Assembly (NCBI RefSeq): GCF_007483665.1
Contig: NZ_ML660190.1
Span: forward strand, 1 to 64,000
DNA: 64,000 nt
Direction of reading: 5' to 3'
Source: Catellatospora sichuanensis
GTDB lineage: Bacteria > Actinomycetota > Actinomycetes > Mycobacteriales > Micromonosporaceae
A program made the position numbers and the translations under genes. The notes below the pieces were generated by a model. That model had not been told where the DNA came from and ran no database searches. It worked only from the letters and a program-made list of their open reading frames with translations. Below are positions 1-64,000 of this stretch, piece by piece (position 1 is the first letter of the stretch; each line of letters begins with the position of its first letter).

Positions 1-226
1 CCACGATCTCCACATTCGGGTTCGCGGCCATGTACTCCTTGTACAAGTCCTTGTACCCGAACTCGCCGAACGTCGCGATCGTGAGCTTGACCTTCTCACC
101 CGGCTTGCCCGGGTCGTCGCTGCCACCACACGCAGCGGTGCCCAGCACCAGCGCGGCGGCGAGCAGCGGAGCGGCCACGGCCGCGAGACGGCGCCGTTGG
201 CCGGCGCCGGATAGTGCTGAACGCAT
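1..226 (-). CDS. Sugar ABC transporter substrate-binding lipoprotein (N-terminal part)
   Basis: Only the first 75 codons lie in the window; the gene runs off the left edge. The product starts MRSALSGAG, followed by an arginine patch, a hydrophobic stretch and a lipobox-like TAAC around residue 33, so it should be an exported, lipid-anchored protein. The mature start (VKLTIATFGEFGYKDLY) resembles extracellular solute-binding proteins for oligosaccharides, especially CebE-like cellobiose binders. The start is fixed by GGAGGAGC a few bases upstream. A CebR-like operator at 298-315 and a promoter at 328-356 precede it, so it probably imports beta-glucan oligosaccharides under the LacI regulator at 5730-6782. 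Substrate is inferred. Confidence 0.85.
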   Translation of the reverse strand, partial: MRSALSGAGQRRRLAAVAAPLLAAALVLGTAACGGSDDPGKPGEKVKLTIATFGEFGYKDLYKEYMAANPNVEIV

Positions 227-297
227 CGGAGCTCCTCCAGGAACAGGTATAAGGCACGAGCACGAGCAAGAACCGCTGGTCACATACAGTTGATCAT

Positions 298-315
298 CCA
301 GAGAGCGCTCCCTGG
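298..315. promoter_or_regulatory. CebR-like LacI operator, copy 1
   Basis: CCAGAGAGCGCTCCCTGG is an 18-bp palindrome with one mismatch pair around AGCGCT. It matches the type of the known CebR site TGGGAGCGCTCCCA. It lies just downstream of the -10 element of the sugar-binding gene, where a bound repressor would block transcription. Related sites are at 657-674 and 6805-6822. Confidence 0.8.
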
Positions 316-327
316 TTATGGCCTCTG

Positions 328-356
328 AATTTCGTCTCATGCCGGGCGGCTGTCAA
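328..356 (-). promoter_or_regulatory. Promoter of the sugar-binding lipoprotein gene
   Basis: Reading leftward, a perfect -35 TTGACA (356-351) is followed after 17 nt by GAAATT (333-328). The -35 is strong and the -10 is weak (three of six consensus positions). The operator at 298-315 begins 12 nt further on, giving a leader of roughly 95 nt before the ATG. Confidence 0.45.
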
Positions 357-625
357 GATGCCGTTGCCGTCTCGTTACAAAGCGCAACCGCGAATCCGAT
401 CCCGACATGCCGCCCCGCCTGCGGGCGCACCTGCTCACCAACGCACCGGCAAGTGTCGTGAGCAGGCAGTCAAAACGCCGTATCGGTTGCCTGCCATCGA
501 TCGTGCCGATTTCTGGCCGACCGCCGTACCGACGACAACGCGCTCTAGCTGCCCGTCCTGACCGCACCGCGAAGTTTCGGGGACGTTAACGACAATCGCT
601 GCGGCGGCCCGTCCAGTGACCACCA

Positions 626-654
626 TTGACATCCGAGCAGTCCTGGACGATTCT
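626..654 (+). promoter_or_regulatory. Promoter of the glucanase gene
   Basis: A perfect TTGACA (626-631) is followed after 17 nt by GATTCT (649-654), and the second CebR-like operator begins 2 nt downstream. The layout (TTGACA, 17-nt spacer, weak -10, operator) mirrors the promoter at 328-356. The leader before the glucanase ATG would be about 265 nt. The rest of 227-924 shows no convincing gene. Confidence 0.5.
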
Positions 655-656
655 GC

Positions 657-674
657 TCAGAGAGCGCTCCCCCA
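657..674. promoter_or_regulatory. CebR-like LacI operator, copy 2
   Basis: TCAGAGAGCGCTCCCCCA shares the central AGAGCGCTCC with copy 1 and is centred on the same AGCGCT palindrome. It overlaps the expected transcription start of the glucanase gene, so it should mediate repression of the secreted enzymes by the LacI regulator at 5730-6782. Confidence 0.75.
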
Positions 675-924
675 CATTGTTTGTCCGACTTGACGCCCAT
701 TCGGGCGGCAGGTTGTTGCACGCGGCGACCCGCCGCTCATCACGGCGTCGCCATGCCGCGGGACCGGGCTCAGCCCCGACACACCGGTCCCGTCGGCGGG
801 CGGCCGTCGCGTGCGTACCGGAAGCGCTGCCGCGGGTCATCGGATCCGCGATCGGCGGGAGCGCCTCCGGGCCTTCCGCGAGGAGCACGGCCCTCGCGGT
901 CTCGAGCCATCCACAGGAGATGAC

Positions 925-3126
925 ATGAGATCCGTCCCGAACGCGGCAGCCCCGCCGCGCTCCGTCCCCACCTCCCGCAGGCGCTGGTACGCCGTTCTCG
1001 CCACCCTCGGCGCGGTGCTCGCCTCGTCCTACCTGGCCGTGGTCGCCGGCTCGGCCAACGCGGCCGACCCGCTGATCTCCCAGGGCAAGCCGGTCACCGC
1101 CTCGTCGCTCGAGAACGCCGTGTTCCCGGCCACCGCGGCGGTGGACGGCGACAACGGCACGCGCTGGTCGAGTGCGTCCTCCGACCCGCAGTGGATCCAG
1201 GTCGACCTGGGCGCCACGGCCACCATCAGCCAGGTCGTCCTGCGCTGGGAGGCGGCGTACGCCACCGCGTTCCAGATCCAGGTCTCGGCCACCGGCACCG
1301 GCGGCTGGACCAACATCTACAGCACCACCACCGGCACCGGCGGCGTGCAGACCCTCACGGTCAGCGGCTCCGGCCGCTACGTACGCATGAACGGCACGGC
1401 CCGCGCCACCATCCACGGCTACTCGCTCTGGGAGTTCCAGGTTTACGGCGTCATCGGCGGCGGTGGTGGCGGTGGCTGCGGCACGGCCAACGCCGCGCAG
1501 GGCCGCCCGGCCAGCTCCTCCTCGCAGGAGGGCGCGTTCGCCCCGGCCAACGCCTTCGACGGCAGCACCGGCACCCGCTGGTCGAGCGCGTTCAGCGACC
1601 CGCAGTGGATCCAGGTGGACCTGGGCAGCAGCCAGAACATCTGCGGCGTGACCCTGAACTGGGAGCCGGCGTACGCACGCGCGTTCCAGATCCAGGTCTC
1701 GAACTCCGCGACCGGCCCGTGGACGAACATCTACAGCACCACCACCGGCACCGGCGGCGTGCAGACGCTGACCGTCTCCGGCACCGGTCGTTACGTGCGG
1801 ATGAACGGCACCGCGCGGGCCACCGCGTACGGCTACTCACTCTGGGAGTTCGCGGTGCGCACCGGCGGCACGCCGAGCAACCCGCCGTCCTCACCCCCGC
1901 CGGCGTCGCCGTCGGCCAGCCCGCCCACCTCGCCGTCGCCCAACCCGGGCGGGGACGTGCTGCTGTCGTACAACAAGCCCGGTTTCGCCTCGACCTCGCA
2001 GAACGACGGAGCGTGCTGGCAGTGCTTCCCGGCGCGGGCCTTCGACCTGGACCCGGCTTCGCGCTGGGCCACCTCCGCCTGGACCGACCCGGGCTGGATC
2101 TACGTCGACCTGGGCGCGACCGCCCAGATCAAGCGGGTCGTGCTGCAGTGGGACCCGGCGTACGCCACCTCCTACCAGCTCCAGACGTCGGCTGACGCCG
2201 CCAACTGGACGACCGTCTACAGCACCACCACCAGCACCGGCTTCAAGCAGAACATCACGGTCAACGGCACCGGCCGCTACGTGCGCATGTACGGCACGGC
2301 CCGGTCCAACGGCTACGGCTACTCGCTCTGGGAGTTCCAGGTCTACGGCACCGGCGGCGCCCCGACCACGCCCCCGGCGCAGCCGCCGAACCCGACCTTC
2401 CCGGCCACCAACCTGGTGTTCTCGGACGAGTTCAACGGCCCGGCGGGCAGCAAGCCGGACGCGTCCAAGTGGACCATCGACACCGGCACCGGCCAGAACA
2501 ACGAGCTGCAGTACTACACGAACAACAACAACGCCAACATGAACGGCACCGGCGCGCTGGTGATGGAGGCCCGCCGTGAGGCGGTGGGCGGGATGCAGTA
2601 CACCTCGCACCGCATGAACACGGGCAACAAGTTCCACTTCCAGTACGGCCGGGTCGAGGCCCGGGTCAAGGTGCCCAAGGGCAACGGCTTCTGGCCGGCG
2701 TTCTGGATGATGGGCGCCGACTTCCTGCCGCCCACGAGCCGCCCGTGGCCCTACAACGGCGAGATCGACATCATGGAGATCCTCGGCCGCGACACCACCC
2801 GCAGTTACACCACGCTGCACGCCCCCGCCTACAACGGCGGCGGCGGCTACGGACTGGAGAAGGTCTGGGGCATCGACCTCTCGGCCGACTTCCACGTCTA
2901 CGCCGCGCAGTGGGACAGCAACGGCATCCGGTTCTTCGTCGACAGCACGGAGGTGTTCTACGCCAGCAAGGCGACCGTCGAGGCGACCCGCGGCCCGTGG
3001 GTCTACGACCACCCGCACTACATGATCCTGAACCTCGCCGTGGGCGGCGACTGGCCCGGCCCGCCGGACGCCGGCACCCCGTTCCCGGCGCAGGTACTGG
3101 TCGACTACGTCCGCGTCTACAAGTAA
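925..3126 (+). CDS. Secreted GH16 beta-1,3-glucanase (laminarinase-like) with three F5/8 type C modules
   Basis: A 733-residue exported glycoside hydrolase. The start ATG follows AGGAGA by 4 nt. An arginine-rich N-terminus and hydrophobic segment form a signal peptide, probably cut near residue 46. Three discoidin/F5/8C (CBM32-like) modules follow at about 53-176, 187-311 and 346-475, separated by Gly-rich and Pro/Ser-rich linkers. The GH16 domain occupies about 493-733 and has the catalytic signature EIDIME at 613-618: E613 nucleophile, D615, E618 acid/base. GH16 enzymes of this type usually cut beta-1,3-glucans such as laminarin. The promoter and operator at 626-674 place it under the CebR-like regulator. 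Precise substrate is inferred. Confidence 0.93.
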   Translation: MRSVPNAAAPPRSVPTSRRRWYAVLATLGAVLASSYLAVVAGSANAADPLISQGKPVTASSLENAVFPATAAVDGDNGTRWSSASSDPQWIQVDLGATATISQVVLRWEAAYATAFQIQVSATGTGGWTNIYSTTTGTGGVQTLTVSGSGRYVRMNGTARATIHGYSLWEFQVYGVIGGGGGGGCGTANAAQGRPASSSSQEGAFAPANAFDGSTGTRWSSAFSDPQWIQVDLGSSQNICGVTLNWEPAYARAFQIQVSNSATGPWTNIYSTTTGTGGVQTLTVSGTGRYVRMNGTARATAYGYSLWEFAVRTGGTPSNPPSSPPPASPSASPPTSPSPNPGGDVLLSYNKPGFASTSQNDGACWQCFPARAFDLDPASRWATSAWTDPGWIYVDLGATAQIKRVVLQWDPAYATSYQLQTSADAANWTTVYSTTTSTGFKQNITVNGTGRYVRMYGTARSNGYGYSLWEFQVYGTGGAPTTPPAQPPNPTFPATNLVFSDEFNGPAGSKPDASKWTIDTGTGQNNELQYYTNNNNANMNGTGALVMEARREAVGGMQYTSHRMNTGNKFHFQYGRVEARVKVPKGNGFWPAFWMMGADFLPPTSRPWPYNGEIDIMEILGRDTTRSYTTLHAPAYNGGGGYGLEKVWGIDLSADFHVYAAQWDSNGIRFFVDSTEVFYASKATVEATRGPWVYDHPHYMILNLAVGGDWPGPPDAGTPFPAQVLVDYVRVYK
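1312..1766 (+). repeat. Internal direct repeat between F5/8C modules 1 and 2
   Basis: An identical 41-nt run occurs at 1312-1352 and 1726-1766, both encoding the NIYSTTTGTGGVQT segment of the F5/8C fold. Much of the surrounding module sequence is also close at DNA level, which points to duplication or gene conversion between modules one and two. Confidence 0.85.
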
Positions 3127-3215
3127 GCAGACCGCCGGCAGGGGGCCCCGCAGCCCCGCAGGGCCCCCTGCCCCCAACGGAAACCCGTCCGTCCCATTCC
3201 CGTAGGGAGCTCACC

Positions 3216-4508
3216 ATGAATCGTCTCGCACCGATTCCTGGCCGCCGGCGGCTACGTGCCGCTGGGCTATTCGCCACCGTCACGGCCGTCCTCGCAACTT
3301 ACCTGGTGGCGACCACCGGTGGTGCGGCCGCTGCCGAGATCTCGCTCTCACAGGGCAAGCCGGTCACGGTCTCCTCGACCGAGAACGGCGGCACGCCCGG
3401 CTCGGCAGCGGTCGACGGCAACGCCGGCACCCGCTGGTCCAGCGCTTTCGCCGACCCGCAATGGATCCGCATCGATCTCGGCAGCAGCCAGGCGGTCACC
3501 CGGATCTTCCTGGACTGGGAGGGCGCGTACGCGCGCAACTTCCAGCTGCAGAGCTCCGCCGACGGCAACAACTGGAGCACGTTCCACACCACGACCAACC
3601 ACAACGGGGCAGACCAGTCCCTCACCGTCAACGTCAGCACCCGCTACGTCCGCCTGTACGCGACCGCGCGAGCCACCCAGTACGGTGTCTCGCTGTGGGA
3701 GTTCCAGGTGTTCGGCCAGTCCAGCGGTGGCGGCGGCGGTGGGGGCGGCCCGATCGTCCGGGTGTCGGAGTTCCTGGCCGACTGCCCGTTCACGCACCGC
3801 CTGCCGGACGACCCGATCGTCTTCCCGAACCTGCCCGGCGGGTCGCACATGCACGACTTCATGGGCAACACGTCCACCAACGCGTTCTCGACGTACACGA
3901 GCCTGGCCAACGCGGGCACGAACTGCAACCCGATCGAGGACCTGTCGTCGTACTGGGTGCCCACCATGTACGTCGACAACGTGGCGGTCGCCCCGACCGG
4001 CACGACCTTCTACTACCTGGGTGAGGGCGTGCGCGACGACATCATCGCGCAGATCCAGTCCCTGCCCCTCGGCCTGCGCATCGTCGCCGGCAACGCCCAG
4101 GCCACCAGCGGGGACCAGAGCATCGCCCGCTGGTCCTGCCTGCACCACAACGAGATCCCACCGGGCAAGGACTTCGTCAACTGCCCGGCCGGCTCGATGC
4201 TGGAGTCGTACCTGGACTTCCCGCAGTGCTGGGACGGCGTCAACCTCGACTCCGCCAACCACAAGAGCCACATGGCGTACCCCGTCGCGGGCGCCTGCCC
4301 GTCCTCGCACCCCGTCCCGGTCCCGAAGCTCCGCCAGGTGCTCCGCTACCCCGTGACGGGTGACCCCGCCCGGATCCGCCTGTCCTCAGGCCGCGGCTAC
4401 ACCATGCACGGCGACTTCTTCAACGCCTGGCCCGCCGCAGAAATGGACCGCCGTGTCCGCGACTGCATCCGTCCCATCATCAAGTGCGGCGCCAACGGTC
4501 GCCCCTGA
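3216..4508 (+). CDS. Secreted F5/8C-DUF1996 protein
   Basis: A 430-residue exported protein starting after AGGGAG (6-nt spacing). The signal peptide ends near residue 40. An F5/8C module spans about 46-168 and is closely related to those of the upstream glucanase. After a Gly-rich linker, about 178-425 matches the DUF1996 family, recognised by the conserved GGSHMHDFMGN segment and clustered Cys, His and Trp residues. DUF1996 occurs in fungi and actinobacteria and I know of no established activity. The gene lies 89 nt after the glucanase with no obvious terminator between, so the two probably form one transcript and may act on the same polysaccharide. Confidence 0.85.
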   Translation: MNRLAPIPGRRRLRAAGLFATVTAVLATYLVATTGGAAAAEISLSQGKPVTVSSTENGGTPGSAAVDGNAGTRWSSAFADPQWIRIDLGSSQAVTRIFLDWEGAYARNFQLQSSADGNNWSTFHTTTNHNGADQSLTVNVSTRYVRLYATARATQYGVSLWEFQVFGQSSGGGGGGGGPIVRVSEFLADCPFTHRLPDDPIVFPNLPGGSHMHDFMGNTSTNAFSTYTSLANAGTNCNPIEDLSSYWVPTMYVDNVAVAPTGTTFYYLGEGVRDDIIAQIQSLPLGLRIVAGNAQATSGDQSIARWSCLHHNEIPPGKDFVNCPAGSMLESYLDFPQCWDGVNLDSANHKSHMAYPVAGACPSSHPVPVPKLRQVLRYPVTGDPARIRLSSGRGYTMHGDFFNAWPAAEMDRRVRDCIRPIIKCGANGRP

Positions 4509-4530
4509 CCTGACCCGCCCCTGAAAACGA

Positions 4531-4570
4531 CACCGGCCGGGACGGCCCCCCTCTCCCGTCCCGGCCGGTG
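4531..4570 (+). terminator. Terminator after the glucanase operon
   Basis: A perfect 15-bp stem (4531-4545 with 4556-4570) and a 10-nt loop lie just after the DUF1996 gene. There is no T-run, which is common for actinobacterial terminators. Confidence 0.75.
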
Positions 4571-4586
4571 CCACCCACCTTCCAGA

Positions 4587-4658
4587 CGACGATCTTGCGC
4601 GGGCTGTGGGGACGACACACTCCAAACGGGCATAGCAGCAGCAGTTCGCGCAAGATCG
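4587..4658. repeat. Palindromic repeat element, family A copy 1
   Basis: The ends (CGACGATCTTGCGCG at the left, CGCGCAAGATCG at the right) are inverted repeats. The whole 72-bp unit aligns with the reverse complement of 50413-50487, including the interior (GGACGACACACTC against GTACGACACGCTC). It sits right before the ribosome binding site of the DUF305-like gene. It looks like a REP or MITE-like element. Confidence 0.8.
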
Positions 4659-4672
4659 CCGGGAGGTCCGCG

Positions 4673-5227
4673 ATGAGATCAAGGGTGTTTGCGGGTGCGG
4701 TGGTGTTGATGCTCGCGGGGTGTGGTGGAGCGTCTCCGGGTCCGGTTGCGTCGGTTAGTCCGCCGGTGGTGGCCGAGGCGGGGGCGATCAGCACGGACGT
4801 CGCCTGGACGCAGCTGATGATCGCGCTGGATCAGCGCATGCTGGCGGCGCTGGAGCTGGCCCCGCAGCGCGCCGGGAGCAAGGACCTGAACGCGTTCGCG
4901 GCCGACGTGGCCCGGCGGCACGAGGCGGAGGTGGTCCGGCTGCGGGAGTTGCTGCAGACGACCGGCGCGCCGGAGACCAACCCGCACGAGGGCCACGACA
5001 TGCCCGGCATGATCACCAAGGAGAACCTGTCGCTGCTGGCCACCAAGTCCGGCGCAGCGTTCGACACGATGCTGGCCGACAGCCTGCGCGCGCACTTCGA
5101 GCAGTGCCGCATGCTGGCCGGCTCCGAGCAGTCCGCCGGGGCCGACCCCGCGGTCAAGGCACTGGCCGCCGCCGTCGAGACCACCCGGCAAGCCGATCTG
5201 GACCGCCTCGCGACGCTGTCGGGGTAG
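4673..5227 (+). CDS. DUF305-like lipoprotein
   Basis: A 184-residue protein with ATG 6 nt after GGGAGG. Residues 1-17 form a lipoprotein signal ending in LAGC, with C17 as lipid attachment site. The mature region has the two-part helical layout of DUF305 and the central HEGHDMPGM segment. However, the paired His residues typical of DUF305 (MIPHH) are absent: the first half reads MIALDQRML and the second LRAHFEQ. It is therefore either a divergent DUF305 member without the usual metal-binding pair or a related ferritin-like helical protein. It is monocistronic, between a palindromic repeat and a convergent gene. Confidence 0.65.
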   Translation: MRSRVFAGAVVLMLAGCGGASPGPVASVSPPVVAEAGAISTDVAWTQLMIALDQRMLAALELAPQRAGSKDLNAFAADVARRHEAEVVRLRELLQTTGAPETNPHEGHDMPGMITKENLSLLATKSGAAFDTMLADSLRAHFEQCRMLAGSEQSAGADPAVKALAAAVETTRQADLDRLATLSG

Positions 5228-5263
5228 CAGGACCGCCGCCCGGCCGGGCCGGGCCGCGTCTCA

Positions 5264-5620
5264 TCACTGACAGGTCACGCTCGGGTGGTCGCAGATCCCG
5301 CTGGAGCCGAGCGGGCCGTCGTTCATCCCGCCGACCATCGAGCACCCCACGAACAGGATGAACATGGCGACGACGAGGGCGATGACCATGAAGATCACCC
5401 CGGTGACGCCCTGGAAGTTGACCGCCTTGTCGGCGACCCGGGTCACCGCCGGGTCGACCTCCTTGAGCAGGCTGATGTTCGGCACCACGACCTGGGGCGC
5501 GGGTGCGGCGGGCGGCGGAGCCTGCAGCAGCCGGTCCTTGGCGAGCTCGAACTCCTCCGCGGTGAGGGTGCCGGCGTCGCGGAGTTGCTGCAGTTTCTGC
5601 AGCTCATCGGCCAGACTCAT
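5264..5620 (-). CDS. Small SHOCT-domain membrane protein
   Basis: 118 residues, start ATG after GGAAGG. The N-terminal segment (about 4-33; LRDAGTLTAEEFELAKDRLL) is a SHOCT motif, a short helical module found at protein termini in many bacteria. After a Pro/Ala linker, one hydrophobic span at about 72-95 predicts a membrane anchor, followed by a short tail with two Cys residues. No catalytic motif is visible and function is unknown. It converges on the DUF305-like gene and follows the LacI gene on the same strand after about 110 nt. Confidence 0.7.
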   Translation of the reverse strand: MSLADELQKLQQLRDAGTLTAEEFELAKDRLLQAPPPAAPAPQVVVPNISLLKEVDPAVTRVADKAVNFQGVTGVIFMVIALVVAMFILFVGCSMVGGMNDGPLGSSGICDHPSVTCQ

Positions 5621-5729
5621 GATTGCCTTCCAGGCTGGGGGGCGAAGTGCCGCCCATGCTAGGGCACACCCACCAGGCGCGGGGGGCACGTCCGCCCGCA
5701 GCCACCCGGCCCGCCGAGCGGCACCCGGC

Positions 5730-6782
5730 TCAGGCCGACTCGCGCTTCACCAGCCGCGGGTGGAAGATCACCGACCGCGGCTTGGGGTCGGCCTTGCCGA
5801 TGCGGGCCAGCAGCAGCCGCGCCATCTCGGCCGCCATCTCCTCCAGCGGCTGGTGGATGGTGGTCAGCCGGGGGCGGCACTGCAGCGCGGCGATGCTGTT
5901 GTCGAAGCCCACCACCGCGACCTCCTCCGGCACCCGGCGGCCCAGGTCACGCAGTGCCTGCAGGGCGCCCTCGGCCATCAGGTCGTTGGCCACGAACAGG
6001 CCGTCGATCTCCGGGTGCGCCGCGAACAGCTCGCGCGCCGCCTGCTCGCCGCTGGCGCGGGTGAAGTTGCCCGCCGCCGACGGCACGTACGCATGCCCGT
6101 GTACGGCCAGTGCGGCCCGGAACCCGGCGAGGCGGTCCTGGCTCGACGGCATGTCCAGCGGACCGGAGATGGTGGCCAGGTGATGACGGCCGATGGCCAG
6201 CAGGTGTTCGGCCGCGAGCTTCGCGCCGACCTGCTGCTCGACGTCGACGTAGCTCATCGGCAGCGGCTTGCCGGGACGGGCCGACAGCACGGCCGGGATG
6301 CCCAGGTCGCACAGCTGCTGGGGCAGCGGATCCTCGTCGCTGCTGGAGATGAGCAGGACCCCGTCGACGTGTCCCTGGCGCAGGTAGCGCAGCACATGGT
6401 GGTGTGCCGGGGATTCCGCGGGCATGATCACCAGATGGATGCCCTCGGGCCGCAGCACCTCCAGCGCCCCGGCGGTGATCCGGCCCAGGAACGGGTCCGT
6501 GAATATCCGGTTGAGGAACGGCTCAGTCTGCTCGGTGCGATCGTCCGGTTCGGACACCACCAGGGCGACCGAGTCGGTGCGCCGGGTGACCAGCGAACGC
6601 GCCGCGAGGTTCGGCACGTAGCCGGTGGCGTCGATGGCGCGCTGAACCAGTTCACGCAACTCGGGATCGACGGTGGACACGCCGTTGATCACTCTGGAGA
6701 CCGTGGAGCGCGAGACCCCCGCCCATTCGGCGACCTCTTCCAGCGTCGGGGATCGCTGGCCGTCAGGTCGACTGCTCGTCAT
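5730..6782 (-). CDS. LacI-family transcriptional regulator, CebR-like
   Basis: 350 residues, normal for LacI regulators. The helix-turn-helix is at about 13-33 (TLEEVAEWAGVSRSTVSRVI), followed by the hinge region ending NLAARSL and a periplasmic-binding-protein-like effector domain. ATG 6782 is chosen because an in-frame ATG 42 nt upstream would put its own operator inside the coding region. The preceding TGCTATAAA suggests a leaderless message. Three CebR-like sites (298-315, 657-674, 6805-6822) indicate that it represses the sugar-binding gene, the glucanase operon and itself, presumably released by a beta-gluco-oligosaccharide. The effector is inferred. Confidence 0.9.
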   Translation of the reverse strand: MTSSRPDGQRSPTLEEVAEWAGVSRSTVSRVINGVSTVDPELRELVQRAIDATGYVPNLAARSLVTRRTDSVALVVSEPDDRTEQTEPFLNRIFTDPFLGRITAGALEVLRPEGIHLVIMPAESPAHHHVLRYLRQGHVDGVLLISSSDEDPLPQQLCDLGIPAVLSARPGKPLPMSYVDVEQQVGAKLAAEHLLAIGRHHLATISGPLDMPSSQDRLAGFRAALAVHGHAYVPSAAGNFTRASGEQAARELFAAHPEIDGLFVANDLMAEGALQALRDLGRRVPEEVAVVGFDNSIAALQCRPRLTTIHQPLEEMAAEMARLLLARIGKADPKPRSVIFHPRLVKRESA

Positions 6783-6789
6783 GACGTCA

Positions 6790-6798
6790 TTTATAGCA
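6790..6798 (-). promoter_or_regulatory. Extended -10 promoter of the LacI gene
   Basis: TGCTATAAA, read leftward, is an extended -10 box ending 7 nt before the ATG at 6782. There is no clear Shine-Dalgarno, so translation is probably leaderless. The operator lies directly upstream, in the -35 region. Confidence 0.5.
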
Positions 6799-6804
6799 GG
6801 TATT

Positions 6805-6822
6805 CCAGGGAGCGCTCTCTCC
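6805..6822. promoter_or_regulatory. CebR-like LacI operator, copy 3 (autoregulatory)
   Basis: CCAGGGAGCGCTCTCTCC repeats the AGCGCT-centred palindrome of the other two sites. It overlaps the -35 region of the regulator promoter, so the regulator should repress itself. Confidence 0.78.
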
Positions 6823-7000
6823 AAGGTCGTTTGTAATTCCCTTGCAGGTCAAGGACGAAATGCATGGCATGCGCATTGGGCTGGGCTGAACCGGTTGACC
6901 TTGATCACCGTAAAGTGTTCGGTGGCAGCCATTTCGACGTTCTGACGGGAAACGCGGATCCGGCCGGGCCCCATGAAGGCCCATGCGCCACCGCACCGCC

Positions 7001-7006
7001 TAGAGT
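7001..7006 (+). promoter_or_regulatory. Leaderless-type -10 box before the DUF2199 gene
   Basis: TAGAGT is followed by 6 nt and then the ATG at 7013, with no Shine-Dalgarno. This is one of several TANNNT-(6-7)-start arrangements in the window. Confidence 0.5.
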
Positions 7007-7012
7007 CGCCGA

Positions 7013-7528
7013 ATGCGGAACATCACGGGTTACACCTGCGAATCGTGCGGCCGGCGACACGAGGACCTGCCGCTGTCGTACCGCACGGCGGCGCCGGCAA
7101 CCTGGACGGACGCCCTGGACGACGACCCGAACAGCGAACTCACCCCGGACCTGTGCGTCATCTCGGGCCGGCACTTCTTCATCCAGGGCAACCTCGAAAT
7201 CCCGATCCTCGGCAGCGACGAGGTCCTCGCCTGGGGCGTGTGGGTGTCACTGAGCCCGGCCAACTTCGCCCGCACCACCGACCTGTGGGACGAGCCGGGA
7301 CGCGAAGCCGAGGCACCGCACTTCGGCTGGCTGTCCACCGAGCTGGCCGGCTACGGGGTGAGCACGCTGAACCTGAAGACGAACGTGCACACCCGACCCG
7401 TGGGCCACAAGCCCCATGTCGAGGTCGAGCCCACCGACCATCCGCTCGCCGTGGACCAGCGCACCGGCATCACCATGGCCCGCGTACAGCAGTTCGCCGA
7501 ACTGCTGCTGCACGGCGGGCAGGGCTGA
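7013..7528 (+). CDS. DUF2199 domain protein
   Basis: A 171-residue cytoplasmic protein matching DUF2199 over its whole length. It opens with a zinc-ribbon-like C9xxC12 pair (GYTCESCGRRHEDLP), then the family-typical ISGRHFFIQGNLEIP and WGVWVSLS segments. DUF2199 proteins have no established biochemical role as far as I know. The gene is divergent from the LacI regulator with about 230 nt between, and appears monocistronic. The start is supported by the -10 box 6 nt upstream. Confidence 0.8.
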   Translation: MRNITGYTCESCGRRHEDLPLSYRTAAPATWTDALDDDPNSELTPDLCVISGRHFFIQGNLEIPILGSDEVLAWGVWVSLSPANFARTTDLWDEPGREAEAPHFGWLSTELAGYGVSTLNLKTNVHTRPVGHKPHVEVEPTDHPLAVDQRTGITMARVQQFAELLLHGGQG

Positions 7529-7538
7529 CCCGCGCCGG

Positions 7539-7760
7539 TCAGGCGGTGCCCGGTCCGGCCACCGGGACGGTCATGGTGAGCATCGGGCCGTCGTACTCCA
7601 CACCGGCGTCCCGGCCGGACCGTCGCCACCGGCCAGCCGCCGGATCGTGCGCAGGGCGGCCCGGTTCCCGGCCAGCACGTGCGCCTGCACGTGGGTGTAG
7701 CCCGCGTCGGCCCAGGTCCTGACGCATCTGCGCGCCACCCTGCCGGCCCGCGCTGACGAC
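7539..7760 (-). pseudogene. Remnant of a GNAT acetyltransferase, frameshifted
   Basis: One leftward frame encodes RTWADAGYTHVQAHVLAGNR and then AALRTIRRLAGG, a typical C-terminal GNAT motif (acetyl-CoA-contacting helix). The expected final strand (AGVEYDGPMLTMTVPV) then appears in a different frame, ending at the stop at 7539-7541. No start or N-terminal half can be found in any single frame upstream. I read this as a decayed acetyltransferase with at least one frameshift near 7615-7625. The remainder of 7529-7960 shows no other gene. Confidence 0.5.
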
Positions 7761-7960
7761 GCCGCGGACCGCCCACGCCAGACCTGACCGCGTGCCGGAC
7801 GCGCCGTGACGGCGTGATGTGCCGCGCAAGCCGTCGGCCCCGCCGGGCAGGCGGGCCTCGCGATCGCGACAAAAGCTCTATTCTGGTACTCGAGGACAAT
7901 TCAGGTTATCCGGCGACTTCTCGGCGGGGCTGGGGCGTTTGACTGATTCCGGGGCGGACG

Positions 7961-10900
7961 ATGGGCATCAGCGGCGAGCATCCGGCAGGACGCCCGCCGG
8001 TCGACGCCGATCAGGTCGAGCTGCTGCACGACAGCGATCGGACGCGGGCGTACCGGCTGCATCTGCCCGGACACCGCACGGTCGTGGTCAAGCAGCCGCT
8101 CGGGCCTGACGCGCTCAAGCGGCTCAAGCACGAGACGGCGATCCTGCGCCGACTACGCGGGGCCCAGGGTGTCGTGCAGGTCGAGCCGACCCCCGTGATC
8201 GCGGATGCGCTGGTGCTCCAGGACGGGGGCGGCGCGACGATGGACCGCCGGCCGATGCCGCTGCCGCCGGGCGAGGCGCTCAGCGTCGCCGCGGGTCTCG
8301 CCGACGCCCTCGCCGCCGTGCACCGCCGGCACGTCGTACACCGCGACATCTGCCCCGGCAAGATCGTGCTGACCGCGGCCGGCGGCGTGCTGCTGATCGA
8401 CTTCGAGCTGGCGTCCACGTTCGCCGAGATCAGGCCCGAGTTCGCGCACCACAACGAGATCGTGGGCACGCTGCCCTACCTCGCGCCCGAGCAGACCGGC
8501 CGCACCGGCCGCCCCGTCGACCAGCGCGCCGACCTCTACTCCCTCGGCGCGACCATGTACGAGATGGTCACCGGCGAGCCGCCGTTCGGCACCGGCGACC
8601 CGCTGCGGCTCAGCCACGCCCATCTGGCCCGGGTACCCGTGCCGCCGGCCGAGGTCGGCCCGGAGGTGCCCGCCGCGCTGTCCGACGTGATCATGCATCT
8701 GCTGGAGAAGGAGCCCGACAACCGCTACCAGACCGCCGAAGGCCTGGCGTACGACCTCGGCCTGCTGCGCGCCGCCGCGCCGGGCGAGACGGTGGCGCTG
8801 CGCGTCGGCGCGGGCGACGTGCCGCTGCGGCTGCTCCCCCAGTCCCGCATCATCGGCCGCGACCCGGAGATCCGGGCGCTGGGCGCGGCGTTCGCCGACG
8901 CGATGACCGGGCTCAGCCACGGCCTGCTGGTCAGCGGCCCGGCCGGGGTCGGCAAGACCTCGCTGGTCGACGAGCTCCGGCCCATCGCCTCCGGCAGCAG
9001 CGGCTGGTTCGTGTCCGGAAAGTTCGACCAGCACCGGCGCGACATCGAGTTCGACGGAGCCCGCCAGGCCATCCGCGCACTGGGGCGGCTGCTGCTGGCC
9101 GAGCCCGAGGAGGAGCTGGCCGACCTGCGGCAGCGGCTGCGCCACGTGCTGGGCCGCAACGCCGGGCTGCTGGCCGCGGTGCAACCGGAGTTCGCGCTGC
9201 TGATGGGCGTCGAGCCGGACCCGACCATCGGCGACGCGCTCTACGCCCAGGCCCGCATGCAGCGCATCGGTGTCGACGTGCTGACCACCGTCGCGTCGCC
9301 GAAACGTCCGATCGTCATGTTCGTCGACGACGTGCAGTGGGCCACTCGCACCACGCTCGGCTTCCTCGACATGCTGATCTCCGAGGGCCCGCCGGACGGG
9401 CTGCTGCTGGTGCTGGCGTACCGCGACGACGAGATCGACGCCACCCACCCGCTCACCGCCATCATCACGCGCTGGCGGCAGCAGGGCGTCGAGCCGCAGC
9501 GGATCGCGCTGGGCAACCTGCCCCCGGCGAGCACCGCCGAACTCGTCGGGGACCTGCTGCAACTCGACGCGACCGACGCCGAGGCGCTGGCCGAACCCGT
9601 CGCGCAGCGCACCCGGGGCAACCCGTACGACACGGTGGAACTGATCAACTCGTTGCGCCGCAGCAGTGTGCTGGTGCTCGGCGACGACGGCTGGACCTGG
9701 GACGCCGGCAACCTGTCCCGGCACCTGCGCCAGGCCAACGTCGTCGACCCGTGGACCACCCGGCTGCGCGGCCTGCCGACCCGCACCCGGTTGCTGGTCG
9801 AGATCATGGCCTGCCTCGGCGGCCGGGCGGACATGGACCTGCTGTCGATCGCCGACGGGCACCCCGGCGTCGAGACCGAGGACCTGCTCGCTCCCGCCCT
9901 CGACGAGGGCCTGCTGGTGCTGGAGCCCGGCGAGCCCGCCGACGCCGTCCGGTTCCGCCACGACCGCGTCAACCAGGCGATCCTCGACGGCCTCACCCCG
10001 TCCGCGAAGTCCGCCCTGCACCTCGGCCTGGCCCGCAGGCTGGCCCCGCACCCCGAGCACGCCGAGGTCGCCGCACACCAGTACTACGCCGTCGCCGAGC
10101 ACGTGCACGACCCGGACGAGCGCCGACGGGTCAGCGCCCTGCTCGCCTACGCCGCCGAGCAGTCGCTGGTGGTGAGCAACCACGCCATGGCCGAGCGCTA
10201 CCTGGCCGTCGCCGTCGACTTCGCCGACCCGGCCGACAAGGGCAACCTGATCACGCTGCAGACCCGGCGGCACGCCTCCCTCTACAGCCTGGGCCGGCTC
10301 GACGAGGCCGACGCCGTGTACGCGGCCATCGACCGGCTGTGCCACCACCCTGCCCTGCACGCGGATGCGACCCTGGTGCAGGTGAGCGGCCTGACCAATC
10401 AGGGCCGAGCCGCCGAGGCCGTCGCCCTGGGCCTGGAGATGCTGGGCCACCTCGGCTTCGCCGCGCCGCCGCCCGAACGGGTGGCGACCGAGATCGACGA
10501 AGGACTCGAACTGCTGCACCGCTGGCTCGACGGCGACACCGCCGACGACCTGCGCCGCCCCGAGGTGACCGAGCCGGAGCTGCTGGCCACCGCCGCACTG
10601 ATCAACCGCATGATGGCCCCGGCGTTCTTCAGCAACCAGGACACCCTCGCCTGGCTCACCCTGCAGGCACTGCGCATGTGGGTGCTGCACGGTCCGGTCG
10701 CGACCCTGGTCGGGCCGGTCGCCCACCTCACCTTCGTCACCGTCGGCCGGTGCGCCGACTACCGCACCGGGCACCGGGCCCTGCTGCGGGTGATCGCCGT
10801 CGGCGAGGCCCGCGGTTACGAACCCGACACCTCACAGGCCCGCTTCCTGTATGCGCTGAGCACCGGCCACTGGTACGAACCGCTGGAGGACAACGTGCAG

Positions 10901-12853
10901 CAGGCGCAGCTGGCCCGCGAAGGCCTGCTGCACGGCGGCGACCTGCAGAAGGCCTGCCACACCTACTACGTCTCCGTGTACGAGCTGCTCGACTACGCCC
11001 CCACCCTGGACGGCTACCTCACCGAGGTCGACGCCGGGCTGGCGTTCGCCACCCGCACCGGCAACGACCAGTCCACGGACGTATACCTGCCCTACCGCAG
11101 GCTGGCCGGCATGCTGCGCGGCGAGCCCGCGGCGGCGGACAGCGGCGCGGACCCGCTACCCGAAGCGCTCGCGGGCAACCCGGTGGCCGTATCGAACGTG
11201 CACGTCACCAGGGCGCTGGCGGCGGCGCTGCTCGACGACATGCCCGCCCTGCACCGCCACATCGAAGCCGCCACCGCGCTGCTGCCGGTGAACCCGTCGA
11301 CCTACCCCGTCGCCCAGGCCCGCCTGCTGCGCGGCCTCGACCTGGCCGAACAGGCCCGAACCGGACCGGCGAAGCAGCGCGCCGCGCGGCTGGCCGAGCT
11401 CGACGAGGCGGTGGCCTGGTTCGCCGCGCGGGCCGCGGACGCCCCGGTCAACTTCTCCCACACCCTGCTGCTGCTGCAGGCCGAACGCGCGTGGGCCGGC
11501 GACGACTTCCAGACCGCCGCGCAGTCCTACGACGCCGCCCAGCACGAGGTCGCCGGCCGGGGGCGGCCCTGGCACCGGGCCCTGGCCCTGGAACGCGCCG
11601 CCCGGTTCTACCTGGCTCACGGCATGCAGGTGGCCGGGACCAGCATCCTGAACTCGGCCCGGCACGCGTACCACACCTGGGGTGCGGCTGCGAAGGTCGC
11701 CCAGCTCGACCGCATCCACCCGAGCGCACCGTGGCTGTCCGGCCTGCGGCCGCCGACCAGCGGGCAGGTTCCGGACGCGAGCCCGCAGGCCCCGCTGCTG
11801 TCGGGCACCATCGACCTGCTCGCGATCCTCGCCGCCTCCCAGGCGCTGAGCTCCCAGACCACCTTCGACGGCGTACGCGCCCGCGTCGTCGACGTGCTCA
11901 GCGAGATGACCGGCGCGACCGCCGTGCACCTGCTGCTGTGGGACGACGACCGGCAGCGCTGGACACTGCCCACGTCACCGCCGAACGGCGAGCGGCCCAC
12001 CGTGCCCGCCTCGGTGATCCGCTACGTCGAGCGCACCCGCGAACCGCTCGTCGTCGGCGATGCCACCCGCGACGACCGGTTCTCCCGCGACCCCTACTTC
12101 GGTGAGCTCGGCTGCTGCTCGCTGCTGGTCGTGCCGATCGTCAACCGGGGCACGTGGCAGGCGCTGCTGGTGCTGGAGAACCACCTCATCCGGGAGGCGT
12201 TCTCCGCCGAGCGCCTCGACGCGGTCCGGCTGGTCGCCGGGCAGCTCGCGGTGTCGCTGGACAACGCCTCGGTGTACGCCTCGCTGGAACGCAAGGTCTC
12301 CCAGCGCACCGAGGAACTGACCGCCGCCAACCGGCGGCTCGAGCTGCTCAGCACCACCGACGCGCTCACCGCGCTGGCCAACCGGCGGCGGCTGGAGGAG
12401 ATCCTGCACAGCGAGTGGGAGTCCGCCCAGCGCACCGGCCGGCCGCTGGCCCTGGCGATGGTCGACATCGACCACTTCAAGCTCTACAACGACCATTACG
12501 GCCACCCCGCGGGCGACGAGTGCCTGCAGCGCGTCGCCGCGGTGCTGACCCGCAATCTGCGCGACGGAGACCTGGTCGCCCGGTACGGCGGCGAGGAGTT
12601 CGCGGTGGTCATGCCCGGACTGGACACCGAGGCCGCCCGCCGCACCGCCGAGCGCCTGCGCCTGGCGGTCTCCGGCCTCGCCGAGCCGCACGTGCTCGCG
12701 CGCTCGGGCATCGTCACGGTCAGCATCGGCGTGGCCGCGATGATGCCGCGCCCGGACCGCGACCCCGACGACCTGGTCGGTCTCGCCGACGTCGAGCTCT
12801 ACCGCGCCAAGCGCAACGGCCGCGACCAGGTCCGCGCCGCCGTCGTCGGCTGA
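7961..12853 (+). CDS. Giant sensor: kinase-like domain, AAA ATPase, helical repeats, GAF and GGDEF diguanylate cyclase
   Basis: 1630 residues. About 15-270 is a Ser/Thr-kinase-like domain with HRD at 127-129, but the catalytic loop reads HRDICPGK (K134 where Asn is expected) and the metal motif is DFE (147-149) instead of DFG, so kinase activity is doubtful. About 290-560 is an AAA-type NTPase with Walker A GPAGVGKTS (326-334) and a Walker B-like MFVDDVQWA. A long helical region follows (about 700-1270). A GAF domain (about 1290-1440), a short linker helix and a GGDEF domain complete it. The GGEEF site is at 1543-1547 with an inhibitory RxxD site (1534-1537), so it should make cyclic di-GMP with product inhibition. 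The start is preceded only by a weak GGGCGG. Confidence 0.9.
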   Translation: MGISGEHPAGRPPVDADQVELLHDSDRTRAYRLHLPGHRTVVVKQPLGPDALKRLKHETAILRRLRGAQGVVQVEPTPVIADALVLQDGGGATMDRRPMPLPPGEALSVAAGLADALAAVHRRHVVHRDICPGKIVLTAAGGVLLIDFELASTFAEIRPEFAHHNEIVGTLPYLAPEQTGRTGRPVDQRADLYSLGATMYEMVTGEPPFGTGDPLRLSHAHLARVPVPPAEVGPEVPAALSDVIMHLLEKEPDNRYQTAEGLAYDLGLLRAAAPGETVALRVGAGDVPLRLLPQSRIIGRDPEIRALGAAFADAMTGLSHGLLVSGPAGVGKTSLVDELRPIASGSSGWFVSGKFDQHRRDIEFDGARQAIRALGRLLLAEPEEELADLRQRLRHVLGRNAGLLAAVQPEFALLMGVEPDPTIGDALYAQARMQRIGVDVLTTVASPKRPIVMFVDDVQWATRTTLGFLDMLISEGPPDGLLLVLAYRDDEIDATHPLTAIITRWRQQGVEPQRIALGNLPPASTAELVGDLLQLDATDAEALAEPVAQRTRGNPYDTVELINSLRRSSVLVLGDDGWTWDAGNLSRHLRQANVVDPWTTRLRGLPTRTRLLVEIMACLGGRADMDLLSIADGHPGVETEDLLAPALDEGLLVLEPGEPADAVRFRHDRVNQAILDGLTPSAKSALHLGLARRLAPHPEHAEVAAHQYYAVAEHVHDPDERRRVSALLAYAAEQSLVVSNHAMAERYLAVAVDFADPADKGNLITLQTRRHASLYSLGRLDEADAVYAAIDRLCHHPALHADATLVQVSGLTNQGRAAEAVALGLEMLGHLGFAAPPPERVATEIDEGLELLHRWLDGDTADDLRRPEVTEPELLATAALINRMMAPAFFSNQDTLAWLTLQALRMWVLHGPVATLVGPVAHLTFVTVGRCADYRTGHRALLRVIAVGEARGYEPDTSQARFLYALSTGHWYEPLEDNVQQAQLAREGLLHGGDLQKACHTYYVSVYELLDYAPTLDGYLTEVDAGLAFATRTGNDQSTDVYLPYRRLAGMLRGEPAAADSGADPLPEALAGNPVAVSNVHVTRALAAALLDDMPALHRHIEAATALLPVNPSTYPVAQARLLRGLDLAEQARTGPAKQRAARLAELDEAVAWFAARAADAPVNFSHTLLLLQAERAWAGDDFQTAAQSYDAAQHEVAGRGRPWHRALALERAARFYLAHGMQVAGTSILNSARHAYHTWGAAAKVAQLDRIHPSAPWLSGLRPPTSGQVPDASPQAPLLSGTIDLLAILAASQALSSQTTFDGVRARVVDVLSEMTGATAVHLLLWDDDRQRWTLPTSPPNGERPTVPASVIRYVERTREPLVVGDATRDDRFSRDPYFGELGCCSLLVVPIVNRGTWQALLVLENHLIREAFSAERLDAVRLVAGQLAVSLDNASVYASLERKVSQRTEELTAANRRLELLSTTDALTALANRRRLEEILHSEWESAQRTGRPLALAMVDIDHFKLYNDHYGHPAGDECLQRVAAVLTRNLRDGDLVARYGGEEFAVVMPGLDTEAARRTAERLRLAVSGLAEPHVLARSGIVTVSIGVAAMMPRPDRDPDDLVGLADVELYRAKRNGRDQVRAAVVG

Positions 12854-12869
12854 CCGCCCGGCGCCACTT

Positions 12870-12944
12870 GATCGCCCGACTTGCCTGGCACGTGTGCGTA
12901 TCTTGGGGCGCCATACACCCATCTGCCTGGCAAGTCGGGCGATC
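12870..12944. repeat. Long intergenic palindrome, family B
   Basis: Perfect 16-bp arms (12870-12885 and 12929-12944) bound a 43-nt centre. TGCCTGGCA occurs once by each arm. It lies 17 nt after the sensor gene and could act as terminator, but its size also fits a REP-like element. It is distinct from the pair at 4587 and 50413. Confidence 0.8.
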
Positions 12945-13057
12945 TTGGGAGGCCGGGCGTGACGGTGGCCACTTCCGGCTTTTGCGTGATCTTCGCGTTG
13001 CCTGCGGTCTCTACTCTGCGGCTGGGCCGATCGAGCCCGCCTTCACGAGGGAGAAGC

Positions 13058-14512
13058 ATGTACACACGGGGGACGGCGACGCGTGCTGCGCTCGTCGCGA
13101 TCACCGCAACAGCGGCGCTGCTGGCGGGGTGCACGTCCGAGTCACCGAAGCCCGGCGCGGCGCCCACGCCGTCGCCGGAGCGCGTGCGCGACTACCAGCC
13201 CGGCAAGGACGGGGTCGGCGACACGTACTTCCCGTCCTACGGCAACGGCGGCTACGACGTCGCCGACTACGCCATCAAGGTCAAGTACGACCCGAAGACG
13301 GACGTGCTCACCGGTGACGTCACCGTGAACGCCACCGCCAAGCAGGACCTGTCGCAGTTCAACCTGGACCTGTCCGGGCTCACCGTGCAGTCGGTGACCG
13401 TCGACGGGGCCGAGGCCACGCACACCCGGGTCGACAACGAGCTGGTCATCACCCCGGCCAAGGGCGTCGACGCCGACGCGAAGTTCGCCGTGCGGGTGCA
13501 GTACGACGGCAAGCCCAAGCCGGTCCGCAACCAGCTGAAGTCGCTGGGCCAAGGCGGCTTCTTCGCCACCCCCGACGGCGCGATCGTGCTCGGCCAGCCC
13601 GACTCGGCCGCGAGCTGGTTCCCGGTCAACGACCACCCGCTCGACAAGGCCACCTACGCCTTCGAGATCACGGTCCCGGACGGGCTGACCGCGATCAGCA
13701 ACGGCGTGCCCGGCCCGAAGAACAGCACCGGCGGCTGGACCACCTGGACGTGGACCGAGAGCAAGCCGATGGCCAGCTACCTGAGCACCATGGTGATCGG
13801 CAAGTTCCGGGTCACCACCGGCACGCACAAGGGCAAGCCGGTGTTCTCGGCGGTCACCACGACCGTGGCCAAGGGCGCCGCGGACACCTCGATGGCGCAC
13901 ACCCTGAAGATCGCCGACTTCCTGGAGACCCAGTTCGGGCCGTACCCGTTCGACGCCTACGGCGGCGTGGTCATCAAGGACGACCGGATCCGCTTCGCGC
14001 TGGAGACGCAATCGCGTCCGGTCTACTCGGCCGGCTTCTTCCGCAACGGCGTCTACGACGCGGTCGTGGCGCACGAGCTGGCGCACCAGTGGTTCGGGGA
14101 CAGCGTCTCCGTGCAGAACTGGGACGACATCTGGCTCAACGAGGGCTTCGCCACCTACGCCGAGTGGCTGTGGGACGCGTACGCCAAGGTGCAGACCGTG
14201 CAGAAGACCTTCGACCAGTACTACGCCAAGTCGAAGCCGGAGGTGTGGACGACGCCGCCGGGCGCGCCGGGCGCCGCGCACATCTTCGACAGCAGCGTCT
14301 ACGACCGCGGCGCCATGACGCTGCACATGCTGCGCAAGGCCGTCGGCGACCAGGTCTTCTTCGAGATCGTCAAGACCTGGGTGGCCGAGAAGACCAACGG
14401 CAACGGCAACACGGATGAGTTCATCGCGCTGTGCGAGAAGGTCTCCGGCAAGCAGCTGGACACCCTGTTCGACGCGTGGCTGTTCGGCCAGAAGAAGCCG
14501 AAGCTCAGCTGA
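13058..14512 (+). CDS. M1-family zinc metallopeptidase lipoprotein
   Basis: 484 residues. A lipoprotein signal ends in LLAGC with C25 as lipid site, so the enzyme should sit on the outer face of the membrane. The start ATG follows GAGGGAGA. The N-terminal beta-sandwich typical of M1 aminopeptidases precedes the catalytic core: HELAH at 339-343 and E362 in LNEGF give the three zinc ligands HExxH-(18)-E. The substrate-recognition stretch reads RFALETQS instead of a canonical GAMEN. Length is short for M1, lacking the large C-terminal helical domain. It probably trims extracellular peptides. Monocistronic, closed by the terminator at 14521. Confidence 0.92.
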   Translation: MYTRGTATRAALVAITATAALLAGCTSESPKPGAAPTPSPERVRDYQPGKDGVGDTYFPSYGNGGYDVADYAIKVKYDPKTDVLTGDVTVNATAKQDLSQFNLDLSGLTVQSVTVDGAEATHTRVDNELVITPAKGVDADAKFAVRVQYDGKPKPVRNQLKSLGQGGFFATPDGAIVLGQPDSAASWFPVNDHPLDKATYAFEITVPDGLTAISNGVPGPKNSTGGWTTWTWTESKPMASYLSTMVIGKFRVTTGTHKGKPVFSAVTTTVAKGAADTSMAHTLKIADFLETQFGPYPFDAYGGVVIKDDRIRFALETQSRPVYSAGFFRNGVYDAVVAHELAHQWFGDSVSVQNWDDIWLNEGFATYAEWLWDAYAKVQTVQKTFDQYYAKSKPEVWTTPPGAPGAAHIFDSSVYDRGAMTLHMLRKAVGDQVFFEIVKTWVAEKTNGNGNTDEFIALCEKVSGKQLDTLFDAWLFGQKKPKLS

Positions 14513-14520
14513 GCACGAAC

Positions 14521-14554
14521 GCGGGGGTCCGGACCGGCCGGTCCGGGCCCCCGC
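14521..14554. terminator. Bidirectional terminator
   Basis: A 34-nt nearly perfect hairpin (GCGGGGG and CCCCCGC at the ends, CCGGACCGG and CCGGTCCGG inside) lies between the convergent peptidase and oxidase genes. Confidence 0.8.
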
Positions 14555-14561
14555 GGCACGT

Positions 14562-15887
14562 TCAGGCCGACGCGAGCAGCTCCGGTGTGATGTCCGCGAG
14601 GCTCGCGCAGCCGGTCAGGGCCATGGTCAGATCCAGCTCGGCGCGCAGGTTCTGGATCACCTCGCGTACGCCATCCACGCCCGCCAGGGCCAGGCCGTAG
14701 AAGTAGGGCCGGCCGACGCAGACCGCGCGGGCACCCAGGGCCAGCGCCTTGAAGACGTCCGCGCCGCCGCGCACGCCGCTGTCGAACAGCACCGGCACCC
14801 GCCCGCCGACCGCCTCGACGATGCCCGGCAGCGCGTCCAGCGAGCCGGTCGCGCCGTCGACCTGGCGGCCGCCGTGGTTGGACACGATCACCCCGTCCAC
14901 GCCCGCGTCCAGTGCCCGGCGTGCGTCGTCGGCGTGCTGCAGGCCTTTGAGCAGGATCGGCAGCCGGGTCATGGTGCGCAGCCGGGCCAGGTCGCCCCAG
15001 GTCAGGTCCTGCCGCGAGAAGATGTCGAGGAACGTCTCGACCGCGGCGCGCGGCAGCGGCGAGCGCAGATTGCGCAGCATCGGCCCGGGGTGGGTCCGCG
15101 CGATCGAGAACAGGGAGCGCACCGCCGCCGGGGTGACCTTCGGCTTCGGCCCGGTCTTCGGCCGCCCCGCCCGTTCGGCAGCCAGCCGCAGGAACACCGG
15201 GTCGCTGGTGTACTGCGCGATGCCCTGGCCCTGGCTGAACGGCAGCGACCCGAGGTCCAGGTCGCGGGCCCGCCAGCCGAGCACGGTCGTGTCGAGGGTG
15301 ACCACGAGGGCCTCGCAGCCGGACGCCTCCGCGCGGGCCAGGAAGCTCGCGACCAGCTCCTCGGACTTGCTCCAGTACAGCTGGAACCAGCGCGGGGCGT
15401 CCCCCATCGCGGCCGCGCACTGCTCCATCGGAAGGGACGCCTGCGTGGACAGGATGTACGGCACGCCCTCGGCCGCCGCGGCCCGCGCCACGGCCACGTC
15501 GGCCTCGGGGTGGGCCAGTTCGAGCACGCCGATCGGGGCGAGCAGCAGCGGCGACGCGAGCCGGCGGCCGAACAGCTCGACGGACGTGTCTCGCGCCGAC
15601 ACGTCGCGCAGCATCCGGGGCACGATGCGGTGGCGGTCCAGGGCGCGGCGGTTGGCGTCGGCCGTGCCCTCCAACCCGGCGCTGCCGGCGACGTAGGCGT
15701 ACGCCTTGGGCGACAGTGCCCGGGCGGCACGGCGCTCCAGCTCGGAAAACGCGGTCGGCACGGCCGGACGGCCGCCGCTGACCCCGTCGCGGTAGATCAC
15801 GCCCTGCCGCAGCCTGCCCCAGCCGCCCGCGGCACGCACGGCCGGATCGGTGTTGTCGGCGGGCGGCGTCTGGCCGGAGTCGCTCAT
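14562..15887 (-). CDS. FMN-dependent alpha-hydroxy-acid oxidizing protein (lactate oxidase/monooxygenase-like)
   Basis: 441 residues, starting MSDSGQT after GAGGAC. The protein has the full FMN-binding TIM-barrel of the glycolate/lactate oxidase family: YVAGSAGLEG near the N-terminus, SPLLLAPIG, the lysine segment LPILLKGLQ and the active-site SNHGGRQVDG containing the catalytic His and Arg, then DSGVRGGADVFKALALGA for phosphate binding. Such enzymes oxidise L-lactate or related 2-hydroxy acids. The N-terminal extension and the long middle insertion fit lactate 2-monooxygenase-like members, but the substrate cannot be fixed from sequence. It stands alone, convergent with the peptidase gene. 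Confidence 0.88.
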   Translation of the reverse strand: MSDSGQTPPADNTDPAVRAAGGWGRLRQGVIYRDGVSGGRPAVPTAFSELERRAARALSPKAYAYVAGSAGLEGTADANRRALDRHRIVPRMLRDVSARDTSVELFGRRLASPLLLAPIGVLELAHPEADVAVARAAAAEGVPYILSTQASLPMEQCAAAMGDAPRWFQLYWSKSEELVASFLARAEASGCEALVVTLDTTVLGWRARDLDLGSLPFSQGQGIAQYTSDPVFLRLAAERAGRPKTGPKPKVTPAAVRSLFSIARTHPGPMLRNLRSPLPRAAVETFLDIFSRQDLTWGDLARLRTMTRLPILLKGLQHADDARRALDAGVDGVIVSNHGGRQVDGATGSLDALPGIVEAVGGRVPVLFDSGVRGGADVFKALALGARAVCVGRPYFYGLALAGVDGVREVIQNLRAELDLTMALTGCASLADITPELLASA

Positions 15888-16051
15888 CGGGTCCTCGCAG
15901 GTGTGCGTCGGCAGGGCCGCCGCGGCCCGGTGGGCGTGCGGCAGTCCGCAGATCATGCCATCCCGGCGGCCCGTGGCGACGACCGGCGGCCGGGACGCCA
16001 GGTGCTCGGCCGACGCCGAGCCCGGCGGCCGGGCGGCGCGGTGCCGGGTGA

Positions 16052-16876
16052 TCAGGCGACGCGGTGCCGGGCGAGCACGGCGACGGCGCCGCGGGCGGCC
16101 TGGACGGTCTCGGGTCCCGCGTCGCCAGGCAGTTTGGGCAGGCCGGACGTGATGGTGACCTCGTGCCGGAGCACCGGATGGATCAGGGTGCTGGCGACGA
16201 ACAGCGTCGCCAGGCCGTCGTGGGCACTGCCCTCGTCCAGGCGGAACACGTACGCCGGCGCGGCCACCGGGCTGGCGAAGGTCGCGTGGGCGGCCAGGTC
16301 GTCGGCGATGCACCACCACGGCTGGGGCTCGCGGCCGGACCAGTGGTGGTCGCCGAACAGCCCGTGCATCGCGAGCCGGTACCGGTGGCAGACGGTCACC
16401 GCCTCGCGCAGCCGCTGTTCCAGCCGCCCCAGCGTCTCATCGGGCGGGGGCGGGACCAGCAACTCGTCCAGCCGCGCGGACAGCCACCCGGCCAGCACCT
16501 CGTGCAACACGAACCGCCAGGCGTCGGTGGCCGCGCCGGTGGCGAACGTCAGGGCCTCGCGCAGCAGCCGCAGCCGCTCCGCGCAGTCCGGCCACAGTTC
16601 CAGCGGGGGCGGGCCGGTGCACGGCACCGTCGTCGCGTGGCGGCGGGCCGTGAAGTCGACGACGGCCCGCAGCGGGCCGCCCGCGATCAGGTTCACGTCC
16701 TGCCGGTTGTCCGACCACTCCCACTTCGACTGGCCGTCGAGCAGGCTCGTGTACAGCGGATCGGTCAGGCCCTCCTCGTAGAGCCAGCCGCCCGGGGACC
16801 GGGTCGCGGCCCGGGTGACCTCCGTGACGAACAGCAGCGCGTCGGCGTAGCGGCGGGGCGCGTCGCGCACGTCCAT
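16052..16876 (-). CDS. Hypothetical protein, 274 residues
   Basis: Starts MDVRDAPRRYADALLF after GGGAGG on the minus strand. It is a soluble, helix-rich protein with many Trp and His residues (WLYEEGLTDPLY, SKWEWSDNRQDVN, HGLFGDHHWSGREPQPWWC) and no signal peptide or membrane span. I do not recognise the family. It is divergent from the small lipoprotein gene at 17006 and separated by 164 nt, without visible features, from the oxidase gene downstream. Confidence 0.7.
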   Translation of the reverse strand: MDVRDAPRRYADALLFVTEVTRAATRSPGGWLYEEGLTDPLYTSLLDGQSKWEWSDNRQDVNLIAGGPLRAVVDFTARRHATTVPCTGPPPLELWPDCAERLRLLREALTFATGAATDAWRFVLHEVLAGWLSARLDELLVPPPPDETLGRLEQRLREAVTVCHRYRLAMHGLFGDHHWSGREPQPWWCIADDLAAHATFASPVAAPAYVFRLDEGSAHDGLATLFVASTLIHPVLRHEVTITSGLPKLPGDAGPETVQAARGAVAVLARHRVA

Positions 16877-16993
16877 CCGTGCTCCCTCCCTGGCAAGCCC
16901 ACCCACACCGTACCCGCCGTCCGATCCCGACACCGCCCGCGAACCCCGGATCACCGGGTTTGGGACGGGGTCCCGCACCGACGGCGACTGGCC

Positions 16994-16999
16994 TACCCT
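16994..16999 (+). promoter_or_regulatory. Leaderless-type -10 box
   Basis: TACCCT lies 6 nt before GTG 17006 and 12 nt before ATG 17012. This spacing favours a leaderless message starting at the GTG. Confidence 0.4.
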
Positions 17000-17005
17000 G
17001 GCGCG

Positions 17006-17428
17006 GTGACCATGACGTGGCGGTCGTTCGGGCGGTGGCTCGCGGTGCTGATGCTCCTCGGCGGGTGCTCCTGCTGCTGCGGAAACTGGGGCCCGGTCGG
17101 CTTCGCGCCCGACCTCGCCGACGCCGACATCGTCGGCACCTGGGTCAGCGAGGAGGGCGCCCGGCTCGTGCTGCGCGCCGACCACACGTTCAGCACCCAC
17201 TCCCTGGGCGACTGCGCCGACGCCGACGGCGACCACGCGCCCGGCGCGGACGGCGAGGGCCTGTGGACGCTGGACGAGCCCGAGCTCCTGGACCCCTACC
17301 AGCAGCTGAACCTGGCGTACCACCCCTACGGCGAGAGCCTGCAGAGCTGGGGCGCGCAGGACGACGAGATCGTCTACGTGTTCGGCGACACCGACTCCGG
17401 CGGCGTCTGCTACTTCACCCGCGACTAG
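17006..17428 (+). CDS. Small hypothetical lipoprotein
   Basis: 140 residues from GTG 17006; ATG 17012 is an alternative that removes two residues. A charged N-terminus and hydrophobic stretch end in LLGGC, a lipobox, followed by an unusual Cys cluster (CSCCCGNW). The mature part (DIVGTWVSEEGARLVLRADH and following) resembles the short beta-barrel of lipocalin-like proteins that begin with GTW. It has further Cys residues and is acidic. Function is unknown. The gene is monocistronic and divergent from the hypothetical gene at 16052-16876. Confidence 0.75.
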   Translation: MTMTWRSFGRWLAVLMLLGGCSCCCGNWGPVGFAPDLADADIVGTWVSEEGARLVLRADHTFSTHSLGDCADADGDHAPGADGEGLWTLDEPELLDPYQQLNLAYHPYGESLQSWGAQDDEIVYVFGDTDSGGVCYFTRD

Positions 17429-17610
17429 GCCTTGCGACGCCGCCGGCGGCCCGTGCGAAGGCTTCCCTGCCTGACGACGCGCCGTAGTCGCTCGGGCGCA
17501 TACCCATGGCGACCGTCCAGGATAGACTGACGCCACTCTGGCATACAGTGATCGCCCCATCGACGGGGCGTGAAGCACGGTCATCCGGTCCGAGTCTCAC
17601 GGAGCCCTGA

Positions 17611-20600
17611 ATGACGGTCACAGCCCGGTATCAGCCCGGTGCGGTTCGCACTCCTTTCGTGAACCGCGAGGAGCTTCTCGCCGCGTTCGACGCGGAGCTC
17701 GCCGCGACGGGCATGTCGCCGCGACTGCTGGAGCTGACCGGAGTGGGCGGCATCGGCAAGTCCCGCCTGCTGCACGAGCTGATCAAACGGGCCCCGAAGG
17801 ACACGGCTGTCGCGACGCTGAACCTTCAGGAGCCGTCGCAACGCTCGGCACTGGCCGGCCTGGGCTCGCTCCGGGCTCAGTTCGGACGGACGGGCGTCAA
17901 ATTCGACCGTTTCGACCTCGCCTACGGGGTGTGGTGGCAACGCCTCAACCCCCATGTGTCACTGTCCGCCGACCGGCTCAGCTGGGCAGCCGAGAGCGAA
18001 GCGCTCACCAGCGTGCTGGGCGAGGCTGCGGGCCTGCCCGTCTTCGGGGTCGCACTGAAGGTGCTGGACATCGCGGCCCGCAAGTTCAAGCGGTGGAATC
18101 TGATCCGCCACGACGCGACCCTGCTCGAACTCGACGAGCTCACCCTCGACCAGCTCGGCGACGCGGTGGTCTACCTGTTCGCCCGGGACCTCGACGCGCA
18201 TGATCGCTACCTGCTGTGCGTCGACGCCTACGAGGCCCTCGTCGGCGGCGTGGCCAGAGCCGGCACCGCGTCGCTGGCCGACGTCTGGCTGCGCGACCTG
18301 CTCGGACAGCTCGATCGCGGACTCGTGGCGGTCGCCTCTCGGGAGCCGCTGGGCTGGGCCCGCCACGATCCCGGATGGGCGGACCGGATCCGCCCGCTTC
18401 CGGTGGCGTCGCTGCCCTATCCGGCCCGGCGCGACCTGGCGGCGGCCCTCGGTGTCACGGATCCGAACGCCCGCGAGGCGATCGCACGCGACTGTGAGGG
18501 ACTGCCGTTCTACATTCACCTGGCACATGAGTCGGGCCCGGCCGCGAGCCGGTACGCCCACATCGAGGAACGATTCCTTCATCACGTGGAACCCGACATG
18601 GTGCGGGTATTCGAACTGCTGAGCGTCGCGAGGGTTTTCGACCGCGAGATCTTCCGCCGGATCTCACACCACTACGAGCTGCGTGCAGACACTCAGATGT
18701 GGGAACGGCTGATCTCGTACTCGTTCATCGCCACGGCGGGGCCGGACACGCTGCAGATGCACCAGCTGATGGCACGGTCGATCCAGACCCGGCTGAGCCC
18801 CGGTGTGCTGCGCGAACTGCACGAGCTGCTCGGCGAACTGTGGCACCAGCGCGGTGTGACCTCCCGCTCGGCAGACGCGTGGCGGGAGGCCGCACGGCAC
18901 GCCGCCCACGCCGACCCGCAGAATCTCGCTGCCCTGCTCCCCAATGTCGACCGGCTGGCCGCCATGGGCAAGCCGGGCCTGGACGCCATGCGCGCCGACC
19001 TCGAGGAGATGACCGCCGCCGCCCCTGACCCGCACGTCCGGCGGTTCGTGCAGCTGCTTGTCGCTGAGGCGGCGCTGCTGGTGGGAGATGCCGAGACGGC
19101 ACATGCGACCCTGCGCACGCTCAGTGAGCGCCTGCCCGCGGCCGCCGACGACGTGGACGCGAGGCTGGCGTTGGCTGCGGCCAACGCGTTGCGGATCCGC
19201 GGGGAGACCGGTCAAGCGTTGCGCCGGTACGCACAGATATGGCCTGATTACAGTGGTGCCGTGAAACTCGACGCCGGGCTCTGGCACGCCGACCTGGACA
19301 TGGCGCAGGGCAGGTTCGTCGATGCCATCGCCACCGCGGAGGCGGTCGCCTCCGCCACGACACCGGATCGCATCGCCCTGCTGGGCGATCTGGCCCGGCT
19401 GCGCGCCCTGGCGTACCGATTCGCATTCGAGCCGGAACTCGCCTCCGCGGAGCTGAGGATCTCCCGCGAGTTCTACGCGGCCGCCGGGCATGAGGTCGGT
19501 CTGGCGAACATCATGACCAATGAGGCCGAGATCCTGGCGCTGGCCGACCCGGCGGGCGCGGTCGCCGCCGCCAAGGCCGCCGTAGCGGCACAGCGCAAAC
19601 TGGGTGCCGATCACGAGGTCGGCAAGTCCCTGTCCGCGATGGCGCTGGGCCACCTCGGCCTGGCCGAGCTGGAGTCGGCCGACGAGGCACTCGACGAGGC
19701 CGTCGTGGTGCTCGAACGGTCCGGCTATCGGTCCGGGCGCGCCCGTGCCGAGCTGATCAGGGCGTTGTGCCACGCGCGGGCACGCCGACACGACGAGGCC
19801 CTGGCCAGCGCGGTGTGGGCGGTGTCGGAGCTCGAGGCTGTCCAGGTCTACCCGACACTGATCATGGTCGCCGGGACGTTGCTCGACCGCATCGGTTCGC
19901 CGCACCCGGCGGTGACGGCGGCGGTCGACCGGGCGGTCGACGCGCTGCAGCCGCTGCGGGGCATGCCGAGGCTGCGGGCGGCGGTGCACGGCCTCGTGGC
20001 CCGGCTCGTGGCGGACCAATGGGACGACATGTACGAGCAGGCGCGGACCGAAGCCGAGGGCAGCTCCGGGTTCTACAACCACAACGTGCGGGTCGGCCAC
20101 CATCTGGTGCGGGTGCCCATCGCCGGGGCCGATCGCATGGATCTGCACATCTGGCGCGAGGAGGCGGTGCTGGCCGCGGTGAGCCGGCGGCTGGGCTGCG
20201 TCCCGGCACTGCACAGCGTCAGCACCGACCCGGCCTACCAGATCCATGAGTGGGTCGACGGACCCACCCTCAATGACGTGGCTCCTCGGGGCACGGCTCT
20301 TCCGGCAGGCCTGATCGAGCAGATCGCCGTCTTCTTCGCCCGCCTCGAGGCGGTGCCGCCGGGCGACCTGCCACCCGTTCCGCGGGACTGGCCGCGGGAC
20401 GGCGACTCCGCAGGATTCGCCGACCGGCTGCTCGCCACGACCCGGGGCGTGCACTCCGCATTCGCCGGGGACTTCGCCACGCTGTGGCAGCGGCTGGGCA
20501 TACCCACCGATCCGTTTGCCGCGCTCACCCTACGGCAGTTGTCGTCGCGGCCGTTCCGGCTGGTGCACGCCGACGTGCACCGGAAGAACGTGCTGCTGCG

Positions 20601-20982
20601 CGACGGCGCACCGGTATTCCTGGACTGGGAGCTGGCCCTGTCCGGCGACCCGGTCTACGAGCTGGCTGTCCACCTGCACAAGATGGGATACCTGCCCGGC
20701 GAGGACGAGGCGATGCGCTCGGCCTGGGCGGCCGCCTGCGGCGCGCACCGGTGGCCCGGCTGGGCGGTCGACGTCGAGCGCTACCTGGCACACGAGCGGG
20801 TGAAGTCCGTGATCGTGGACTCGGTCCGGTACGCCAAGCTGGTCGCCGCCGACCGCAGCCAGGTGGAGCAGTGCACCGAGACGTTCACGGACAAGCTGGC
20901 GCTGGCCCGGCGGGTGTGGGGTGACCTGCGCCCGGTGGACCCCACCGAGGTGAGGTCGCTGCTGACGGGGTACCTCGCCTGA
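17611..20982 (+). CDS. STAND-type NTPase with helical repeats fused to an APH-like phosphotransferase
   Basis: 1123 residues; ATG follows ACGGAGCC. The N-terminus begins with FVNREELLAAFDAEL and Walker A GVGGIGKS at 44-51, typical of signal-transducing STAND ATPases, with a Walker B-like YLLCVDAYE further on. A winged-helix-like stretch (about 320-400) and TPR-like helices (about 420-800) follow. The C-terminal third is an aminoglycoside-phosphotransferase/choline-kinase fold with the catalytic loop HADVHRKN at 986-993 and the metal motif DWE at 1005-1007, so kinase residues look intact. This domain order is unusual. The substrate is unknown. It converges with the HAD and NDK-like pair, only 14 nt away. 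It could be a regulator, a small-molecule kinase or a defence-type sensor. Confidence 0.85.
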   Translation: MTVTARYQPGAVRTPFVNREELLAAFDAELAATGMSPRLLELTGVGGIGKSRLLHELIKRAPKDTAVATLNLQEPSQRSALAGLGSLRAQFGRTGVKFDRFDLAYGVWWQRLNPHVSLSADRLSWAAESEALTSVLGEAAGLPVFGVALKVLDIAARKFKRWNLIRHDATLLELDELTLDQLGDAVVYLFARDLDAHDRYLLCVDAYEALVGGVARAGTASLADVWLRDLLGQLDRGLVAVASREPLGWARHDPGWADRIRPLPVASLPYPARRDLAAALGVTDPNAREAIARDCEGLPFYIHLAHESGPAASRYAHIEERFLHHVEPDMVRVFELLSVARVFDREIFRRISHHYELRADTQMWERLISYSFIATAGPDTLQMHQLMARSIQTRLSPGVLRELHELLGELWHQRGVTSRSADAWREAARHAAHADPQNLAALLPNVDRLAAMGKPGLDAMRADLEEMTAAAPDPHVRRFVQLLVAEAALLVGDAETAHATLRTLSERLPAAADDVDARLALAAANALRIRGETGQALRRYAQIWPDYSGAVKLDAGLWHADLDMAQGRFVDAIATAEAVASATTPDRIALLGDLARLRALAYRFAFEPELASAELRISREFYAAAGHEVGLANIMTNEAEILALADPAGAVAAAKAAVAAQRKLGADHEVGKSLSAMALGHLGLAELESADEALDEAVVVLERSGYRSGRARAELIRALCHARARRHDEALASAVWAVSELEAVQVYPTLIMVAGTLLDRIGSPHPAVTAAVDRAVDALQPLRGMPRLRAAVHGLVARLVADQWDDMYEQARTEAEGSSGFYNHNVRVGHHLVRVPIAGADRMDLHIWREEAVLAAVSRRLGCVPALHSVSTDPAYQIHEWVDGPTLNDVAPRGTALPAGLIEQIAVFFARLEAVPPGDLPPVPRDWPRDGDSAGFADRLLATTRGVHSAFAGDFATLWQRLGIPTDPFAALTLRQLSSRPFRLVHADVHRKNVLLRDGAPVFLDWELALSGDPVYELAVHLHKMGYLPGEDEAMRSAWAAACGAHRWPGWAVDVERYLAHERVKSVIVDSVRYAKLVAADRSQVEQCTETFTDKLALARRVWGDLRPVDPTEVRSLLTGYLA

Positions 20983-20996
20983 GTCGCCGGAGGCGG

Positions 20997-21785
20997 TCAG
21001 AACCAGCGCTCCAGCACCCGCGCCACACCGTCATCCCGGTTCGCGGCCGTCACCTCGGCCGCCACGGCGATCACGTCAGGGTGGGCGTTGGCCACCGCCA
21101 CGCCATGATCGACGCGTACGAGCATCGGGATGTCGTTGGGCATGTCCCCGAACGCCACCGTCTCACCGGCGGCGATGCCCAGGTGATCGGCAGCCCAAGC
21201 CAGACCGGACCCCTTGTCGACCCCGGCTGCAGCCAGTTCGATCAGCCCTCCCGCCTGTGAGAACGTCACGCTTACCGTGTCGCCGAACATCGCGGCGGCG
21301 GTGGCGGCCAGCGCCGCACTGGTCATGCCGGGATGACTGACGACGATCTTCACGCCCGCCCTCGCCAGCATCTCCTCGCGGCTGGCAGCCTCACACTTGA
21401 TGGACCGAACGGCGCGGAAGCCATGCTCGGCAAGCAGTGCCGGCCTGCCCTCCATGCTCTCCACGGCGTATGCGCACCCCGGAAGATCCGTATCGAACGC
21501 CGTCACGACAGCCCGCAAGGACCCCGGGGTCAATGTGACGACGCGCAGCGCACGCTCGCGTCGCATGTCGTACACGACTGCCCCGTTCGAGCAGACGGCC
21601 AGACCCGCGACACCCGCTCTGGCCGCGATCTTGCCCAGCGTGCGCGCCGGACGGCCGCTGGCGAGCACGAACGGCACACCGGCGGCGACCACTCGCCTGA
21701 CCACGGCGGCGGTGCGGACGCTGACCATGTTGGCATCGTCGAGGAGTGTTCCGTCGGCATCGGTCGCCACGAGCCGCGGCGCCAT
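20997..21785 (-). CDS. HAD-IIB (Cof-type) phosphatase
   Basis: 262 residues. The nucleophile motif is DADGT with D9 and D11 near the N-terminus, followed by the LASGRP motif II, a C2B-type cap, and the C-terminal AFGDMPNDIPML (motif IV) with VANAHPDV. This is a complete Cof/sugar-phosphatase-type HAD hydrolase. Its ATG overlaps the stop of the upstream NDK-like gene (TGATG), so the two are translationally coupled. The 3' end lies 14 nt from the end of the STAND-APH gene. A phosphatase next to a kinase and an NDK-like protein suggests a shared phosphorylated substrate, but that is inference. Confidence 0.9.
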   Translation of the reverse strand: MAPRLVATDADGTLLDDANMVSVRTAAVVRRVVAAGVPFVLASGRPARTLGKIAARAGVAGLAVCSNGAVVYDMRRERALRVVTLTPGSLRAVVTAFDTDLPGCAYAVESMEGRPALLAEHGFRAVRSIKCEAASREEMLARAGVKIVVSHPGMTSAALAATAAAMFGDTVSVTFSQAGGLIELAAAGVDKGSGLAWAADHLGIAAGETVAFGDMPNDIPMLVRVDHGVAVANAHPDVIAVAAEVTAANRDDGVARVLERWF

Positions 21786-22810
21786 CACGCGACCTCGGCC
21801 GGCGGCTGGTCGAGCATCCGGCCGTGCCCGGCCTGCCACAGACCGCGCCCGGTGCGGCTGATCAGGCAACGCGCGTCGGGCACATCGTGTTGCACATACT
21901 CGCTGGCGACGACGGTCACTGCCCAGCTCCGCTGATCGACGCCGCAGCCCGCGAGGTCGGCGCACCACCGGTCCCAGTCAAGATACTGACCCTCGGATGC
22001 ACGCATGATCGCAGCACGTGCCCGCGCCGCAGCAGGGCCTGTGCGCGCGTTGCGACACTCGGCCCTGTCCAGCTCGGCCAACACCTCGCGGACGGCGTCG
22101 TCAACCGACAGCGAGCGGGCGGGAAAGTCGTCGTACAGCCGCGAGATGTACGGCTCCGGGTCGACCCGTGTCCCCGTCGCCACGCGTTCGGCCAGCTTCG
22201 CGTAGAGCTGACGCAAGGTGTCGCGCTCGAAGATGATGCCAAGCTCGCGCACCACGTCCATGGGCTCGTCCGGACAGTGCACGACGACCATGATGCGGTT
22301 CGGGGCACCCAACTGCGACCGCAGGTGGTCGGCGCGCCGGTCGGGCGGAAATGCGGACCCCTTGTGCCGGCTCAGCCGCGAACTGGCCGGGATCGCCAAC
22401 GGCTCTCGGACGTCCAGCAAGACGAGGCTCAGTACGTCGGTGCGGTAGTGCAGCCGGTCGCCGACCGCCAGCCGGTCGAAGGACGCCACATTCCACTGAT
22501 ATCGCCACAGCTCACGGATCATCATGCGGTCGTACCGAAAACGGTGTGCGTGCAACGGCGCGTAGTCGAGCCTGGCCAGGACCTCCACGCATTGACGTGC
22601 CCTGCGTCCGATGATCCCTTCCGGACGAAGCGTGAGCAGGGCGATTCGCTGCATCAGCCAGCCCGCGTGCGTGCCGAGAACGTCCACTGCCGTACGCCAG
22701 CTCTCCCGGAAATGGGTGTCGGTCACGAAGTAGTCGAACTTCTTCTGCTGCGTCGTCAGTACTCGCCAGCCCTCGTCGGTGTGCAGGCGCCGCATGTAGG
22801 CATCGAGCAT
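21785..22810 (-). CDS. Divergent nucleoside-diphosphate-kinase-like protein
   Basis: 341 residues, start ATG 6 nt after GGAG. About 56-195 can be laid over the NDK fold: IALLTLRPEGIIGRR matches the first strand (Arg in place of the usual KPD lysine), DVLSLVLLDV the central strand, and NRIMVVVHCPDEPMDVVREL the active-site loop with H178 at the place of the phospho-histidine. The C-terminal about 140 residues (Trp-rich, ending GRMLDQPPAEVA) match nothing I know. It heads the operon with the HAD gene and shares one base with it. NDK activity is unproven because several consensus residues differ. Confidence 0.6.
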   Translation of the reverse strand: MLDAYMRRLHTDEGWRVLTTQQKKFDYFVTDTHFRESWRTAVDVLGTHAGWLMQRIALLTLRPEGIIGRRARQCVEVLARLDYAPLHAHRFRYDRMMIRELWRYQWNVASFDRLAVGDRLHYRTDVLSLVLLDVREPLAIPASSRLSRHKGSAFPPDRRADHLRSQLGAPNRIMVVVHCPDEPMDVVRELGIIFERDTLRQLYAKLAERVATGTRVDPEPYISRLYDDFPARSLSVDDAVREVLAELDRAECRNARTGPAAARARAAIMRASEGQYLDWDRWCADLAGCGVDQRSWAVTVVASEYVQHDVPDARCLISRTGRGLWQAGHGRMLDQPPAEVA

Positions 22811-23148
22811 TCTCGGCTCCACCAGTGCAGGAACGCAGACCTGCCGACAGGGGCCTGCTGGTCGATCCAGTCTGCCCGTCCGCATCGACCTGCGTCGCCG
22901 TCTGTCGCCCCCACGACGCCTCCATCCGGCCGACGCCAGGGCCCACGGCACCGCCCGCGGCCGGGCGGGCAAGGCCCGTGAGCGGTTCTTAACCGGTACG
23001 CAACGCGGCCGTCCTGCCGCTGTCACAGCCCGATCGTGTGCTTCTTGAACCCGCGGACCGCAGCCCTCCCACGGCGCGGCGTGGACCGGCGCACGGCCAC
23101 CCGTCGAGGTGGCAGGCGCGGCCGCCCGACTCCGATCGGAGCCACGCC
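22811..23148. other. Divergent intergenic region
   Basis: 338 nt separate the NDK-like operon from the allophanate hydrolase gene. I see no gene here. It must hold both promoters, but no strong -35/-10 pair stands out. CGGTTcttAACCG (22983-22995) is a small inverted repeat that might be an operator for the nitrogen module. Confidence 0.4.
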
Positions 23149-24774
23149 ATGGGACAACCTCTCTGGATCACCAGACTCCCCGACGCCGCCGTCGACGCGT
23201 ACCGGCGGGACAGCCCCGGCGGCCCGCTGGCCGGGGCCCGTCTGGCGATCAAGGACAACCTCGACCTGGCCGGGGTGCCGACCACGGCCGCCTGCCCGGC
23301 GCTGGACCGCCCGGCCGTCTCGTCCGCGGTCGCGGTGACCCGGCTGATCGACGCGGGCGCGATCCCCGTCGGCAAGACCAACATGGACCAGTTCGCCACC
23401 GGCCTGGTCGGCACGCGCACGCCGTACGGGGCCTGCCACAGCATCGCCGACCCCGCCCACATCAGCGGCGGCAGCAGTTCCGGCAGCGCGATCGCCGTCG
23501 CCACGGGTGAGGCCGAACTGGCCCTGGGCACCGACACCGCCGGTTCCGGCCGGGTGCCGGCGGCCTTCAACGGCCTCGTCGGGCTCAAACCGACCCGAGG
23601 GCTGGTGTCCACCTCGGGCCTGCTGCCGGCCTGTCGCTCGCTGGACTGCGTGACCACGTTCACCTGCACCGTCGCCGAGGCCAGGACGGCCCTGGACGCG
23701 CTGGCGGCCTACGACGTCGGCGATCCGTGGTCGCGGGCGCGGCCGCCGCTGCCGCCGCCGGGGGTCGCCGCGCGGATGCGCGTCATCGGCGTACCGGCCG
23801 GGGATCTCGATCTCGACCCGCCGCACGCCGCAGCCTGGCAGCGCGCCCTGGCGCACGCCCGCGGCGTCGCCGCGCACCTGGTGCCGGTGGACGTTTCGGC
23901 GTTCCTGGCCGCGGCGCGGCTGCTCTACGAGGGCCCGTGGGTCGCCGAGCGCTGGGCGGCGTTCGGTGACCTGCTCGAACCCGACGGCCCACAGTTGGAT
24001 CCCATCGTGCGCGCGATCGTGCTGCCCGGACGCGACCTGCGCGCCGCGGACGCGTTCGCCGCCGCCGACCGGCTCGCGGCGCTTCGCCGGGCCACCGAAC
24101 ACGTCTGGCACGACATCGACGCGCTGCTGCTGCCGGTCACCCCGGGGCATCCGACGTTCGACGAGGTGGCGGCCAGGCCGGTGGCGGTGAATTCGCGGCT
24201 GGGCACGTACACCAACTTCGTGAACCTGCTCGACCTGTGCGCGGTGGCGCTGCCCGCGGGCGAGCGCACGGACGGCCTGCCGTTCGGGGTGCAGCTGGTC
24301 GCGCCCGCGTTCGCCGACGAGCCGCTGCTGGACCTGGCCGAACGCTGGACCGGCGGGCGGCTGCCGGAGCGGGTCCCGGCGGGGGCCCGGGTCGCGGTGG
24401 TGGGCGCGCACCTGACCGGTATGCCGCTGCACCCGCAGCTGCTCGGCCTGGGCGCGCGGCTGGCCCACCGGGCCCGTACGGCGGGCGGCTACCGGCTCTA
24501 CCACCTGTCCGGACCCGGGGTGCACCGCCCGGCACTGGTGCACACCGGGGACGGGCCCGCGGGCGGCATCGCGGTCGAGGTCTACGACCTGCCCGAACAA
24601 GGACTCGGGGCGCTGCTGGGCAGCGTGCCCGCGCCGCTGGGGCTGGGCCGGGTCGTGCTCGACGACGGCAGCGAGGTCACCGGGTTCATCGCCGAGGCCC
24701 CGCGGCTGGGCGACGCGGCCGACATCACCCACTTCGGCGGGTGGCGGGCGGCCAGCAGCCCGGCCGTGCCGTGA
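23149..24774 (+). CDS. atzF: Allophanate hydrolase
   Basis: 541 residues; ATG 7 nt after GGAG. The N-terminal amidase-signature domain (about 1-410) has the Lys-cisSer-Ser triad: K35 in [10 protein letters not shown]109 in [12 protein letters not shown]133 in [10 protein letters not shown]. The C-terminal about 110 residues ([13 protein letters not shown] to HFGGWRAAS) match the second domain of AtzF-type allophanate hydrolases. The enzyme converts allophanate to ammonia and CO2. It is a stand-alone AtzF with no urea carboxylase nearby, so allophanate is expected from biuret (made by the hydrolases at 25586-27048) and not from urea carboxylation. Confidence 0.93.
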
Positions 24775-24848
24775 CGGCGCTCGGCCACGATCCCGGCTCG
24801 CGCGGGCACGTGATCGCCCGGCGGCAGGGTGCTGGCACACTCGGTGCC

Positions 24849-25499
24849 GTGACGGACACGGCCCCCGCGAACGGCGAGATCGAGAGCTACAGCCTGGTCG
24901 AGCTCGCGGTGACCCGGCTGCGCCGGGAGATCCTCAGCGGACGCTCCGAGCCGGGCGAGCGACTGGTCGAGGAGCAGCTGACCCGGCGGCTGGGCATCAG
25001 CCGGGCCCCGCTACGCGAGGCGTTGCGCCTGCTGGGGCAGCAAGGGCTGGTCGAGCATGTGCCGCGGCGCGGGGCGCGGGTGGCCACGCTGTCCGACCGG
25101 GACGTGCAGGAGCTGTACGCCGTACGCGACATGCTGGAACGCCACGCGGTCGAGCAGGCGCTGAGCACCCCGGCAAAGCTCGACGGGCTGCGGGCGGCGG
25201 TGGACCGGATGCGAGAGGCGGCCGCGACCGGGGACCAGCTGGAGGTCGCCAACGCGCACCGGGCCTTCCACGTGAGCCTGGTGGCGCTGTCCGGCAACGG
25301 GCAGCTCACCGCGATTTACGAGTCGATCCTGGTGAAGCTCCAGCTGTACATGGCGATCAACCTGCGCCGCGAGGCCGAGCTGGCGCACGCCGACGACGGG
25401 GTGCACCGGCACGAGCGGCTGCTGGAGGCGGTCGCGACCGGCGACCCGGCCGTGGTGCTCACCGCGCTGGCCGGGCACGGCGCAAGGTCCTATCTGTAG
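24849..25499 (+). CDS. GntR-family regulator with FCD domain
   Basis: 216 residues from GTG 24849, which has CACACT seven bases upstream and no Shine-Dalgarno. The winged helix-turn-helix covers about 15-80 ([20 protein letters not shown], then [20 protein letters not shown]). The FCD ligand domain follows, with His and acidic residues suitable for metal binding ([21 protein letters not shown]). It sits between allophanate hydrolase and the biuret hydrolases on the same strand, so it most likely controls this nitrogen module in response to a pathway intermediate. The effector is not evident. Confidence 0.88.
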
Positions 25500-25501
25500 T
25501 C

Positions 25502-25527
25502 ACCTGGCCCCATCGTGGGCACCAGGT
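25502..25527. terminator. Hairpin between gntR and biuret hydrolase genes
   Basis: ACCTGG (25502-25507) pairs with CCAGGT (25522-25527), with CCC/GGG inside. It may terminate the gntR transcript or serve as an operator for the hydrolase promoter. Confidence 0.4.
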
Positions 25528-25572
25528 CATGCACACGTTACCGAGCCGACCAGACCCTGAAACAGTTCGGTC

Positions 25573-25578
25573 GACAAT
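25573..25578 (+). promoter_or_regulatory. Leaderless-type -10 box of the biuret hydrolase gene
   Basis: GACAAT lies 7 nt before ATG 25586, and no Shine-Dalgarno is present. Confidence 0.35.
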
Positions 25579-25585
25579 CGACAGT

Positions 25586-26314
25586 ATGCAAACCCTGGTG
25601 CCCCAACCTGATCCGTCGACCGGCGTACGCATCGGGCCGGTGCAGGCCGACCCTTACCGGTGGCCGTACGACGGCTCGGTGCCCGTCGCGCGGACGGCAC
25701 TGCTGTGCATCGACTGGCAGACCGACTTCTGCGGACCGGGCGGCTACGTCGACGCGATGGGCTACGACATCGCGCTGACCCGGGCCGGGCTGCCCGCCAC
25801 CGCCAAGCTGCTCGACCACGTGCGCTCGCTGGGCATGCTGGTCGTGCACACCCGCGAGGGCCACGACCCGGACCTGTCCGACCTGCCCGCCAACAAGCGC
25901 TGGCGCTCGGCGCGGATCGGCGCGGAGATCGGCGGGCCCGGCCCGTGCGGGCGCATCCTGGTCAAGGGCGAGCCGGGCTGGGAGATCGTGCCCGAGGTCG
26001 CCCCGGCCCCCGGCGAGGTGATCGTCGACAAGCCCGGCAAGGGCGCGTTCTACGCCACCAACCTGGACCTGGTGCTGCGTACCAACGGCATCACGCACCT
26101 GATCCTGACCGGCATCACCACGGACGTCTGCGTGCACACCACGATGCGCGAGGCCAACGACCGCGGCTACGAGTGCCTGATCCTGTCGGACTGCACGGGC
26201 GCCACCGACCCCGGCAACCACGCCGCGGCCCTGCACATGGTCACTATGCAGGGCGGCGTCTTCGGCTGCGTGGCGACGTCCGACGACGTCATCGCGGCCA
26301 CCACCACCTCCTGA
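25586..26314 (+). CDS. biuH: Biuret hydrolase (isochorismatase-like cysteine hydrolase)
   Basis: 242 residues. The isochorismatase-like fold carries the Asp-Lys-Cys triad: D43 in [11 protein letters not shown]149 in [11 protein letters not shown]182 in [11 protein letters not shown]. Long stretches recall BiuH of rhizobia, such as [40 protein letters not shown] and [20 protein letters not shown]. BiuH cleaves biuret to allophanate and ammonia, which fits the allophanate hydrolase upstream. An upstream in-frame ATG at 25529 is rejected because family similarity begins after 25586 and a -10 box precedes that start. Confidence 0.82.
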
Positions 26315-26349
26315 CGGACCGTTCCGCCTCACAGAAGGCGAGCACCCTT

Positions 26350-27048
26350 TTGAGTACCCACGCCACCGTCGACGCGATGCCGTCGCCGTACACGTTCGAC
26401 CCATCGACCACCGCGCTGATCGTCATCGACATGCAGCGCGACTTCCTGGAACCCGGCGGCTTCGGGGAGACGCTGGGCAACGACGTGAACCAGCTGCGCT
26501 CGGCCATCGCGCCGACCGAGGCCCTGCTCGGCGCGTGCCGCGCGGTCGGCCTGACGATCATCCACACCCGCGAGGGGCACCTGCCCGACCTGTCGGACTG
26601 CCCGCCGGCGAAGCTGCACCGCGGCGCGGCCTCGAAACGCATCGGTGACCCCGGCCCCAAGGGCCGCATCCTGATCCGCGGCGAGTACGGCCACGACATC
26701 GTCGACGAGCTCGCCCCGCGGCCTGGCGAACCGGTGATCGACAAGCCCGGCAAGGGCGCCTTCTACGCCACCGAGCTGGGCGAGCTGCTGGAGAGCCGGG
26801 GCATCCGCAGCCTGATCGTCACCGGGGTCACCACCGAGGTGTGCGTGCACACCACGGTGCGCGAGGCCAATGACCGCGGCTACGAGTGCCTGGTGCTGTC
26901 GGACTGCGTGGGCTCGTACTTCCCGGAGTTCCAGCGCGTCGGGCTCCAGATGATCGCCGCCCAGGGCGGGATCTTCGGCTGGGTGGCGAAGTCACCGGCC
27001 TTCATCGGGGCGCTGCAGCGCAGCGCCGCACTGCCGCAAGCCGCCTGA
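26350..27048 (+). CDS. Second BiuH-like cysteine hydrolase (possible triuret hydrolase)
   Basis: 232 residues if started at TTG 26350, which follows AGAAGG; ATG 26377 would give 223 residues but has no ribosome binding site. The triad is D27 (IVIDMQRDF), K132 ([10 protein letters not shown]) and C165 ([11 protein letters not shown]). It is a clear paralogue of the preceding gene, 35 nt downstream, but with a different substrate loop ([20 protein letters not shown]) and C-terminus. Triuret hydrolases (TrtA) are known paralogues of BiuH, so triuret or another ureido compound is plausible. The exact substrate is unknown. Confidence 0.75.
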
Positions 27049-27074
27049 CCCCCCGCCTCGAAAGCAGGATGCCC

Positions 27075-28718
27075 ATGACCACACCCACCCCCGCGGCCGT
27101 GAAACTGCCGCACTGGGTCCGCGGCGACACCAACGCCTTCTTCGGTTTCGGCGTGAACGTGCTCGTCAACGTGCTGACGCTGACCACGCTGTGCCTGTTC
27201 GTGATCAACCTGTCCGAGGGCGACGTGTTCGGCACGATCCTGCCCGCGCTCGGCATCGCCCTGGTCTTCGGCAACGTGTACTACACGATCCTGGCCCGCC
27301 GCCTGGCCGCCAAGGAGGGCCGCACCGACGTCACCGCGCTGCCGTACGGGCCCAGCGTGCCGCACATGTTCATCGTCATCTTCGTGATCATGCTGCCGAT
27401 CTACCTGAAGACCAAAGACCCGATGCTGGCCTGGCAGGCCGGTGTGGCCTGGGCGTTCATCATCGGCGTCATCGTGCTCATCGGCGCGTTCGTCGGCCCG
27501 TACATCCGCAGGTACACCCCGCGGGCCGCGCTGCTGGGCACCCTGGCCGGCATCTCCATCACGTTCATCTCGATGAACCCCGCCGGGCGCATGTGGGACC
27601 TGGCCTGGGTCGCGCTGCCCGTGTTCGCGTTGCTGCTGATCGGCCTGATGACCAACGTCAGGCTGCCGTTCAACTTCCCCATCGGCCTGGCCGCGCTGCT
27701 GCTGGGCACCGCGATCGGCTGGATCGGCGGGGTCATGTCGGTGCCCGACGTCACCGCCGCCGCGAAGACCATCGCGTTCGCGCTGCCGGACCTGAGGTTC
27801 GGCCTGCTGTTCGACGGCCTCAACGAGATGGCGCCGCTGCTGGCCACCGCGATCCCGCTGGGCGTCTACAACTTCACCGAGGCGATGACCAACGTGGAGA
27901 GCGCCGCCACCGCCGGCGACAACTACAACCTGCGCAGCGTGCTGCTGGCCGACGGCATCGGCGCGGTCATCGGCTCTCTGCTCGGCTCGCCGTTCCCGCC
28001 CGCCGTGTACGTCGGGCACCCCGGGTGGAAGGCCGCGGGCGGCCGCACCGGCTACTCCATGGCCACCGGCATCGTCATCGCGCTGCTCTGCTTCCTGGGC
28101 ATGTTCGGCCTGCTCGCGGCGATCTTCCCGACCGCGGCGATCGTGCCGATCCTGCTCTACATCGGCCTGCTCATCGGTGCCCAGGCCTTCCAGGCGACAC
28201 CACGCGCCCACGCCGCCGCGGTGGTCGCCGCGCTCATCCCCAACCTGGCCTCCTGGGCCACCGGGCAGATCGACAACGCGCTCGCCGCGGCGGGCACCTC
28301 GGCCGCCGCGGTCGGCGACCAGGCGCTGGCCGGCGCGGGCGTGGTCTACCACGGCCTGCTGGTGCTCGGGCAGGGCGCGATCCTGGCCGGCCTGGTCTTC
28401 GGCGCGATCGTGGTGTTCATCATCGACCGGAAGTTCCTGCACGCCGGGATCTTCGCCTCGGTCGGCGCGCTGCTCACCTTCGTCGGGCTGATCCACGGCG
28501 AGAAGGTCGAGTGGAACGCCAACGGTCCGGTTTCCCTGGGCTACCTGTTCGTCGCCGTCGTCTGCGCGATCTTCCACCTCGGCAAGCACTCCCCACGCGA
28601 ACCCGACCCCGAGGAGCTCGCCCTCGACCGGTTGCACGGCGGCGCGGACGCACCCGCGCCGGTCTCGCCGGCACCGGCCGCAGCGGCGGAGCCGGACCGG
28701 GCCGCGGCCGCGGCCTGA
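27075..28718 (+). CDS. NCS2/AzgA-like permease
   Basis: 547 residues with about a dozen or more hydrophobic spans from residue 20 to 510 and a Pro/Ala-rich cytoplasmic tail. Motifs such as TDVTALPYGPSVPHMFIV, NFTEAMTNVESA and GSPFPPAVYVGHPGWKA resemble the nucleobase/ascorbate (NCS2, AzgA-like) transporters. ATG 27075 is 6 nt after AGCAGG; an ATG two codons earlier has no spacing for that site. It lies 26 nt after the second hydrolase gene and probably imports the nitrogen compound degraded by the cluster, perhaps biuret, triuret or a nucleobase. Confidence 0.8.
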   Translation: MTTPTPAAVKLPHWVRGDTNAFFGFGVNVLVNVLTLTTLCLFVINLSEGDVFGTILPALGIALVFGNVYYTILARRLAAKEGRTDVTALPYGPSVPHMFIVIFVIMLPIYLKTKDPMLAWQAGVAWAFIIGVIVLIGAFVGPYIRRYTPRAALLGTLAGISITFISMNPAGRMWDLAWVALPVFALLLIGLMTNVRLPFNFPIGLAALLLGTAIGWIGGVMSVPDVTAAAKTIAFALPDLRFGLLFDGLNEMAPLLATAIPLGVYNFTEAMTNVESAATAGDNYNLRSVLLADGIGAVIGSLLGSPFPPAVYVGHPGWKAAGGRTGYSMATGIVIALLCFLGMFGLLAAIFPTAAIVPILLYIGLLIGAQAFQATPRAHAAAVVAALIPNLASWATGQIDNALAAAGTSAAAVGDQALAGAGVVYHGLLVLGQGAILAGLVFGAIVVFIIDRKFLHAGIFASVGALLTFVGLIHGEKVEWNANGPVSLGYLFVAVVCAIFHLGKHSPREPDPEELALDRLHGGADAPAPVSPAPAAAAEPDRAAAAA

Positions 28719-28730
28719 TCCGGCTCACCG

Positions 28731-28774
28731 GCCGCCTTCCGGCACGGAAGCACGCGACCGTGCCGGAAGGCGGC
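28731..28774 (+). terminator. Strong hairpin between permease and AtzH-like genes
   Basis: Perfect 17-bp arms (28731-28747, 28758-28774) enclose a 10-nt loop. No T-run follows. It either terminates the permease transcript or reduces read-through into the AtzH-like gene. Confidence 0.65.
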
Positions 28775-28796
28775 ACCATCAAGTCAGGGAGAACCC

Positions 28797-29174
28797 ATGG
28801 ACCTGGACCGGCCCGATGTGGTCGCCGAGGTGGCCGCCGTGTTCGCCGCCTATGAGAACGCGCTGCTGGTGAACGACCCGAACGAGATCATGTCGTTCTT
28901 CCACGACAGCCCCGGCACGGTGCGGTTCGGCATCGCCGACCGGCAGACCGGCTGGGCGGAGCAGCACGCGTGGCGCGCGGCCCAGCCGCCGCTGCCACCC
29001 GGCCGGACCCTGCGCGACACTCTGATCAGCACGTTCGGCGACGGCTTCGCGGTGGTCACCACCTGTTTCGGGTACGCGGGCGGCGCCGTCACCGGGCGGC
29101 AGTCGCAGACCTGGGTGCGGCTGCCCGAAGGCTGGCGCATCGTGCATGCGCACGTCTCGCAGCTGCCCGCCTGA
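28797..29174 (+). CDS. AtzH/HpxZ-like protein (DUF3225, SnoaL-like fold)
   Basis: 125 residues, ATG after AGGGAGA. The sequence (VFAAYENALLVNDPNEIMSFF, TVRFGIADRQTGW, TWVRLPEGWRIVHAHVSQLP) matches DUF3225, the family of HpxZ in oxalurate catabolism and of AtzH in s-triazine ring catabolism. AtzH has been described as acting on a dicarboxyurea intermediate next to AtzE and AtzF. Its place at the end of a cluster with allophanate hydrolase and biuret hydrolases supports a role with unstable ureido carboxylates. It follows a strong hairpin and may be expressed less than the permease. Confidence 0.75.
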   Translation: MDLDRPDVVAEVAAVFAAYENALLVNDPNEIMSFFHDSPGTVRFGIADRQTGWAEQHAWRAAQPPLPPGRTLRDTLISTFGDGFAVVTTCFGYAGGAVTGRQSQTWVRLPEGWRIVHAHVSQLPA

Positions 29175-29262
29175 GCTTGGGACTGTCCGATCCGCGTCGC
29201 ACAGCGTGAATGGATCTCCGCGTTGCCGACGCTGGGTGCCCACTGAGAAATCGGAGGCACCC

Positions 29263-30072
29263 ATGCCCACACCACCGTCGCCATGGCGGCGACGCCTGGC
29301 CGTGACCGCCGCGGCACTGGCACTGGCCGCCGCGCTGCCCGCACCCGCGGCCCTGGCCGACCCCGGCACACCGCCCAACATCGTCCACCCCAACGTCGGC
29401 TGGTCCGGCAGCTGGGAATTCCAGGACGGCAACAACTGGAGCTACTCACTGGTCATGCCGATGGGCACGGTGACCGGCACCGGCTATGACGACTCCTCCG
29501 TGCGGGTCTTCGCGGGCACCGTCACCGACACGACCCCGGATCCGAACATCTGCGCCTATCTCACCTTCGCGGAGGCGGGCGGCGCGCAGACCTACATCGC
29601 CTGCGACGGCTCGGTCCCGTTCTACCAGGTCGACCCGACCCCGACCGAGTACACGTTCACGCTGCACGTGCGCGACGTCTCCGACGACTACCACTACAGC
29701 GCCATGTCGAAGCTGGTCGTGCCGTCGACGAAGTACCACACGGCGCTGCGCGCGGACGGGGTCGGCGCGAAGTGGCAGTGGGTCAGCGCGACGACAGCCG
29801 AGTTCAAGATCGTCCGCCCGTCCGCGGTCGTCACGGGGACGGCTGTCGGTTACGGCAGCCGTGCCGTCACGGCGATAACGTACGCCTTCACCTGTGCTCG
29901 AACCACGGTCCTGGACGACGACACCCTGAAGGGCCAGTCGGAGACCTGCAACAACACCACCGTGGCCAGCGCCACCACGCATCACGAGTTCGAGGTGCGC
30001 AGCTGCCTGGTCGAGTCGGTGCTCGGCGGCAGGCCCGGGGCCACGAAGTGCGTCCCGCTGCTCGTGCGCTAG
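29263..30072 (+). CDS. Secreted protein of unknown function
   Basis: 269 residues; ATG 5 nt after CGGAGG. A clear signal peptide (WRRRLAVTAAALALAAALP, cut near ALA-DPG at about 33) leads to a mature beta-rich protein with paired Cys residues (NICAYL and YIACDG; TCARTT, SETCNN, RSCLVE, TKCVPL). No enzyme motif is visible. I do not recognise the family. It ends at a hairpin shared with the convergent lipase gene. Confidence 0.75.
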   Translation: MPTPPSPWRRRLAVTAAALALAAALPAPAALADPGTPPNIVHPNVGWSGSWEFQDGNNWSYSLVMPMGTVTGTGYDDSSVRVFAGTVTDTTPDPNICAYLTFAEAGGAQTYIACDGSVPFYQVDPTPTEYTFTLHVRDVSDDYHYSAMSKLVVPSTKYHTALRADGVGAKWQWVSATTAEFKIVRPSAVVTGTAVGYGSRAVTAITYAFTCARTTVLDDDTLKGQSETCNNTTVASATTHHEFEVRSCLVESVLGGRPGATKCVPLLVR

Positions 30073-30080
30073 CGCGGACG

Positions 30081-30111
30081 CCGGCGAGCGGCCGTGCGGG
30101 CCGCCCGCCGG
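30081..30111. terminator. Bidirectional terminator
   Basis: A 13-bp stem with one mismatch (30081-30093 and 30099-30111) and a 5-nt loop lies between convergent genes. Confidence 0.7.
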
Positions 30112-30118
30112 ACACCGG

Positions 30119-30973
30119 TCAGGTCGAGACCTGGTAGTAGCAGGCGTTCTTGGCCCACTGCAGCGGGCCGACGCGGGTGCCCCAGGCGCTCCAGGCGGTG
30201 GCGCTCGCCGTATGCCAGTAGCGCGCCCGGAAGCTGCCGACAGCGGTCCGCAGCTCGGTGTGGTCGAGGTCGTCGTCGTACTGGATCTTGTGCTGGGCGT
30301 TCATGGCGACCCCGGACGACTCGTCCACGTCACCGTCGTCGAACGACGAGATCACCGTCCAGTCGGTGCCCATCGCCGACTCGGGGCGCGCCGCCAGCCC
30401 GTTCAGGAAGCTGCTGCCCGCCTGCATCTCCTTGCACTGCAACCAGAGCGTCAGGCTGCACCAGCCGGCGAAGGCCGCGCCCGCGTGCGGGGTGCCCAGG
30501 GTGACGACGTCCTCGACGTGGACGTACGGCGGGTAGCCCGCGGTGCCCTTGGCGACCTCGGTCAGCGCCGAGCGGATCACCAGCCCGCCCATGGAGTGCG
30601 CGACCACGTCGACCTTCTCCCCGTTGACCGAGTAGCGGCTGTAGATCTCGTTGGCCAGCGCCTTGCCGACCGTCTTGATCGACGTGTTCATGGTGTCGCC
30701 GTCGAACCTGATGTCGCAGTTCGTGTCGCCGGAGTAGTAGCCGAACTGGGTGAGCTCACCGGTCCAGCCCGCGTTGGCGAACTGGGCCGTCACCGCCGAC
30801 CAGTAGGCATCGCAGTCGGCATTGCCGTCGGGGCTCCAACCGTGGATGAAGATCACCCGGTTGGCCTGGCCGTTGGCCCGTGCGGGCACGGCGGCGTAGG
30901 CGGGTGCCTGCACGACGAGCGCGAGGCTGCCTGCCCATACCAGAGAGGCGAGCAATGCCGCGGTTCGTCGCAT
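30119..30973 (-). CDS. Secreted alpha/beta-hydrolase (lipase/esterase-like)
   Basis: 284 residues. The signal peptide ends near AYA-AVP (about 28). The mature protein shows VIFIHGWSPDG at the oxyanion-hole strand and the nucleophile elbow AHSMGG with S127. LGTPHAGAAF follows, a lipase-type motif downstream of the nucleophile. Paired Cys residues (DCDAYW, NCDIRF; WCSLTLWLQC) suggest disulphides. It resembles secreted triacylglycerol lipases and esterases of actinobacteria. Substrate is unknown. The start ATG has only a weak AGGGAT upstream. Confidence 0.85.
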   Translation of the reverse strand: MRRTAALLASLVWAGSLALVVQAPAYAAVPARANGQANRVIFIHGWSPDGNADCDAYWSAVTAQFANAGWTGELTQFGYYSGDTNCDIRFDGDTMNTSIKTVGKALANEIYSRYSVNGEKVDVVAHSMGGLVIRSALTEVAKGTAGYPPYVHVEDVVTLGTPHAGAAFAGWCSLTLWLQCKEMQAGSSFLNGLAARPESAMGTDWTVISSFDDGDVDESSGVAMNAQHKIQYDDDLDHTELRTAVGSFRARYWHTASATAWSAWGTRVGPLQWAKNACYYQVST

Positions 30974-31127
30974 GTGCACATCCCTGGTCTCTTGCCACCG
31001 ACAGAACGCCACACGACATACACGTTCTGGTGTCGTGGGTGAGGGCATTCTGCCCCACCTGAACGCGCGCCGCGCACCCCCTGTGAACGCATCCAGATCG
31101 ACTGATGCACCTGTTGCCGTCAGGACC

Positions 31128-31133
31128 TAAAGT
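31128..31133 (+). promoter_or_regulatory. Leaderless-type -10 box
   Basis: TAAAGT lies 6 nt before ATG 31140 with no Shine-Dalgarno. Confidence 0.5.
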
Positions 31134-31139
31134 CCGGTC

Positions 31140-31676
31140 ATGACCCTCGATACGCGAGCCGCGTCCGACAGCGACCCCGCCGAACTCGCCCCTGCGGACA
31201 ACGCCAGGGTCGGTTACCAGGTCGCAACAGCCCTGATGACGTACGAGGGCAATGTGATCTGGGTGCGCTTCGGCACCATGCTGGTTGCCCACACGGTCAT
31301 GGTCGCGGTCCTCGGCATGGCCGTGGAGTCGGGTGTCTCCGGCCTCGCCCAGCTCGGCCTGGTCATCGCAGGCCTGGTGCTGTGTGGCAGCTGGGTCCTG
31401 CTCCACCAGCGTGGATTCGACTACTACGTGTACTGGATCCTGTCCATGCGGGAACTCGAAGAGCAGCACCTCGCCCCCACCCGGACGGTGTCGCGCGGTG
31501 CTGCGTTCGCGGCCGGTCAGCCCGTGGAACTGACCGTCGGCGGCAGGACCGTCCGGCACCGGATGAGTCGGCTCGGCCGGATGCGGGTGGCGTGGGTGAG
31601 CTATGTGGTCATCGGGGTATTCGCCCTGCTGTACGTGGCCCAGTTGGTTATGACACTGGTCGGCATGGTCAGCTGA
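31140..31676 (+). CDS. Small membrane protein, unknown
   Basis: 178 residues with hydrophobic spans at about 46-62, 69-88 and 153-175. A conserved-looking stretch, TYEGNVIWVRFGTMLVAHTV, lies before and in the first span, and RGFDYYVYWILSMRELEEQ follows the second. The soluble N-terminus is acidic. I do not recognise the family and no enzymatic motif is visible. It is divergent from the lipase gene and ends at a terminator shared with the TPR gene. Confidence 0.75.
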   Translation: MTLDTRAASDSDPAELAPADNARVGYQVATALMTYEGNVIWVRFGTMLVAHTVMVAVLGMAVESGVSGLAQLGLVIAGLVLCGSWVLLHQRGFDYYVYWILSMRELEEQHLAPTRTVSRGAAFAAGQPVELTVGGRTVRHRMSRLGRMRVAWVSYVVIGVFALLYVAQLVMTLVGMVS

Positions 31677-31690
31677 CAAATGCCGGACCG

Positions 31691-31718
31691 CCGGCGGTGG
31701 GCGCGGGCCCACCGCCGG
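31691..31718. terminator. Bidirectional terminator
   Basis: A perfect 12-bp stem (31691-31702 and 31707-31718) with a 4-nt loop separates two convergent genes. Confidence 0.75.
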
Positions 31719-31725
31719 TGCCATA

Positions 31726-34593
31726 TCACTCGGGTTCGGGCAGGCCGTGCTCTTCGCGCACCTTGCGGGCCTGCCGGGAGTCGCCCTGGTCGTCGAGCGC
31801 CCGGGCCAGCCAGGCCGCGGCCTCCGGGCGGGCGCCGTGGTCGGCGGGCAGCGTGTCGAGCGCCCGGCGCAGTTCGGCCTCCCCGGCCGCGGCCCGGCCG
31901 GACACGACCAGCACCTGCCCGTGGCGCAGCTCGGCCAGCGCGGCCTCCCCGAACGCGCCGATGGAGCGGAACAGCCCGGCAGACGGCGCGACCCGGGCCA
32001 CCGCCGCGTCATGGTCAGGATCGTCGTTGTTGGACAGCACCTGCGCCGCCTCGTAACCGGCCATGGCCCGCTCCCAGGCGAACCCCGGCTGCTGGTCGGC
32101 GGGCACCTCGGTGACCGCCATCAGTTCCGCGAGCTGCTGGGACAAAGTGATCGCCTCGTCCCTGCGCCCGGCGTGGAACAGCGCCATCACCTGGCGGCGG
32201 CGGGCGTGCACCGTGGCCAGGGCGAGATCGGCCTGCCCGTACGCCTGCGCGGCCGCGTCGAACCGGTCGGCGGCCTCGGCGTCGCGGTCGACCTGCCACA
32301 GCAGCTCGCCCGCCCGTTCCAGCACGTCGCCCCGATACGGCAGCCGCTCCACCCCGCCGACCAGCTCCAGCAGTGCGTCGAGCTGTCCGATCGCGACATG
32401 CACCTCACCGAGCTGCGCGTACGTGCGCGACAGGATGTCACGCAACTCCACGACCATGTCGGCGTGCTCGGCGTCGCGCTGCGCGAGGAACCACGACAGC
32501 GCCTCCTCGCCGACCTCCGCGGCCTCGGCGAAGCGCCCCGTGGTGGCCAGCGCGAGAGCCAACCGGTGCCGGGTGTACGCGGCCGCACCGGCCGCACCCC
32601 GCGCCTCCATCAGGCACACGTGCTCGACGATGTCGTCGACGAACTCGCCCGCCCGCTCGGTGGTGACCAGCATGAACCCCGCGTCGGCGCGGGAGCTGCG
32701 GCGCAGCTCGGGGTCCTGCGCCACGGCGGCGGCCTCCTCGAACGCGGCGATCGCGCCGGGGTTGTCGCCGAGACGGCCGAGCAGGTCGGCCAGCGCCCGC
32801 AGCAGGTTCGCGAGCTGGTCGCGGTGCTCGGTGCCGCGCAGCAGCGTCGCGGCCGCGCGGATGCGCTGGGCGGCCTCCTCGATGCGTTCCTGCGCCTGCA
32901 GCACGCCCGCGCGCAGGTGCAGCAGGCTCGCGTGACGCGCCGGGGGCAGCGCGCCCGGCTCGGCCTCGGCCCGGTCCAGCAGCGACGTCGCCCGGTCGAG
33001 GTCGCCGGACGCGGCGGCGACCCACGCGGCCCGCACCAGCGCGGCGCGGCGCTGCTTCGGGTCGGTGTTGGCGGCCACGGCCAGCTCCGCGGCCTCGAAC
33101 ACGGCCGGCACGAGCGAGCCGTCGCCGGTCAGCTGCAACATGGCGATCTGCCACTGCAGCCGCGCCGCGTGCTCGCGGGCGCTGTCACCGGCTCGCTCGA
33201 ACGCCCCCACGGCCTCGGCGAACGCGTCCGCGGTCCCCTCCCGGTCCTCGTCGGGCAGCGCGACCGCGCGCAGCCGGGCCAGCCGCCCGCGCTGCTGGTC
33301 GGTCAGCGGCCCGTCGGTGTGCTCGGCGAGCAGCCGCGCGGTCAGGGCACGGGCCTTGGCCTGCTCCTCGGCGTGGAACAGCTCGTCGACCAGGTCGAGC
33401 CGGCCGTCCAGCGAAAGGTCCGCGGGCACCGCGAACAGGTCGGCGGGCGTCTCGACCTCGGCGGGCGCGTCCTGGGCGACGGACGCGGCGCGGGCGGCGG
33501 TCACCGACAGCGGCAGGTACGCCACCAGCGGCTTCGACTCGATCAGCGCGGCGATGCGGGTGCTCTGGTACGTGTTGCCGTTGCGCTCGTCGAACCGCAG
33601 CGACAGCGCGACGGCCCGTTCGCGCAGCTGCCGCCCCAGCTCGGCGACGGTGATCTCACCAGCCGCGCGGCGGACCACCAGGTCGCCTTGCCCCGCCTCG
33701 GTCAGCCGGCGCAGCACCAGCGCTGCGGAGGCCGCGAACTCCATCTCCGTCTTCGGCGTCGGGGCCTGGTCCAGCCACGGCAGGTGCCGCTCGACGAGTT
33801 CCAGGCCGCGTTGCTCGTTGCCGGTCGCGCCGCAGAAGCTCACGTGGGTGGCCACCCGGCCCAGCTCCGCCTTGTTGTCGTCGAGCGCCCGGTAGGCACG
33901 GCGGTGCGCGTCGCGGGCCTCTTCGAGCCGGCCGGTGCGCAGGTACGGGTACAGCAGCGTGGTCAGGATGCCGTGCGGCTGCTCCGAGCAGGTCAGCCGC
34001 CCGCTCAGCGCGTCCTGCGCCAGCGCGATCGCATCTTCGTCCCGGCCCCGCCAGGCCAGGTGGTAGGCCTTCGAGGACGGGTCGCAGCCCGCGCAGTCCG
34101 ACAGGGCGTCCCGGGGGGCGGAGTCCCACAGCCGGTACCAGTGGTCGGCCTGCTCCTCGTCGCCCAGGTGCGCGGCGACGTCGTGGCGGTACGCGTACAC
34201 GGCCTGCAGGCTGTGCCCGCCGGCCTGGTAGCGGCGCTGCATGTCGTCCAGCACCGCCATCGTGCGCACCAGCGCCAGCTGCGGGAACAGCGTCATCGAC
34301 GACACCACGAACTTGAAGTGCCACAGCAGCAGGTGCTCGTCGTGGTGGCTGCGCCGCCCCGGGTCGGCGTCGTAGTCGGTCAGGCAGCGGGCGAACGTCA
34401 TCATCGCCTTCATCGGCTCGCCGCTCTGGTGGTAGCCGCTGGTCGCCGCGGCGTGTGCCGCGTACAGCAGGTCGGGGTCGCCCAGCGCCTCGGCCTTGGC
34501 CAGCACCTGTTCCACGACGGCGATCCGGGCCGGGCCGTCGGGGGTGTCCCACGAGCGGTGGATCAGCTCGTGGACCTCGTCATGCGTCGTCAT
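31726..34593 (-). CDS. Large TPR-repeat protein, partner of the Hsp90-like gene
   Basis: 955 residues made almost entirely of helical repeats of about 34-40 residues with TPR-type positions (for example DPDLLYAAHAAATSGYHQSG, RTGRLEEARDAHRRAYRAL, LYHLGRLDEA-like repeats). There is no signal peptide, membrane span or catalytic motif, so it is a cytoplasmic scaffold. Its ATG lies inside the 3' end of the Hsp90-like gene: the two coding regions overlap by 14 nt, implying translational coupling. TPR proteins commonly bind Hsp90, so it may act as co-chaperone or client adaptor. That role is inferred from position. Confidence 0.85.
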   Translation of the reverse strand: MTTHDEVHELIHRSWDTPDGPARIAVVEQVLAKAEALGDPDLLYAAHAAATSGYHQSGEPMKAMMTFARCLTDYDADPGRRSHHDEHLLLWHFKFVVSSMTLFPQLALVRTMAVLDDMQRRYQAGGHSLQAVYAYRHDVAAHLGDEEQADHWYRLWDSAPRDALSDCAGCDPSSKAYHLAWRGRDEDAIALAQDALSGRLTCSEQPHGILTTLLYPYLRTGRLEEARDAHRRAYRALDDNKAELGRVATHVSFCGATGNEQRGLELVERHLPWLDQAPTPKTEMEFAASAALVLRRLTEAGQGDLVVRRAAGEITVAELGRQLRERAVALSLRFDERNGNTYQSTRIAALIESKPLVAYLPLSVTAARAASVAQDAPAEVETPADLFAVPADLSLDGRLDLVDELFHAEEQAKARALTARLLAEHTDGPLTDQQRGRLARLRAVALPDEDREGTADAFAEAVGAFERAGDSAREHAARLQWQIAMLQLTGDGSLVPAVFEAAELAVAANTDPKQRRAALVRAAWVAAASGDLDRATSLLDRAEAEPGALPPARHASLLHLRAGVLQAQERIEEAAQRIRAAATLLRGTEHRDQLANLLRALADLLGRLGDNPGAIAAFEEAAAVAQDPELRRSSRADAGFMLVTTERAGEFVDDIVEHVCLMEARGAAGAAAYTRHRLALALATTGRFAEAAEVGEEALSWFLAQRDAEHADMVVELRDILSRTYAQLGEVHVAIGQLDALLELVGGVERLPYRGDVLERAGELLWQVDRDAEAADRFDAAAQAYGQADLALATVHARRRQVMALFHAGRRDEAITLSQQLAELMAVTEVPADQQPGFAWERAMAGYEAAQVLSNNDDPDHDAAVARVAPSAGLFRSIGAFGEAALAELRHGQVLVVSGRAAAGEAELRRALDTLPADHGARPEAAAWLARALDDQGDSRQARKVREEHGLPEPE

Positions 34594-36364
34594 CAGTGCT
34601 CCCGGGGGCGGCGTTGGGCAGGGCCAGGTCGATCAGGTCGAGGAACGAGCGGTTCAGCAGCGCCATGTCGGCGGGGCGCAGCGGGTGGTGGCCGTACAGC
34701 AGTGCCTGCCCGTACAGCGAGGACACCGTGACGGCGACCAGTTCCGGGCTCGGCAGCGCGCTCATCCGGCGTACCAGCGGGTTGCGGTGGTTGAGCACCA
34801 GCTGCGGGCGCACCCGCGCCTCGGCGTGGGCGAACGTGGACAGCACGCCCGCCCACAGGTCGTCGGCGACCTGCGCGGTCTCGCGCAGCCGCCGCTGGAA
34901 CGTGGCGTGCCGGTCGGTCAGGTACAGCGCCGGCATGCTCGGCGGGTCGAACGCGCGGACCACGACCTCGCAGCCCAGCGGGTCCATGGCCCGCTGAGCG
35001 GCGGCCACGAACGGCCGCAGGGCCAGGTCGGCCGCCGGGTCGAGAGTGTCGAAGCGGGTCGACAGATCGCTCGGGTCGAGCCGGTCCACCATGATCGTGT
35101 TGTCGAGCAGCGGCAGCCGCTCGATCAGCTCCGCGTCGAAGGTGTAGCCGCCGTTGACCACCGCCAGGCCCTGTGCCGCGGCGACGGCCGCGAGCTGCCG
35201 GAACTCGTCGTTGTTGGCGCTGTAGCGCACGGTGCCGTGGCGGCGCCGGAACTCCTCCAGCGGCATCCGGCCCATGTTGGTCTCCATCGGCCACCACTGG
35301 TCGACGACGCGCAGCATCTCCTCGTCGTGCATCGCCAGCGCCTTGACGCCCAGGTGGTGCACCGCGAGAAAGCGGTGCATGCGGTCGGCGTCGGAGTCGG
35401 CCAGGTTCACCAGCCAGCCGCGCAGCTGTGCACCGAGCTGCTCGCGCACCGACTCCAGCAGGCCGTCTTCGTACAGGGCTTCGCGGCTGGCGGTGGGACG
35501 CAGCTCGGACGCGTCGACGATGCACCGGGCGAAGAACGCCCACTCGGGCAGCAGGTCCTCGGCGCCCTCGGACAGCAGCATGCGCTTGAGGTAGACGCGG
35601 TGGCCCGACTTCGCGGCCGGGTTCGCGGGCGTGGGCAGCACCAGGGCGACGCCGGTCAGGCCCGCCTCGGGCACGTTCAGCTCGATCGTGTCGAACGGGG
35701 TGAAGCCGAACGTATGCTCGGCCGCCCTGCTCCGCTCGGCGCGCCCGGCCTGCCAGGGCAGCGTCTCGGCGGTGATCACGTCGCCGTCCACGCGCACCGG
35801 GTAGGGCAGCATCTCACCGAAGAGCGTGGCGAGGTCGCGCACCCGCTCGGCGTCGAGCCACGCGGTGGCGTCGCGGCGCGGGATCAGGGTGACGGTGGTG
35901 CCGACCTCCTGCCGGTCCGGTCCCGGCTTCGTCTCGTAGCGGCCGTCGGCGAAGCCGGTCCAGTACACCGTGGGGTAGCCCTCGTGGCGGGTCTGCACCC
36001 GGATCTCGTCGGCGACCAGGAAGCACGACAGCAGGCCGATGCCGAACTGGCCGAGGAACTCGTGGCGGGAGAAGCCCAGCTCGTCGCGCTTGCCGCTGCG
36101 GCCGATGGTGGCCAGCAGCTCGTGCACCTGCTGCTCGGTGAGGCCCAGACCGGTGTCGTGGATGCGCAGGGTGCCGTCGCCGGTGGTCTTCGGCGACTCC
36201 AGCCAGACCGAGGCGGGCGCGGTCGGGGCCAGCGCCCGGCGGGCGGTGATCGCGTCCACGGCGTTCTGCATCAGCTCGCGCACGTACACCCGCGGGCTGC
36301 TGTAGAGGTGGTGGCTGAGCAGGTCGACGATGCCGCGCAGGTCGACCTGGAAGGACTGGTTCAC
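34580..36364 (-). CDS. Hsp90-family (HtpG-like) ATPase
   Basis: 594 residues from GTG 36364, which lies 7 nt after TAGCCT and lacks a Shine-Dalgarno. The N-terminal GHKL ATPase site is complete: YVRELMQNAVDA (catalytic Glu and Mg-binding Asn), IHDTGLGL, and the lid region GRSGKRDE with GQFGIGLLS. The middle domain includes a catalytic-Arg-like region (PTASREALYED) as in HtpG. The C-terminal third is divergent. It is slightly shorter than E. coli HtpG (624). The overlap with the TPR gene suggests a dedicated chaperone pair distinct from housekeeping HtpG. Confidence 0.88.
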   Translation of the reverse strand: MNQSFQVDLRGIVDLLSHHLYSSPRVYVRELMQNAVDAITARRALAPTAPASVWLESPKTTGDGTLRIHDTGLGLTEQQVHELLATIGRSGKRDELGFSRHEFLGQFGIGLLSCFLVADEIRVQTRHEGYPTVYWTGFADGRYETKPGPDRQEVGTTVTLIPRRDATAWLDAERVRDLATLFGEMLPYPVRVDGDVITAETLPWQAGRAERSRAAEHTFGFTPFDTIELNVPEAGLTGVALVLPTPANPAAKSGHRVYLKRMLLSEGAEDLLPEWAFFARCIVDASELRPTASREALYEDGLLESVREQLGAQLRGWLVNLADSDADRMHRFLAVHHLGVKALAMHDEEMLRVVDQWWPMETNMGRMPLEEFRRRHGTVRYSANNDEFRQLAAVAAAQGLAVVNGGYTFDAELIERLPLLDNTIMVDRLDPSDLSTRFDTLDPAADLALRPFVAAAQRAMDPLGCEVVVRAFDPPSMPALYLTDRHATFQRRLRETAQVADDLWAGVLSTFAHAEARVRPQLVLNHRNPLVRRMSALPSPELVAVTVSSLYGQALLYGHHPLRPADMALLNRSFLDLIDLALPNAAPGSTDDDA

Positions 36365-36371
36365 CCGGCAG

Positions 36372-36377
36372 AGGCTA
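36372..36377 (-). promoter_or_regulatory. Leaderless-type -10 box of the Hsp90-like gene
   Basis: Read leftward, TAGCCT is followed by 7 nt and the GTG start at 36364. The 134-nt gap to the aminotransferase ATG must also hold a divergent promoter. Confidence 0.5.
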
Positions 36378-36498
36378 CCGGCGCGGGTCCACCTGCGGGA
36401 ACCGGCCGTCGGGGGTACCCCCCCGCGACCGAGTACACGAGCCACCGGTCGCGTATTGGTCCTGTCCGCCGCACCCACAGGCATGGATCATCGAGTCC

Positions 36499-37653
36499 AT
36501 GACCGTCTCCCCCGGCCCGGAGTCCGCCCGTCCGGCGAGGTTCCCCGCGGCGTCGATGTCGGACCTGGTGGACCGGCCCGTCCGGTACGACCTCGCCGAG
36601 AGCACCTGCCCCCCGCTGCGGCTCGGCGAGCTGCTCGACAACGACGCCGCCGCCCGGCTCGGCGCGCTCGAGATCGGCTACGGCACCAGCCAGGGCGACA
36701 CGGAGCTGCGCGCCCTCATCGCCGCGGGCGCGGGCGTGACGCCGGGCGAGGTGCTCGTCACCGCGGGCGGCAGCTCGGGCATGTTCCTGCTGGCGTTCAC
36801 GCTCTGCCGGCCGGAGGACCATGCGGTCGTCGTGACGCCGTGCTTCCCACCCGCGCGGGCCGCGCTCGACGCCATCGGCTGCCGGGTGACGCCGGTCGCG
36901 CTGAGCTTCGACGACGGGTACCGCCTCGACGTCGACGCGGTCGCCGCCGTGCTGACGCCCGAGACCCGGCTGGTGTCGCTGGCCTCGCCGCAGAACCCGT
37001 CCGGCGTCCGCTTCACCGAGCAGGAGCTGCGCGATCTGCTCGACCGGATCGAGGCGCTGGCCCCGCAGGCGGCCCTGCTGGTCGACGAGACCTACCGGCA
37101 GGCGAGCTACGGTGCGGCGGCGGTGCCCCGCTCCACCGCGAGCCTGTCGCCGCGGGTGGTGACCTGTTCCTCGGTGTCCAAGGCGCACGGTGCTCCCGGC
37201 ATCCGGGTCGGCTGGCTGACCGTCACCGATCCCGCGCTGTACGAGTCCCTGCGGGTGGCGAAGTTCAACACGCTGATCACCGGCTCCGGGGTGGACGAGC
37301 TGCTGGCCGCCGAGGTGCTGCGCCGCGAGGAGCAGATCCTCGGCGAGCGACGGCAGGCGCTGGCCACGGCGCTGGACACCCTGGACCGGTGGGCGGCCGA
37401 GCACCGGGACGTGGTGGAGTTCGTACGTCCCGACGGCGGCGCGCTGTGCTGCCTGCGGCTGCGCGCCGACCGCTTCGACGACCAGGCGGTGCACCGCTTC
37501 TACGGGTCCCTCGCGCAGCGGGAGACCCGGGTCGGGCTGGGCGGCTGGTTCGGCGAGCCGGACCGGGTGTTCCGCCTCGGCTTCGGCCACCTGCCGGCCG
37601 CGGACTTCCGGACCGCGCTGGACCGGGTGGCGGAGGCCCTGTCTGCCGCCTGA
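36499..37653 (+). CDS. PLP-dependent aminotransferase, class I/II
   Basis: 384 residues. The fold-type I aminotransferase pattern is complete: GYGTSQGDTELRALIA, GGSSGMFL, the PLP-contacting SPQNPSG (Asn) and VDETYR (Asp/Tyr), and the Schiff-base lysine in SSVSKAHGAPGIRVGW. The conserved Arg for substrate carboxylate is in FRLGFGHL. Substrate cannot be predicted. The gene is divergent from the Hsp90-like operon and monocistronic, ending at the hairpin 37647-37669. Confidence 0.88.
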   Translation: MTVSPGPESARPARFPAASMSDLVDRPVRYDLAESTCPPLRLGELLDNDAAARLGALEIGYGTSQGDTELRALIAAGAGVTPGEVLVTAGGSSGMFLLAFTLCRPEDHAVVVTPCFPPARAALDAIGCRVTPVALSFDDGYRLDVDAVAAVLTPETRLVSLASPQNPSGVRFTEQELRDLLDRIEALAPQAALLVDETYRQASYGAAAVPRSTASLSPRVVTCSSVSKAHGAPGIRVGWLTVTDPALYESLRVAKFNTLITGSGVDELLAAEVLRREEQILGERRQALATALDTLDRWAAEHRDVVEFVRPDGGALCCLRLRADRFDDQAVHRFYGSLAQRETRVGLGGWFGEPDRVFRLGFGHLPAADFRTALDRVAEALSAA

Positions 37654-37669
37654 CCGTCGCGGTCAGGCG
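37647..37669 (+). terminator. Terminator overlapping the aminotransferase stop
   Basis: CGCCTGACCG (37647-37656) pairs perfectly with CGGTCAGGCG (37660-37669) around a 3-nt loop. The stem includes the TGA stop codon. Confidence 0.65.
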
Positions 37670-37742
37670 ATCCGGACGCGTGCCGGGCGCGACGGCCGGG
37701 CGCTGTCCGGCCGGCCGGCACGTGCACCACGTCGGCGGCAGA

Positions 37743-38258
37743 TCAGCGTTTGGCGGTCCGCATGAGTCCCCGGATGTAAGCGGCCTGGCCCGCGTGCGCG
37801 ACGTCGTCGTTGGCGACGCTGACCAGCCGCACGCCCATGGAGACCGGCGGGTCCCAGCGCTCGTCGACGATCCGGTCGAGGTCCTTGGGCTTCAGCCCGA
37901 GCAGCAGGTCCCGGGTGCGGGCGGCGACCGCGTCGAAGTATTCGACCAGCACCTCCGGCCCGTCGGGGCGCACCGCCGCGACCTGCTTGGCGGTGTGCCC
38001 GTAGCCGGTGTCGCCGGGATTGGCGCGCAGCCCGAACCGCTGCGCCCACGGGCCGCCGGCCCAGAGCTGATCCTCGCCGAGCAGGTCCGCGACATGGTCG
38101 TCCTGGATGCGGGTGAGGTGCCAGACGAGCCAGCCGATGGTGTTCGCGCCCGGCGCCGGAGCCCAGTGCAGTTGCTCGGCGGTCAGGCCGTCGACCGCCT
38201 CGTGGACCATCTCGGGAATCCGGTCGAACAGTTCGACGAGCAGGCCGTCCACATTCAC
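37743..38258 (-). CDS. DinB-family/DUF664-like protein
   Basis: 171 residues with the four-helix DinB layout: GWLVWHLTRIQDDHV carries the first metal-binding His and DDVAHAGQAAYIRGLM the other. This pattern matches DinB/MST-type proteins such as mycothiol-dependent transferases and DUF664 members, common in actinobacteria. The substrate is unknown; with mycothiol genes in the same genome, a thiol transferase is plausible. It stands alone between a convergent aminotransferase and the pntB terminator. Confidence 0.82.
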   Translation of the reverse strand: MNVDGLLVELFDRIPEMVHEAVDGLTAEQLHWAPAPGANTIGWLVWHLTRIQDDHVADLLGEDQLWAGGPWAQRFGLRANPGDTGYGHTAKQVAAVRPDGPEVLVEYFDAVAARTRDLLLGLKPKDLDRIVDERWDPPVSMGVRLVSVANDDVAHAGQAAYIRGLMRTAKR

Positions 38259-38329
38259 CCGAGTCAGCCCTTCCTGACGCCCGCGGCCGCCGACCGGACA
38301 CCCGCTGCGCGGACTGTCTGCGAAGTCCG

Positions 38330-38367
38330 GTCCGCCACCTTCGCACAGTATCGCGAAGGTGGCGGAC
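38330..38367 (-). terminator. Terminator of the pntAB operon
   Basis: Perfect 15-bp arms (38330-38344 and 38353-38367) with an 8-nt loop lie just past the pntB stop. GTCTGCG and CGCAGAC add a partial outer stem. Confidence 0.7.
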
Positions 38368-38388
38368 GCAGACCGTGAAGCGGGAAGG

Positions 38389-39846
38389 TCAGGCCGCCAC
38401 CGGCACCCGGCGGGCGTCGCCGGCCTCGCGCTGCGCGCCGACCACGGGGCCGAGCGCGCCGACGATGTCCTCGACCCGCGCCTTGGCGTCGCCGAACAGC
38501 ATCCGGGTGTTGTCCCGGTAGAACAGCGGGTTCTGCACCCCGGCGTAGCCCGCGGCCATGGACCGCTTGAAGACGATCACATGCTCGGCCTCCCACACGT
38601 GCAGCACGGGCATGCCCGCGATCGGGCTGCCCGGATCGGCGGCGGCCGGGTTGACGGTGTCGTTGGCCCCGATGACCAGCACCACGGAGGTGCCCGCGAA
38701 GTCGTCGTTGATCTCGTCCATCTCCAGCACGATGTCGTAGGGCACGTCCGCCTCGGCCAGCAGCACGTTCATGTGCCCCGGCAGCCGCCCGGCCACCGGG
38801 TGGATGCCGAACCTGACCTGCACGCCCCGGGCGCGCAGCCGGCGGGTCAGCTCGGCCACCGGGGCCTGCGCCTGCGCCACGGCCATACCGTAGCCCGGCG
38901 TGATGATCACCGAGGTGGCGTCGCGCAGCAGGGCCGCGACGTCCGCGGCCGAAGTCTCCCGGTGCTCGCCGAGGTCGACGTCCGCCCCGGCGACCTGCTC
39001 GGTGCCGAAGCCGCCCGCGATGACGGACACGAAGGACCGGTTCATCGCCTGGCACATGATGTACGACAGGTACGCGCCCGACGAGCCGACGAGCGCTCCG
39101 GTCACGATCAGCAGGTCGTTGTCCAGCAGGAAGCCCGACGCCGCGGCCGCCCAGCCGGAGTAGCTGTTCAGCATCGACACCACGACCGGCATGTCGCCGC
39201 CGCCGATGGAGGCGACCAGGTGCCAGCCGAGCGCGAGCGCGACGACGGTGACCGCGACCAGCAGCCCCAGCTGGGGCGTGATGACGAACCACACGGTCAG
39301 CACCACGAACGCGACCAGCGCGCCGAGGTTCAGCACGTGCCGTCCGGGCAGCATGAGCGGCCGGGACGCGATGCGCGCCGACAGCTTCAGGTACGCCACG
39401 ATCGAGCCGGTGAAGGTGACCGCGCCGATGAAGACGCCGACGAACACCTCAGCGTGGTGGATGTGCAGCAGGGAACCGGTGAGCGCGGCCGGTGCCGCGT
39501 GCTCGACCTCGAGGAAGCCGTTCCAGCCGACGAGCACGGCGGCCAGCCCGACGAGGCTGTGCAGGATCGCGATGAGCTCGGGCATGCCGGTCATCTGCAC
39601 GACCCGGGCCCGCCACAGCCCGATCCCGCCGCCGATCAGCATGGCGAGCACCAGCAGTGCGGCACCCGCCGCGCTGATGCTGCGGGTGGCGAGGGCGATG
39701 GTGGCGGCCAGCGCGACGGTCATGCCGCAGATGCCGTACACGACGCCCGCGCGAGCGGTCTCGTGCTTGGACAGCCCGGCGAGGCTCAGGACGAACAGCA
39801 GGGCGGCGACGATGTACGCGGCCTGCACGGCGGTGATGGCGGTCAT
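38389..39846 (-). CDS. pntB: NAD(P) transhydrogenase beta subunit
   Basis: 485 residues with about eight or nine membrane spans in the first 270 residues and a C-terminal NADP-binding domain carrying [33 protein letters not shown] and [12 protein letters not shown]. These are hallmark PntB segments. With PntA it forms the proton-translocating transhydrogenase that reduces NADP+ from NADH using the proton gradient. Its ATG is only 3 nt after the pntA stop, so the genes are coupled. Confidence 0.97.
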
Positions 39847-39849
39847 GGA

Positions 39850-41448
39850 TCAGCCCTTCGAGAACATGCCGAGCATGCGCCGGGTGACGGCGAATCCGCC
39901 GATGATGTTGACAGTGGCCAGCAGGATCGCGGCCGAGGCGAGCACGGTGACGGCGAGGCCGCCGCCCTGCCCGATCTGCAGCAGCGCACCCACCACGATG
40001 ATCCCGGAGATCGCGTTGGTGACCGACATCAGCGGCGTGTGCAGCGCGTGGTGCACCTTGCCGACGACGTAGTAGCCGATGACGACGGCCAGCGCGAACA
40101 CGGTGAAGTTGCCGACGAACTCCTTCGGCGCGAACGCGGTCAGCCCGAACAGCACCGCCGCGCCCAGTCCCACGTAGGTGAAGGCGCGCCGCGACGACAC
40201 CGGCCCCTTCACCGGAACCGGCGCGGGCGCGGGCGCGGCGGCCGCCGGGGCGGCCGACACCTGCACCGGAGGCGGGGGCCAGGTCTTCTCGCCGTCGCGG
40301 GCCACCGTCATGGAACGCTGTACGACGTCGTCGAAGTCGAGCACCAGCCGGCCGTCCCGGCCCGGGGTGAGCAGCTTCATCAGATTGAGCAGGTTGGTGG
40401 CGTACAGCTGCGAGGCCTGGGCCGGCAGCCGGGCGGGCAGGTCGGTGTACCCGATGATCGACACACCGTTGCCGGTGACGACCAGCTCGCCGGGGACCGT
40501 GCCCTCGACGTTGCCGCCCTGCGCCGCGCCCATGTCGACGATGACGCTGCCGGGACGCATGCTCGCCACGTGCTCGGCGGTCAGCAGCCGCGGCGCCGGG
40601 CGGCCCGGGATCAGCGCCGTCGTGATGATGATGTCGACCTCGGCCGCCTGCTCGGCGTAGAGCTCCGCGGCGCGGCGGTCGTAGTCGGCCGACGTCTGCC
40701 GGGCGTACCCGTCACCGCCGCCCGCCTGCTCGACCGCCACGGCGAGGAACTCGCCGCCCATCGAGCGCACCTGCTCGCCGACCTCCGGCCGTGGGTCGGT
40801 GGCGCGTACGATCGCGCCGAGGCTCTTCGCGGCGCCGATCGCGGCCAGTCCGGCCACGCCGGCTCCGGCGACGAGCACCTTGGCCGGCTGGACCTTGCCC
40901 GCCGCCGTGACCTGCCCGGCGAAGAAGCGGCCGAAGGTGTGCGCCGCCTCGACGACCGCGCGGTAGCCGGCGATGTTCGCCATCGAGCTGAGCACGTCCA
41001 TCGACTGCGCGCGGGAGATGCGCGGCACCGCGTCCATCGCCAGCACGCTCACCGAGCGTTCTGCCAGCGCGTCGACCAGCTCCGGGTGCACGGCCGGTCC
41101 GATCAGGCTGATCAGGGTGGTGCCCGCGCGCAGCCCGTCGACCTCGGCCGGCGACGGCGGATTGACCTTGACGATGACGTCGGCCCGCCAGCACTCGTCG
41201 CGGCTGCAGATCTTCGCGCCCGCCGCCTCGTAGACATCGTCGGCGAAGCTCGACCGCAGGCCCGCCCCGGACTCGACCTCGACCTCGTAGCCGAGTTCCA
41301 CCAGTTGCCGCACCACCGTCGGCGTCACCGCCACCCGGGTCTCCGCCGCAGCCGACTCCGCCGCGACACCCAGCCGCTGCGCCGTGGCCGGACCTTCTCT
41401 GGTACCCGTGAGCCCGTCCGGCTCCACCAGGTCATGCTGCTGTCCCAC
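39850..41448 (-). CDS. pntA: NAD(P) transhydrogenase alpha subunit (fused form)
   Basis: 532 residues if started at GTG 41448, chosen because GGAG stands 5 nt upstream; a TTG at 41478 and other GTGs are possible. The N-terminal domain has [19 protein letters not shown] and the NAD-binding [20 protein letters not shown], followed by [17 protein letters not shown] Pro/Ala linker (about 415-435) leads to three or four membrane spans ending MLGMFSKG, so PntAA and PntAB are one polypeptide. It is co-transcribed with pntB and divergent from the EamA gene, with 221 nt between. Confidence 0.95.
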
Positions 41449-41628
41449 CACGACTCCTGTCGACACTGACTTGATCAATCGAGATGACAGTCATGGTGTG
41501 GCCACGACACAGCGACAGTCAATGAACGCGCCGAGTAATCGAAGCCACACTTGCGCGGGCACCCTGCGCAGGGAGCATCGATACCCGCCCCGAGTTACCA
41601 AATCCACAGCCACGCGGTCACGTTGACC

Positions 41629-41646
41629 GTTCGGCGTACGCCGAAC
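41629..41646. promoter_or_regulatory. Perfect 18-bp palindrome in the EamA promoter
   Basis: GTTCGGCGTACGCCGAAC is fully palindromic and ends 23 nt before ATG 41670, over the expected -35 region of the EamA gene. It looks like a dimeric repressor or activator site. The cognate regulator is not in the window. Confidence 0.6.
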
Positions 41647-41657
41647 CGTCCCGGCCA

Positions 41658-41663
41658 TACGGT
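41658..41663 (+). promoter_or_regulatory. Leaderless-type -10 box of the EamA gene
   Basis: TACGGT is followed by 6 nt and ATG 41670. No Shine-Dalgarno is seen. Confidence 0.5.
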
Positions 41664-41669
41664 CGAGCC

Positions 41670-42584
41670 ATGACGATCAAGACTGCGCCACGTTCGGACA
41701 ACCGGCTGCTGCCGCTCGCCGCGGCACTGGTGACAGTGGTGCTGTGGGCCTCGGCGTTCGTGGCGATCCGCTACGTCGGACGTGAGCTGTCCGCCGGCGC
41801 GCTGTCCCTGGGCCGGTTGGTCGTGGCCGCCGTGGTGCTCGGCCTGATGATGCTGCTCGACGACCGCCGCGCCGCCACGCCGACGCCCTGGCCGAGCCGC
41901 CGCCACTGGCCGCGACTGCTGACCGTCGGCATCGTCTGGTTCGGCCTCTACAACATCGCGCTCAACCAGGCCGAGCGGCTGGTCGACGCGGGCACCGCCG
42001 CGATGCTGGTCAACGTCGGGCCGCTGCTGATCGCGATCCTGGCCGGGCTGCTGCTCGGCGAGGGCTTCCCCCGGTCGCTGATCACCGGCAGCATCGTCGC
42101 GTTCGCCGGTGTCGTCCTGATCGGCACCGCCACGTCGACCACCGCGGGCGTCGACCTGTGGGGCGTGGTGCTGTGCCTGGTCGCCGCGGTGTCGTACGCG
42201 GTGGGCGTGGTCGCGCAGAAGCCGCTGCTCGCCGATCTGTCGGGGCTGCGGGTCACCTGGCTGGCGTGCGTGATCGGGGCGGTGTGCTGCCTGCCGTACG
42301 CGCCCGTGCTGGTACGCGAGCTGTCCGCGGCGCAGCCGTCGTCGATCGCCTGGCTGGTGTACCTCGGCGTGTTCCCGACCGCCCTCGGCTTCACGACCTG
42401 GGCGTACGCCCTGGCCCGCACCACCGCCGGCAAACTCGGCGCGACGACGTACCTGGTTCCGGCGGTCGCGATCGTGCTGGCTTGGGCGCTGCTGGGCGAG
42501 GTGCCGCCGGTGGTGGCGCTCGTCGGCGGCGCCCTGTGCCTGGTCGGTGTAGCCGTCTCCCGCCGCACCAGCCGAGCGCGGTGA
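41670..42584 (+). CDS. EamA-family (DMT) transporter
   Basis: 304 residues with ten predicted membrane spans in two EamA repeats. Typical features are VVLWASAFVAIRYV at the start of repeat one, LNQAERLVDAGTAAMLVNVGP in the middle and TTWAYALARTTAGKLGATTY near the end of repeat two. These proteins usually export metabolites or amino acids. The substrate is unknown. The promoter carries an 18-bp palindrome, which suggests regulated expression. Confidence 0.9.
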   Translation: MTIKTAPRSDNRLLPLAAALVTVVLWASAFVAIRYVGRELSAGALSLGRLVVAAVVLGLMMLLDDRRAATPTPWPSRRHWPRLLTVGIVWFGLYNIALNQAERLVDAGTAAMLVNVGPLLIAILAGLLLGEGFPRSLITGSIVAFAGVVLIGTATSTTAGVDLWGVVLCLVAAVSYAVGVVAQKPLLADLSGLRVTWLACVIGAVCCLPYAPVLVRELSAAQPSSIAWLVYLGVFPTALGFTTWAYALARTTAGKLGATTYLVPAVAIVLAWALLGEVPPVVALVGGALCLVGVAVSRRTSRAR

Positions 42585-42607
42585 CCCGGACCCGACCCGC
42601 TTGCATC

Positions 42608-42666
42608 GACGCTGGCCTATCTCATCGAATCCGGCCGACGCATTTTCGATGAGATAGGCCAGCGTC
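42608..42666. repeat. Perfect 22-bp inverted repeat between convergent genes
   Basis: Arms 42608-42629 and 42645-42666 are perfectly complementary with a 15-nt loop. The position between convergent ends suits a bidirectional terminator, though the arms are unusually long and relatively AT-rich (CTATCTCATCGAA), so a REP-like origin is also possible. Confidence 0.75.
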
Positions 42667-42695
42667 TATCATGAGGCGGTGCGTGGGCGGCCGGG

Positions 42696-43697
42696 TCAGA
42701 GTGACTTGAGCGCGGGGATGACCTGCTCGCCGTATGCGCGCATGGTCTCCTCCTTGGCGTCGTGCTGCAGGTAGACCGCGAACTGGTCCACGCCCAGCTC
42801 CTTGAGCCGGGTGAGCTTCTCGACGTGCGCCTGCACCGGGCCGAGCACGCAGAACCGGTCCACGATCTCGTCGGGCACGAAGTCGGCGTGGCTGTTGCCG
42901 GCCCGCCCGTGCTCGGCGTAGTCGTAGCCCTTGCGGCCCTTGATGTAGTCGGTGAGCGCCTGCGGCACCGCGCCCGTGTCGCCGTAGCGGGCCACGATGT
43001 CGGCGATGTGGTTGCCGACCATGCCGCCGAACCAGCGCGTCTGCGCCCGCTGGTAGGGCAGGTCGTCGCCGACGTAGGCCGGGGCGGCCACGCAGAACTT
43101 CACCGCCATCGGGTCACGCCCGGCCCGCTCCGCCGCGTCCCGCACCGCTTTGATCATCCAGGCGGCGATGTCGAGGTCGGCCAGCTGCAGGATGAAGCCG
43201 TCGGCGACCTCGCCGGTCAGCTTCAGCGCCTTCGGCCCGTACGCCGCGACCCACACCTCCAGCTGCGAATCCGCGACCCACGGAAAGCGCAGCGACGACC
43301 CCCGGTGCTCGATCTCGCGGCCGTTGCCGAGCTCGCGGATCACGTGCACCGACTCGCGCAGCTCGGCCAGGTTCATCGGGGGCAGGCCGAGGGTGCGCCG
43401 GGCCGAGTCACCGCGGCCGATGCCGCAGACGGTGCGGTTGCCGTACATCTCGTTGAGGGTGGCGAAGGTGCTCGCGGTGACGGTGACGTCGCGGGTGCCG
43501 GGGTTGGTCACCATCGGCCCGACGACGACCTTCTCGGTGGCGGCCAGGATCGCGCTGTAGACGACGTACGGCTCCTGCCAGAGCAGGTGCGAGTCGAACG
43601 ACCACACGTGGCTGAACCCGGCCGCCTCGGCCTGCCGGGCGAGCTCGACGACCCGCCTGGCCGGCGGATCGAGCTGGAACACGACTCCGATGTCCAT
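42696..43697 (-). CDS. LLM-class F420-dependent oxidoreductase in the pyrimidine operon
   Basis: 333 residues with the luciferase-like TIM-barrel: MDIGVVFQLDPPARRVVELA, HVWSFDSHLLW, GPMVTNPGTRDVTVTAS and GIGRGDSARRTLG. It fits the F420-dependent group that is often found beside hydantoinase/dihydropyrimidinase genes. It is the last gene of the operon, 9 nt after dihydropyrimidinase. It may catalyse a redox step in pyrimidine or hydantoin breakdown, possibly standing in for dihydropyrimidine dehydrogenase, which is absent here. That is inference. Confidence 0.85.
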   Translation of the reverse strand: MDIGVVFQLDPPARRVVELARQAEAAGFSHVWSFDSHLLWQEPYVVYSAILAATEKVVVGPMVTNPGTRDVTVTASTFATLNEMYGNRTVCGIGRGDSARRTLGLPPMNLAELRESVHVIRELGNGREIEHRGSSLRFPWVADSQLEVWVAAYGPKALKLTGEVADGFILQLADLDIAAWMIKAVRDAAERAGRDPMAVKFCVAAPAYVGDDLPYQRAQTRWFGGMVGNHIADIVARYGDTGAVPQALTDYIKGRKGYDYAEHGRAGNSHADFVPDEIVDRFCVLGPVQAHVEKLTRLKELGVDQFAVYLQHDAKEETMRAYGEQVIPALKSL

Positions 43698-43706
43698 GGT
43701 GTCCTC

Positions 43707-45113
43707 CTAGACCAGGTAGCTCGACAGGCCGCGCGGCAGGTAGCGGCCGTGGCCCTTGCGGCCGTGGTACTGCCCGCCGGACACCAGCACGCTGCCCCGG
43801 GAGATCACCGTGTCGACCTTCCCCGCGATCTCGTAGCCCTCGTAGGCGGAGTGGTCCATGTTCATGTGGTGCGTGTCCACGCTGATCCGGGTGCGGCCGT
43901 TCGGGTCGTAGACGACGATGTCGGCGTCGGAGCCCGGCGCGATCGCGCCCTTGCGCGGGTACAGGCCGAACATGCGTGCCGGGGTCGCCGCGATCGTCTC
44001 CACCCAGCGCTCCAACGACAGCTTGCCGTCGACCACGCCCTGGTAGAGCAGGTCGACACGGTGTTCGACGCCGCCGATGCCGTTGGGGATCTTCGAGAAG
44101 TCCCCCAGGCCCAGCTCCTTCTGGTCCTTGAAGCAGAACGGGCAGTGGTCCGTCGACACGATGGCGAGGTCGTTGCTGCGCAGGCCGCGCCACAGATCCC
44201 GCTGGTGGCTCTCCTGCCTGCTGCGCAGCGGCGTCGAGCAGACCCATTTCGCGCCTTCGAAGCCGGGTGCGCCGAGCTGGTCCTCCAGGGTCAGGTACAG
44301 GTATTGCGGGCACGTCTCGGCGAAGACGTTGCGTCCGTTGTCGCGGGCTGCGGCGACGGCTTCGAGGGCCTGGGAGGCGGACAGGTGCACGATGTAGAGC
44401 GGGGTGTCGCCGGCGACCTGGGCCAGGGAGATGGCGCGGCGGGTCGCCTCGGCTTCGAGTTCGGCGGGGCGGGTCAGGCCGTGGTTGACCGGGTCGGTCT
44501 CGCCGCGGGACAGGGCCTGGCCGATGAGCACGTCGATGGCGATGCCGTTCTCGGCGTGCATCATGATCATGGAGCCGTTGTCGCGGGCCTTCTGCATGGC
44601 GCGCAGGATCTGGCCGTCATCGCTGTAGAACACGCCGGGGTATGCCATGAACAGCTTGAAACTGCTGATGCCCTCGGCGTCGACCAGAGTGTCCATAGCC
44701 TTCAACGACTCGTCGTCGACCCCACCGATGATCATGTGGAAGCCGTAGTCGACGTGGCAGTTGCCCTCGGCCTTGGCGTGCCACGCGGCAAGACCCTCAT
44801 GCACGTTCTCGCCCGCGCGCTGTACCGCGAAGTCGATGATCGTGGTCGTGCCGCCGAAGGCCGCGGCGCGGGTGCCCGACTCGAACGTGTCCGAGGCGAA
44901 CGTGCCACCGAAGGGCAGCTCCATGTGGGTGTGCGCGTCCACGCCGCCCGGGATGACGTACTTGCCGGTCGCGTCGATGACCTCGGCGTCCGCGACGACC
45001 GGCGCGAGCCCGGGAGCGAACAGGGCGGCGATCGTCTCGCCGTCGACGAGCACGTCGGCGGCGTGGCGGCCGGTGGGCGTGACGACGGTGCCGCCGGTGA
45101 TGAGGATGGCCAT
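43707..45113 (-). CDS. hydA: Dihydropyrimidinase (hydantoinase)
   Basis: 468 residues, ATG 7 nt after GGAG. The amidohydrolase metal site is complete: H61 and H63 in GVDAHTHME, carboxylated K153 in SSFKLFMAYPG, H186 in IMMHAENG, another His in YIVHLSASQ and the Asp in STDHCPF. The enzyme opens dihydrouracil or dihydrothymine rings (or hydantoins) to N-carbamoyl amino acids. It lies 14 nt after the beta-ureidopropionase gene, which takes the next step. Confidence 0.95.
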   Translation of the reverse strand: MAILITGGTVVTPTGRHAADVLVDGETIAALFAPGLAPVVADAEVIDATGKYVIPGGVDAHTHMELPFGGTFASDTFESGTRAAAFGGTTTIIDFAVQRAGENVHEGLAAWHAKAEGNCHVDYGFHMIIGGVDDESLKAMDTLVDAEGISSFKLFMAYPGVFYSDDGQILRAMQKARDNGSMIMMHAENGIAIDVLIGQALSRGETDPVNHGLTRPAELEAEATRRAISLAQVAGDTPLYIVHLSASQALEAVAAARDNGRNVFAETCPQYLYLTLEDQLGAPGFEGAKWVCSTPLRSRQESHQRDLWRGLRSNDLAIVSTDHCPFCFKDQKELGLGDFSKIPNGIGGVEHRVDLLYQGVVDGKLSLERWVETIAATPARMFGLYPRKGAIAPGSDADIVVYDPNGRTRISVDTHHMNMDHSAYEGYEIAGKVDTVISRGSVLVSGGQYHGRKGHGRYLPRGLSSYLV

Positions 45114-45127
45114 GGGGGTCTCCGCTC

Positions 45128-45967
45128 TCAGGCCTGGGTCAGCGGGCCGTAGGCGTCGGGTCGGCGGTCGCGGTAGAACGCCCACCGGTCGCGCACCTCG
45201 GCCAGCAGGCCGAGATCCAGATCCCGCACCACCAGCTCCGGCTGGTGCGCGTCGGCCGGCTCACCGACGAACCTGCCCTCGGGATCCACGAAGTAGGAGG
45301 TGCCGTAGAAGTCGTCGTCGCCCAGGTCCTCGATGCCGACCCGGTTGATCGCACCGATGAAGTACTCGTTGGCCACGGCGGACGCGGGCTGTTCGAGCTT
45401 CCACAGATACGAGGAGAGCCCGCGGCTGGTCGCCGACGGGTTGAACACCATCTGGGCTCCGTTGAGCCCCAGCGCCCGCCAGCCCTCGGGGAAGTGCCGG
45501 TCGTAGCAGATGTACACACCCACCTTGCCCACCGCGGTGTCGAAGACGGGGTAGCCGAGATTGCCGGGCCGGAAGTAGAACTTCTCCCAGAACCCCTTGA
45601 CCTGCGGGATGTGGGTCTTGCGGTACTTGCCCAGGTAACTGCCGTCGGCGTCGACGACCGCCGCGGTGTTGTACAGGACGCCGGGCTGCTCCTGCTCGTA
45701 CATCGGCAGGACCATCACCATGCCCAGCTCGCGGGCCAGGGCCTGGAAGCGCTCGGTGGTCGGGCCCGGGATCGACTCGGCGTAGGAGTAGTACTGCGCG
45801 TCCTGGACCTGGCAGAAGTACGGGCCGTAGAACAGCTCCTGGAAACAGATCACCTTCGCGCCCAACGCGGCGGCCTGGCGCGCGTACTCCTCATGCGCCT
45901 TGATCATGGATTCCTTGTCACCGGTCCAGGTCGTCTGGACCAGCGCGGCGCGAATGATGTCTGACAT
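45128..45967 (-). CDS. Beta-ureidopropionase / N-carbamoyl amino acid hydrolase (nitrilase superfamily)
   Basis: 279 residues. The Glu-Lys-Cys triad is E44 (ICFQELFYGPYF), K117 (GKYRKTHIP) and C154 (VYICYDRHFPE). The long FWEKFYFRPGNLGYPVFDT segment is typical of beta-ureidopropionases and N-carbamoylputrescine-type enzymes. It releases beta-alanine, CO2 and ammonia from N-carbamoyl-beta-alanine, completing reductive pyrimidine degradation. It is first in the operon, with GGAG 8 nt before ATG. Confidence 0.9.
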   Translation of the reverse strand: MSDIIRAALVQTTWTGDKESMIKAHEEYARQAAALGAKVICFQELFYGPYFCQVQDAQYYSYAESIPGPTTERFQALARELGMVMVLPMYEQEQPGVLYNTAAVVDADGSYLGKYRKTHIPQVKGFWEKFYFRPGNLGYPVFDTAVGKVGVYICYDRHFPEGWRALGLNGAQMVFNPSATSRGLSSYLWKLEQPASAVANEYFIGAINRVGIEDLGDDDFYGTSYFVDPEGRFVGEPADAHQPELVVRDLDLGLLAEVRDRWAFYRDRRPDAYGPLTQA

Positions 45968-46144
45968 GGTGCGATCTCCGTCCTGCTAGCGGTTCGGCTT
46001 GGCGAGACGCCCGCCCGCGACCGGGTCCGCCGGGTGCCCACGGGCTCCTCACCACCAGGCCCGTCGCACGGCGCCGGATGCGGACGACGAGGTCGGCATG
46101 GTTGGAGTCAACCGGCACGGCAGCGGCAGCGGAATTGGCGCATG

Positions 46145-46197
46145 GTCCTACATCGACCTGCCGGGCCCCTAAGCCGTTTGTACTGTCCTACAAACCG
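46145..46197. promoter_or_regulatory. Candidate regulator sites upstream of the pyrimidine operon
   Basis: CCGTTTGTA (46174-46182) and TACAAACCG (46189-46197) form an inverted repeat with one mismatch and a 6-nt spacer. GTCCTACA occurs at 46145-46152 and again at 46186-46193. The rest of 45968-46377 (410 nt) shows no gene; it should hold the promoters of the pyrimidine operon and the FN3 protein gene. Confidence 0.45.
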
Positions 46198-46377
46198 TTC
46201 GCCGCCAGCAGCCACGCCGTCCAGGTTCCACCTCGTGGCTCATGAGGTTCGTTCACGACGAGGCGGTTCCTTTCCGGCGAACTGTCGCTTATCTTGATGC
46301 CGCGGGCCCCTGACCGGCTCAGCGCCTTTTCCGGCCGGGCCTCACCCTGCCGTGGCACCGATCAGGGGGAGACACGG

Positions 46378-47754
46378 GTGGCACAGCCGCATCCCGCGCC
46401 GGTACAGCGCGCGAGCGATCTGATCGTCCAGTTAGGGCGGCTGCTGGCCGACATCACGTCCGGGCAGCAGGCCGCGCCGGTGCACCAGCACCTGCTGGAC
46501 CAGTTCGACGCCACCGTGCACGACTACCGCATCGACGCGATGGAGCTCGGTCGGCAGGAGTTCGCCGACAGCTGGCACGCGATACAGAGCGGCCTCGCCC
46601 TGCCGACGGCCGCCTGGGAGCAGGTCGTCCTGCCCACCGTCGTGGCGTTCAGCAACGTACAGAAGATGAAGCTCAACCTGGAGCTGGCGACGTCCTACTG
46701 GCTCGCCGCCCGCGCCGCCGTCGACGCGGTGCCCGACTACCCGGCCGCCGCAGCCGCGCTGGTCGCCGCCGAGCACACCACCGCCGAGCACACCACCGTC
46801 GAGCACGCCGCCATCGGGCACGCCACACCCGCTGCGCAGCCGTCGCTGCCCGCCTCGCCGTCGCTGCCCGCCTCGCCGCTGCGGCCCTCGACCGCCGACG
46901 CCGCCCCCACCGCGGCCCCGCCCGTGGCCGAGGCACGCCCGTCGCGGCCGGGCCCGGAACGCCGGGTGCTGGTGCCGGTCGCGGTCGCCGTACTGGCCAC
47001 CGCCATCGTCATGCTGATGCTGGTCATCAGACCGACAGGCGACGACCAGCCGGTGTCGATGCAGGACGGACCGCCGTCCCCGATGCTGTCGGCAGGCGTC
47101 ATGGCCGACGAGAGCGGCCAGCCGGTCACACTGCCGACCGCGCCGCCGTCGGTCAGCCCGGAGCCCTCGCCGATGATCACCAATGAGCCCACCCCGACGC
47201 CCAGCTGGACCCCACCGGCACCGCCCACCCCCGGGCCCGGCGCGCCGCCGCCCCCACCCCCGCCCCCGCCGGTCGCTCCGTCCGCGCCCACGCACCTGGT
47301 CGCGGTCGCCGCCGACGAGCACAAGGTCTGGCTCTCCTGGTCCGCCCCGGCCAACGGCGGGTCGGGCGGCGTCTCCTACTACCGCATCCTGCGCGACGGC
47401 CAGTTCATCGGCTGGACCCGCGACACCAGCGCGACCGTCACCGGCCTCGCGCCGGGCACCTCCTACTCGTTCGCGATCATCGCGACCAGCGCCGCCGGGC
47501 TGCAGTCCAAGCCGAGCAACCAGATCACGGCGGTGACCGCGTCCCCGCCACCTCCCACGCCGTCACCGGTCGATCCACCTGCGCCGTCATCGGTCGATCC
47601 GCCTCCGCCGTCGCCGGTCGATCCGCCGTCGCCGTCACCGGAGGAGACGACCGCCGAGCCGTCACCGTCGCCGACCGAACCGGAGTCCCCGCCCTCGCCG
47701 GAGACCTCGTCACCGGATGCGGTACCACCGACCGAACCCGCAGCAGCGGAGTAA
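46378..47754 (+). CDS. Membrane-anchored FN3-domain protein
   Basis: 458 residues from GTG 46378 (GGGGAGA 5 nt upstream). A cytoplasmic helical region (about 1-110) is followed by an Ala/Pro/His-rich linker with EHTTAEHTT repeats, one membrane span at about 201-219 (VLVPVAVAVLATAIVMLMLV), a Pro/Thr/Ser linker and one fibronectin type III domain (about 302-388; APTHLVAVAADEHKVWLSW onward). The C-terminus is a PSP/DPP-rich tail. The topology is likely N-inside with FN3 outside. Function is unknown, possibly a surface adhesion or wall-spanning protein. Confidence 0.8.
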   Translation: MAQPHPAPVQRASDLIVQLGRLLADITSGQQAAPVHQHLLDQFDATVHDYRIDAMELGRQEFADSWHAIQSGLALPTAAWEQVVLPTVVAFSNVQKMKLNLELATSYWLAARAAVDAVPDYPAAAAALVAAEHTTAEHTTVEHAAIGHATPAAQPSLPASPSLPASPLRPSTADAAPTAAPPVAEARPSRPGPERRVLVPVAVAVLATAIVMLMLVIRPTGDDQPVSMQDGPPSPMLSAGVMADESGQPVTLPTAPPSVSPEPSPMITNEPTPTPSWTPPAPPTPGPGAPPPPPPPPPVAPSAPTHLVAVAADEHKVWLSWSAPANGGSGGVSYYRILRDGQFIGWTRDTSATVTGLAPGTSYSFAIIATSAAGLQSKPSNQITAVTASPPPPTPSPVDPPAPSSVDPPPPSPVDPPSPSPEETTAEPSPSPTEPESPPSPETSSPDAVPPTEPAAAE

Positions 47755-47945
47755 CCTCCCTCTCTCGCATGGTGCGCCCGGCCGTGCCCGCGGCGTCCGC
47801 AGACGCGCGAGTCCGGCGGTGACCGCGCGGGCCGGGGTCCCGCCGGCGCGTGTCCGCCGACACAGGTCGCGATCATCGCCCTGCGTACCACCTGTTGCGA
47901 CACGCTCGCGGACCCGACCCGCCTGGACGATCCCGCGCAGCGCCG

Positions 47946-47951
47946 TAGGCT
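47946..47951 (+). promoter_or_regulatory. Leaderless-type -10 box of the PAC2 gene
   Basis: TAGGCT is followed by 7 nt and GTG 47959. Confidence 0.45.
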
Positions 47952-47958
47952 GACAGGC

Positions 47959-48825
47959 GTGACCGAGTTCGACGGCCTTCCTGTCCTGCGTTCCCCCGTC
48001 GCCATCGCCGCCTTCGAGGGGTGGAACGACGCCGCTGACGCGTCCACTGCCGTGGTAGAACACCTCGAGCAGGTATGGGACGCGCAAGAGGTGGCGTCGG
48101 TGGACCCGGAGGAGTTCTACGACTTCCAGGTGAACCGGCCGCTGATCACCCTGGTCGACGACACCCGGCGCATCGAGTGGCCGAGCACCAAGTTCATGGT
48201 CGCCTCGCCGCCCGGGGCGCAGCACGACGTGGTCCTGATCCGCGGCATCGAGCCCAGCCTGCGCTGGCGCACGTTCTGCAACGAGATCCTGGAGATCTGC
48301 CACAGCCTGGCCATCGAGAAGATCGTGCTGCTGGGCGCCCTGCTGGCCGATGTGCCGTACAGCCGCCCGCTGCCGATCAGCGGCACGGTGACCGGCAAGC
48401 ACGCCGGTGAGGAGAAGATCCAGCTCACCCCCACCCGGTACGAGGGCCCGACCGGCATCGTCGGGGTGCTCCAGGACAGCGCCTCCCGCGCCGAAATCGA
48501 CGCGATGTCGTTCTGGGTCCACGTTCCGCACTACGCGAACAACCCGCCGTGCCCGAAGGCGACACTCGCCCTGCTGCACCGCATCGAAGAGGTCCTCGAC
48601 CTGCCGGTGCCGATGCTGGACCTGGCCGAGGAGTCCGCCGAGTGGGAGGACCGGGTCCGCGCCGCCGCCGCCCAGGACGCCGAACTCGCCGAATACCTCC
48701 GCGACCTGGAAGAGCGCGCCGGCGACGTGGCCAAGCCCCTGTCCGGCGACGAGATCGCCGTCGAGTTCGAGAAATACCTCCGCCGTCGCGGCGGCTCCCC
48801 CGGCCCCACCCACGGCACCTGGTAA
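47959..48825 (+). CDS. PAC2-family protein
   Basis: 288 residues. The PAC2 fold is recognised by AFEGWNDAADASTAVVEHLEQ near the N-terminus, FYDFQVNRPLITL, LIRGIEPSLRWRTFC and VGALLADVPYS-type segment LLGALLADVPYSRPLPISG. PAC2 proteins in actinobacteria are relatives of proteasome assembly chaperones, and their role is not well defined. The gene occurs near mshC in many actinobacteria, as it does here. It starts at a GTG directly after a -10 box. Confidence 0.92.
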   Translation: MTEFDGLPVLRSPVAIAAFEGWNDAADASTAVVEHLEQVWDAQEVASVDPEEFYDFQVNRPLITLVDDTRRIEWPSTKFMVASPPGAQHDVVLIRGIEPSLRWRTFCNEILEICHSLAIEKIVLLGALLADVPYSRPLPISGTVTGKHAGEEKIQLTPTRYEGPTGIVGVLQDSASRAEIDAMSFWVHVPHYANNPPCPKATLALLHRIEEVLDLPVPMLDLAEESAEWEDRVRAAAAQDAELAEYLRDLEERAGDVAKPLSGDEIAVEFEKYLRRRGGSPGPTHGTW

Positions 48826-48867
48826 CCCCGCCCCGGCCCGCCGCCCACCTCCACCCCACCCGTCACC

Positions 48868-48894
48868 AGGCGCAACTCTTGAAGAGTTGCGCCT
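48868..48894 (+). terminator. Terminator of the PAC2 gene
   Basis: AGGCGCAACTCT (48868-48879) pairs with AGAGTTGCGCCT (48883-48894) around a 3-nt loop, followed by TT. A textbook hairpin. Confidence 0.75.
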
Positions 48895-48909
48895 TTCGGC
48901 GTGCCCGAA

Positions 48910-48936
48910 GGCCGCAAGTCTTCAAGAGTTGCGGCC
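48910..48936. repeat. Second hairpin sharing the PAC2 terminator sequence
   Basis: A 13-bp stem with one mismatch and a 1-nt loop repeats the CAAGAGTTGCG core of the preceding hairpin. Together they form a tandem of related hairpins 16 nt apart. Confidence 0.65.
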
Positions 48937-49033
48937 TCCCGACCGGCCTCGGTCGGCCCGGTCCGACCGCAGTGGGGCGCGGTGGGGCGGGCGTTGGGGC
49001 GACGTGTCGGGCGACATGCGGTCTGGGGGCGTC

Positions 49034-49047
49034 CTAGGTCGCTAGGT
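49034..49047. promoter_or_regulatory. Candidate GntR operator
   Basis: CTAGGTcgCTAGGT is a direct repeat located 31 nt before the GntR ATG, in the likely promoter (CATGAT at 49066-49071 is 6 nt before ATG). It may be an autoregulatory site. Confidence 0.4.
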
Positions 49048-49077
49048 ATTCGGACATTTGTACGGCATGATCGCCTC

Positions 49078-49899
49078 ATGACCGAGACGGGCATCGGCGG
49101 GATCAATCCGGGCGCTGCGGAGCACCCGCACCGGCAGATCGCCGCCCAGCTGCGCGCCAAGATCAGACGAGGCGACTGGGCCGCCGGAGAGCAACTGCCC
49201 TCCATCCCGGCGCTGGCGCAGATGTACGGCGTGGCGAAGCAGACCGTGCAGCGCACCATCGACCAGCTGAGAGTCGAAGGGCTGCTGATCACCAAGCCGG
49301 GCTCCGGCACCTACGTCCGCGGCACCCGGCGGCGGCTCAACAGGCTGTCCCGCGGCCGCTACGGCGCGCACCGCGGCTACCACGCCGACCTGGCGGCCCG
49401 CTACCGCCAGCAGCTGACCGAGGTCACCCGGGCCACCCCGCCGGCCGAGGTGGCCGACGCGTTCGGCGTGCCGGACTCGACGCTGCTGGTGGTGCGCCGG
49501 CACCTGGTGCGCACCCAGGACGCCGTGGTCGAGGTCGGCGCCGCCTGGTTGCGCCCCCAGGACACCGCGGGCACCTCGCTGGAGCGCCTGGAGTCCTTCG
49601 GCCGCCCGCTTTACCAGGAGGTCGAGGAGGTCACCGGCCGCCGTTACGTCACCGCCACCGACACCATCACCGCCCGGCTGCCCACCCGCGAGGAGGCCGA
49701 GACGCTGCAGATCCGGCCGGACACGCCGGTGCTGCACCTGCTGCACGTCGCGTACGACGGCGAGCACAAGGTGATCGAGGTGGCGCAGGCGACGTGGCCG
49801 GGACCGATGACGACACTGACGGAGGAATACCGGGTGCCCACGCCACGCCCGGACGCCGACCTGGACGGAGATACCGATCCTGGCCTTGTCCTGGGCTAA
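49078..49899 (+). CDS. GntR-family regulator with UTRA domain
   Basis: 273 residues. The winged helix-turn-helix (about 18-85) contains QIAAQLRAKIRRGDWAAGEQ, then ALAQMYGVAKQTVQRTIDQL. The UTRA effector domain covers about 105-250 with VVRRHLVRTQDAVVEVGAAW and PVLHLLHVAYDGEHKVIEV. HutC-type regulators like this sense sugars, amino acids or related ligands. The local target is unclear because the neighbours are a small membrane protein and housekeeping genes. The ATG has no Shine-Dalgarno. Confidence 0.9.
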   Translation: MTETGIGGINPGAAEHPHRQIAAQLRAKIRRGDWAAGEQLPSIPALAQMYGVAKQTVQRTIDQLRVEGLLITKPGSGTYVRGTRRRLNRLSRGRYGAHRGYHADLAARYRQQLTEVTRATPPAEVADAFGVPDSTLLVVRRHLVRTQDAVVEVGAAWLRPQDTAGTSLERLESFGRPLYQEVEEVTGRRYVTATDTITARLPTREEAETLQIRPDTPVLHLLHVAYDGEHKVIEVAQATWPGPMTTLTEEYRVPTPRPDADLDGDTDPGLVLG

Positions 49900-49968
49900 T
49901 CTGCGGACTGTCGGGTGCCCGACACCTTTTCGCCTGCGCACCCGCGCGTTCGCCGCAAGGATGGTTGC

Positions 49969-50337
49969 ATGACCCTTCGCCGATTCTCCAACGGAGCGCA
50001 GCGAGGTGCCGAGAATCGGCCGGACGGCGCGGTTCCACACTCCCCGCAGGCGCTCGTGGCCCTGCTCGGCGCGCTCGTCGTGCTCGTGATCGGAATAGCC
50101 CTGCTCGCCGTGCTGGTGGTCGGCATCGCCGACGGCGTGCCCAGCACCGGCGTGCTGCTACTCGGCGCGCTGACCGTGGGCGTGTTCGCCCTGGCCGCGC
50201 GGCTGGGCCACGTCGCCCTGACGTTGCGGCGGCAGGCCGCGGCACCGGCCCGCCCGGCCCGTCTGCGCCAGGCGCCGCCGCAGCGGCCGTCCCGGGTCGC
50301 CGTGCGCCCCCGCCCCCAGCCCCGCCCCCGCGCCTGA
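49969..50337 (+). CDS. Small two-span membrane protein, hypothetical
   Basis: 122 residues, ATG after AAGGATGG. Two hydrophobic spans at about 29-52 and 60-80 are separated by a short loop; the C-terminus is an Arg/Pro-rich basic tail. No family is recognised. It lies 69 nt after the GntR gene on the same strand and could share its transcript. Confidence 0.6.
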   Translation: MTLRRFSNGAQRGAENRPDGAVPHSPQALVALLGALVVLVIGIALLAVLVVGIADGVPSTGVLLLGALTVGVFALAARLGHVALTLRRQAAAPARPARLRQAPPQRPSRVAVRPRPQPRPRA

Positions 50338-50412
50338 CTCCCACGGCCGGACCGCGCCACCCCCACTTTGACCACCGGACCATCCCGCCACCGGCTGCCG
50401 AACTCTAGATCA

Positions 50413-50487
50413 CGACGATCTTGCGCGAACTGTTGCCCTTTTGTCCGGTACGAGCGTGTCGTACCCACAGTTCACGCAAGATCGTCG
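50413..50487. repeat. Palindromic repeat element, family A copy 2
   Basis: The 21-bp arms (50413-50433 and 50467-50487) match with one mismatch. A second perfect stem, GGTACGA (50447-50453) with TCGTACC (50459-50465), lies inside. The reverse complement aligns along its whole length with 4587-4658. It lies downstream of mshC and of the small membrane protein gene, so it could also serve as a terminator for both. Confidence 0.82.
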
Positions 50488-50525
50488 CGGTGGTGGTTGG
50501 GGTGGTGGTGGTTGGGGTGGTGTGG

Positions 50526-51767
50526 TCAGAGTTTGAGGCCGAGGAGGGCGTCGAGGGTTTCGGCCATGAGGGTGGGGGCCTGGCGGTCGTTGCCGACGCC
50601 GGCGAGGGTGTCGTCGGCCCAGGTGTCGATGAGGGCCAGGGCGCCGGGCGTGTCGAGGTCCTCGGCGAGTTTGGCGCGTACGCCGGCCAGCAGTTCGGCG
50701 CCGGAGGGGGCGGCGGCGGCACGGGCGGCACGGCGCCAGCGGCCGAGGCGGTGCTCGGCGGTCTTGAAGACCTCGTCGGTCCACTGGCGGTCGGCGCGGT
50801 AGTGGTCGCCGAGCAGGGCCAGGCGTACGGCCATCGGGTCGACCTTGTCGGAGCGCAGGCGCGACACGAAGACCAGGTTGCCGCGGGACTTGCTCATCTT
50901 CTCGCCGTCCAGGCCGATCATGCCGGCGTGCACGTAGTGCGCCGCGAACGGCGCCTTGCCGGTGAGCACCTCGGCGTGCGCGGCGGAGCACTCGTGGTGC
51001 GGGAACAGCAGGTCGTTGCCGCCGCCCTGCACGTCGATGGTCTCGCCGAGCAGTTCGAGGGCGATGACCGCGCATTCGATGTGCCAGCCGGGGCGGCCCG
51101 CGCCGAGCACGCCGCCGGGCCAGGACGGCTCCCCGTCGCGGCGGCCGCGCCACAGCAGCGGGTCGAGCGCGTCGCGCTTGCCGGCACGCTCGGGGTCGCC
51201 GCCACGCTCGGCGAAGAAGGCCAGCATCTGCTCCCGGGACAGGTTCGACTCGTACCCGAACCGGGGCGCGGCGCTGATGTCGAAGTAGACGTCGCCGGTG
51301 CCGTCCTCGAGCCGGTATGCCGCGCCGCGGTCGAGCAGGTCGGCGACCTTCTCGGCGATGACGGGGATCGATTCGACCGCACCCACGTAGTGGCTCGGCG
51401 GGATGATCCGCAGGGCCTCCATGTCCTCCCGGAACAGGGCGGTCTCGCGCATGGCGAGCACCTTCCAGTCCTCGCCGTCCCGGGTGGCCCGCTCCAGCAG
51501 CGGGTCGTCGATGTCGGTGACGTTCTGGACGTAGACGACGTCGTGCCCGGCGTCGCGCCACATCCGGTTCACCAGGTCGAATGTGATCATGGTCGCCGCG
51601 TGGCCGAGATGTGTCGCGTCGTACGGCGTGATGCCGCAGACGTACATCGTCGCGTGCCCGCCCACCGGGCGGCTCGGGAAGGCGCCCTGGCGTGCGGAGT
51701 CGAACAGAGCCAGCGGCTGTCCGGCGCCTGGCAGGCGCGGGACGTCAAGACCGGACCACGTTTCCAT
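50526..51767 (-). CDS. mshC: Cysteine:GlcN-Ins ligase of mycothiol biosynthesis
   Basis: 413 residues, the normal MshC length. It is a class I tRNA-synthetase-like ligase: the zinc-binding [10 protein letters not shown] with C44, the HIGH-type THLGHA (52-57), [14 protein letters not shown] with another zinc Cys, [12 protein letters not shown] and the EKMSKSRGN signature. It joins cysteine to GlcN-Ins in mycothiol synthesis. TAGGCT lies 6 nt before the ATG, so translation is probably leaderless. It is divergent from DUF3090, an arrangement common in actinobacteria. Confidence 0.97.
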
Positions 51768-51773
51768 GGCGCC

Positions 51774-51848
51774 AGCCTAACCAGCTTTATGCCGAGAGCG
51801 GATCTCCCCTCGAGCGGTTACCCGCTGGCGCGGGCGTGACGCTAGGGT
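51774..51848. promoter_or_regulatory. Divergent leaderless promoters of mshC and DUF3090
   Basis: Leftward TAGGCT (51779-51774) is 6 nt before the mshC ATG. Rightward TAGGGT (51843-51848) is 7 nt before the DUF3090 ATG at 51856. The -35 elements are weak. Confidence 0.5.
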
Positions 51849-51855
51849 CGGAGGC

Positions 51856-52443
51856 ATGACCCATCAGGTGTACGCATTCGAGCCGCCGGAGCGGTTCGTC
51901 GCCGGTACGGTGGGTCCGCCGGGCGAGCGTACGTTCTATCTGCAGGCTCGCGGCGGCGGCCGCCTGGTCAGCGTGGCGCTGGAGAAGATGCAGGTCGCGC
52001 TGCTGGCGGAGAAGCTCGAGGAGCTGCTCGCCGAGGCGCATCAGCGGTTCGGTGCGGAGCTGCCCGCGGCGGCCGAGGGACCGGCCGACAACGAGCCGCT
52101 GGACACCCCCGTGGACGAGGAGTTCCGCGTCGGCACGCTGGGGCTGGCCTTCGACGTCGAGACCAGCACGGTGATCATCGAGGCGATCGCGGCCGAGGAG
52201 GTCGAGTTCGACGCCGAGGCCGAGACCGCCGACGATGAGGACGAAGACGAGGACGCGACGCCGGAGATCTCCGACGATCTCGACCGGCTGCGGGTGCGGC
52301 TGACCCCGGCGGAGGTGCGGCAGTTCATCGACCGCGCCAAGCGGGTGGTGGCCGCGGGCCGGCCGCCGTGCCCGCTGTGCGGGCAGCCGCTGGACCCGGC
52401 CGGGCACCTGTGCCCGCGGCACAACGGCTATCACCGCAGGTGA
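51856..52443 (+). CDS. DUF3090 protein
   Basis: 195 residues matching DUF3090 throughout: the start HQVYAFEPPERFVAGTVGPPG, the FYLQARGG segment, an acidic middle (DDEDEDEDATPE) and a C-terminal zinc-ribbon-like CPLCGQPLDPAGHLCPRHNG. The family is restricted to actinobacteria and sits next to mshC, but its biochemical role is not known to me. It forms a likely operon with the SCO1664-type gene 54 nt downstream. Confidence 0.93.
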   Translation: MTHQVYAFEPPERFVAGTVGPPGERTFYLQARGGGRLVSVALEKMQVALLAEKLEELLAEAHQRFGAELPAAAEGPADNEPLDTPVDEEFRVGTLGLAFDVETSTVIIEAIAAEEVEFDAEAETADDEDEDEDATPEISDDLDRLRVRLTPAEVRQFIDRAKRVVAAGRPPCPLCGQPLDPAGHLCPRHNGYHRR

Positions 52444-52497
52444 GATCGTCCGGTGGCGGAGTAGCGTCACCCGGATAGCACGCAGCCAGATCCGAAG

Positions 52498-53397
52498 GTG
52501 AGGTTCGCCATCCCTCCCACCGGCGACCAGACGCACACCGGCGAGCACGGCCCGGTCGGCGCGCAGCAGCAGCGCGGCAGCTCCGGCGACCGCGGCATGG
52601 CCGGTGCGCCCGGCGCGCGGTCCTCCGCGGGCGACGGCCCGGCCGAGCTCGGCCGGCTGCTACGCGACGCCGAGATGGAGATCGAGGGCCGGCTGGTCGA
52701 GGCCTCCAACACGACGCTGCGCGTGATCCTGTCCGGCGGTGGGCGGTCGGTGCGGGCGGTTTACAAGCCGGTGCGCGGCGAGCGGCCGCTGTGGGACTTC
52801 CCGCACGGCACCCTGGCCGCCCGGGAGGTCGCGGCGTACGCGGTGAGCGAGTCGCTCGGGTGGGACCTGGTGCCGCCGACGGTGATGCGCGACGGGCCGC
52901 TCGGGCCGGGCTCGTGCCAGCTGTGGCTGGACGAGACGGTGGAGCCTCCGGTCGACTTCGTGCCCGCCGACAAGCTGCCCAAGGGCTGGCTGCCGATCGC
53001 CGCCGCCGAGGACGAGGAGGGGCGGCCGTACCTGCTGGCGCACGCCGACGACCCGCGGCTGGCCCGGCTGGCCGCGTTCGACGCTGTGATCAACAACGCG
53101 GACCGCAAGGGCGGGCACGTGCTGGCCACCCCCGATCAGCGGGTGTACGGCGTCGACCACGGCATCTGCTTCCACACCGAGGACAAGCTGCGCACGGTGC
53201 TGTGGGGGTTCGCCGGACGGGCGGTGCCGCCGGACGTGGGCGCGGCGCTGCGCGCCTTCGATCCGGGTGTGCTGGACGACCTGCTGACCACGGCGGAGGT
53301 CGACGCCGTCGGCACCCGCATCAAGCAACTGGTGGCCGACGGCCGTCTACCGCAGCCGCCGGAGGACCGCCACGCCATCCCGTGGCCCCCGATCTGA
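52498..53397 (+). CDS. SCO1664-family protein (PI3/4-kinase-like fold)
   Basis: 299 residues from GTG 52498; the N-terminal 50 residues are low-complexity, so a start at ATG 52597 (MAGAPGARSS) is possible. The core has AVYKPVRGERPLWDFPHGTL near the nucleotide-binding region, FDAVINNADRKGGHVL as catalytic-loop-like segment and YGVDHGICFH as metal-binding motif, resembling PI3/4-kinase-like proteins. The gene follows DUF3090 as in the conserved mshC neighbourhood. Its substrate is unknown. Confidence 0.85.
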   Translation: MRFAIPPTGDQTHTGEHGPVGAQQQRGSSGDRGMAGAPGARSSAGDGPAELGRLLRDAEMEIEGRLVEASNTTLRVILSGGGRSVRAVYKPVRGERPLWDFPHGTLAAREVAAYAVSESLGWDLVPPTVMRDGPLGPGSCQLWLDETVEPPVDFVPADKLPKGWLPIAAAEDEEGRPYLLAHADDPRLARLAAFDAVINNADRKGGHVLATPDQRVYGVDHGICFHTEDKLRTVLWGFAGRAVPPDVGAALRAFDPGVLDDLLTTAEVDAVGTRIKQLVADGRLPQPPEDRHAIPWPPI

Positions 53398-53440
53398 CCG
53401 GTCAGGCCGGACTCGAGACGGCAGGACTGCCGACGGGCTG

Positions 53441-53746
53441 CTACTTGACCCGCTTGGTGCCCTGGGCGGTGATGTCAGCGTAATCAGGGTGCTTCTCCAG
53501 CCAGCCGGCCAGGAAGGGGCACATCGGCACCACCGTGCGGCCCTTCGCCCGGGAGTCGTCCATCACCGTGCGGGCCAGCGCACTGCCCACGCCCTTGCCC
53601 TCGTACGCCGGGGAGACCTCGGTGTGGGTGAACACGATGACATTGCCGGTGAGCTGGTACGTCATGAACCCGGCCACCGCCTGCTCCGCGCTGTCGCGGG
53701 CCTCGAACCGTTCGCGCTCGGGCGCGTCCGTCACGTCGATCGACAT
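53441..53746 (-). CDS. Small GNAT-type N-acetyltransferase (YjdJ-like)
   Basis: 101 residues. The compact acetyltransferase fold shows GFMTYQLTGNVIVFTHTEVS, the acetyl-CoA loop YEGKGVGSALAR and VVPMCPFLAGWLEKHPDY, as in the short YjdJ/GTA-type GNAT family. Function is unclear. TACGAT 6 nt before the ATG suggests a leaderless message. It is divergent from the helicase gene and convergent with the SCO1664-type gene. Confidence 0.9.
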   Translation of the reverse strand: MSIDVTDAPERERFEARDSAEQAVAGFMTYQLTGNVIVFTHTEVSPAYEGKGVGSALARTVMDDSRAKGRTVVPMCPFLAGWLEKHPDYADITAQGTKRVK

Positions 53747-53752
53747 CCGGCC

Positions 53753-53758
53753 ATCGTA
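53753..53758 (-). promoter_or_regulatory. Leaderless-type -10 box of the small GNAT gene
   Basis: Read leftward, TACGAT is followed by 6 nt and the ATG at 53746. Confidence 0.5.
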
Positions 53759-53881
53759 GCCCGCAGCCCCGGTGTGACCGACGTTGCGGCTGGTAGGCGG
53801 TGATGTGCGCGCGGGGCCGGGACGGTGGGCGTGAGAGGATCGGCGGCGGTCCCCTCGTACGGCGAATCCGGAGGTCCGCGC

Positions 53882-56800
53882 GTGTTGGTCGCGCACTGCG
53901 TGTACACCGCAGACGGCAGCTGGGAGTTCTGGGCCGAGGACGCGGACCTGCGGGCCGCGCTGCCCGCCCAGCGCGAGCGCCGCACCCGGCGGCCGCGTAC
54001 GCATCCGTTCGCGGTGACCGCCTCGTCGCTCGGCGCGGCGCTGGGAGCGCTCGGAGACCCGAGCGGCGACCTCCAGACGGGCTGGTCGGTCCTGGCTCTG
54101 CCGGCGTACGGCGGTCGGCCGACGCCGTCGGCGGAACTCGGCACCGGCCCGGAGCCGGACCACCTGGCCGCGTTCGTCGTGCCCACGCTGCGGATGGACG
54201 CCACGGCGGCACTGCGGCTGCTGCCCGGCCTCGCCCCGATCGGCGGGGCCACCGTGCGCTTCGCGACCGCGCTGACGCGCGCGGCTGCCCACCTGGTCGG
54301 CAGCGGGCTGGTGACCCCGGCGCTGACCTGGGATGAGGAGAGCCGGTACTGGTTCGCCGACTGGCGGGCGGCCTCGTCGCTGCAGGTCGCCGCCGTACGC
54401 ATCCCGCTGCTCGCGGCGATGCCCCCGGCGTTGCGATGCTGGCTCTACGACGACGAGGTCGCCCTCGCCCCGGCCGACGCGGTGTTCGACGCGGCGCTCG
54501 ACTCGATGGTGGACGCGCTGGCCAACGAGGCGGTGTCCGGCCTGGGCCCGGCCCTGCTGCCGGCGCCCCGAGGGCGGGCCACCCGGCAGACCCAGGCCGC
54601 CGAGCAGGTGCTCACGGCCCTCACCTCCGCCGACAACGTCATAGATGCGGAGCAGCTCAACCCGTACGAGGCGAACCGGTTGTCGGAGACCCTGGACACG
54701 TGGCGGGAGGGCGGCAGGTCACGGACCGGTGGGCTGGTGCGCACCTGCCTGCGCCTGATCGCCCCCGGCGACGACGCCGCGCCTGGCTGGACGGCCGGAA
54801 GGGGCCGCGCGGGCGAGCCGGAAAGAGCGCCCGGTCCCGACGGCGCAGCCGGAGCAGACGCGACCAGGGCTGAGGACCAGGACGAGGGCGGCATCTGGCG
54901 GCTGGAGCTGCTGCTGCAGTCGCACGAGGACCCGTCCCTGGTCGCCGGGGCGGCCGAGGTGTGGCGGCTGGACGGCAACGCGCTGCTGTTCGCCGAGGCC
55001 GGGCTCGATCCGCAGGCCGCGCTGCTGGCCGGACTCGGCCGGGCCGCGCAGCACTACCCGCCGCTGGCGCGGGTGCTGCGGCAGGCCGCGCCGGTCGGCA
55101 TGGCGCTGGACGGCGAGGACGCGCTGATCTTCCTGCGCCGGCACGCGTCGGCGCTGACCGCGGCAGGTGTCGGGGTGCTGCTGCCCGCCTGGTGGAGCGG
55201 CCCGCGGCCGCGGCTCGGGCTGCGCCTGAACGCGCAGACGCCGCCGCAGCCGGGCATCGTCGCCAAGGAGTCCCGGCTCGGCATGGACTCGCTCGTCGAG
55301 TACGCCTGGCAGGTGGCCCTCGGCGACGAGGTGCTCACCGAACAGGAGCTGGCGGCGCTGGCCGAGGCGAAGTCGCCGCTGGTGAAGATACGCGGGCAGT
55401 GGGTCGAGGTGGACCAGGCCCGGCTCGCCGCCGGGCTCAAGCAGCTCGGCAGGTCGCGGGGGCGTCCGATGACCGCGCGGGACGTGCTGCGCGCGGGCCT
55501 GCTCGGCGAGGGCGCCGAAACCGGGCTGCCGATGGTCGGGGTCGCCGCCACCGGCTGGCTCGGCGAGCTGCTGGCCGGCGGCCCGGCAGGCAGGTTCGCG
55601 GCGCTGCCGACGCCGGACGGGTTCGGCGCGCTGTTGCGCCCGTACCAGGAGCGCGGACTGGGCTGGCTGTCGTTCATGGATGCGCTCGGCTCGGGCGCGG
55701 TGCTGGCCGACGACATGGGCCTGGGCAAGACCATCCAGGTGCTGGCGCTGCTGGAACGCGAACGACAGCAGGCCCCGGGGCAGGGCCCGACGCTGCTGGT
55801 CTGCCCGATGTCGCTGGTCGCGAACTGGCAGCGGGAAGCGTCACGGTTCGCGCCCAAGCTGGCCGTGCACGTGCACCACGGTGCGGAGCGGTTGACCGGC
55901 GAGCAGTTCCGCGCCGCGGTCGCGGGCGTCGACCTGGTGCTGACCACGTACAGCCTGGCGCTGCGGGATCAGAAAGGCCTGGCGGAGGTGGGCTGGCGGC
56001 GCATCGTGGTCGACGAGGCGCAGGCGATCAAGAACGCGGCGGCCAAGCAATCGCGGGCGATCCGGGCGCTGCCCGCACCACGGCGTATCGCGCTGACCGG
56101 CACCCCGGTCGAGAACCGGCTGGCCGACCTGCATTCGATCATGGAGTTTGCCAGCCCCGGCCTGCTGGGCAGTGCGGAGTCGTTCAAGCGGCGCTTCGCC
56201 GTGCCGATCGAGCGGGACGGCGACGAGCAGGCGGCAGCACGGCTGCGCCGGGTGACCGGCGCGTTCATGCTGCGCCGGGTCAAGACCGACCCGAGCATCA
56301 TCTCCGACCTGCCCGACAAGATCGAGATGACGGTGGCCTGCAACCTGACACGCGAGCAGGCGACGCTGTACCAGGCGGTGCTCGACGACATGCTGCGCCA
56401 GGTCGCGCAGGCCGACGGCATCGACCGTCGAGGCCTGATCCTGGCCACGCTGACCAAGCTGAAGCAGGTCTGCAACCACCCCGCCCAGCTGCTGAAGGAC
56501 GGCTCACGGATCGCCGGGCGGTCTGGCAAGGTGGCGCGGGTCGAGGAGATCTGCGAGGAGGTGCTCGCCGCCGGTGAGAAGGCACTGCTGTTCACGCAGT
56601 TCGCCGAGTTCGGCGGGATGCTGTCCGAGCACCTGTCGGCGGTATTCGCCCAGCCCGTGCCGTTCCTGCACGGCGGGGTGGACCGCAGGACCCGCGACGG
56701 CATGGTCGCGGCGTTCCAGGGCGAGGGCGGCCCAGGGCTGTTCGTGCTGTCGCTCAAGGCCGGCGGCGTCGGGCTGAACCTGACCGCGGCGAACCATGTC

Positions 56801-57061
56801 ATCCACGTCGACCGCTGGTGGAACCCGGCCGTCGAGAACCAGGCCACCGACCGGGCGTTCCGCATCGGGCAGCGCCGCGACGTGCAGGTGCGCAAGCTGA
56901 TGTGCGCGGGGACCCTGGAGGAGCGCATCGACGCGGTACTGGAGCAGAAGAAGGCCCTCGCCGAGGCGACCGTCGGCAGCGGCGAGGCGTGGCTGACCGA
57001 GTTGTCCACCGACGCGCTGCGCGACCTCGTCGCGCTGAACCGCGACGCGGTCGTCGAGTAG
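53882..57061 (+). CDS. SNF2-family DEAD/DEAH-like helicase
   Basis: 1059 residues from GTG 53882, which follows CGGAGG by 7 nt; an upstream ATG at 53825 has no such site. The N-terminal half is the bacterial SNF2-associated region. The ATPase core starts near 580: LADDMGLGKT with T617 as the last Walker A residue, VDEAQ (motif II, D711-Q714), LTGTPVENRL, and the second lobe with HGGVDRRTRDGMV, VLSLKAGGVGLNLT and ATDRAFRIGQ. SNF2 proteins translocate on DNA and remodel nucleoprotein. It is co-directional with the SWIM gene 8 nt downstream. Confidence 0.95.
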   Translation: MLVAHCVYTADGSWEFWAEDADLRAALPAQRERRTRRPRTHPFAVTASSLGAALGALGDPSGDLQTGWSVLALPAYGGRPTPSAELGTGPEPDHLAAFVVPTLRMDATAALRLLPGLAPIGGATVRFATALTRAAAHLVGSGLVTPALTWDEESRYWFADWRAASSLQVAAVRIPLLAAMPPALRCWLYDDEVALAPADAVFDAALDSMVDALANEAVSGLGPALLPAPRGRATRQTQAAEQVLTALTSADNVIDAEQLNPYEANRLSETLDTWREGGRSRTGGLVRTCLRLIAPGDDAAPGWTAGRGRAGEPERAPGPDGAAGADATRAEDQDEGGIWRLELLLQSHEDPSLVAGAAEVWRLDGNALLFAEAGLDPQAALLAGLGRAAQHYPPLARVLRQAAPVGMALDGEDALIFLRRHASALTAAGVGVLLPAWWSGPRPRLGLRLNAQTPPQPGIVAKESRLGMDSLVEYAWQVALGDEVLTEQELAALAEAKSPLVKIRGQWVEVDQARLAAGLKQLGRSRGRPMTARDVLRAGLLGEGAETGLPMVGVAATGWLGELLAGGPAGRFAALPTPDGFGALLRPYQERGLGWLSFMDALGSGAVLADDMGLGKTIQVLALLERERQQAPGQGPTLLVCPMSLVANWQREASRFAPKLAVHVHHGAERLTGEQFRAAVAGVDLVLTTYSLALRDQKGLAEVGWRRIVVDEAQAIKNAAAKQSRAIRALPAPRRIALTGTPVENRLADLHSIMEFASPGLLGSAESFKRRFAVPIERDGDEQAAARLRRVTGAFMLRRVKTDPSIISDLPDKIEMTVACNLTREQATLYQAVLDDMLRQVAQADGIDRRGLILATLTKLKQVCNHPAQLLKDGSRIAGRSGKVARVEEICEEVLAAGEKALLFTQFAEFGGMLSEHLSAVFAQPVPFLHGGVDRRTRDGMVAAFQGEGGPGLFVLSLKAGGVGLNLTAANHVIHVDRWWNPAVENQATDRAFRIGQRRDVQVRKLMCAGTLEERIDAVLEQKKALAEATVGSGEAWLTELSTDALRDLVALNRDAVVE

Positions 57062-57069
57062 GGGCGGGC

Positions 57070-58242
57070 ATGGCACAGCACGACGAGCACGACCTGGACG
57101 AATGGCACAACCCCGGCGAGCACGATCTGGACGGGTGGCCGCCCGCCGAGCACGAGCACGACCTCCACGAGGCCGACCTCGGCACCGACGCGGGGGCGGA
57201 CCGGTCGTGGCGAGGCTTCCCGTCCGCCAAGCCGCGGCTGCCTGCCGACGGGATCCGGGCCCGTAGCCGGCGCGGCGACATCGCCACGACCTGGTGGTCG
57301 CGCCGTTTCCTGAAGGCCATCGAATCGCCGGAGACCGCGAGCCGGCTCAGCCGCGGCAAGTCGTACGCGCGCTCCGGCCAGGTGCTCTCGCTGGTGGTGT
57401 CACCCGGCGAGGTGACAGCGCAGGTGCAGGGCTCCCGGGACGAGCCCTACGCGGTCACCGTCGCGGTGGCGCCGTTCACCGCGTCCGACTGGAAGCGGGC
57501 CGTCGGCGGGCTGGCCGAGCAGGCCGCGTTCAGCGCCGCGCTGCTGGCCGGACGGATGCCCGAGGACATCGAGCAGGCTCTGGCGCCGCTGGGCATGTCG
57601 CTGTTCCCGGCCATGCGCGGACTGCGTCTGACGTGCTCGTGCCCGGACTGGGGCAACCCCTGCAAACACGCGGCGGCGGTGTGCTACCTGCTGGCCGAGC
57701 AGTTCGACGAGGACCCGTTCACCATCCTGCACTGGCGCGGCATGCCCCGCGCCGAGCTGCTCGACGCCCTGCGGGCGCACCGGCTAACGCAGGGCGGCGG
57801 CGCCCCCGAGGGCACCGGTGAGCGCGACGAGCTGCGCGGCTTCTGGACCAGCGGGCCGCTGCCCGCGCCGCCGCCCGCCGACCCGCAGGCGGCGGCCCGG
57901 CTGCTGCAGCGGCTCGGCCCGCTGGGCCTCGCGGTCCGTGGCGTCGACTTCGCACAGGCCCTGACGCCCGCGTACGAGGCGATGGTGCGGCACCGCTGGT
58001 CATCCCCGGTGCTGACCGGAGAGGCGGCCGAGCCGTTCCCGCCGCCCGCCTCGACACCGGAAGCGGACACGGCATCGGAAGCCGCTGCGCCAGAGGCGGA
58101 CCCGGCACCCGAACGGGTGGCGCCGCCGGGTGCGGTCGAGATCCGGGCCTGGGCGCGACGTCACGGCATCGCCGTCAACGAGCGCGGCCGCCCACGTGCC
58201 GAGGTCGTGCAGGCCTACCTCGCTGCGCACCCGCGCCGCTGA
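57070..58242 (+). CDS. SWIM zinc-finger protein with Lsr2-like C-terminus
   Basis: 390 residues. An acidic His/Asp-rich N-terminus (EHDLDEW repeats) leads to a conserved region beginning about 58. The SWIM finger has the CxCx6CxH ligands C189, C191, C198 and H200. After a Pro/Ala linker, the last about 30 residues (IRAWARRHGIAVNERGRPRA and EVVQAYLAAH) closely resemble the DNA-binding domain of the nucleoid protein Lsr2. SWIM proteins next to SNF2 helicases are common, but the Lsr2-like tail is unusual and could target the pair to AT-rich or Lsr2-bound DNA. That role is inferred. Confidence 0.85.
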   Translation: MAQHDEHDLDEWHNPGEHDLDGWPPAEHEHDLHEADLGTDAGADRSWRGFPSAKPRLPADGIRARSRRGDIATTWWSRRFLKAIESPETASRLSRGKSYARSGQVLSLVVSPGEVTAQVQGSRDEPYAVTVAVAPFTASDWKRAVGGLAEQAAFSAALLAGRMPEDIEQALAPLGMSLFPAMRGLRLTCSCPDWGNPCKHAAAVCYLLAEQFDEDPFTILHWRGMPRAELLDALRAHRLTQGGGAPEGTGERDELRGFWTSGPLPAPPPADPQAAARLLQRLGPLGLAVRGVDFAQALTPAYEAMVRHRWSSPVLTGEAAEPFPPPASTPEADTASEAAAPEADPAPERVAPPGAVEIRAWARRHGIAVNERGRPRAEVVQAYLAAHPRR

Positions 58243-58282
58243 CAGGTCGACGCGGCTGCGTACGCGCACCCGCGCCGCTGAC
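58225..58282 (+). repeat. 19-bp direct repeat across the SWIM stop codon
   Basis: GCGCACCCGCGCCGCTGAC occurs at 58225-58243, including the TGA stop, and again at 58264-58282. It may be a small tandem duplication. Confidence 0.8.
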
Positions 58283-58323
58283 CGTCGGCGGCCTCGGCCT
58301 GCGCGCACGCCGCGGACCGCCGG

Positions 58324-59460
58324 TCAGCGGCCCAGCGGGCCCGCACGGTGGATCGGTCCGTCCACCTCGGACAGTACGGCGCCGGTGCCGCCCCAGCGCA
58401 GCGCGACGATCTCCGCGGCGATGCTGACCGCGGTCTCCTCCGGGGTGCGCGCCCCCAGGTCCAGACCGATCGGCGAGCGCAGCCTGCCCAGCTCGGTCTC
58501 GGTCAGGCCGTCCTCGCGCAGCCGGGCCAGCCGATCCTCATGGGTGCGGCGGGAGCCCATCGCGCCGACGTACGCCACCGGCAGCCGCAGGGCCAGCACC
58601 AGCAGCGGCACGTCGAACTTCGGATCGTGGGTGAGCACGCACAGCACGGTGCGCCCGTCGACGCGCTGCGCGGTGACCTCACCCTCCAGGTAGCGGTGCG
58701 GCCACTCGACGACGACCTCGTCGGCGAACGGAAAACGTTTCGGGGTGGCGAACACGGCTCGCGCGTCGCAGACCGTCACGTGGTAGCCCATGAACGAGCC
58801 GATGCGCGCCACCGCGGCGGCGAAGTCGATCGCCCCGAACACGATCATGCGAGCGGGCGGGGCGTACGAGTTCACGAACACGGCCAGCGCGTCGCCGCGG
58901 CGCTCGCCGTCGGGGCCGTAGTGCAGCGTCCCGGTGCGCCCGGCGGCCAGCAGCCCGCGCGCGTCGTCGGCGACGGCGTCGTCGAGCCTTGCGGAGCCGA
59001 ACGTGCCCGCGACCCCGCCCTCCTCGATGACCATCCGGTGCCCGAAGCGCGGCGAGTCGGCCGGGGCGATGCAGGTCGCCACGGCCACGGGGCGGCCCGC
59101 CCGGACCGCCGCCACCACCTCACCGAGCTGCGGAAACGTCTCGCGTGACACCTGCTCGACGAACACCTCGATGATGCCGCCGCAGGTCAGGCCGATGGCG
59201 TACGCGTCGTCGTCGGTGACGCCGTAGCGCTGCAGCACCGGCCGCGCCCCCGGGTCGGCGGCGACGTCGGTGGCCAGCTCGTACACGGCGCCCTCGACGC
59301 AGCCGCCGGAGACGCTGCCGACGGCCTCCCCGCCCGGCGCGACGAGCATGGACGCACCCGGCCGCCGCGGCGCGGACTGCCAGGTGCGCACCACGGTCGC
59401 CACGCCGGCGACCCCGCCGGACTCCCAGACCCGGAACAGGTCGTCGAGCACGTCACGCAT
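58324..59460 (-). CDS. xdhC: XdhC/CoxI-family accessory protein
   Basis: 378 residues. The N-terminal XdhC_CoxI domain has GSVSGGCVEGAVYELA, AIGLTCGGIIEVFVEQ and related motifs; the C-terminal Rossmann part starts ARMIVFGAIDFAAAVARIG and ends with THEDRLARL and GLDLGARTPEE. XdhC binds and delivers the sulphurated molybdenum cofactor to xanthine dehydrogenase. It overlaps the end of the MocA-like gene by 8 nt, and it is the last gene of the leftward purine operon. The xanthine dehydrogenase subunits are outside the window. Confidence 0.9.
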   Translation of the reverse strand: MRDVLDDLFRVWESGGVAGVATVVRTWQSAPRRPGASMLVAPGGEAVGSVSGGCVEGAVYELATDVAADPGARPVLQRYGVTDDDAYAIGLTCGGIIEVFVEQVSRETFPQLGEVVAAVRAGRPVAVATCIAPADSPRFGHRMVIEEGGVAGTFGSARLDDAVADDARGLLAAGRTGTLHYGPDGERRGDALAVFVNSYAPPARMIVFGAIDFAAAVARIGSFMGYHVTVCDARAVFATPKRFPFADEVVVEWPHRYLEGEVTAQRVDGRTVLCVLTHDPKFDVPLLVLALRLPVAYVGAMGSRRTHEDRLARLREDGLTETELGRLRSPIGLDLGARTPEETAVSIAAEIVALRWGGTGAVLSEVDGPIHRAGPLGR

Positions 59461-60004
59461 GGGGGACGTCCAGGTCCGCGCCGTCGGATACGTCGTCGCA
59501 GGGCACCGTCTCCACGTCGCGCTTGGCCAGGTACGGCCGGGCCCCGACGTCGCCCACGGCGAGCGCCGCCGCCCCGGCCCAGTGGTCCCGGCCGAGCAGC
59601 ACCGGATGCCCGCCGTCCCCGCCGTAGGTCGCGACGCGCAGCGTGGCCGGGCCCGCGCCCGCGCCGACCCGGCGCACCGCCTCGGCGGTGATCCCCGGGG
59701 TGTCCACCAGCAGCACCACTACAGCGTCCACCTGCGGCGGCAGCGCCGCCAACCCGGCCCGCAGGGACGAGCCCATACCGGTCCGCCAATCCTTGTTGAC
59801 CACCACGAACGCGCCGGGCAGCGCCGGCGCGCGCCCGGCTCCCGCGCCGAGCACGACCACGATCGGATCGCAGTCCCCGTCGCGCAGCGTCCGCAGCGCG
59901 TGTTGCACCATCATCTCCCCGTCGCCCGGCACCGTCGCCAGTGCCTTGGGCATCCCGTAGCGCCGCCCGGCCCCCGCCGCGAGCAGCAATCCCCCGACCG
60001 CCAT
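59453..60004 (-). CDS. MocA-like nucleotidyltransferase
   Basis: 183 residues with the NTP-transferase signature LLLAAGAGRRYGMPKAL at the N-terminus and VDAVVVLLVDTPGITAE in the middle. It resembles MocA, the CTP:molybdopterin cytidylyltransferase, whose product serves enzymes of the xanthine dehydrogenase family. Its stop overlaps the xdhC start by 8 nt and its start is 3 nt after allantoicase, so it belongs to the purine operon. Whether it makes the cytosine form of the cofactor is inferred. Confidence 0.85.
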   Translation of the reverse strand: MAVGGLLLAAGAGRRYGMPKALATVPGDGEMMVQHALRTLRDGDCDPIVVVLGAGAGRAPALPGAFVVVNKDWRTGMGSSLRAGLAALPPQVDAVVVLLVDTPGITAEAVRRVGAGAGPATLRVATYGGDGGHPVLLGRDHWAGAAALAVGDVGARPYLAKRDVETVPCDDVSDGADLDVPHA

Positions 60005-60007
60005 ATG

Positions 60008-60994
60008 TCAGCCTCCCCCAGCCTCCTGATCCGTCCACGGTGCGGCGAGTTCTTCCCGGGCGGAGGCCGTCAGGCTGCCGTACAGGCGCAGCCGGGCCAT
60101 GCCGCCGTCGGGGTAGACGTCCAGGCGTGCCCCGTCGACCGGGCCGTCGTACGACAGCCGGAACCGGTGGCGGGTGTCGGGCTGCAACCGGGTGCGTGCC
60201 AGCAGCGGTTCGCCGTCCGGCCCGGTCAGCGCCGCCCAGCCGGGGGCGTTGCCTTTGAAATGTGAGGTGTCCAGCTCGGCCAGCCGGAGCACGCCCGGCG
60301 CGGCGAGGCGCACCTGCACCCAGTCGTTGCCGTCGTCGCGCCGCCGCCGGGTCTCCCAGCCCTCGCCCATGCTGGCCGCCAGGCCGGGCAGCAGCAGGTT
60401 GCCGGGCGAGCCGTAGAAGCGGTCGCTGCAGTCGACGACCCGCCCGCCGAGTTCTGCGGCGGCGAGGTCGACGGTGTCCGGCAGCAGGCGCGGGTCGGGG
60501 GCGGGGATGCCGTGCACCCGCAGCCGGGCCACCCCGCCGTCGGGATGGATGGTCAACCGGACGTGGGTGACCAGCGGCCCGGCGTCGACCGGGAAGCGGT
60601 TGCGGGTGTCCCCCTGCAGCGGCGAGCGCCCGACCAGCGGGAACCAGTCCGCGCCGGTCAGCTCGGCGGGCGAGGGGTAGCCGTCGGCCCGGCAGCCCTC
60701 GACGGACGCCTCGGGCGGGTAGTTGCCGGTGAAGAACGCGGTGTCGACGACGACGCCGTGCACGTGGCCGGGCGCGCCGAGCCGGAGCACGGCATGGTCG
60801 TGGCCGGGTTCGCGGCGGCGGCGGGTCTCCCAGCCGTCGTACACCTGGCCTTTCGCGCCGAAGGTGCGCGGGGTGAAGGTCGGCGCCCACGGGTTGACCA
60901 GGTTGTCGCGCTCGGCGAAGAACTCGTCGTTGGCGGCGACGACGCTGCCGCCCACGGCCCGCGACGCGAGGTCGAGCAGCTCCTCGAAGCTCAC
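60008..60994 (-). CDS. alc: Allantoicase
   Basis: 328 residues from GTG 60994, 5 nt after AGGTGG. Two allantoicase repeats are evident, each with the signature GWETRRRR (YDGWETRRRREPGHDHAVLR and MGEGWETRRRRDDGNDWVQV), each followed by a beta-sandwich segment with TRxRF (GDTRNRFPV, PDTRHRFRL). The enzyme hydrolyses allantoate to ureidoglycolate and urea. It lies 49 nt after allantoinase in the same operon. Confidence 0.95.
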   Translation of the reverse strand: MSFEELLDLASRAVGGSVVAANDEFFAERDNLVNPWAPTFTPRTFGAKGQVYDGWETRRRREPGHDHAVLRLGAPGHVHGVVVDTAFFTGNYPPEASVEGCRADGYPSPAELTGADWFPLVGRSPLQGDTRNRFPVDAGPLVTHVRLTIHPDGGVARLRVHGIPAPDPRLLPDTVDLAAAELGGRVVDCSDRFYGSPGNLLLPGLAASMGEGWETRRRRDDGNDWVQVRLAAPGVLRLAELDTSHFKGNAPGWAALTGPDGEPLLARTRLQPDTRHRFRLSYDGPVDGARLDVYPDGGMARLRLYGSLTASAREELAAPWTDQEAGGG

Positions 60995-61043
60995 GGCGCC
61001 ACCTGCCCGCGACCGGCGGCGCAGCACCCGTCCGGGCCCGCGC

Positions 61044-62345
61044 TCATGCCCCGCCTCCCGGCCGGAGCAGGCGGCCGATCGGCTCCACACCGGCGAGGCG
61101 GCCGCGTAGCCAGGTGTCGCGCACGACGCCGCGCAGCGGGCGGCCGTCGTAGGGCGAGACGTGGTGGCGGTGCAGCAGCCGGGTCGCGTCGACGGTGAAC
61201 TCGGCGTCGGGGTCGAAGGCCACCAGGTCCGCGTCGGCGCCCTCGGCGATCCGTCCCTTGCGGGGCAGGCCGACCAGGTCGGCGGTGTTGCCGGCCATCC
61301 AGCGGACCACGTCGGCGAGGCTGTGCCCGCGCTGCGCCGCGGCGGTCCAGATCAGCGGCAGCCCGAGCTGCACGGACGCGATACCGCCCCAGGCGGTGCC
61401 GAAGTCGCCGGCTTTCAGCTCGGGCGGGCACGGCGAGTGGTCGGACACCACGCAGTCGATCACCCCGTCGGCCAGCGCCTGCCAGAGCGCATCCTGATGG
61501 GACTTGTCCCGGATCGGCGGGCAGCACTTGTACTGCGTCGCGCCGTCGGGCACCTGGGCGGCGTCCAGGGTCAGGTAGTGCGGGCAGGTCTCGGCGGTGA
61601 TGCGGACGCCCTCGCGGCGCGCCGCGGCGATCAGCGGGAGCGCGTCGGCGGCGGCCAGGTGCAGGATGTGCACCCGGGCTCCGGTGCGCCGGGCCGCATC
61701 GATCGCGGCGGCGACGGCACGGCGCTCGGCCCGCGGCGGGCGCGAGGCGACGAAGTCCGCGAAGTGCTCGCCGTACGCGGCGGTGACCAGCGACGGGTCT
61801 TCGGCGTGCACCACGAACAGCGCGTCGACCGCGCCGAGCGCCTCCTCCAGCCCCGCCGGGTCCAGCGGCGGGAACTCCGGCACCCCCGAGTCGATGAGGA
61901 ACGCCTTGAAGCCGAACACGCCCTGCTGGTGCAGCGCGGGCAGCTGCGCGGCGTTGCCGGGCACCGCGCCGCCCCAGAAGCCGACGTCCACGAAGCACTG
62001 CTCGACGGCGGCGGCCCGTTTGACGTGCAGCGCCTGCACGTCGACGGTGGGCGGAATCGAGTTCAGCGGCATGTCGACGATGGTGGTGACGCCGCCCGCG
62101 GCGGCCGCCCGGGTGGCGCTGTCGAAGCCCTCCCACTGGGTGCGCCCCGGCTCGTTGACGTGCACGTGGGTGTCGACCAGGCCGGGCAGCAGCGCGCACT
62201 CCCCCAGGTCGATGACGTCGTTGCCGGCCAGCGCCTGGAAGCCGGCGACCGCGGCGATGACTCCGTCGCGGATGCCGACGTCGGCGGGCCGCTCGCCGTC
62301 CGGGGTGAGCGTGCGGTGCGAGCGCAGGATCAGGTCGTAGTTCAC
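61044..62345 (-). CDS. allB: Allantoinase
   Basis: 433 residues from GTG 62345. The amidohydrolase metal site is present: H60 and H62 in LVDTHVHVNEPGRTQWEGF, carboxylated K147 in GVFGFKAFL, and later His and Asp in ILHLAAADAL and CVVSDHSPCP. It opens the ring of allantoin to allantoate. The start overlaps the stop of the upstream gene (GTGA), so translation is coupled. Confidence 0.96.
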   Translation of the reverse strand: MNYDLILRSHRTLTPDGERPADVGIRDGVIAAVAGFQALAGNDVIDLGECALLPGLVDTHVHVNEPGRTQWEGFDSATRAAAAGGVTTIVDMPLNSIPPTVDVQALHVKRAAAVEQCFVDVGFWGGAVPGNAAQLPALHQQGVFGFKAFLIDSGVPEFPPLDPAGLEEALGAVDALFVVHAEDPSLVTAAYGEHFADFVASRPPRAERRAVAAAIDAARRTGARVHILHLAAADALPLIAAARREGVRITAETCPHYLTLDAAQVPDGATQYKCCPPIRDKSHQDALWQALADGVIDCVVSDHSPCPPELKAGDFGTAWGGIASVQLGLPLIWTAAAQRGHSLADVVRWMAGNTADLVGLPRKGRIAEGADADLVAFDPDAEFTVDATRLLHRHHVSPYDGRPLRGVVRDTWLRGRLAGVEPIGRLLRPGGGA

Positions 62346-63574
62346 AGCGGGTCCAGCATAGATCGATCGACGCCGAATTCGCCGATATCCAGCGCGCCGC
62401 ACTCCACGGCGCGTCGCAGGAACCCGGACAGCGCCCGCGCGGTCGCCGGTTCGTCGAGGTAGCCGGTGCCGCGCGCGCCGCTGTCGCGCTGCGCGGCGCT
62501 GTCGCGCCCGGCCAGCCAGGCCCGCAGCCGGGTCGCGGCCGACGGCGCACCCTCCCGGAAGAAGCCGTACGCGGCCGCGTAACGCGTCGGCAGCTGCGCC
62601 GGATGCAGGTCCCAGCCCTGGTAGAAGCCGCGTTCCAGGCTGCGGCGGACCAGGCGCTGGTGCAGCGCCCAGGCGGCCTGCACGGCGGCGGTGTCGCCGA
62701 TCGGCAGCACGTTGGTGGAGCCGTCGACCACGCGTACCCCCGTACCTGCTGCGGCGACCTGCATCACCTGCTTGGCGTGATCGGCGGCCGGATGCTCCAT
62801 GGACTGGTACGCCGCCGCGATGCCCAGCGCCGCCGAGTAGTCGTAGGTGCCGTAGTGCAGCCCCACGCAGCGCCCCTGCGATGCGTGGATCATCGCGGGC
62901 AGCGGGCACACCCCGTCCGGGCCCAGGATGGCCTGCGGCATCTCCACCTGCAGCTCGAAGCGCAGCTGCCCGGCGGCCGGTTCGAGGTGACGGCACAGCC
63001 ACACCAGCGCCTCGACCTGGTCCACCGAGCTGACCTTCGGCAGCGTGATCACGAAGTTCGGCGGGATCGTGCCCAGCGCGTCGAACAGCCGGTCGAGGGT
63101 GCGCAGCGCGCGGGGCCGGGTGTCGGGCTCCAGGCTCTTGATCCGTACGCCGGTGAACGGGGCCGGACGGGCGGCGAGGAACGCGGCGACGCTGCGGGCG
63201 TGCGCGTCCTCGGTCGCGTCCTCGCGGCGGCCGTAACCGTCCTCGAAGTCCACCCGCAGGTCCTCGATCGGTTCGGCGGACAGCTTGCGGCTGATCCGCT
63301 CGTGCAGCATTTCCGGATACGGCAGGCCGTGCTCGGCCAGCGCCGCGAGGGCCTGCTCGCCCCAGCGCGACGCGAGACCGGTGCGCACCCGGTCGGCGGG
63401 CACGTACACGGTGTGCAGCGGCTGGCGGCCGGGTTGCTCGCCCGGCCAGCGGTCGCGGAGCAGTCCGTCGGCCGCCGCCAGTCTGCGGTCCAGCTCCCGG
63501 GCGGGAAGGTGGTCCGTCCCGTCGCGCGGCTCGCGCGGCACGCCGAGGAACTCCTCGGTTCCGGCGGGCGTCAT
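62342..63574 (-). CDS. DUF6986-type protein, HpcH/HpaI aldolase-like
   Basis: 410 residues. It shows the TIM-barrel pattern of the citrate lyase beta/HpcH-HpaI superfamily: EDLRVDFEDGYGRREDATED as metal-binding region, NFVITLPKVSSVDQVEALVW, RFELQVEMPQAILGPDG and CVGLHYGTYDYSAALGI. The family (DUF6986) has no activity known to me. It is coupled on both sides: TGATG with malate synthase and GTGA with allantoinase. This position suggests work on glyoxylate or ureidoglycolate released by allantoicase, but that is a hypothesis. Confidence 0.8.
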   Translation of the reverse strand: MTPAGTEEFLGVPREPRDGTDHLPARELDRRLAAADGLLRDRWPGEQPGRQPLHTVYVPADRVRTGLASRWGEQALAALAEHGLPYPEMLHERISRKLSAEPIEDLRVDFEDGYGRREDATEDAHARSVAAFLAARPAPFTGVRIKSLEPDTRPRALRTLDRLFDALGTIPPNFVITLPKVSSVDQVEALVWLCRHLEPAAGQLRFELQVEMPQAILGPDGVCPLPAMIHASQGRCVGLHYGTYDYSAALGIAAAYQSMEHPAADHAKQVMQVAAAGTGVRVVDGSTNVLPIGDTAAVQAAWALHQRLVRRSLERGFYQGWDLHPAQLPTRYAAAYGFFREGAPSAATRLRAWLAGRDSAAQRDSGARGTGYLDEPATARALSGFLRRAVECGALDIGEFGVDRSMLDPL

Positions 63575-64000
63575 CAGTCGATCAGCTCCCCGGCCGGCAG
63601 GGTCAGGAACTCGACGAAGTCGTCGGCGAGCGCGACCTGCTCGAAGACCCGGCGGGCGGGGGCGTACTCCGGCCCCAGCCCGGCCATCTCCCCCTCGATG
63701 AGCTGTTCCAGCAGCTCGCGGGTGACCGGGGTGGTGCCGCCGTCGAGGACCGCGCCGTTGTGCAGCCACTGCCACAGCTGCGAGCGGGAGATCTCGGCGG
63801 TGGCGGCGTCCTCCATCAGGTTGTCGATCGCGGCCGCGCCGTTGCCGTTCAGCCAGGACTGGATGTAGCGGATGCCGACGTGGATGTTGGCGCGCGCCCC
63901 CGCCAGGGTCGGCTCACCCTCGGTGGTGCGCACGTCGAGCAGGTCGTGGGCACTGACCTGCACGTCCGGGCGCTGGCGGGTGAGCTGGTTCGGCGCCCCG
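63574..64000 (-). CDS. aceB: Malate synthase (C-terminal part)
   Basis: The right edge cuts the gene; the last about 141 residues are visible. GAPNQLTRQRPDVQV, HDLLDVRTTEGEPTLAGARA, IHVGIRYIQSWLNGNGAAAI and the SRSQLWQWLHN segment are typical of the C-terminal domain of malate synthase A. The enzyme joins glyoxylate and acetyl-CoA to malate. As first visible gene of the operon with allantoinase and allantoicase, it should remove the glyoxylate derived from purine breakdown. Confidence 0.93.
   Translation of the reverse strand, partial: GAPNQLTRQRPDVQVSAHDLLDVRTTEGEPTLAGARANIHVGIRYIQSWLNGNGAAAIDNLMEDAATAEISRSQLWQWLHNGAVLDGGTTPVTRELLEQLIEGEMAGLGPEYAPARRVFEQVALADDFVEFLTLPAGELID

Follow-up and report, generated by a model that had tools for sequence, protein, structure and literature searches.

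Three neighbouring genes in the window, the whole 64,000-nucleotide stretch of Catellatospora sichuanensis DNA that we analysed, form one unit, and our data support their identification as a horizontally moving accessory cassette. Its component parts are of known kinds, and their combination is a new variant. On the reading we favour, to which we tentatively assign a probability of about 0.4, an NLR-like switch in this mobile three-gene cassette gates an APH-type small-molecule kinase, with the NDK-like and HAD proteins acting on the same compound. The features are as follows.

17426..22977, no strand assigned: whole inserted block (cassette), limits set by empty sites in genomes G500 and G479
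17511..17610, + strand: upstream segment, partly conserved in the three-cassette alignment (e.g. 17511-17529 and 17546-17554), likely a putative promoter region of STAND-APH
17611..20982, + strand: STAND-TPR-APH protein, 1123 aa, from its open reading frame, Pfam, homologues and structure comparison
17656..18795, + strand: STAND/NB-ARC-like NTPase together with the helical/winged-helix-like stretch that comes after it, residues ~16-395 (Walker A at 44-51, Asp205, GxP 297-299, His384)
18796..20010, + strand: TPR-like helical superhelix, residues ~396-800
20011..20982, + strand: kinase domain of APH fold, residues 801-1123 (with the catalytic loop at H986-N993 and DWE at 1005-1007)
20997..21785, - strand: Cof-type HAD-IIB phosphatase, 262 aa (motifs DADGT, ASGRP, DKGSG, GDMPND)
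21785..22810, - strand: NDK-fold protein, 341 aa, with an NDK core at ~residues 50-214, helical extensions and a catalytic-type His178 (22277-22279)

The strongest new result is the empty site. In two congeners, G500 and G479, the flanks of the block (14562-17425/17426 and 22976/22978-25499) adjoin, with 14 and 10 bases between them, indicating that ~17426-22977, a segment holding exactly these genes, came in or went out as a single block. In G468 the junction runs from 16942 to 22978 with 15 bases between, and window positions 16943-17425, which hold a small left-hand ORF, are also missing; the left match ends at about 16942 in G486 and G493 as well. The insertion site itself is therefore variable, and the block may not be the sole mobile item there. 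The cassette lies elsewhere in two further Catellatospora genomes, G454 and G438 (68-81% protein identity), and when the 10 other genomes of the genus were searched at DNA level, the block turned up solely in these two. One side of this second locus adjoins a conserved gene; no clean empty site for it was found among the genus genomes because the other flank lies ~13-20 kb away, as measured in genomes with both flanks on one contig. STAND-APH and the NDK-like gene are both present in three of the 11 genus genomes and both absent from the other eight, with no split case.

Base composition points in the same direction. The preliminary description had proposed transfer from relaxed codon use in the NDK-like gene; GC3 is indeed low there (0.839), but the property is shared by all three genes (STAND-APH, 0.878; HAD, 0.826), whereas the remaining 18 gene calls between window positions 7001 and 37000 range from 0.855 to 0.993, and 17 of these reach at least 0.907. 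Transfer itself is supported: the empty sites, the same block at a second locus in two congeners and the low GC3 of all three genes together speak for both horizontal movement and genes that belong together, and the shared order with full reading frames in homologues excludes a chance arrangement. At the cassette edges no target-site duplication or terminal repeat was seen, and the three-gene block contains no transposase gene. In a family scan, the five nearest flanking genes gave FMN_dh and two without a family on the left, and Amidase and GntR/FCD on the right.

The first gene encodes the multidomain protein. Its NTPase region had no curated Pfam match above cut-off (AAA_16 reached 24.8 bits against 32.6), and model confidence was low in parts of residues 140-390 of the predicted structure. 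In an alignment of 26 sequences, made up of the window protein plus 25 homologues taken from a list of 120, G44, G46-S51, D205, G297, P299 and H384 were kept in every member. The position of His384 is comparable to that of the NLR MHD motif. The top Foldseek match was 6mfv, a solved STAND-TPR protein (E 1.6e-9), but with a TMt of just 0.24 over the whole chain. The STAND assignment is based on four elements that do not vary (Walker A, the Walker B Asp, GxP and the MHD-like His) together with this match.

The C-terminal kinase domain matches Pfam PF01636 at 7e-18 (65.7 bits against a cut-off of 23.2). The residues read earlier as intact, HADVHRKN (986-993) and DWE (1005-1007), are as described, with H986, D988, H990, R991, N993, D1005, W1006 and E1007 invariant in 26/26 sequences of the same alignment, and the beta-3 Lys position, assigned by eye, is apparently Arg in 13/13. 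The genome holds 43 APH-family matches, and a genome search found no second STAND-APH or NDK-like gene; other long APH frames considered as STAND-APH paralogues were rejected on this ground. Giant open frames matching the APH part of the profile had been considered as NRPS genes, a reading dropped once their translations were read. A segment of locus L065 matched no Pfam family, APH included.

Fourteen bases separate STAND-APH from the HAD gene, and the stop of the NDK-like gene and the start of HAD share one base, as first described. The convergent two-gene unit would supply an NDK-fold phosphotransferase with an active-site His and a Cof-type phosphatase. Scanned as a longer 323-aa frame, HAD matches Hydrolase_3 over its full length (1.1e-43); it falls just under the cut-off of TIGR00099 (134.5 against 137 bits) and exceeds that of TIGR01484 (66.7 against 41.8 bits); its four motifs read as intact. 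The divergent NDK-like assignment was confirmed by structure comparison and is supported by profile comparison (probability 78%, E 1.7e-5), while the protein, scanned as a longer 413-aa frame, had no Pfam match at 0.1, PF00334 included. Two listed NDK-like homologues carry PF00334, and two distant relatives match it at 32.2 and 41.5 bits against 27. His178, Arg164, Lys150, Asp181 and Glu182 occur in 34/34 NDK-like sequences. Relative to the host NDK, Arg62, Val175 and Pro180 occupy the positions of the canonical KPD Lys, the Asn before His and the Ser after His, residues with roles in NDK, and these departures make the predicted NDK-like activity less than certain.

The three genes had been proposed to form a system, with a search for co-occurrence across actinobacteria as a check. 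Within the genus they behave as one unit, but a general three-gene system is not supported: in a class sample of 394 genomes (searches limited to scoring 2 and 5 first-look candidates in each genome) the STAND part occurred in 19 and the NDK-like gene in eight, and both solely in the window's genome. The NDK-like gene was found in 0/21 non-genus genomes with the STAND part, nor did any of the 21 non-genus STAND loci have a cassette-type HAD or NDK-like gene nearby, so the pair is not needed for the core function of STAND-APH. Of the 19 genomes of the class sample that have the STAND part, 10 carry STAND and APH as neighbouring but separate genes, with APH directly downstream, and seven of these ten pairs overlap by 4 bases in our gene calls; the fusion thus reflects a real partnership.

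It is on this distribution that one alternative rests, namely that STAND-APH is the functional unit and that HAD and NDK-like are unrelated genes carried along by chance. Other actinobacteria carry STAND-APH fused or as split adjacent genes, without the HAD/NDK pair or recurrent partners, and no conserved neighbourhood emerged from the 23 non-genus loci compared (two of them APH-only). We nonetheless regard it as unlikely, since three genomes, at two loci, keep the pair in an unchanged convergent order although the proteins are 68-81% identical, all three genes share atypical GC3 in the window, and the same set apparently occurs in Dactylosporangium: in Dactylosporangium sp. NPDC000521 the STAND-APH, HAD and NDK-like entries each give a 532905-base contig, the linkage being deduced from size. 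Among the 120 HAD relatives listed, three stand closest (67-73% identity, against at most 56% for the others), and they give the same contig sizes as three NDK-like relatives. P0125 (NDK-like) and P0136 (HAD) both give a 4160-base JGI contig and are again paired by size only. Two apparent linkages by size, HAD P0172 with STAND P0006 (7626 bases) and P0190 with P0101 (4001 bases), were rejected because their sources differ.

The notion of a kinase and a phosphatase sharing a metabolite, put forward in the preliminary description, stands as an idea, for which recurrent pairing speaks: in genus g140, 7/7 loci read (from the 16 g140 genomes with an APH-only match) have a HAD gene close to tandem APH domains that belong to the same family, and NDK-like relatives lie near a related Cof HAD in four named Streptomyces loci. 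The NDK-like and HAD proteins probably act on the phospho-metabolite of STAND-APH. In the favoured gated-kinase reading, the TPR part would bind a ligand or protein, whereupon the NTPase would flip from ADP to ATP and oligomerise; the APH kinase, switched on in this way, would phosphorylate a small molecule, the NDK-fold enzyme would add or relay phosphate on the same compound, and HAD would take phosphate off as an off-switch. We infer that the setting is most likely not housekeeping but a response to conflict or stress, whether from phage, a toxin or an antibiotic. That the cassette is a mobile immune cassette with a new form of bacterial NLR signalling, its phospho-signal made by APH, converted by the NDK-fold enzyme and removed by HAD, seems to us improbable. 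Taken as a whole, the earlier interpretation is partly supported.

An immune role was examined through the neighbourhoods of related loci. The neighbour set comprised 118 of 132 references, with up to three genes of at least 90 aa on each side; it left out the L114 NDK-like and HAD genes, all L111 and L112 neighbours and the window's own neighbours, and kept the NDK-like and HAD genes of the L113 cassette. Defence genes, to which the preliminary description had looked for corroboration, did not recur among these 118 proteins apart from weak mad2 matches in three. As a raw count, 97 PADLOC families were matched at 1e-5; among 25 of the 97, mad2 had three members, its best at 2.5e-12, and each remaining family a single one. 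Some single matches were strong: one protein matched BrxHI/BrxHII at 3.8e-159, and in a closer look at 10 of the 118 neighbours one protein-kinase-like gene at L129 accounted for the PD-T4-6, mad6 and C3a189 matches and L117 gave UvrD-helicase-type matches.

These observations bear on a second alternative, anti-phage abortive infection, in which STAND-TPR would sense phage and APH would phosphorylate an essential small molecule so that growth stops, with HAD and NDK protecting the uninfected cell. The STAND-TPR architecture, the patchy mobile distribution and the few strong defence-model matches of related-locus neighbours are consistent with it. These matches are single, however, with kinase models of a general kind; for the three proteins themselves PADLOC gave no convincing match and nothing beyond a marginal one (DpdD, E 0.014, for the NDK-like protein); and no N-terminal effector is present, unlike in Avs proteins. 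Although active APH-like kinases are counted among STAND-linked conflict effectors in Kaur et al. 2020 (PMC7159879), abortive infection appears unlikely to us.

Sensor-gated detoxification or self-resistance, with TPR sensing an antibiotic or toxin and APH inactivating it, appears slightly less probable still: by sequence, the APH domain is related to PDB entries such as macrolide 2'-phosphotransferase and hygromycin-B 4-O-kinase, and its Foldseek matches include corramycin phosphotransferase and Cph001 (a capreomycin kinase), but the best PDB sequence E-value is no better than 3.3e-6, to the macrolide kinase, metabolic kinases, choline kinase LicA among them, head the structural list, and a HAD reversing the modification would defeat resistance.

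Were the preferred gated-kinase reading correct, a receptor-like switch that is joined to a small-molecule kinase and moves together with a matching phosphatase and an enzyme of NDK fold would suggest signalling by phospho-metabolites or a regulated modification of metabolites; the effectors usually seen in bacterial NLR-like proteins are of the nuclease, NADase, protease or membrane kind. The fused and split STAND-APH forms offer a ready experimental handle, and because the cassette is discrete and has a natural empty site, its gain and loss can be tested cleanly.

Judged by titles and opening lines of abstracts, none of the open-access papers searched deals with a STAND-TPR-APH protein or with this NDK-like family. 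A close conceptual precedent is the STAND-linked conflict systems with active APH-like kinases as effectors described in Kaur et al. 2020 (PMC7159879). In contrast to these, the three-gene block has no vWA or MoxR/VMAP/iSTAND partner genes, and it carries a kinase joined in one chain to a STAND-TPR part of its own; a term search of the main text of PMC7159879 returned no occurrence of 'nucleoside diphosphate'. The NDK-like family is an enzyme group within conserved Streptomyces gene clusters. With nucleoside diphosphate kinase, of which the host genome has a separate canonical copy, the NDK-like protein shares the fold and the active-site His, whereas it differs in its 341-aa length, in carrying a helical extension at each end, in an identity of 14% over the structural alignment and in the absence of Pfam detection. 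The HAD protein shares a full-length match and four motifs with Cof-type HAD-IIB (YidA-like) enzymes, and its closest listed relatives (67-73%) are few and lie on contigs sized like those of the NDK-like relatives. Relative to APH kinases such as macrolide and corramycin phosphotransferases and LicA, the cassette kinase shares the fold and the HxDxHxxN and D-W-E residues, and represents a distinct subfamily with the signature GFYNxNVRV...MDLxIWPE, fused to or beside STAND-TPR. Finally, the cassette protein shares with STAND-TPR NTPases (6mfv; MalT-like, AP-ATPase/NB-ARC) the Walker A GxGGxGKS, Walker B Asp, GxP, MHD-like His and TPR superhelix; known members act through a domain that binds DNA or through a death effector at the N-terminus, whereas the output of the cassette protein is a C-terminal APH kinase.

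The cassette consists of three reading frames, whose extents, 14-base gap and one-base overlap, as proposed in the preliminary description, were all confirmed from the window sequence.

Genes of the cassette, with window coordinates and strand.
17611-20982, + strand: STAND-APH, 1123 aa, comprising a STAND NTPase, a TPR-like superhelix and a C-terminal APH-fold kinase
20997-21785, − strand: HAD, 262 aa, a Cof-type HAD-IIB phosphatase
21785-22810, − strand: NDK-like, 341 aa, an NDK-fold protein related to nucleoside diphosphate kinase

The HAD/NDK-like pair is convergent to STAND-APH, with 14 bases separating STAND-APH from HAD and one base common to HAD and NDK-like. STAND-APH joins its three parts in one protein and retains intact catalytic residues. 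HAD is a complete Cof-type HAD-IIB protein with all four motifs present; among its best 120 of 2482 relatives, the closest (67-73% identity) occur in Catellatospora sp. IY07-71, Dactylosporangium sp. NPDC000521 and a 4160-base JGI contig, the remainder reaching at most 56%.

Searching ten other Catellatospora genomes with window DNA 14562-25499 revealed empty sites, at which the flank on the left, ending at 17425/17426, adjoins the one on the right, beginning at 22976/22978, with 14 bases between them in G500 and 10 in G479, at 89-94% flank identity. The segment of about 17426-22977 was therefore acquired here, or deleted there, as a unit, and the three genes move jointly. Inspection of the block edges found no repeats marking its ends. 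The insertion site shows more than one kind of variation: in G468 the flanks also adjoin, 15 bases apart, with the left match stopping at 16942, and in G486 and G493 it stops near 16942, before the ORF at 17006-17428, the DNA search giving no strong right-flank match at the corresponding place. This 140-aa ORF beside the cassette has no Pfam family and is absent from the same place in G468.

The same block sits among other genes in G454 and G438, at 78-79% DNA identity to the window's and with protein identities of 81% (STAND-APH), 73% (HAD) and 68-69% (NDK-like). Gene order is unchanged, and the STAND-APH and HAD 3' ends overlap there in our gene calls. One flank of the G454/G438 site also occurs on a separate contig, C22, of the window's genome, where no cassette accompanies it. 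Codon use was proposed to be relaxed in the NDK-like gene; its third-position GC content (GC3) is indeed low, but the feature extends to all three cassette genes (0.83-0.88). Among 18 other genes called in window 7001-37000, GC3 is at least 0.907 in 17 and 0.855 in one. These low values, compared with 0.93-0.955 for the cassette genes of G454 and G438, point to a recent arrival of the cassette in the window's genome.

In a class sample of 394 genomes (STAND-APH profile, 1e-50, two candidates scored per genome), 41 matched. Individual reading of the match rows placed the STAND part in 19, nine fused (including one at the end of a contig) and ten split into adjacent STAND-TPR and APH genes, the fused and split forms being equivalent. 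The other 22 were 16 APH-only relatives in genus g140, five APH-only or partial matches and one short N-terminal fragment. In all ten split cases the APH gene follows immediately downstream of STAND-TPR on the same strand, with a 4-base overlap in seven by our gene calls, an arrangement that provides good evidence that the two parts work together. Matches were also obtained in 8/397 genomes of the order sample (three full length) and 5/300 of the family sample (one over the C-terminal half only).

Co-occurrence of the three genes across actinobacteria, a check named in the preliminary description, was found within the genus but not in the wider genome samples searched. STAND-APH occurs in three of 11 genus genomes (two candidates scored per genome, in concordance with the DNA search), and NDK-like in the same three and in none of the eight others. 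NDK-like was detected in 8/394 class genomes (five candidates per genome), only the window's genome having both it and a STAND part; a targeted search was positive in 3/34 genomes, all in the genus, and in none of the 21 non-genus genomes having a STAND part. A distant NDK-like gene occurs in 5/60 genomes of genus g109, and in neither of the two g109 genomes that gave STAND-type matches. At the 21 STAND loci outside the genus, no window-type HAD or NDK-like gene lies alongside; the STAND-APH family is therefore wider, and the three-gene form one narrow variant within it. The proposal of a three-gene system is thus partly supported, by movement as one unit but not by wider co-occurrence.

Related genes recur in other contexts. 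All seven g140 loci read (L104-L110, from the 16 genomes with an APH-only match) encode tandem same-family APH domains, as proteins of 705-722 aa or, in L109 and L110, as separate genes, with a HAD gene of another subclass within a few genes and, by eye, GntR-like regulators close by. The surroundings of most NDK-like relatives (50 loci, 51 with the window; Pfam names from one member each) conform to a single Streptomyces-type gene set: an AfsA-like protein occurs in 39/51 loci, a UbiA-like protein in 39/51 (Pfam score below cut-off) and a PEP-utilising kinase in 38/51. At the centres of loci L016-L060, an NDK-like family is accompanied by a conserved set of PPDK_N/PEP-utiliser, AfsA, UbiA-like and nitroreductase genes and, by eye, nucleotidyltransferase-like and epimerase-like proteins, which may form a pathway for a signal or secondary metabolite. 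A second set, in four Streptomyces loci (L018, L023, L026 and L059), combines NDK-like with a Cof-type HAD related to the window's, another HAD, a thymidylate-kinase-like gene and formyltransferase-like and aminotransferase-like (by eye) genes.

Three further observations concern other proteins. In genus g55 (L064-L068), a domain closely related to this APH subfamily (at 34-39% identity, about residues 505-860 of the translated segments) is embedded within single open frames 9,599 to 18,658 residues long, followed by a stretch resembling, by eye, a zinc-peptidase/DUF4157-type motif; Pfam found no family in the L065 segment. Window 7961-12853 encodes a 1630-residue protein that appears by eye to join protein-kinase-like, AAA/STAND-like ATPase, GAF-like and GGDEF domains. 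Directly right of the cassette, 23038-28718 is an apparent nitrogen-compound catabolic cluster: an amidase with an allophanate hydrolase C-terminal domain, a GntR/FCD regulator and, by eye, two isochorismatase-like proteins and a permease-like protein.

A link to immunity had been suggested, with defence genes to be sought nearby. PADLOC gave no convincing match for the three cassette proteins and no recurrent defence family among 118 neighbours of related loci, but a small number of isolated strong matches did occur, most of them to a protein-kinase-like gene in one locus; this survey neither proves nor excludes a defence role. The kinase output of STAND-APH may be gated by a signal, one metabolite could be common to APH, NDK-like and HAD, and the cassette might serve in conflict. 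Among described systems, an aminoglycoside-kinase-like effector is listed by Kaur et al. 2020 (PMC7159879) and again by Kaur et al. 2021 (PMC8195603).
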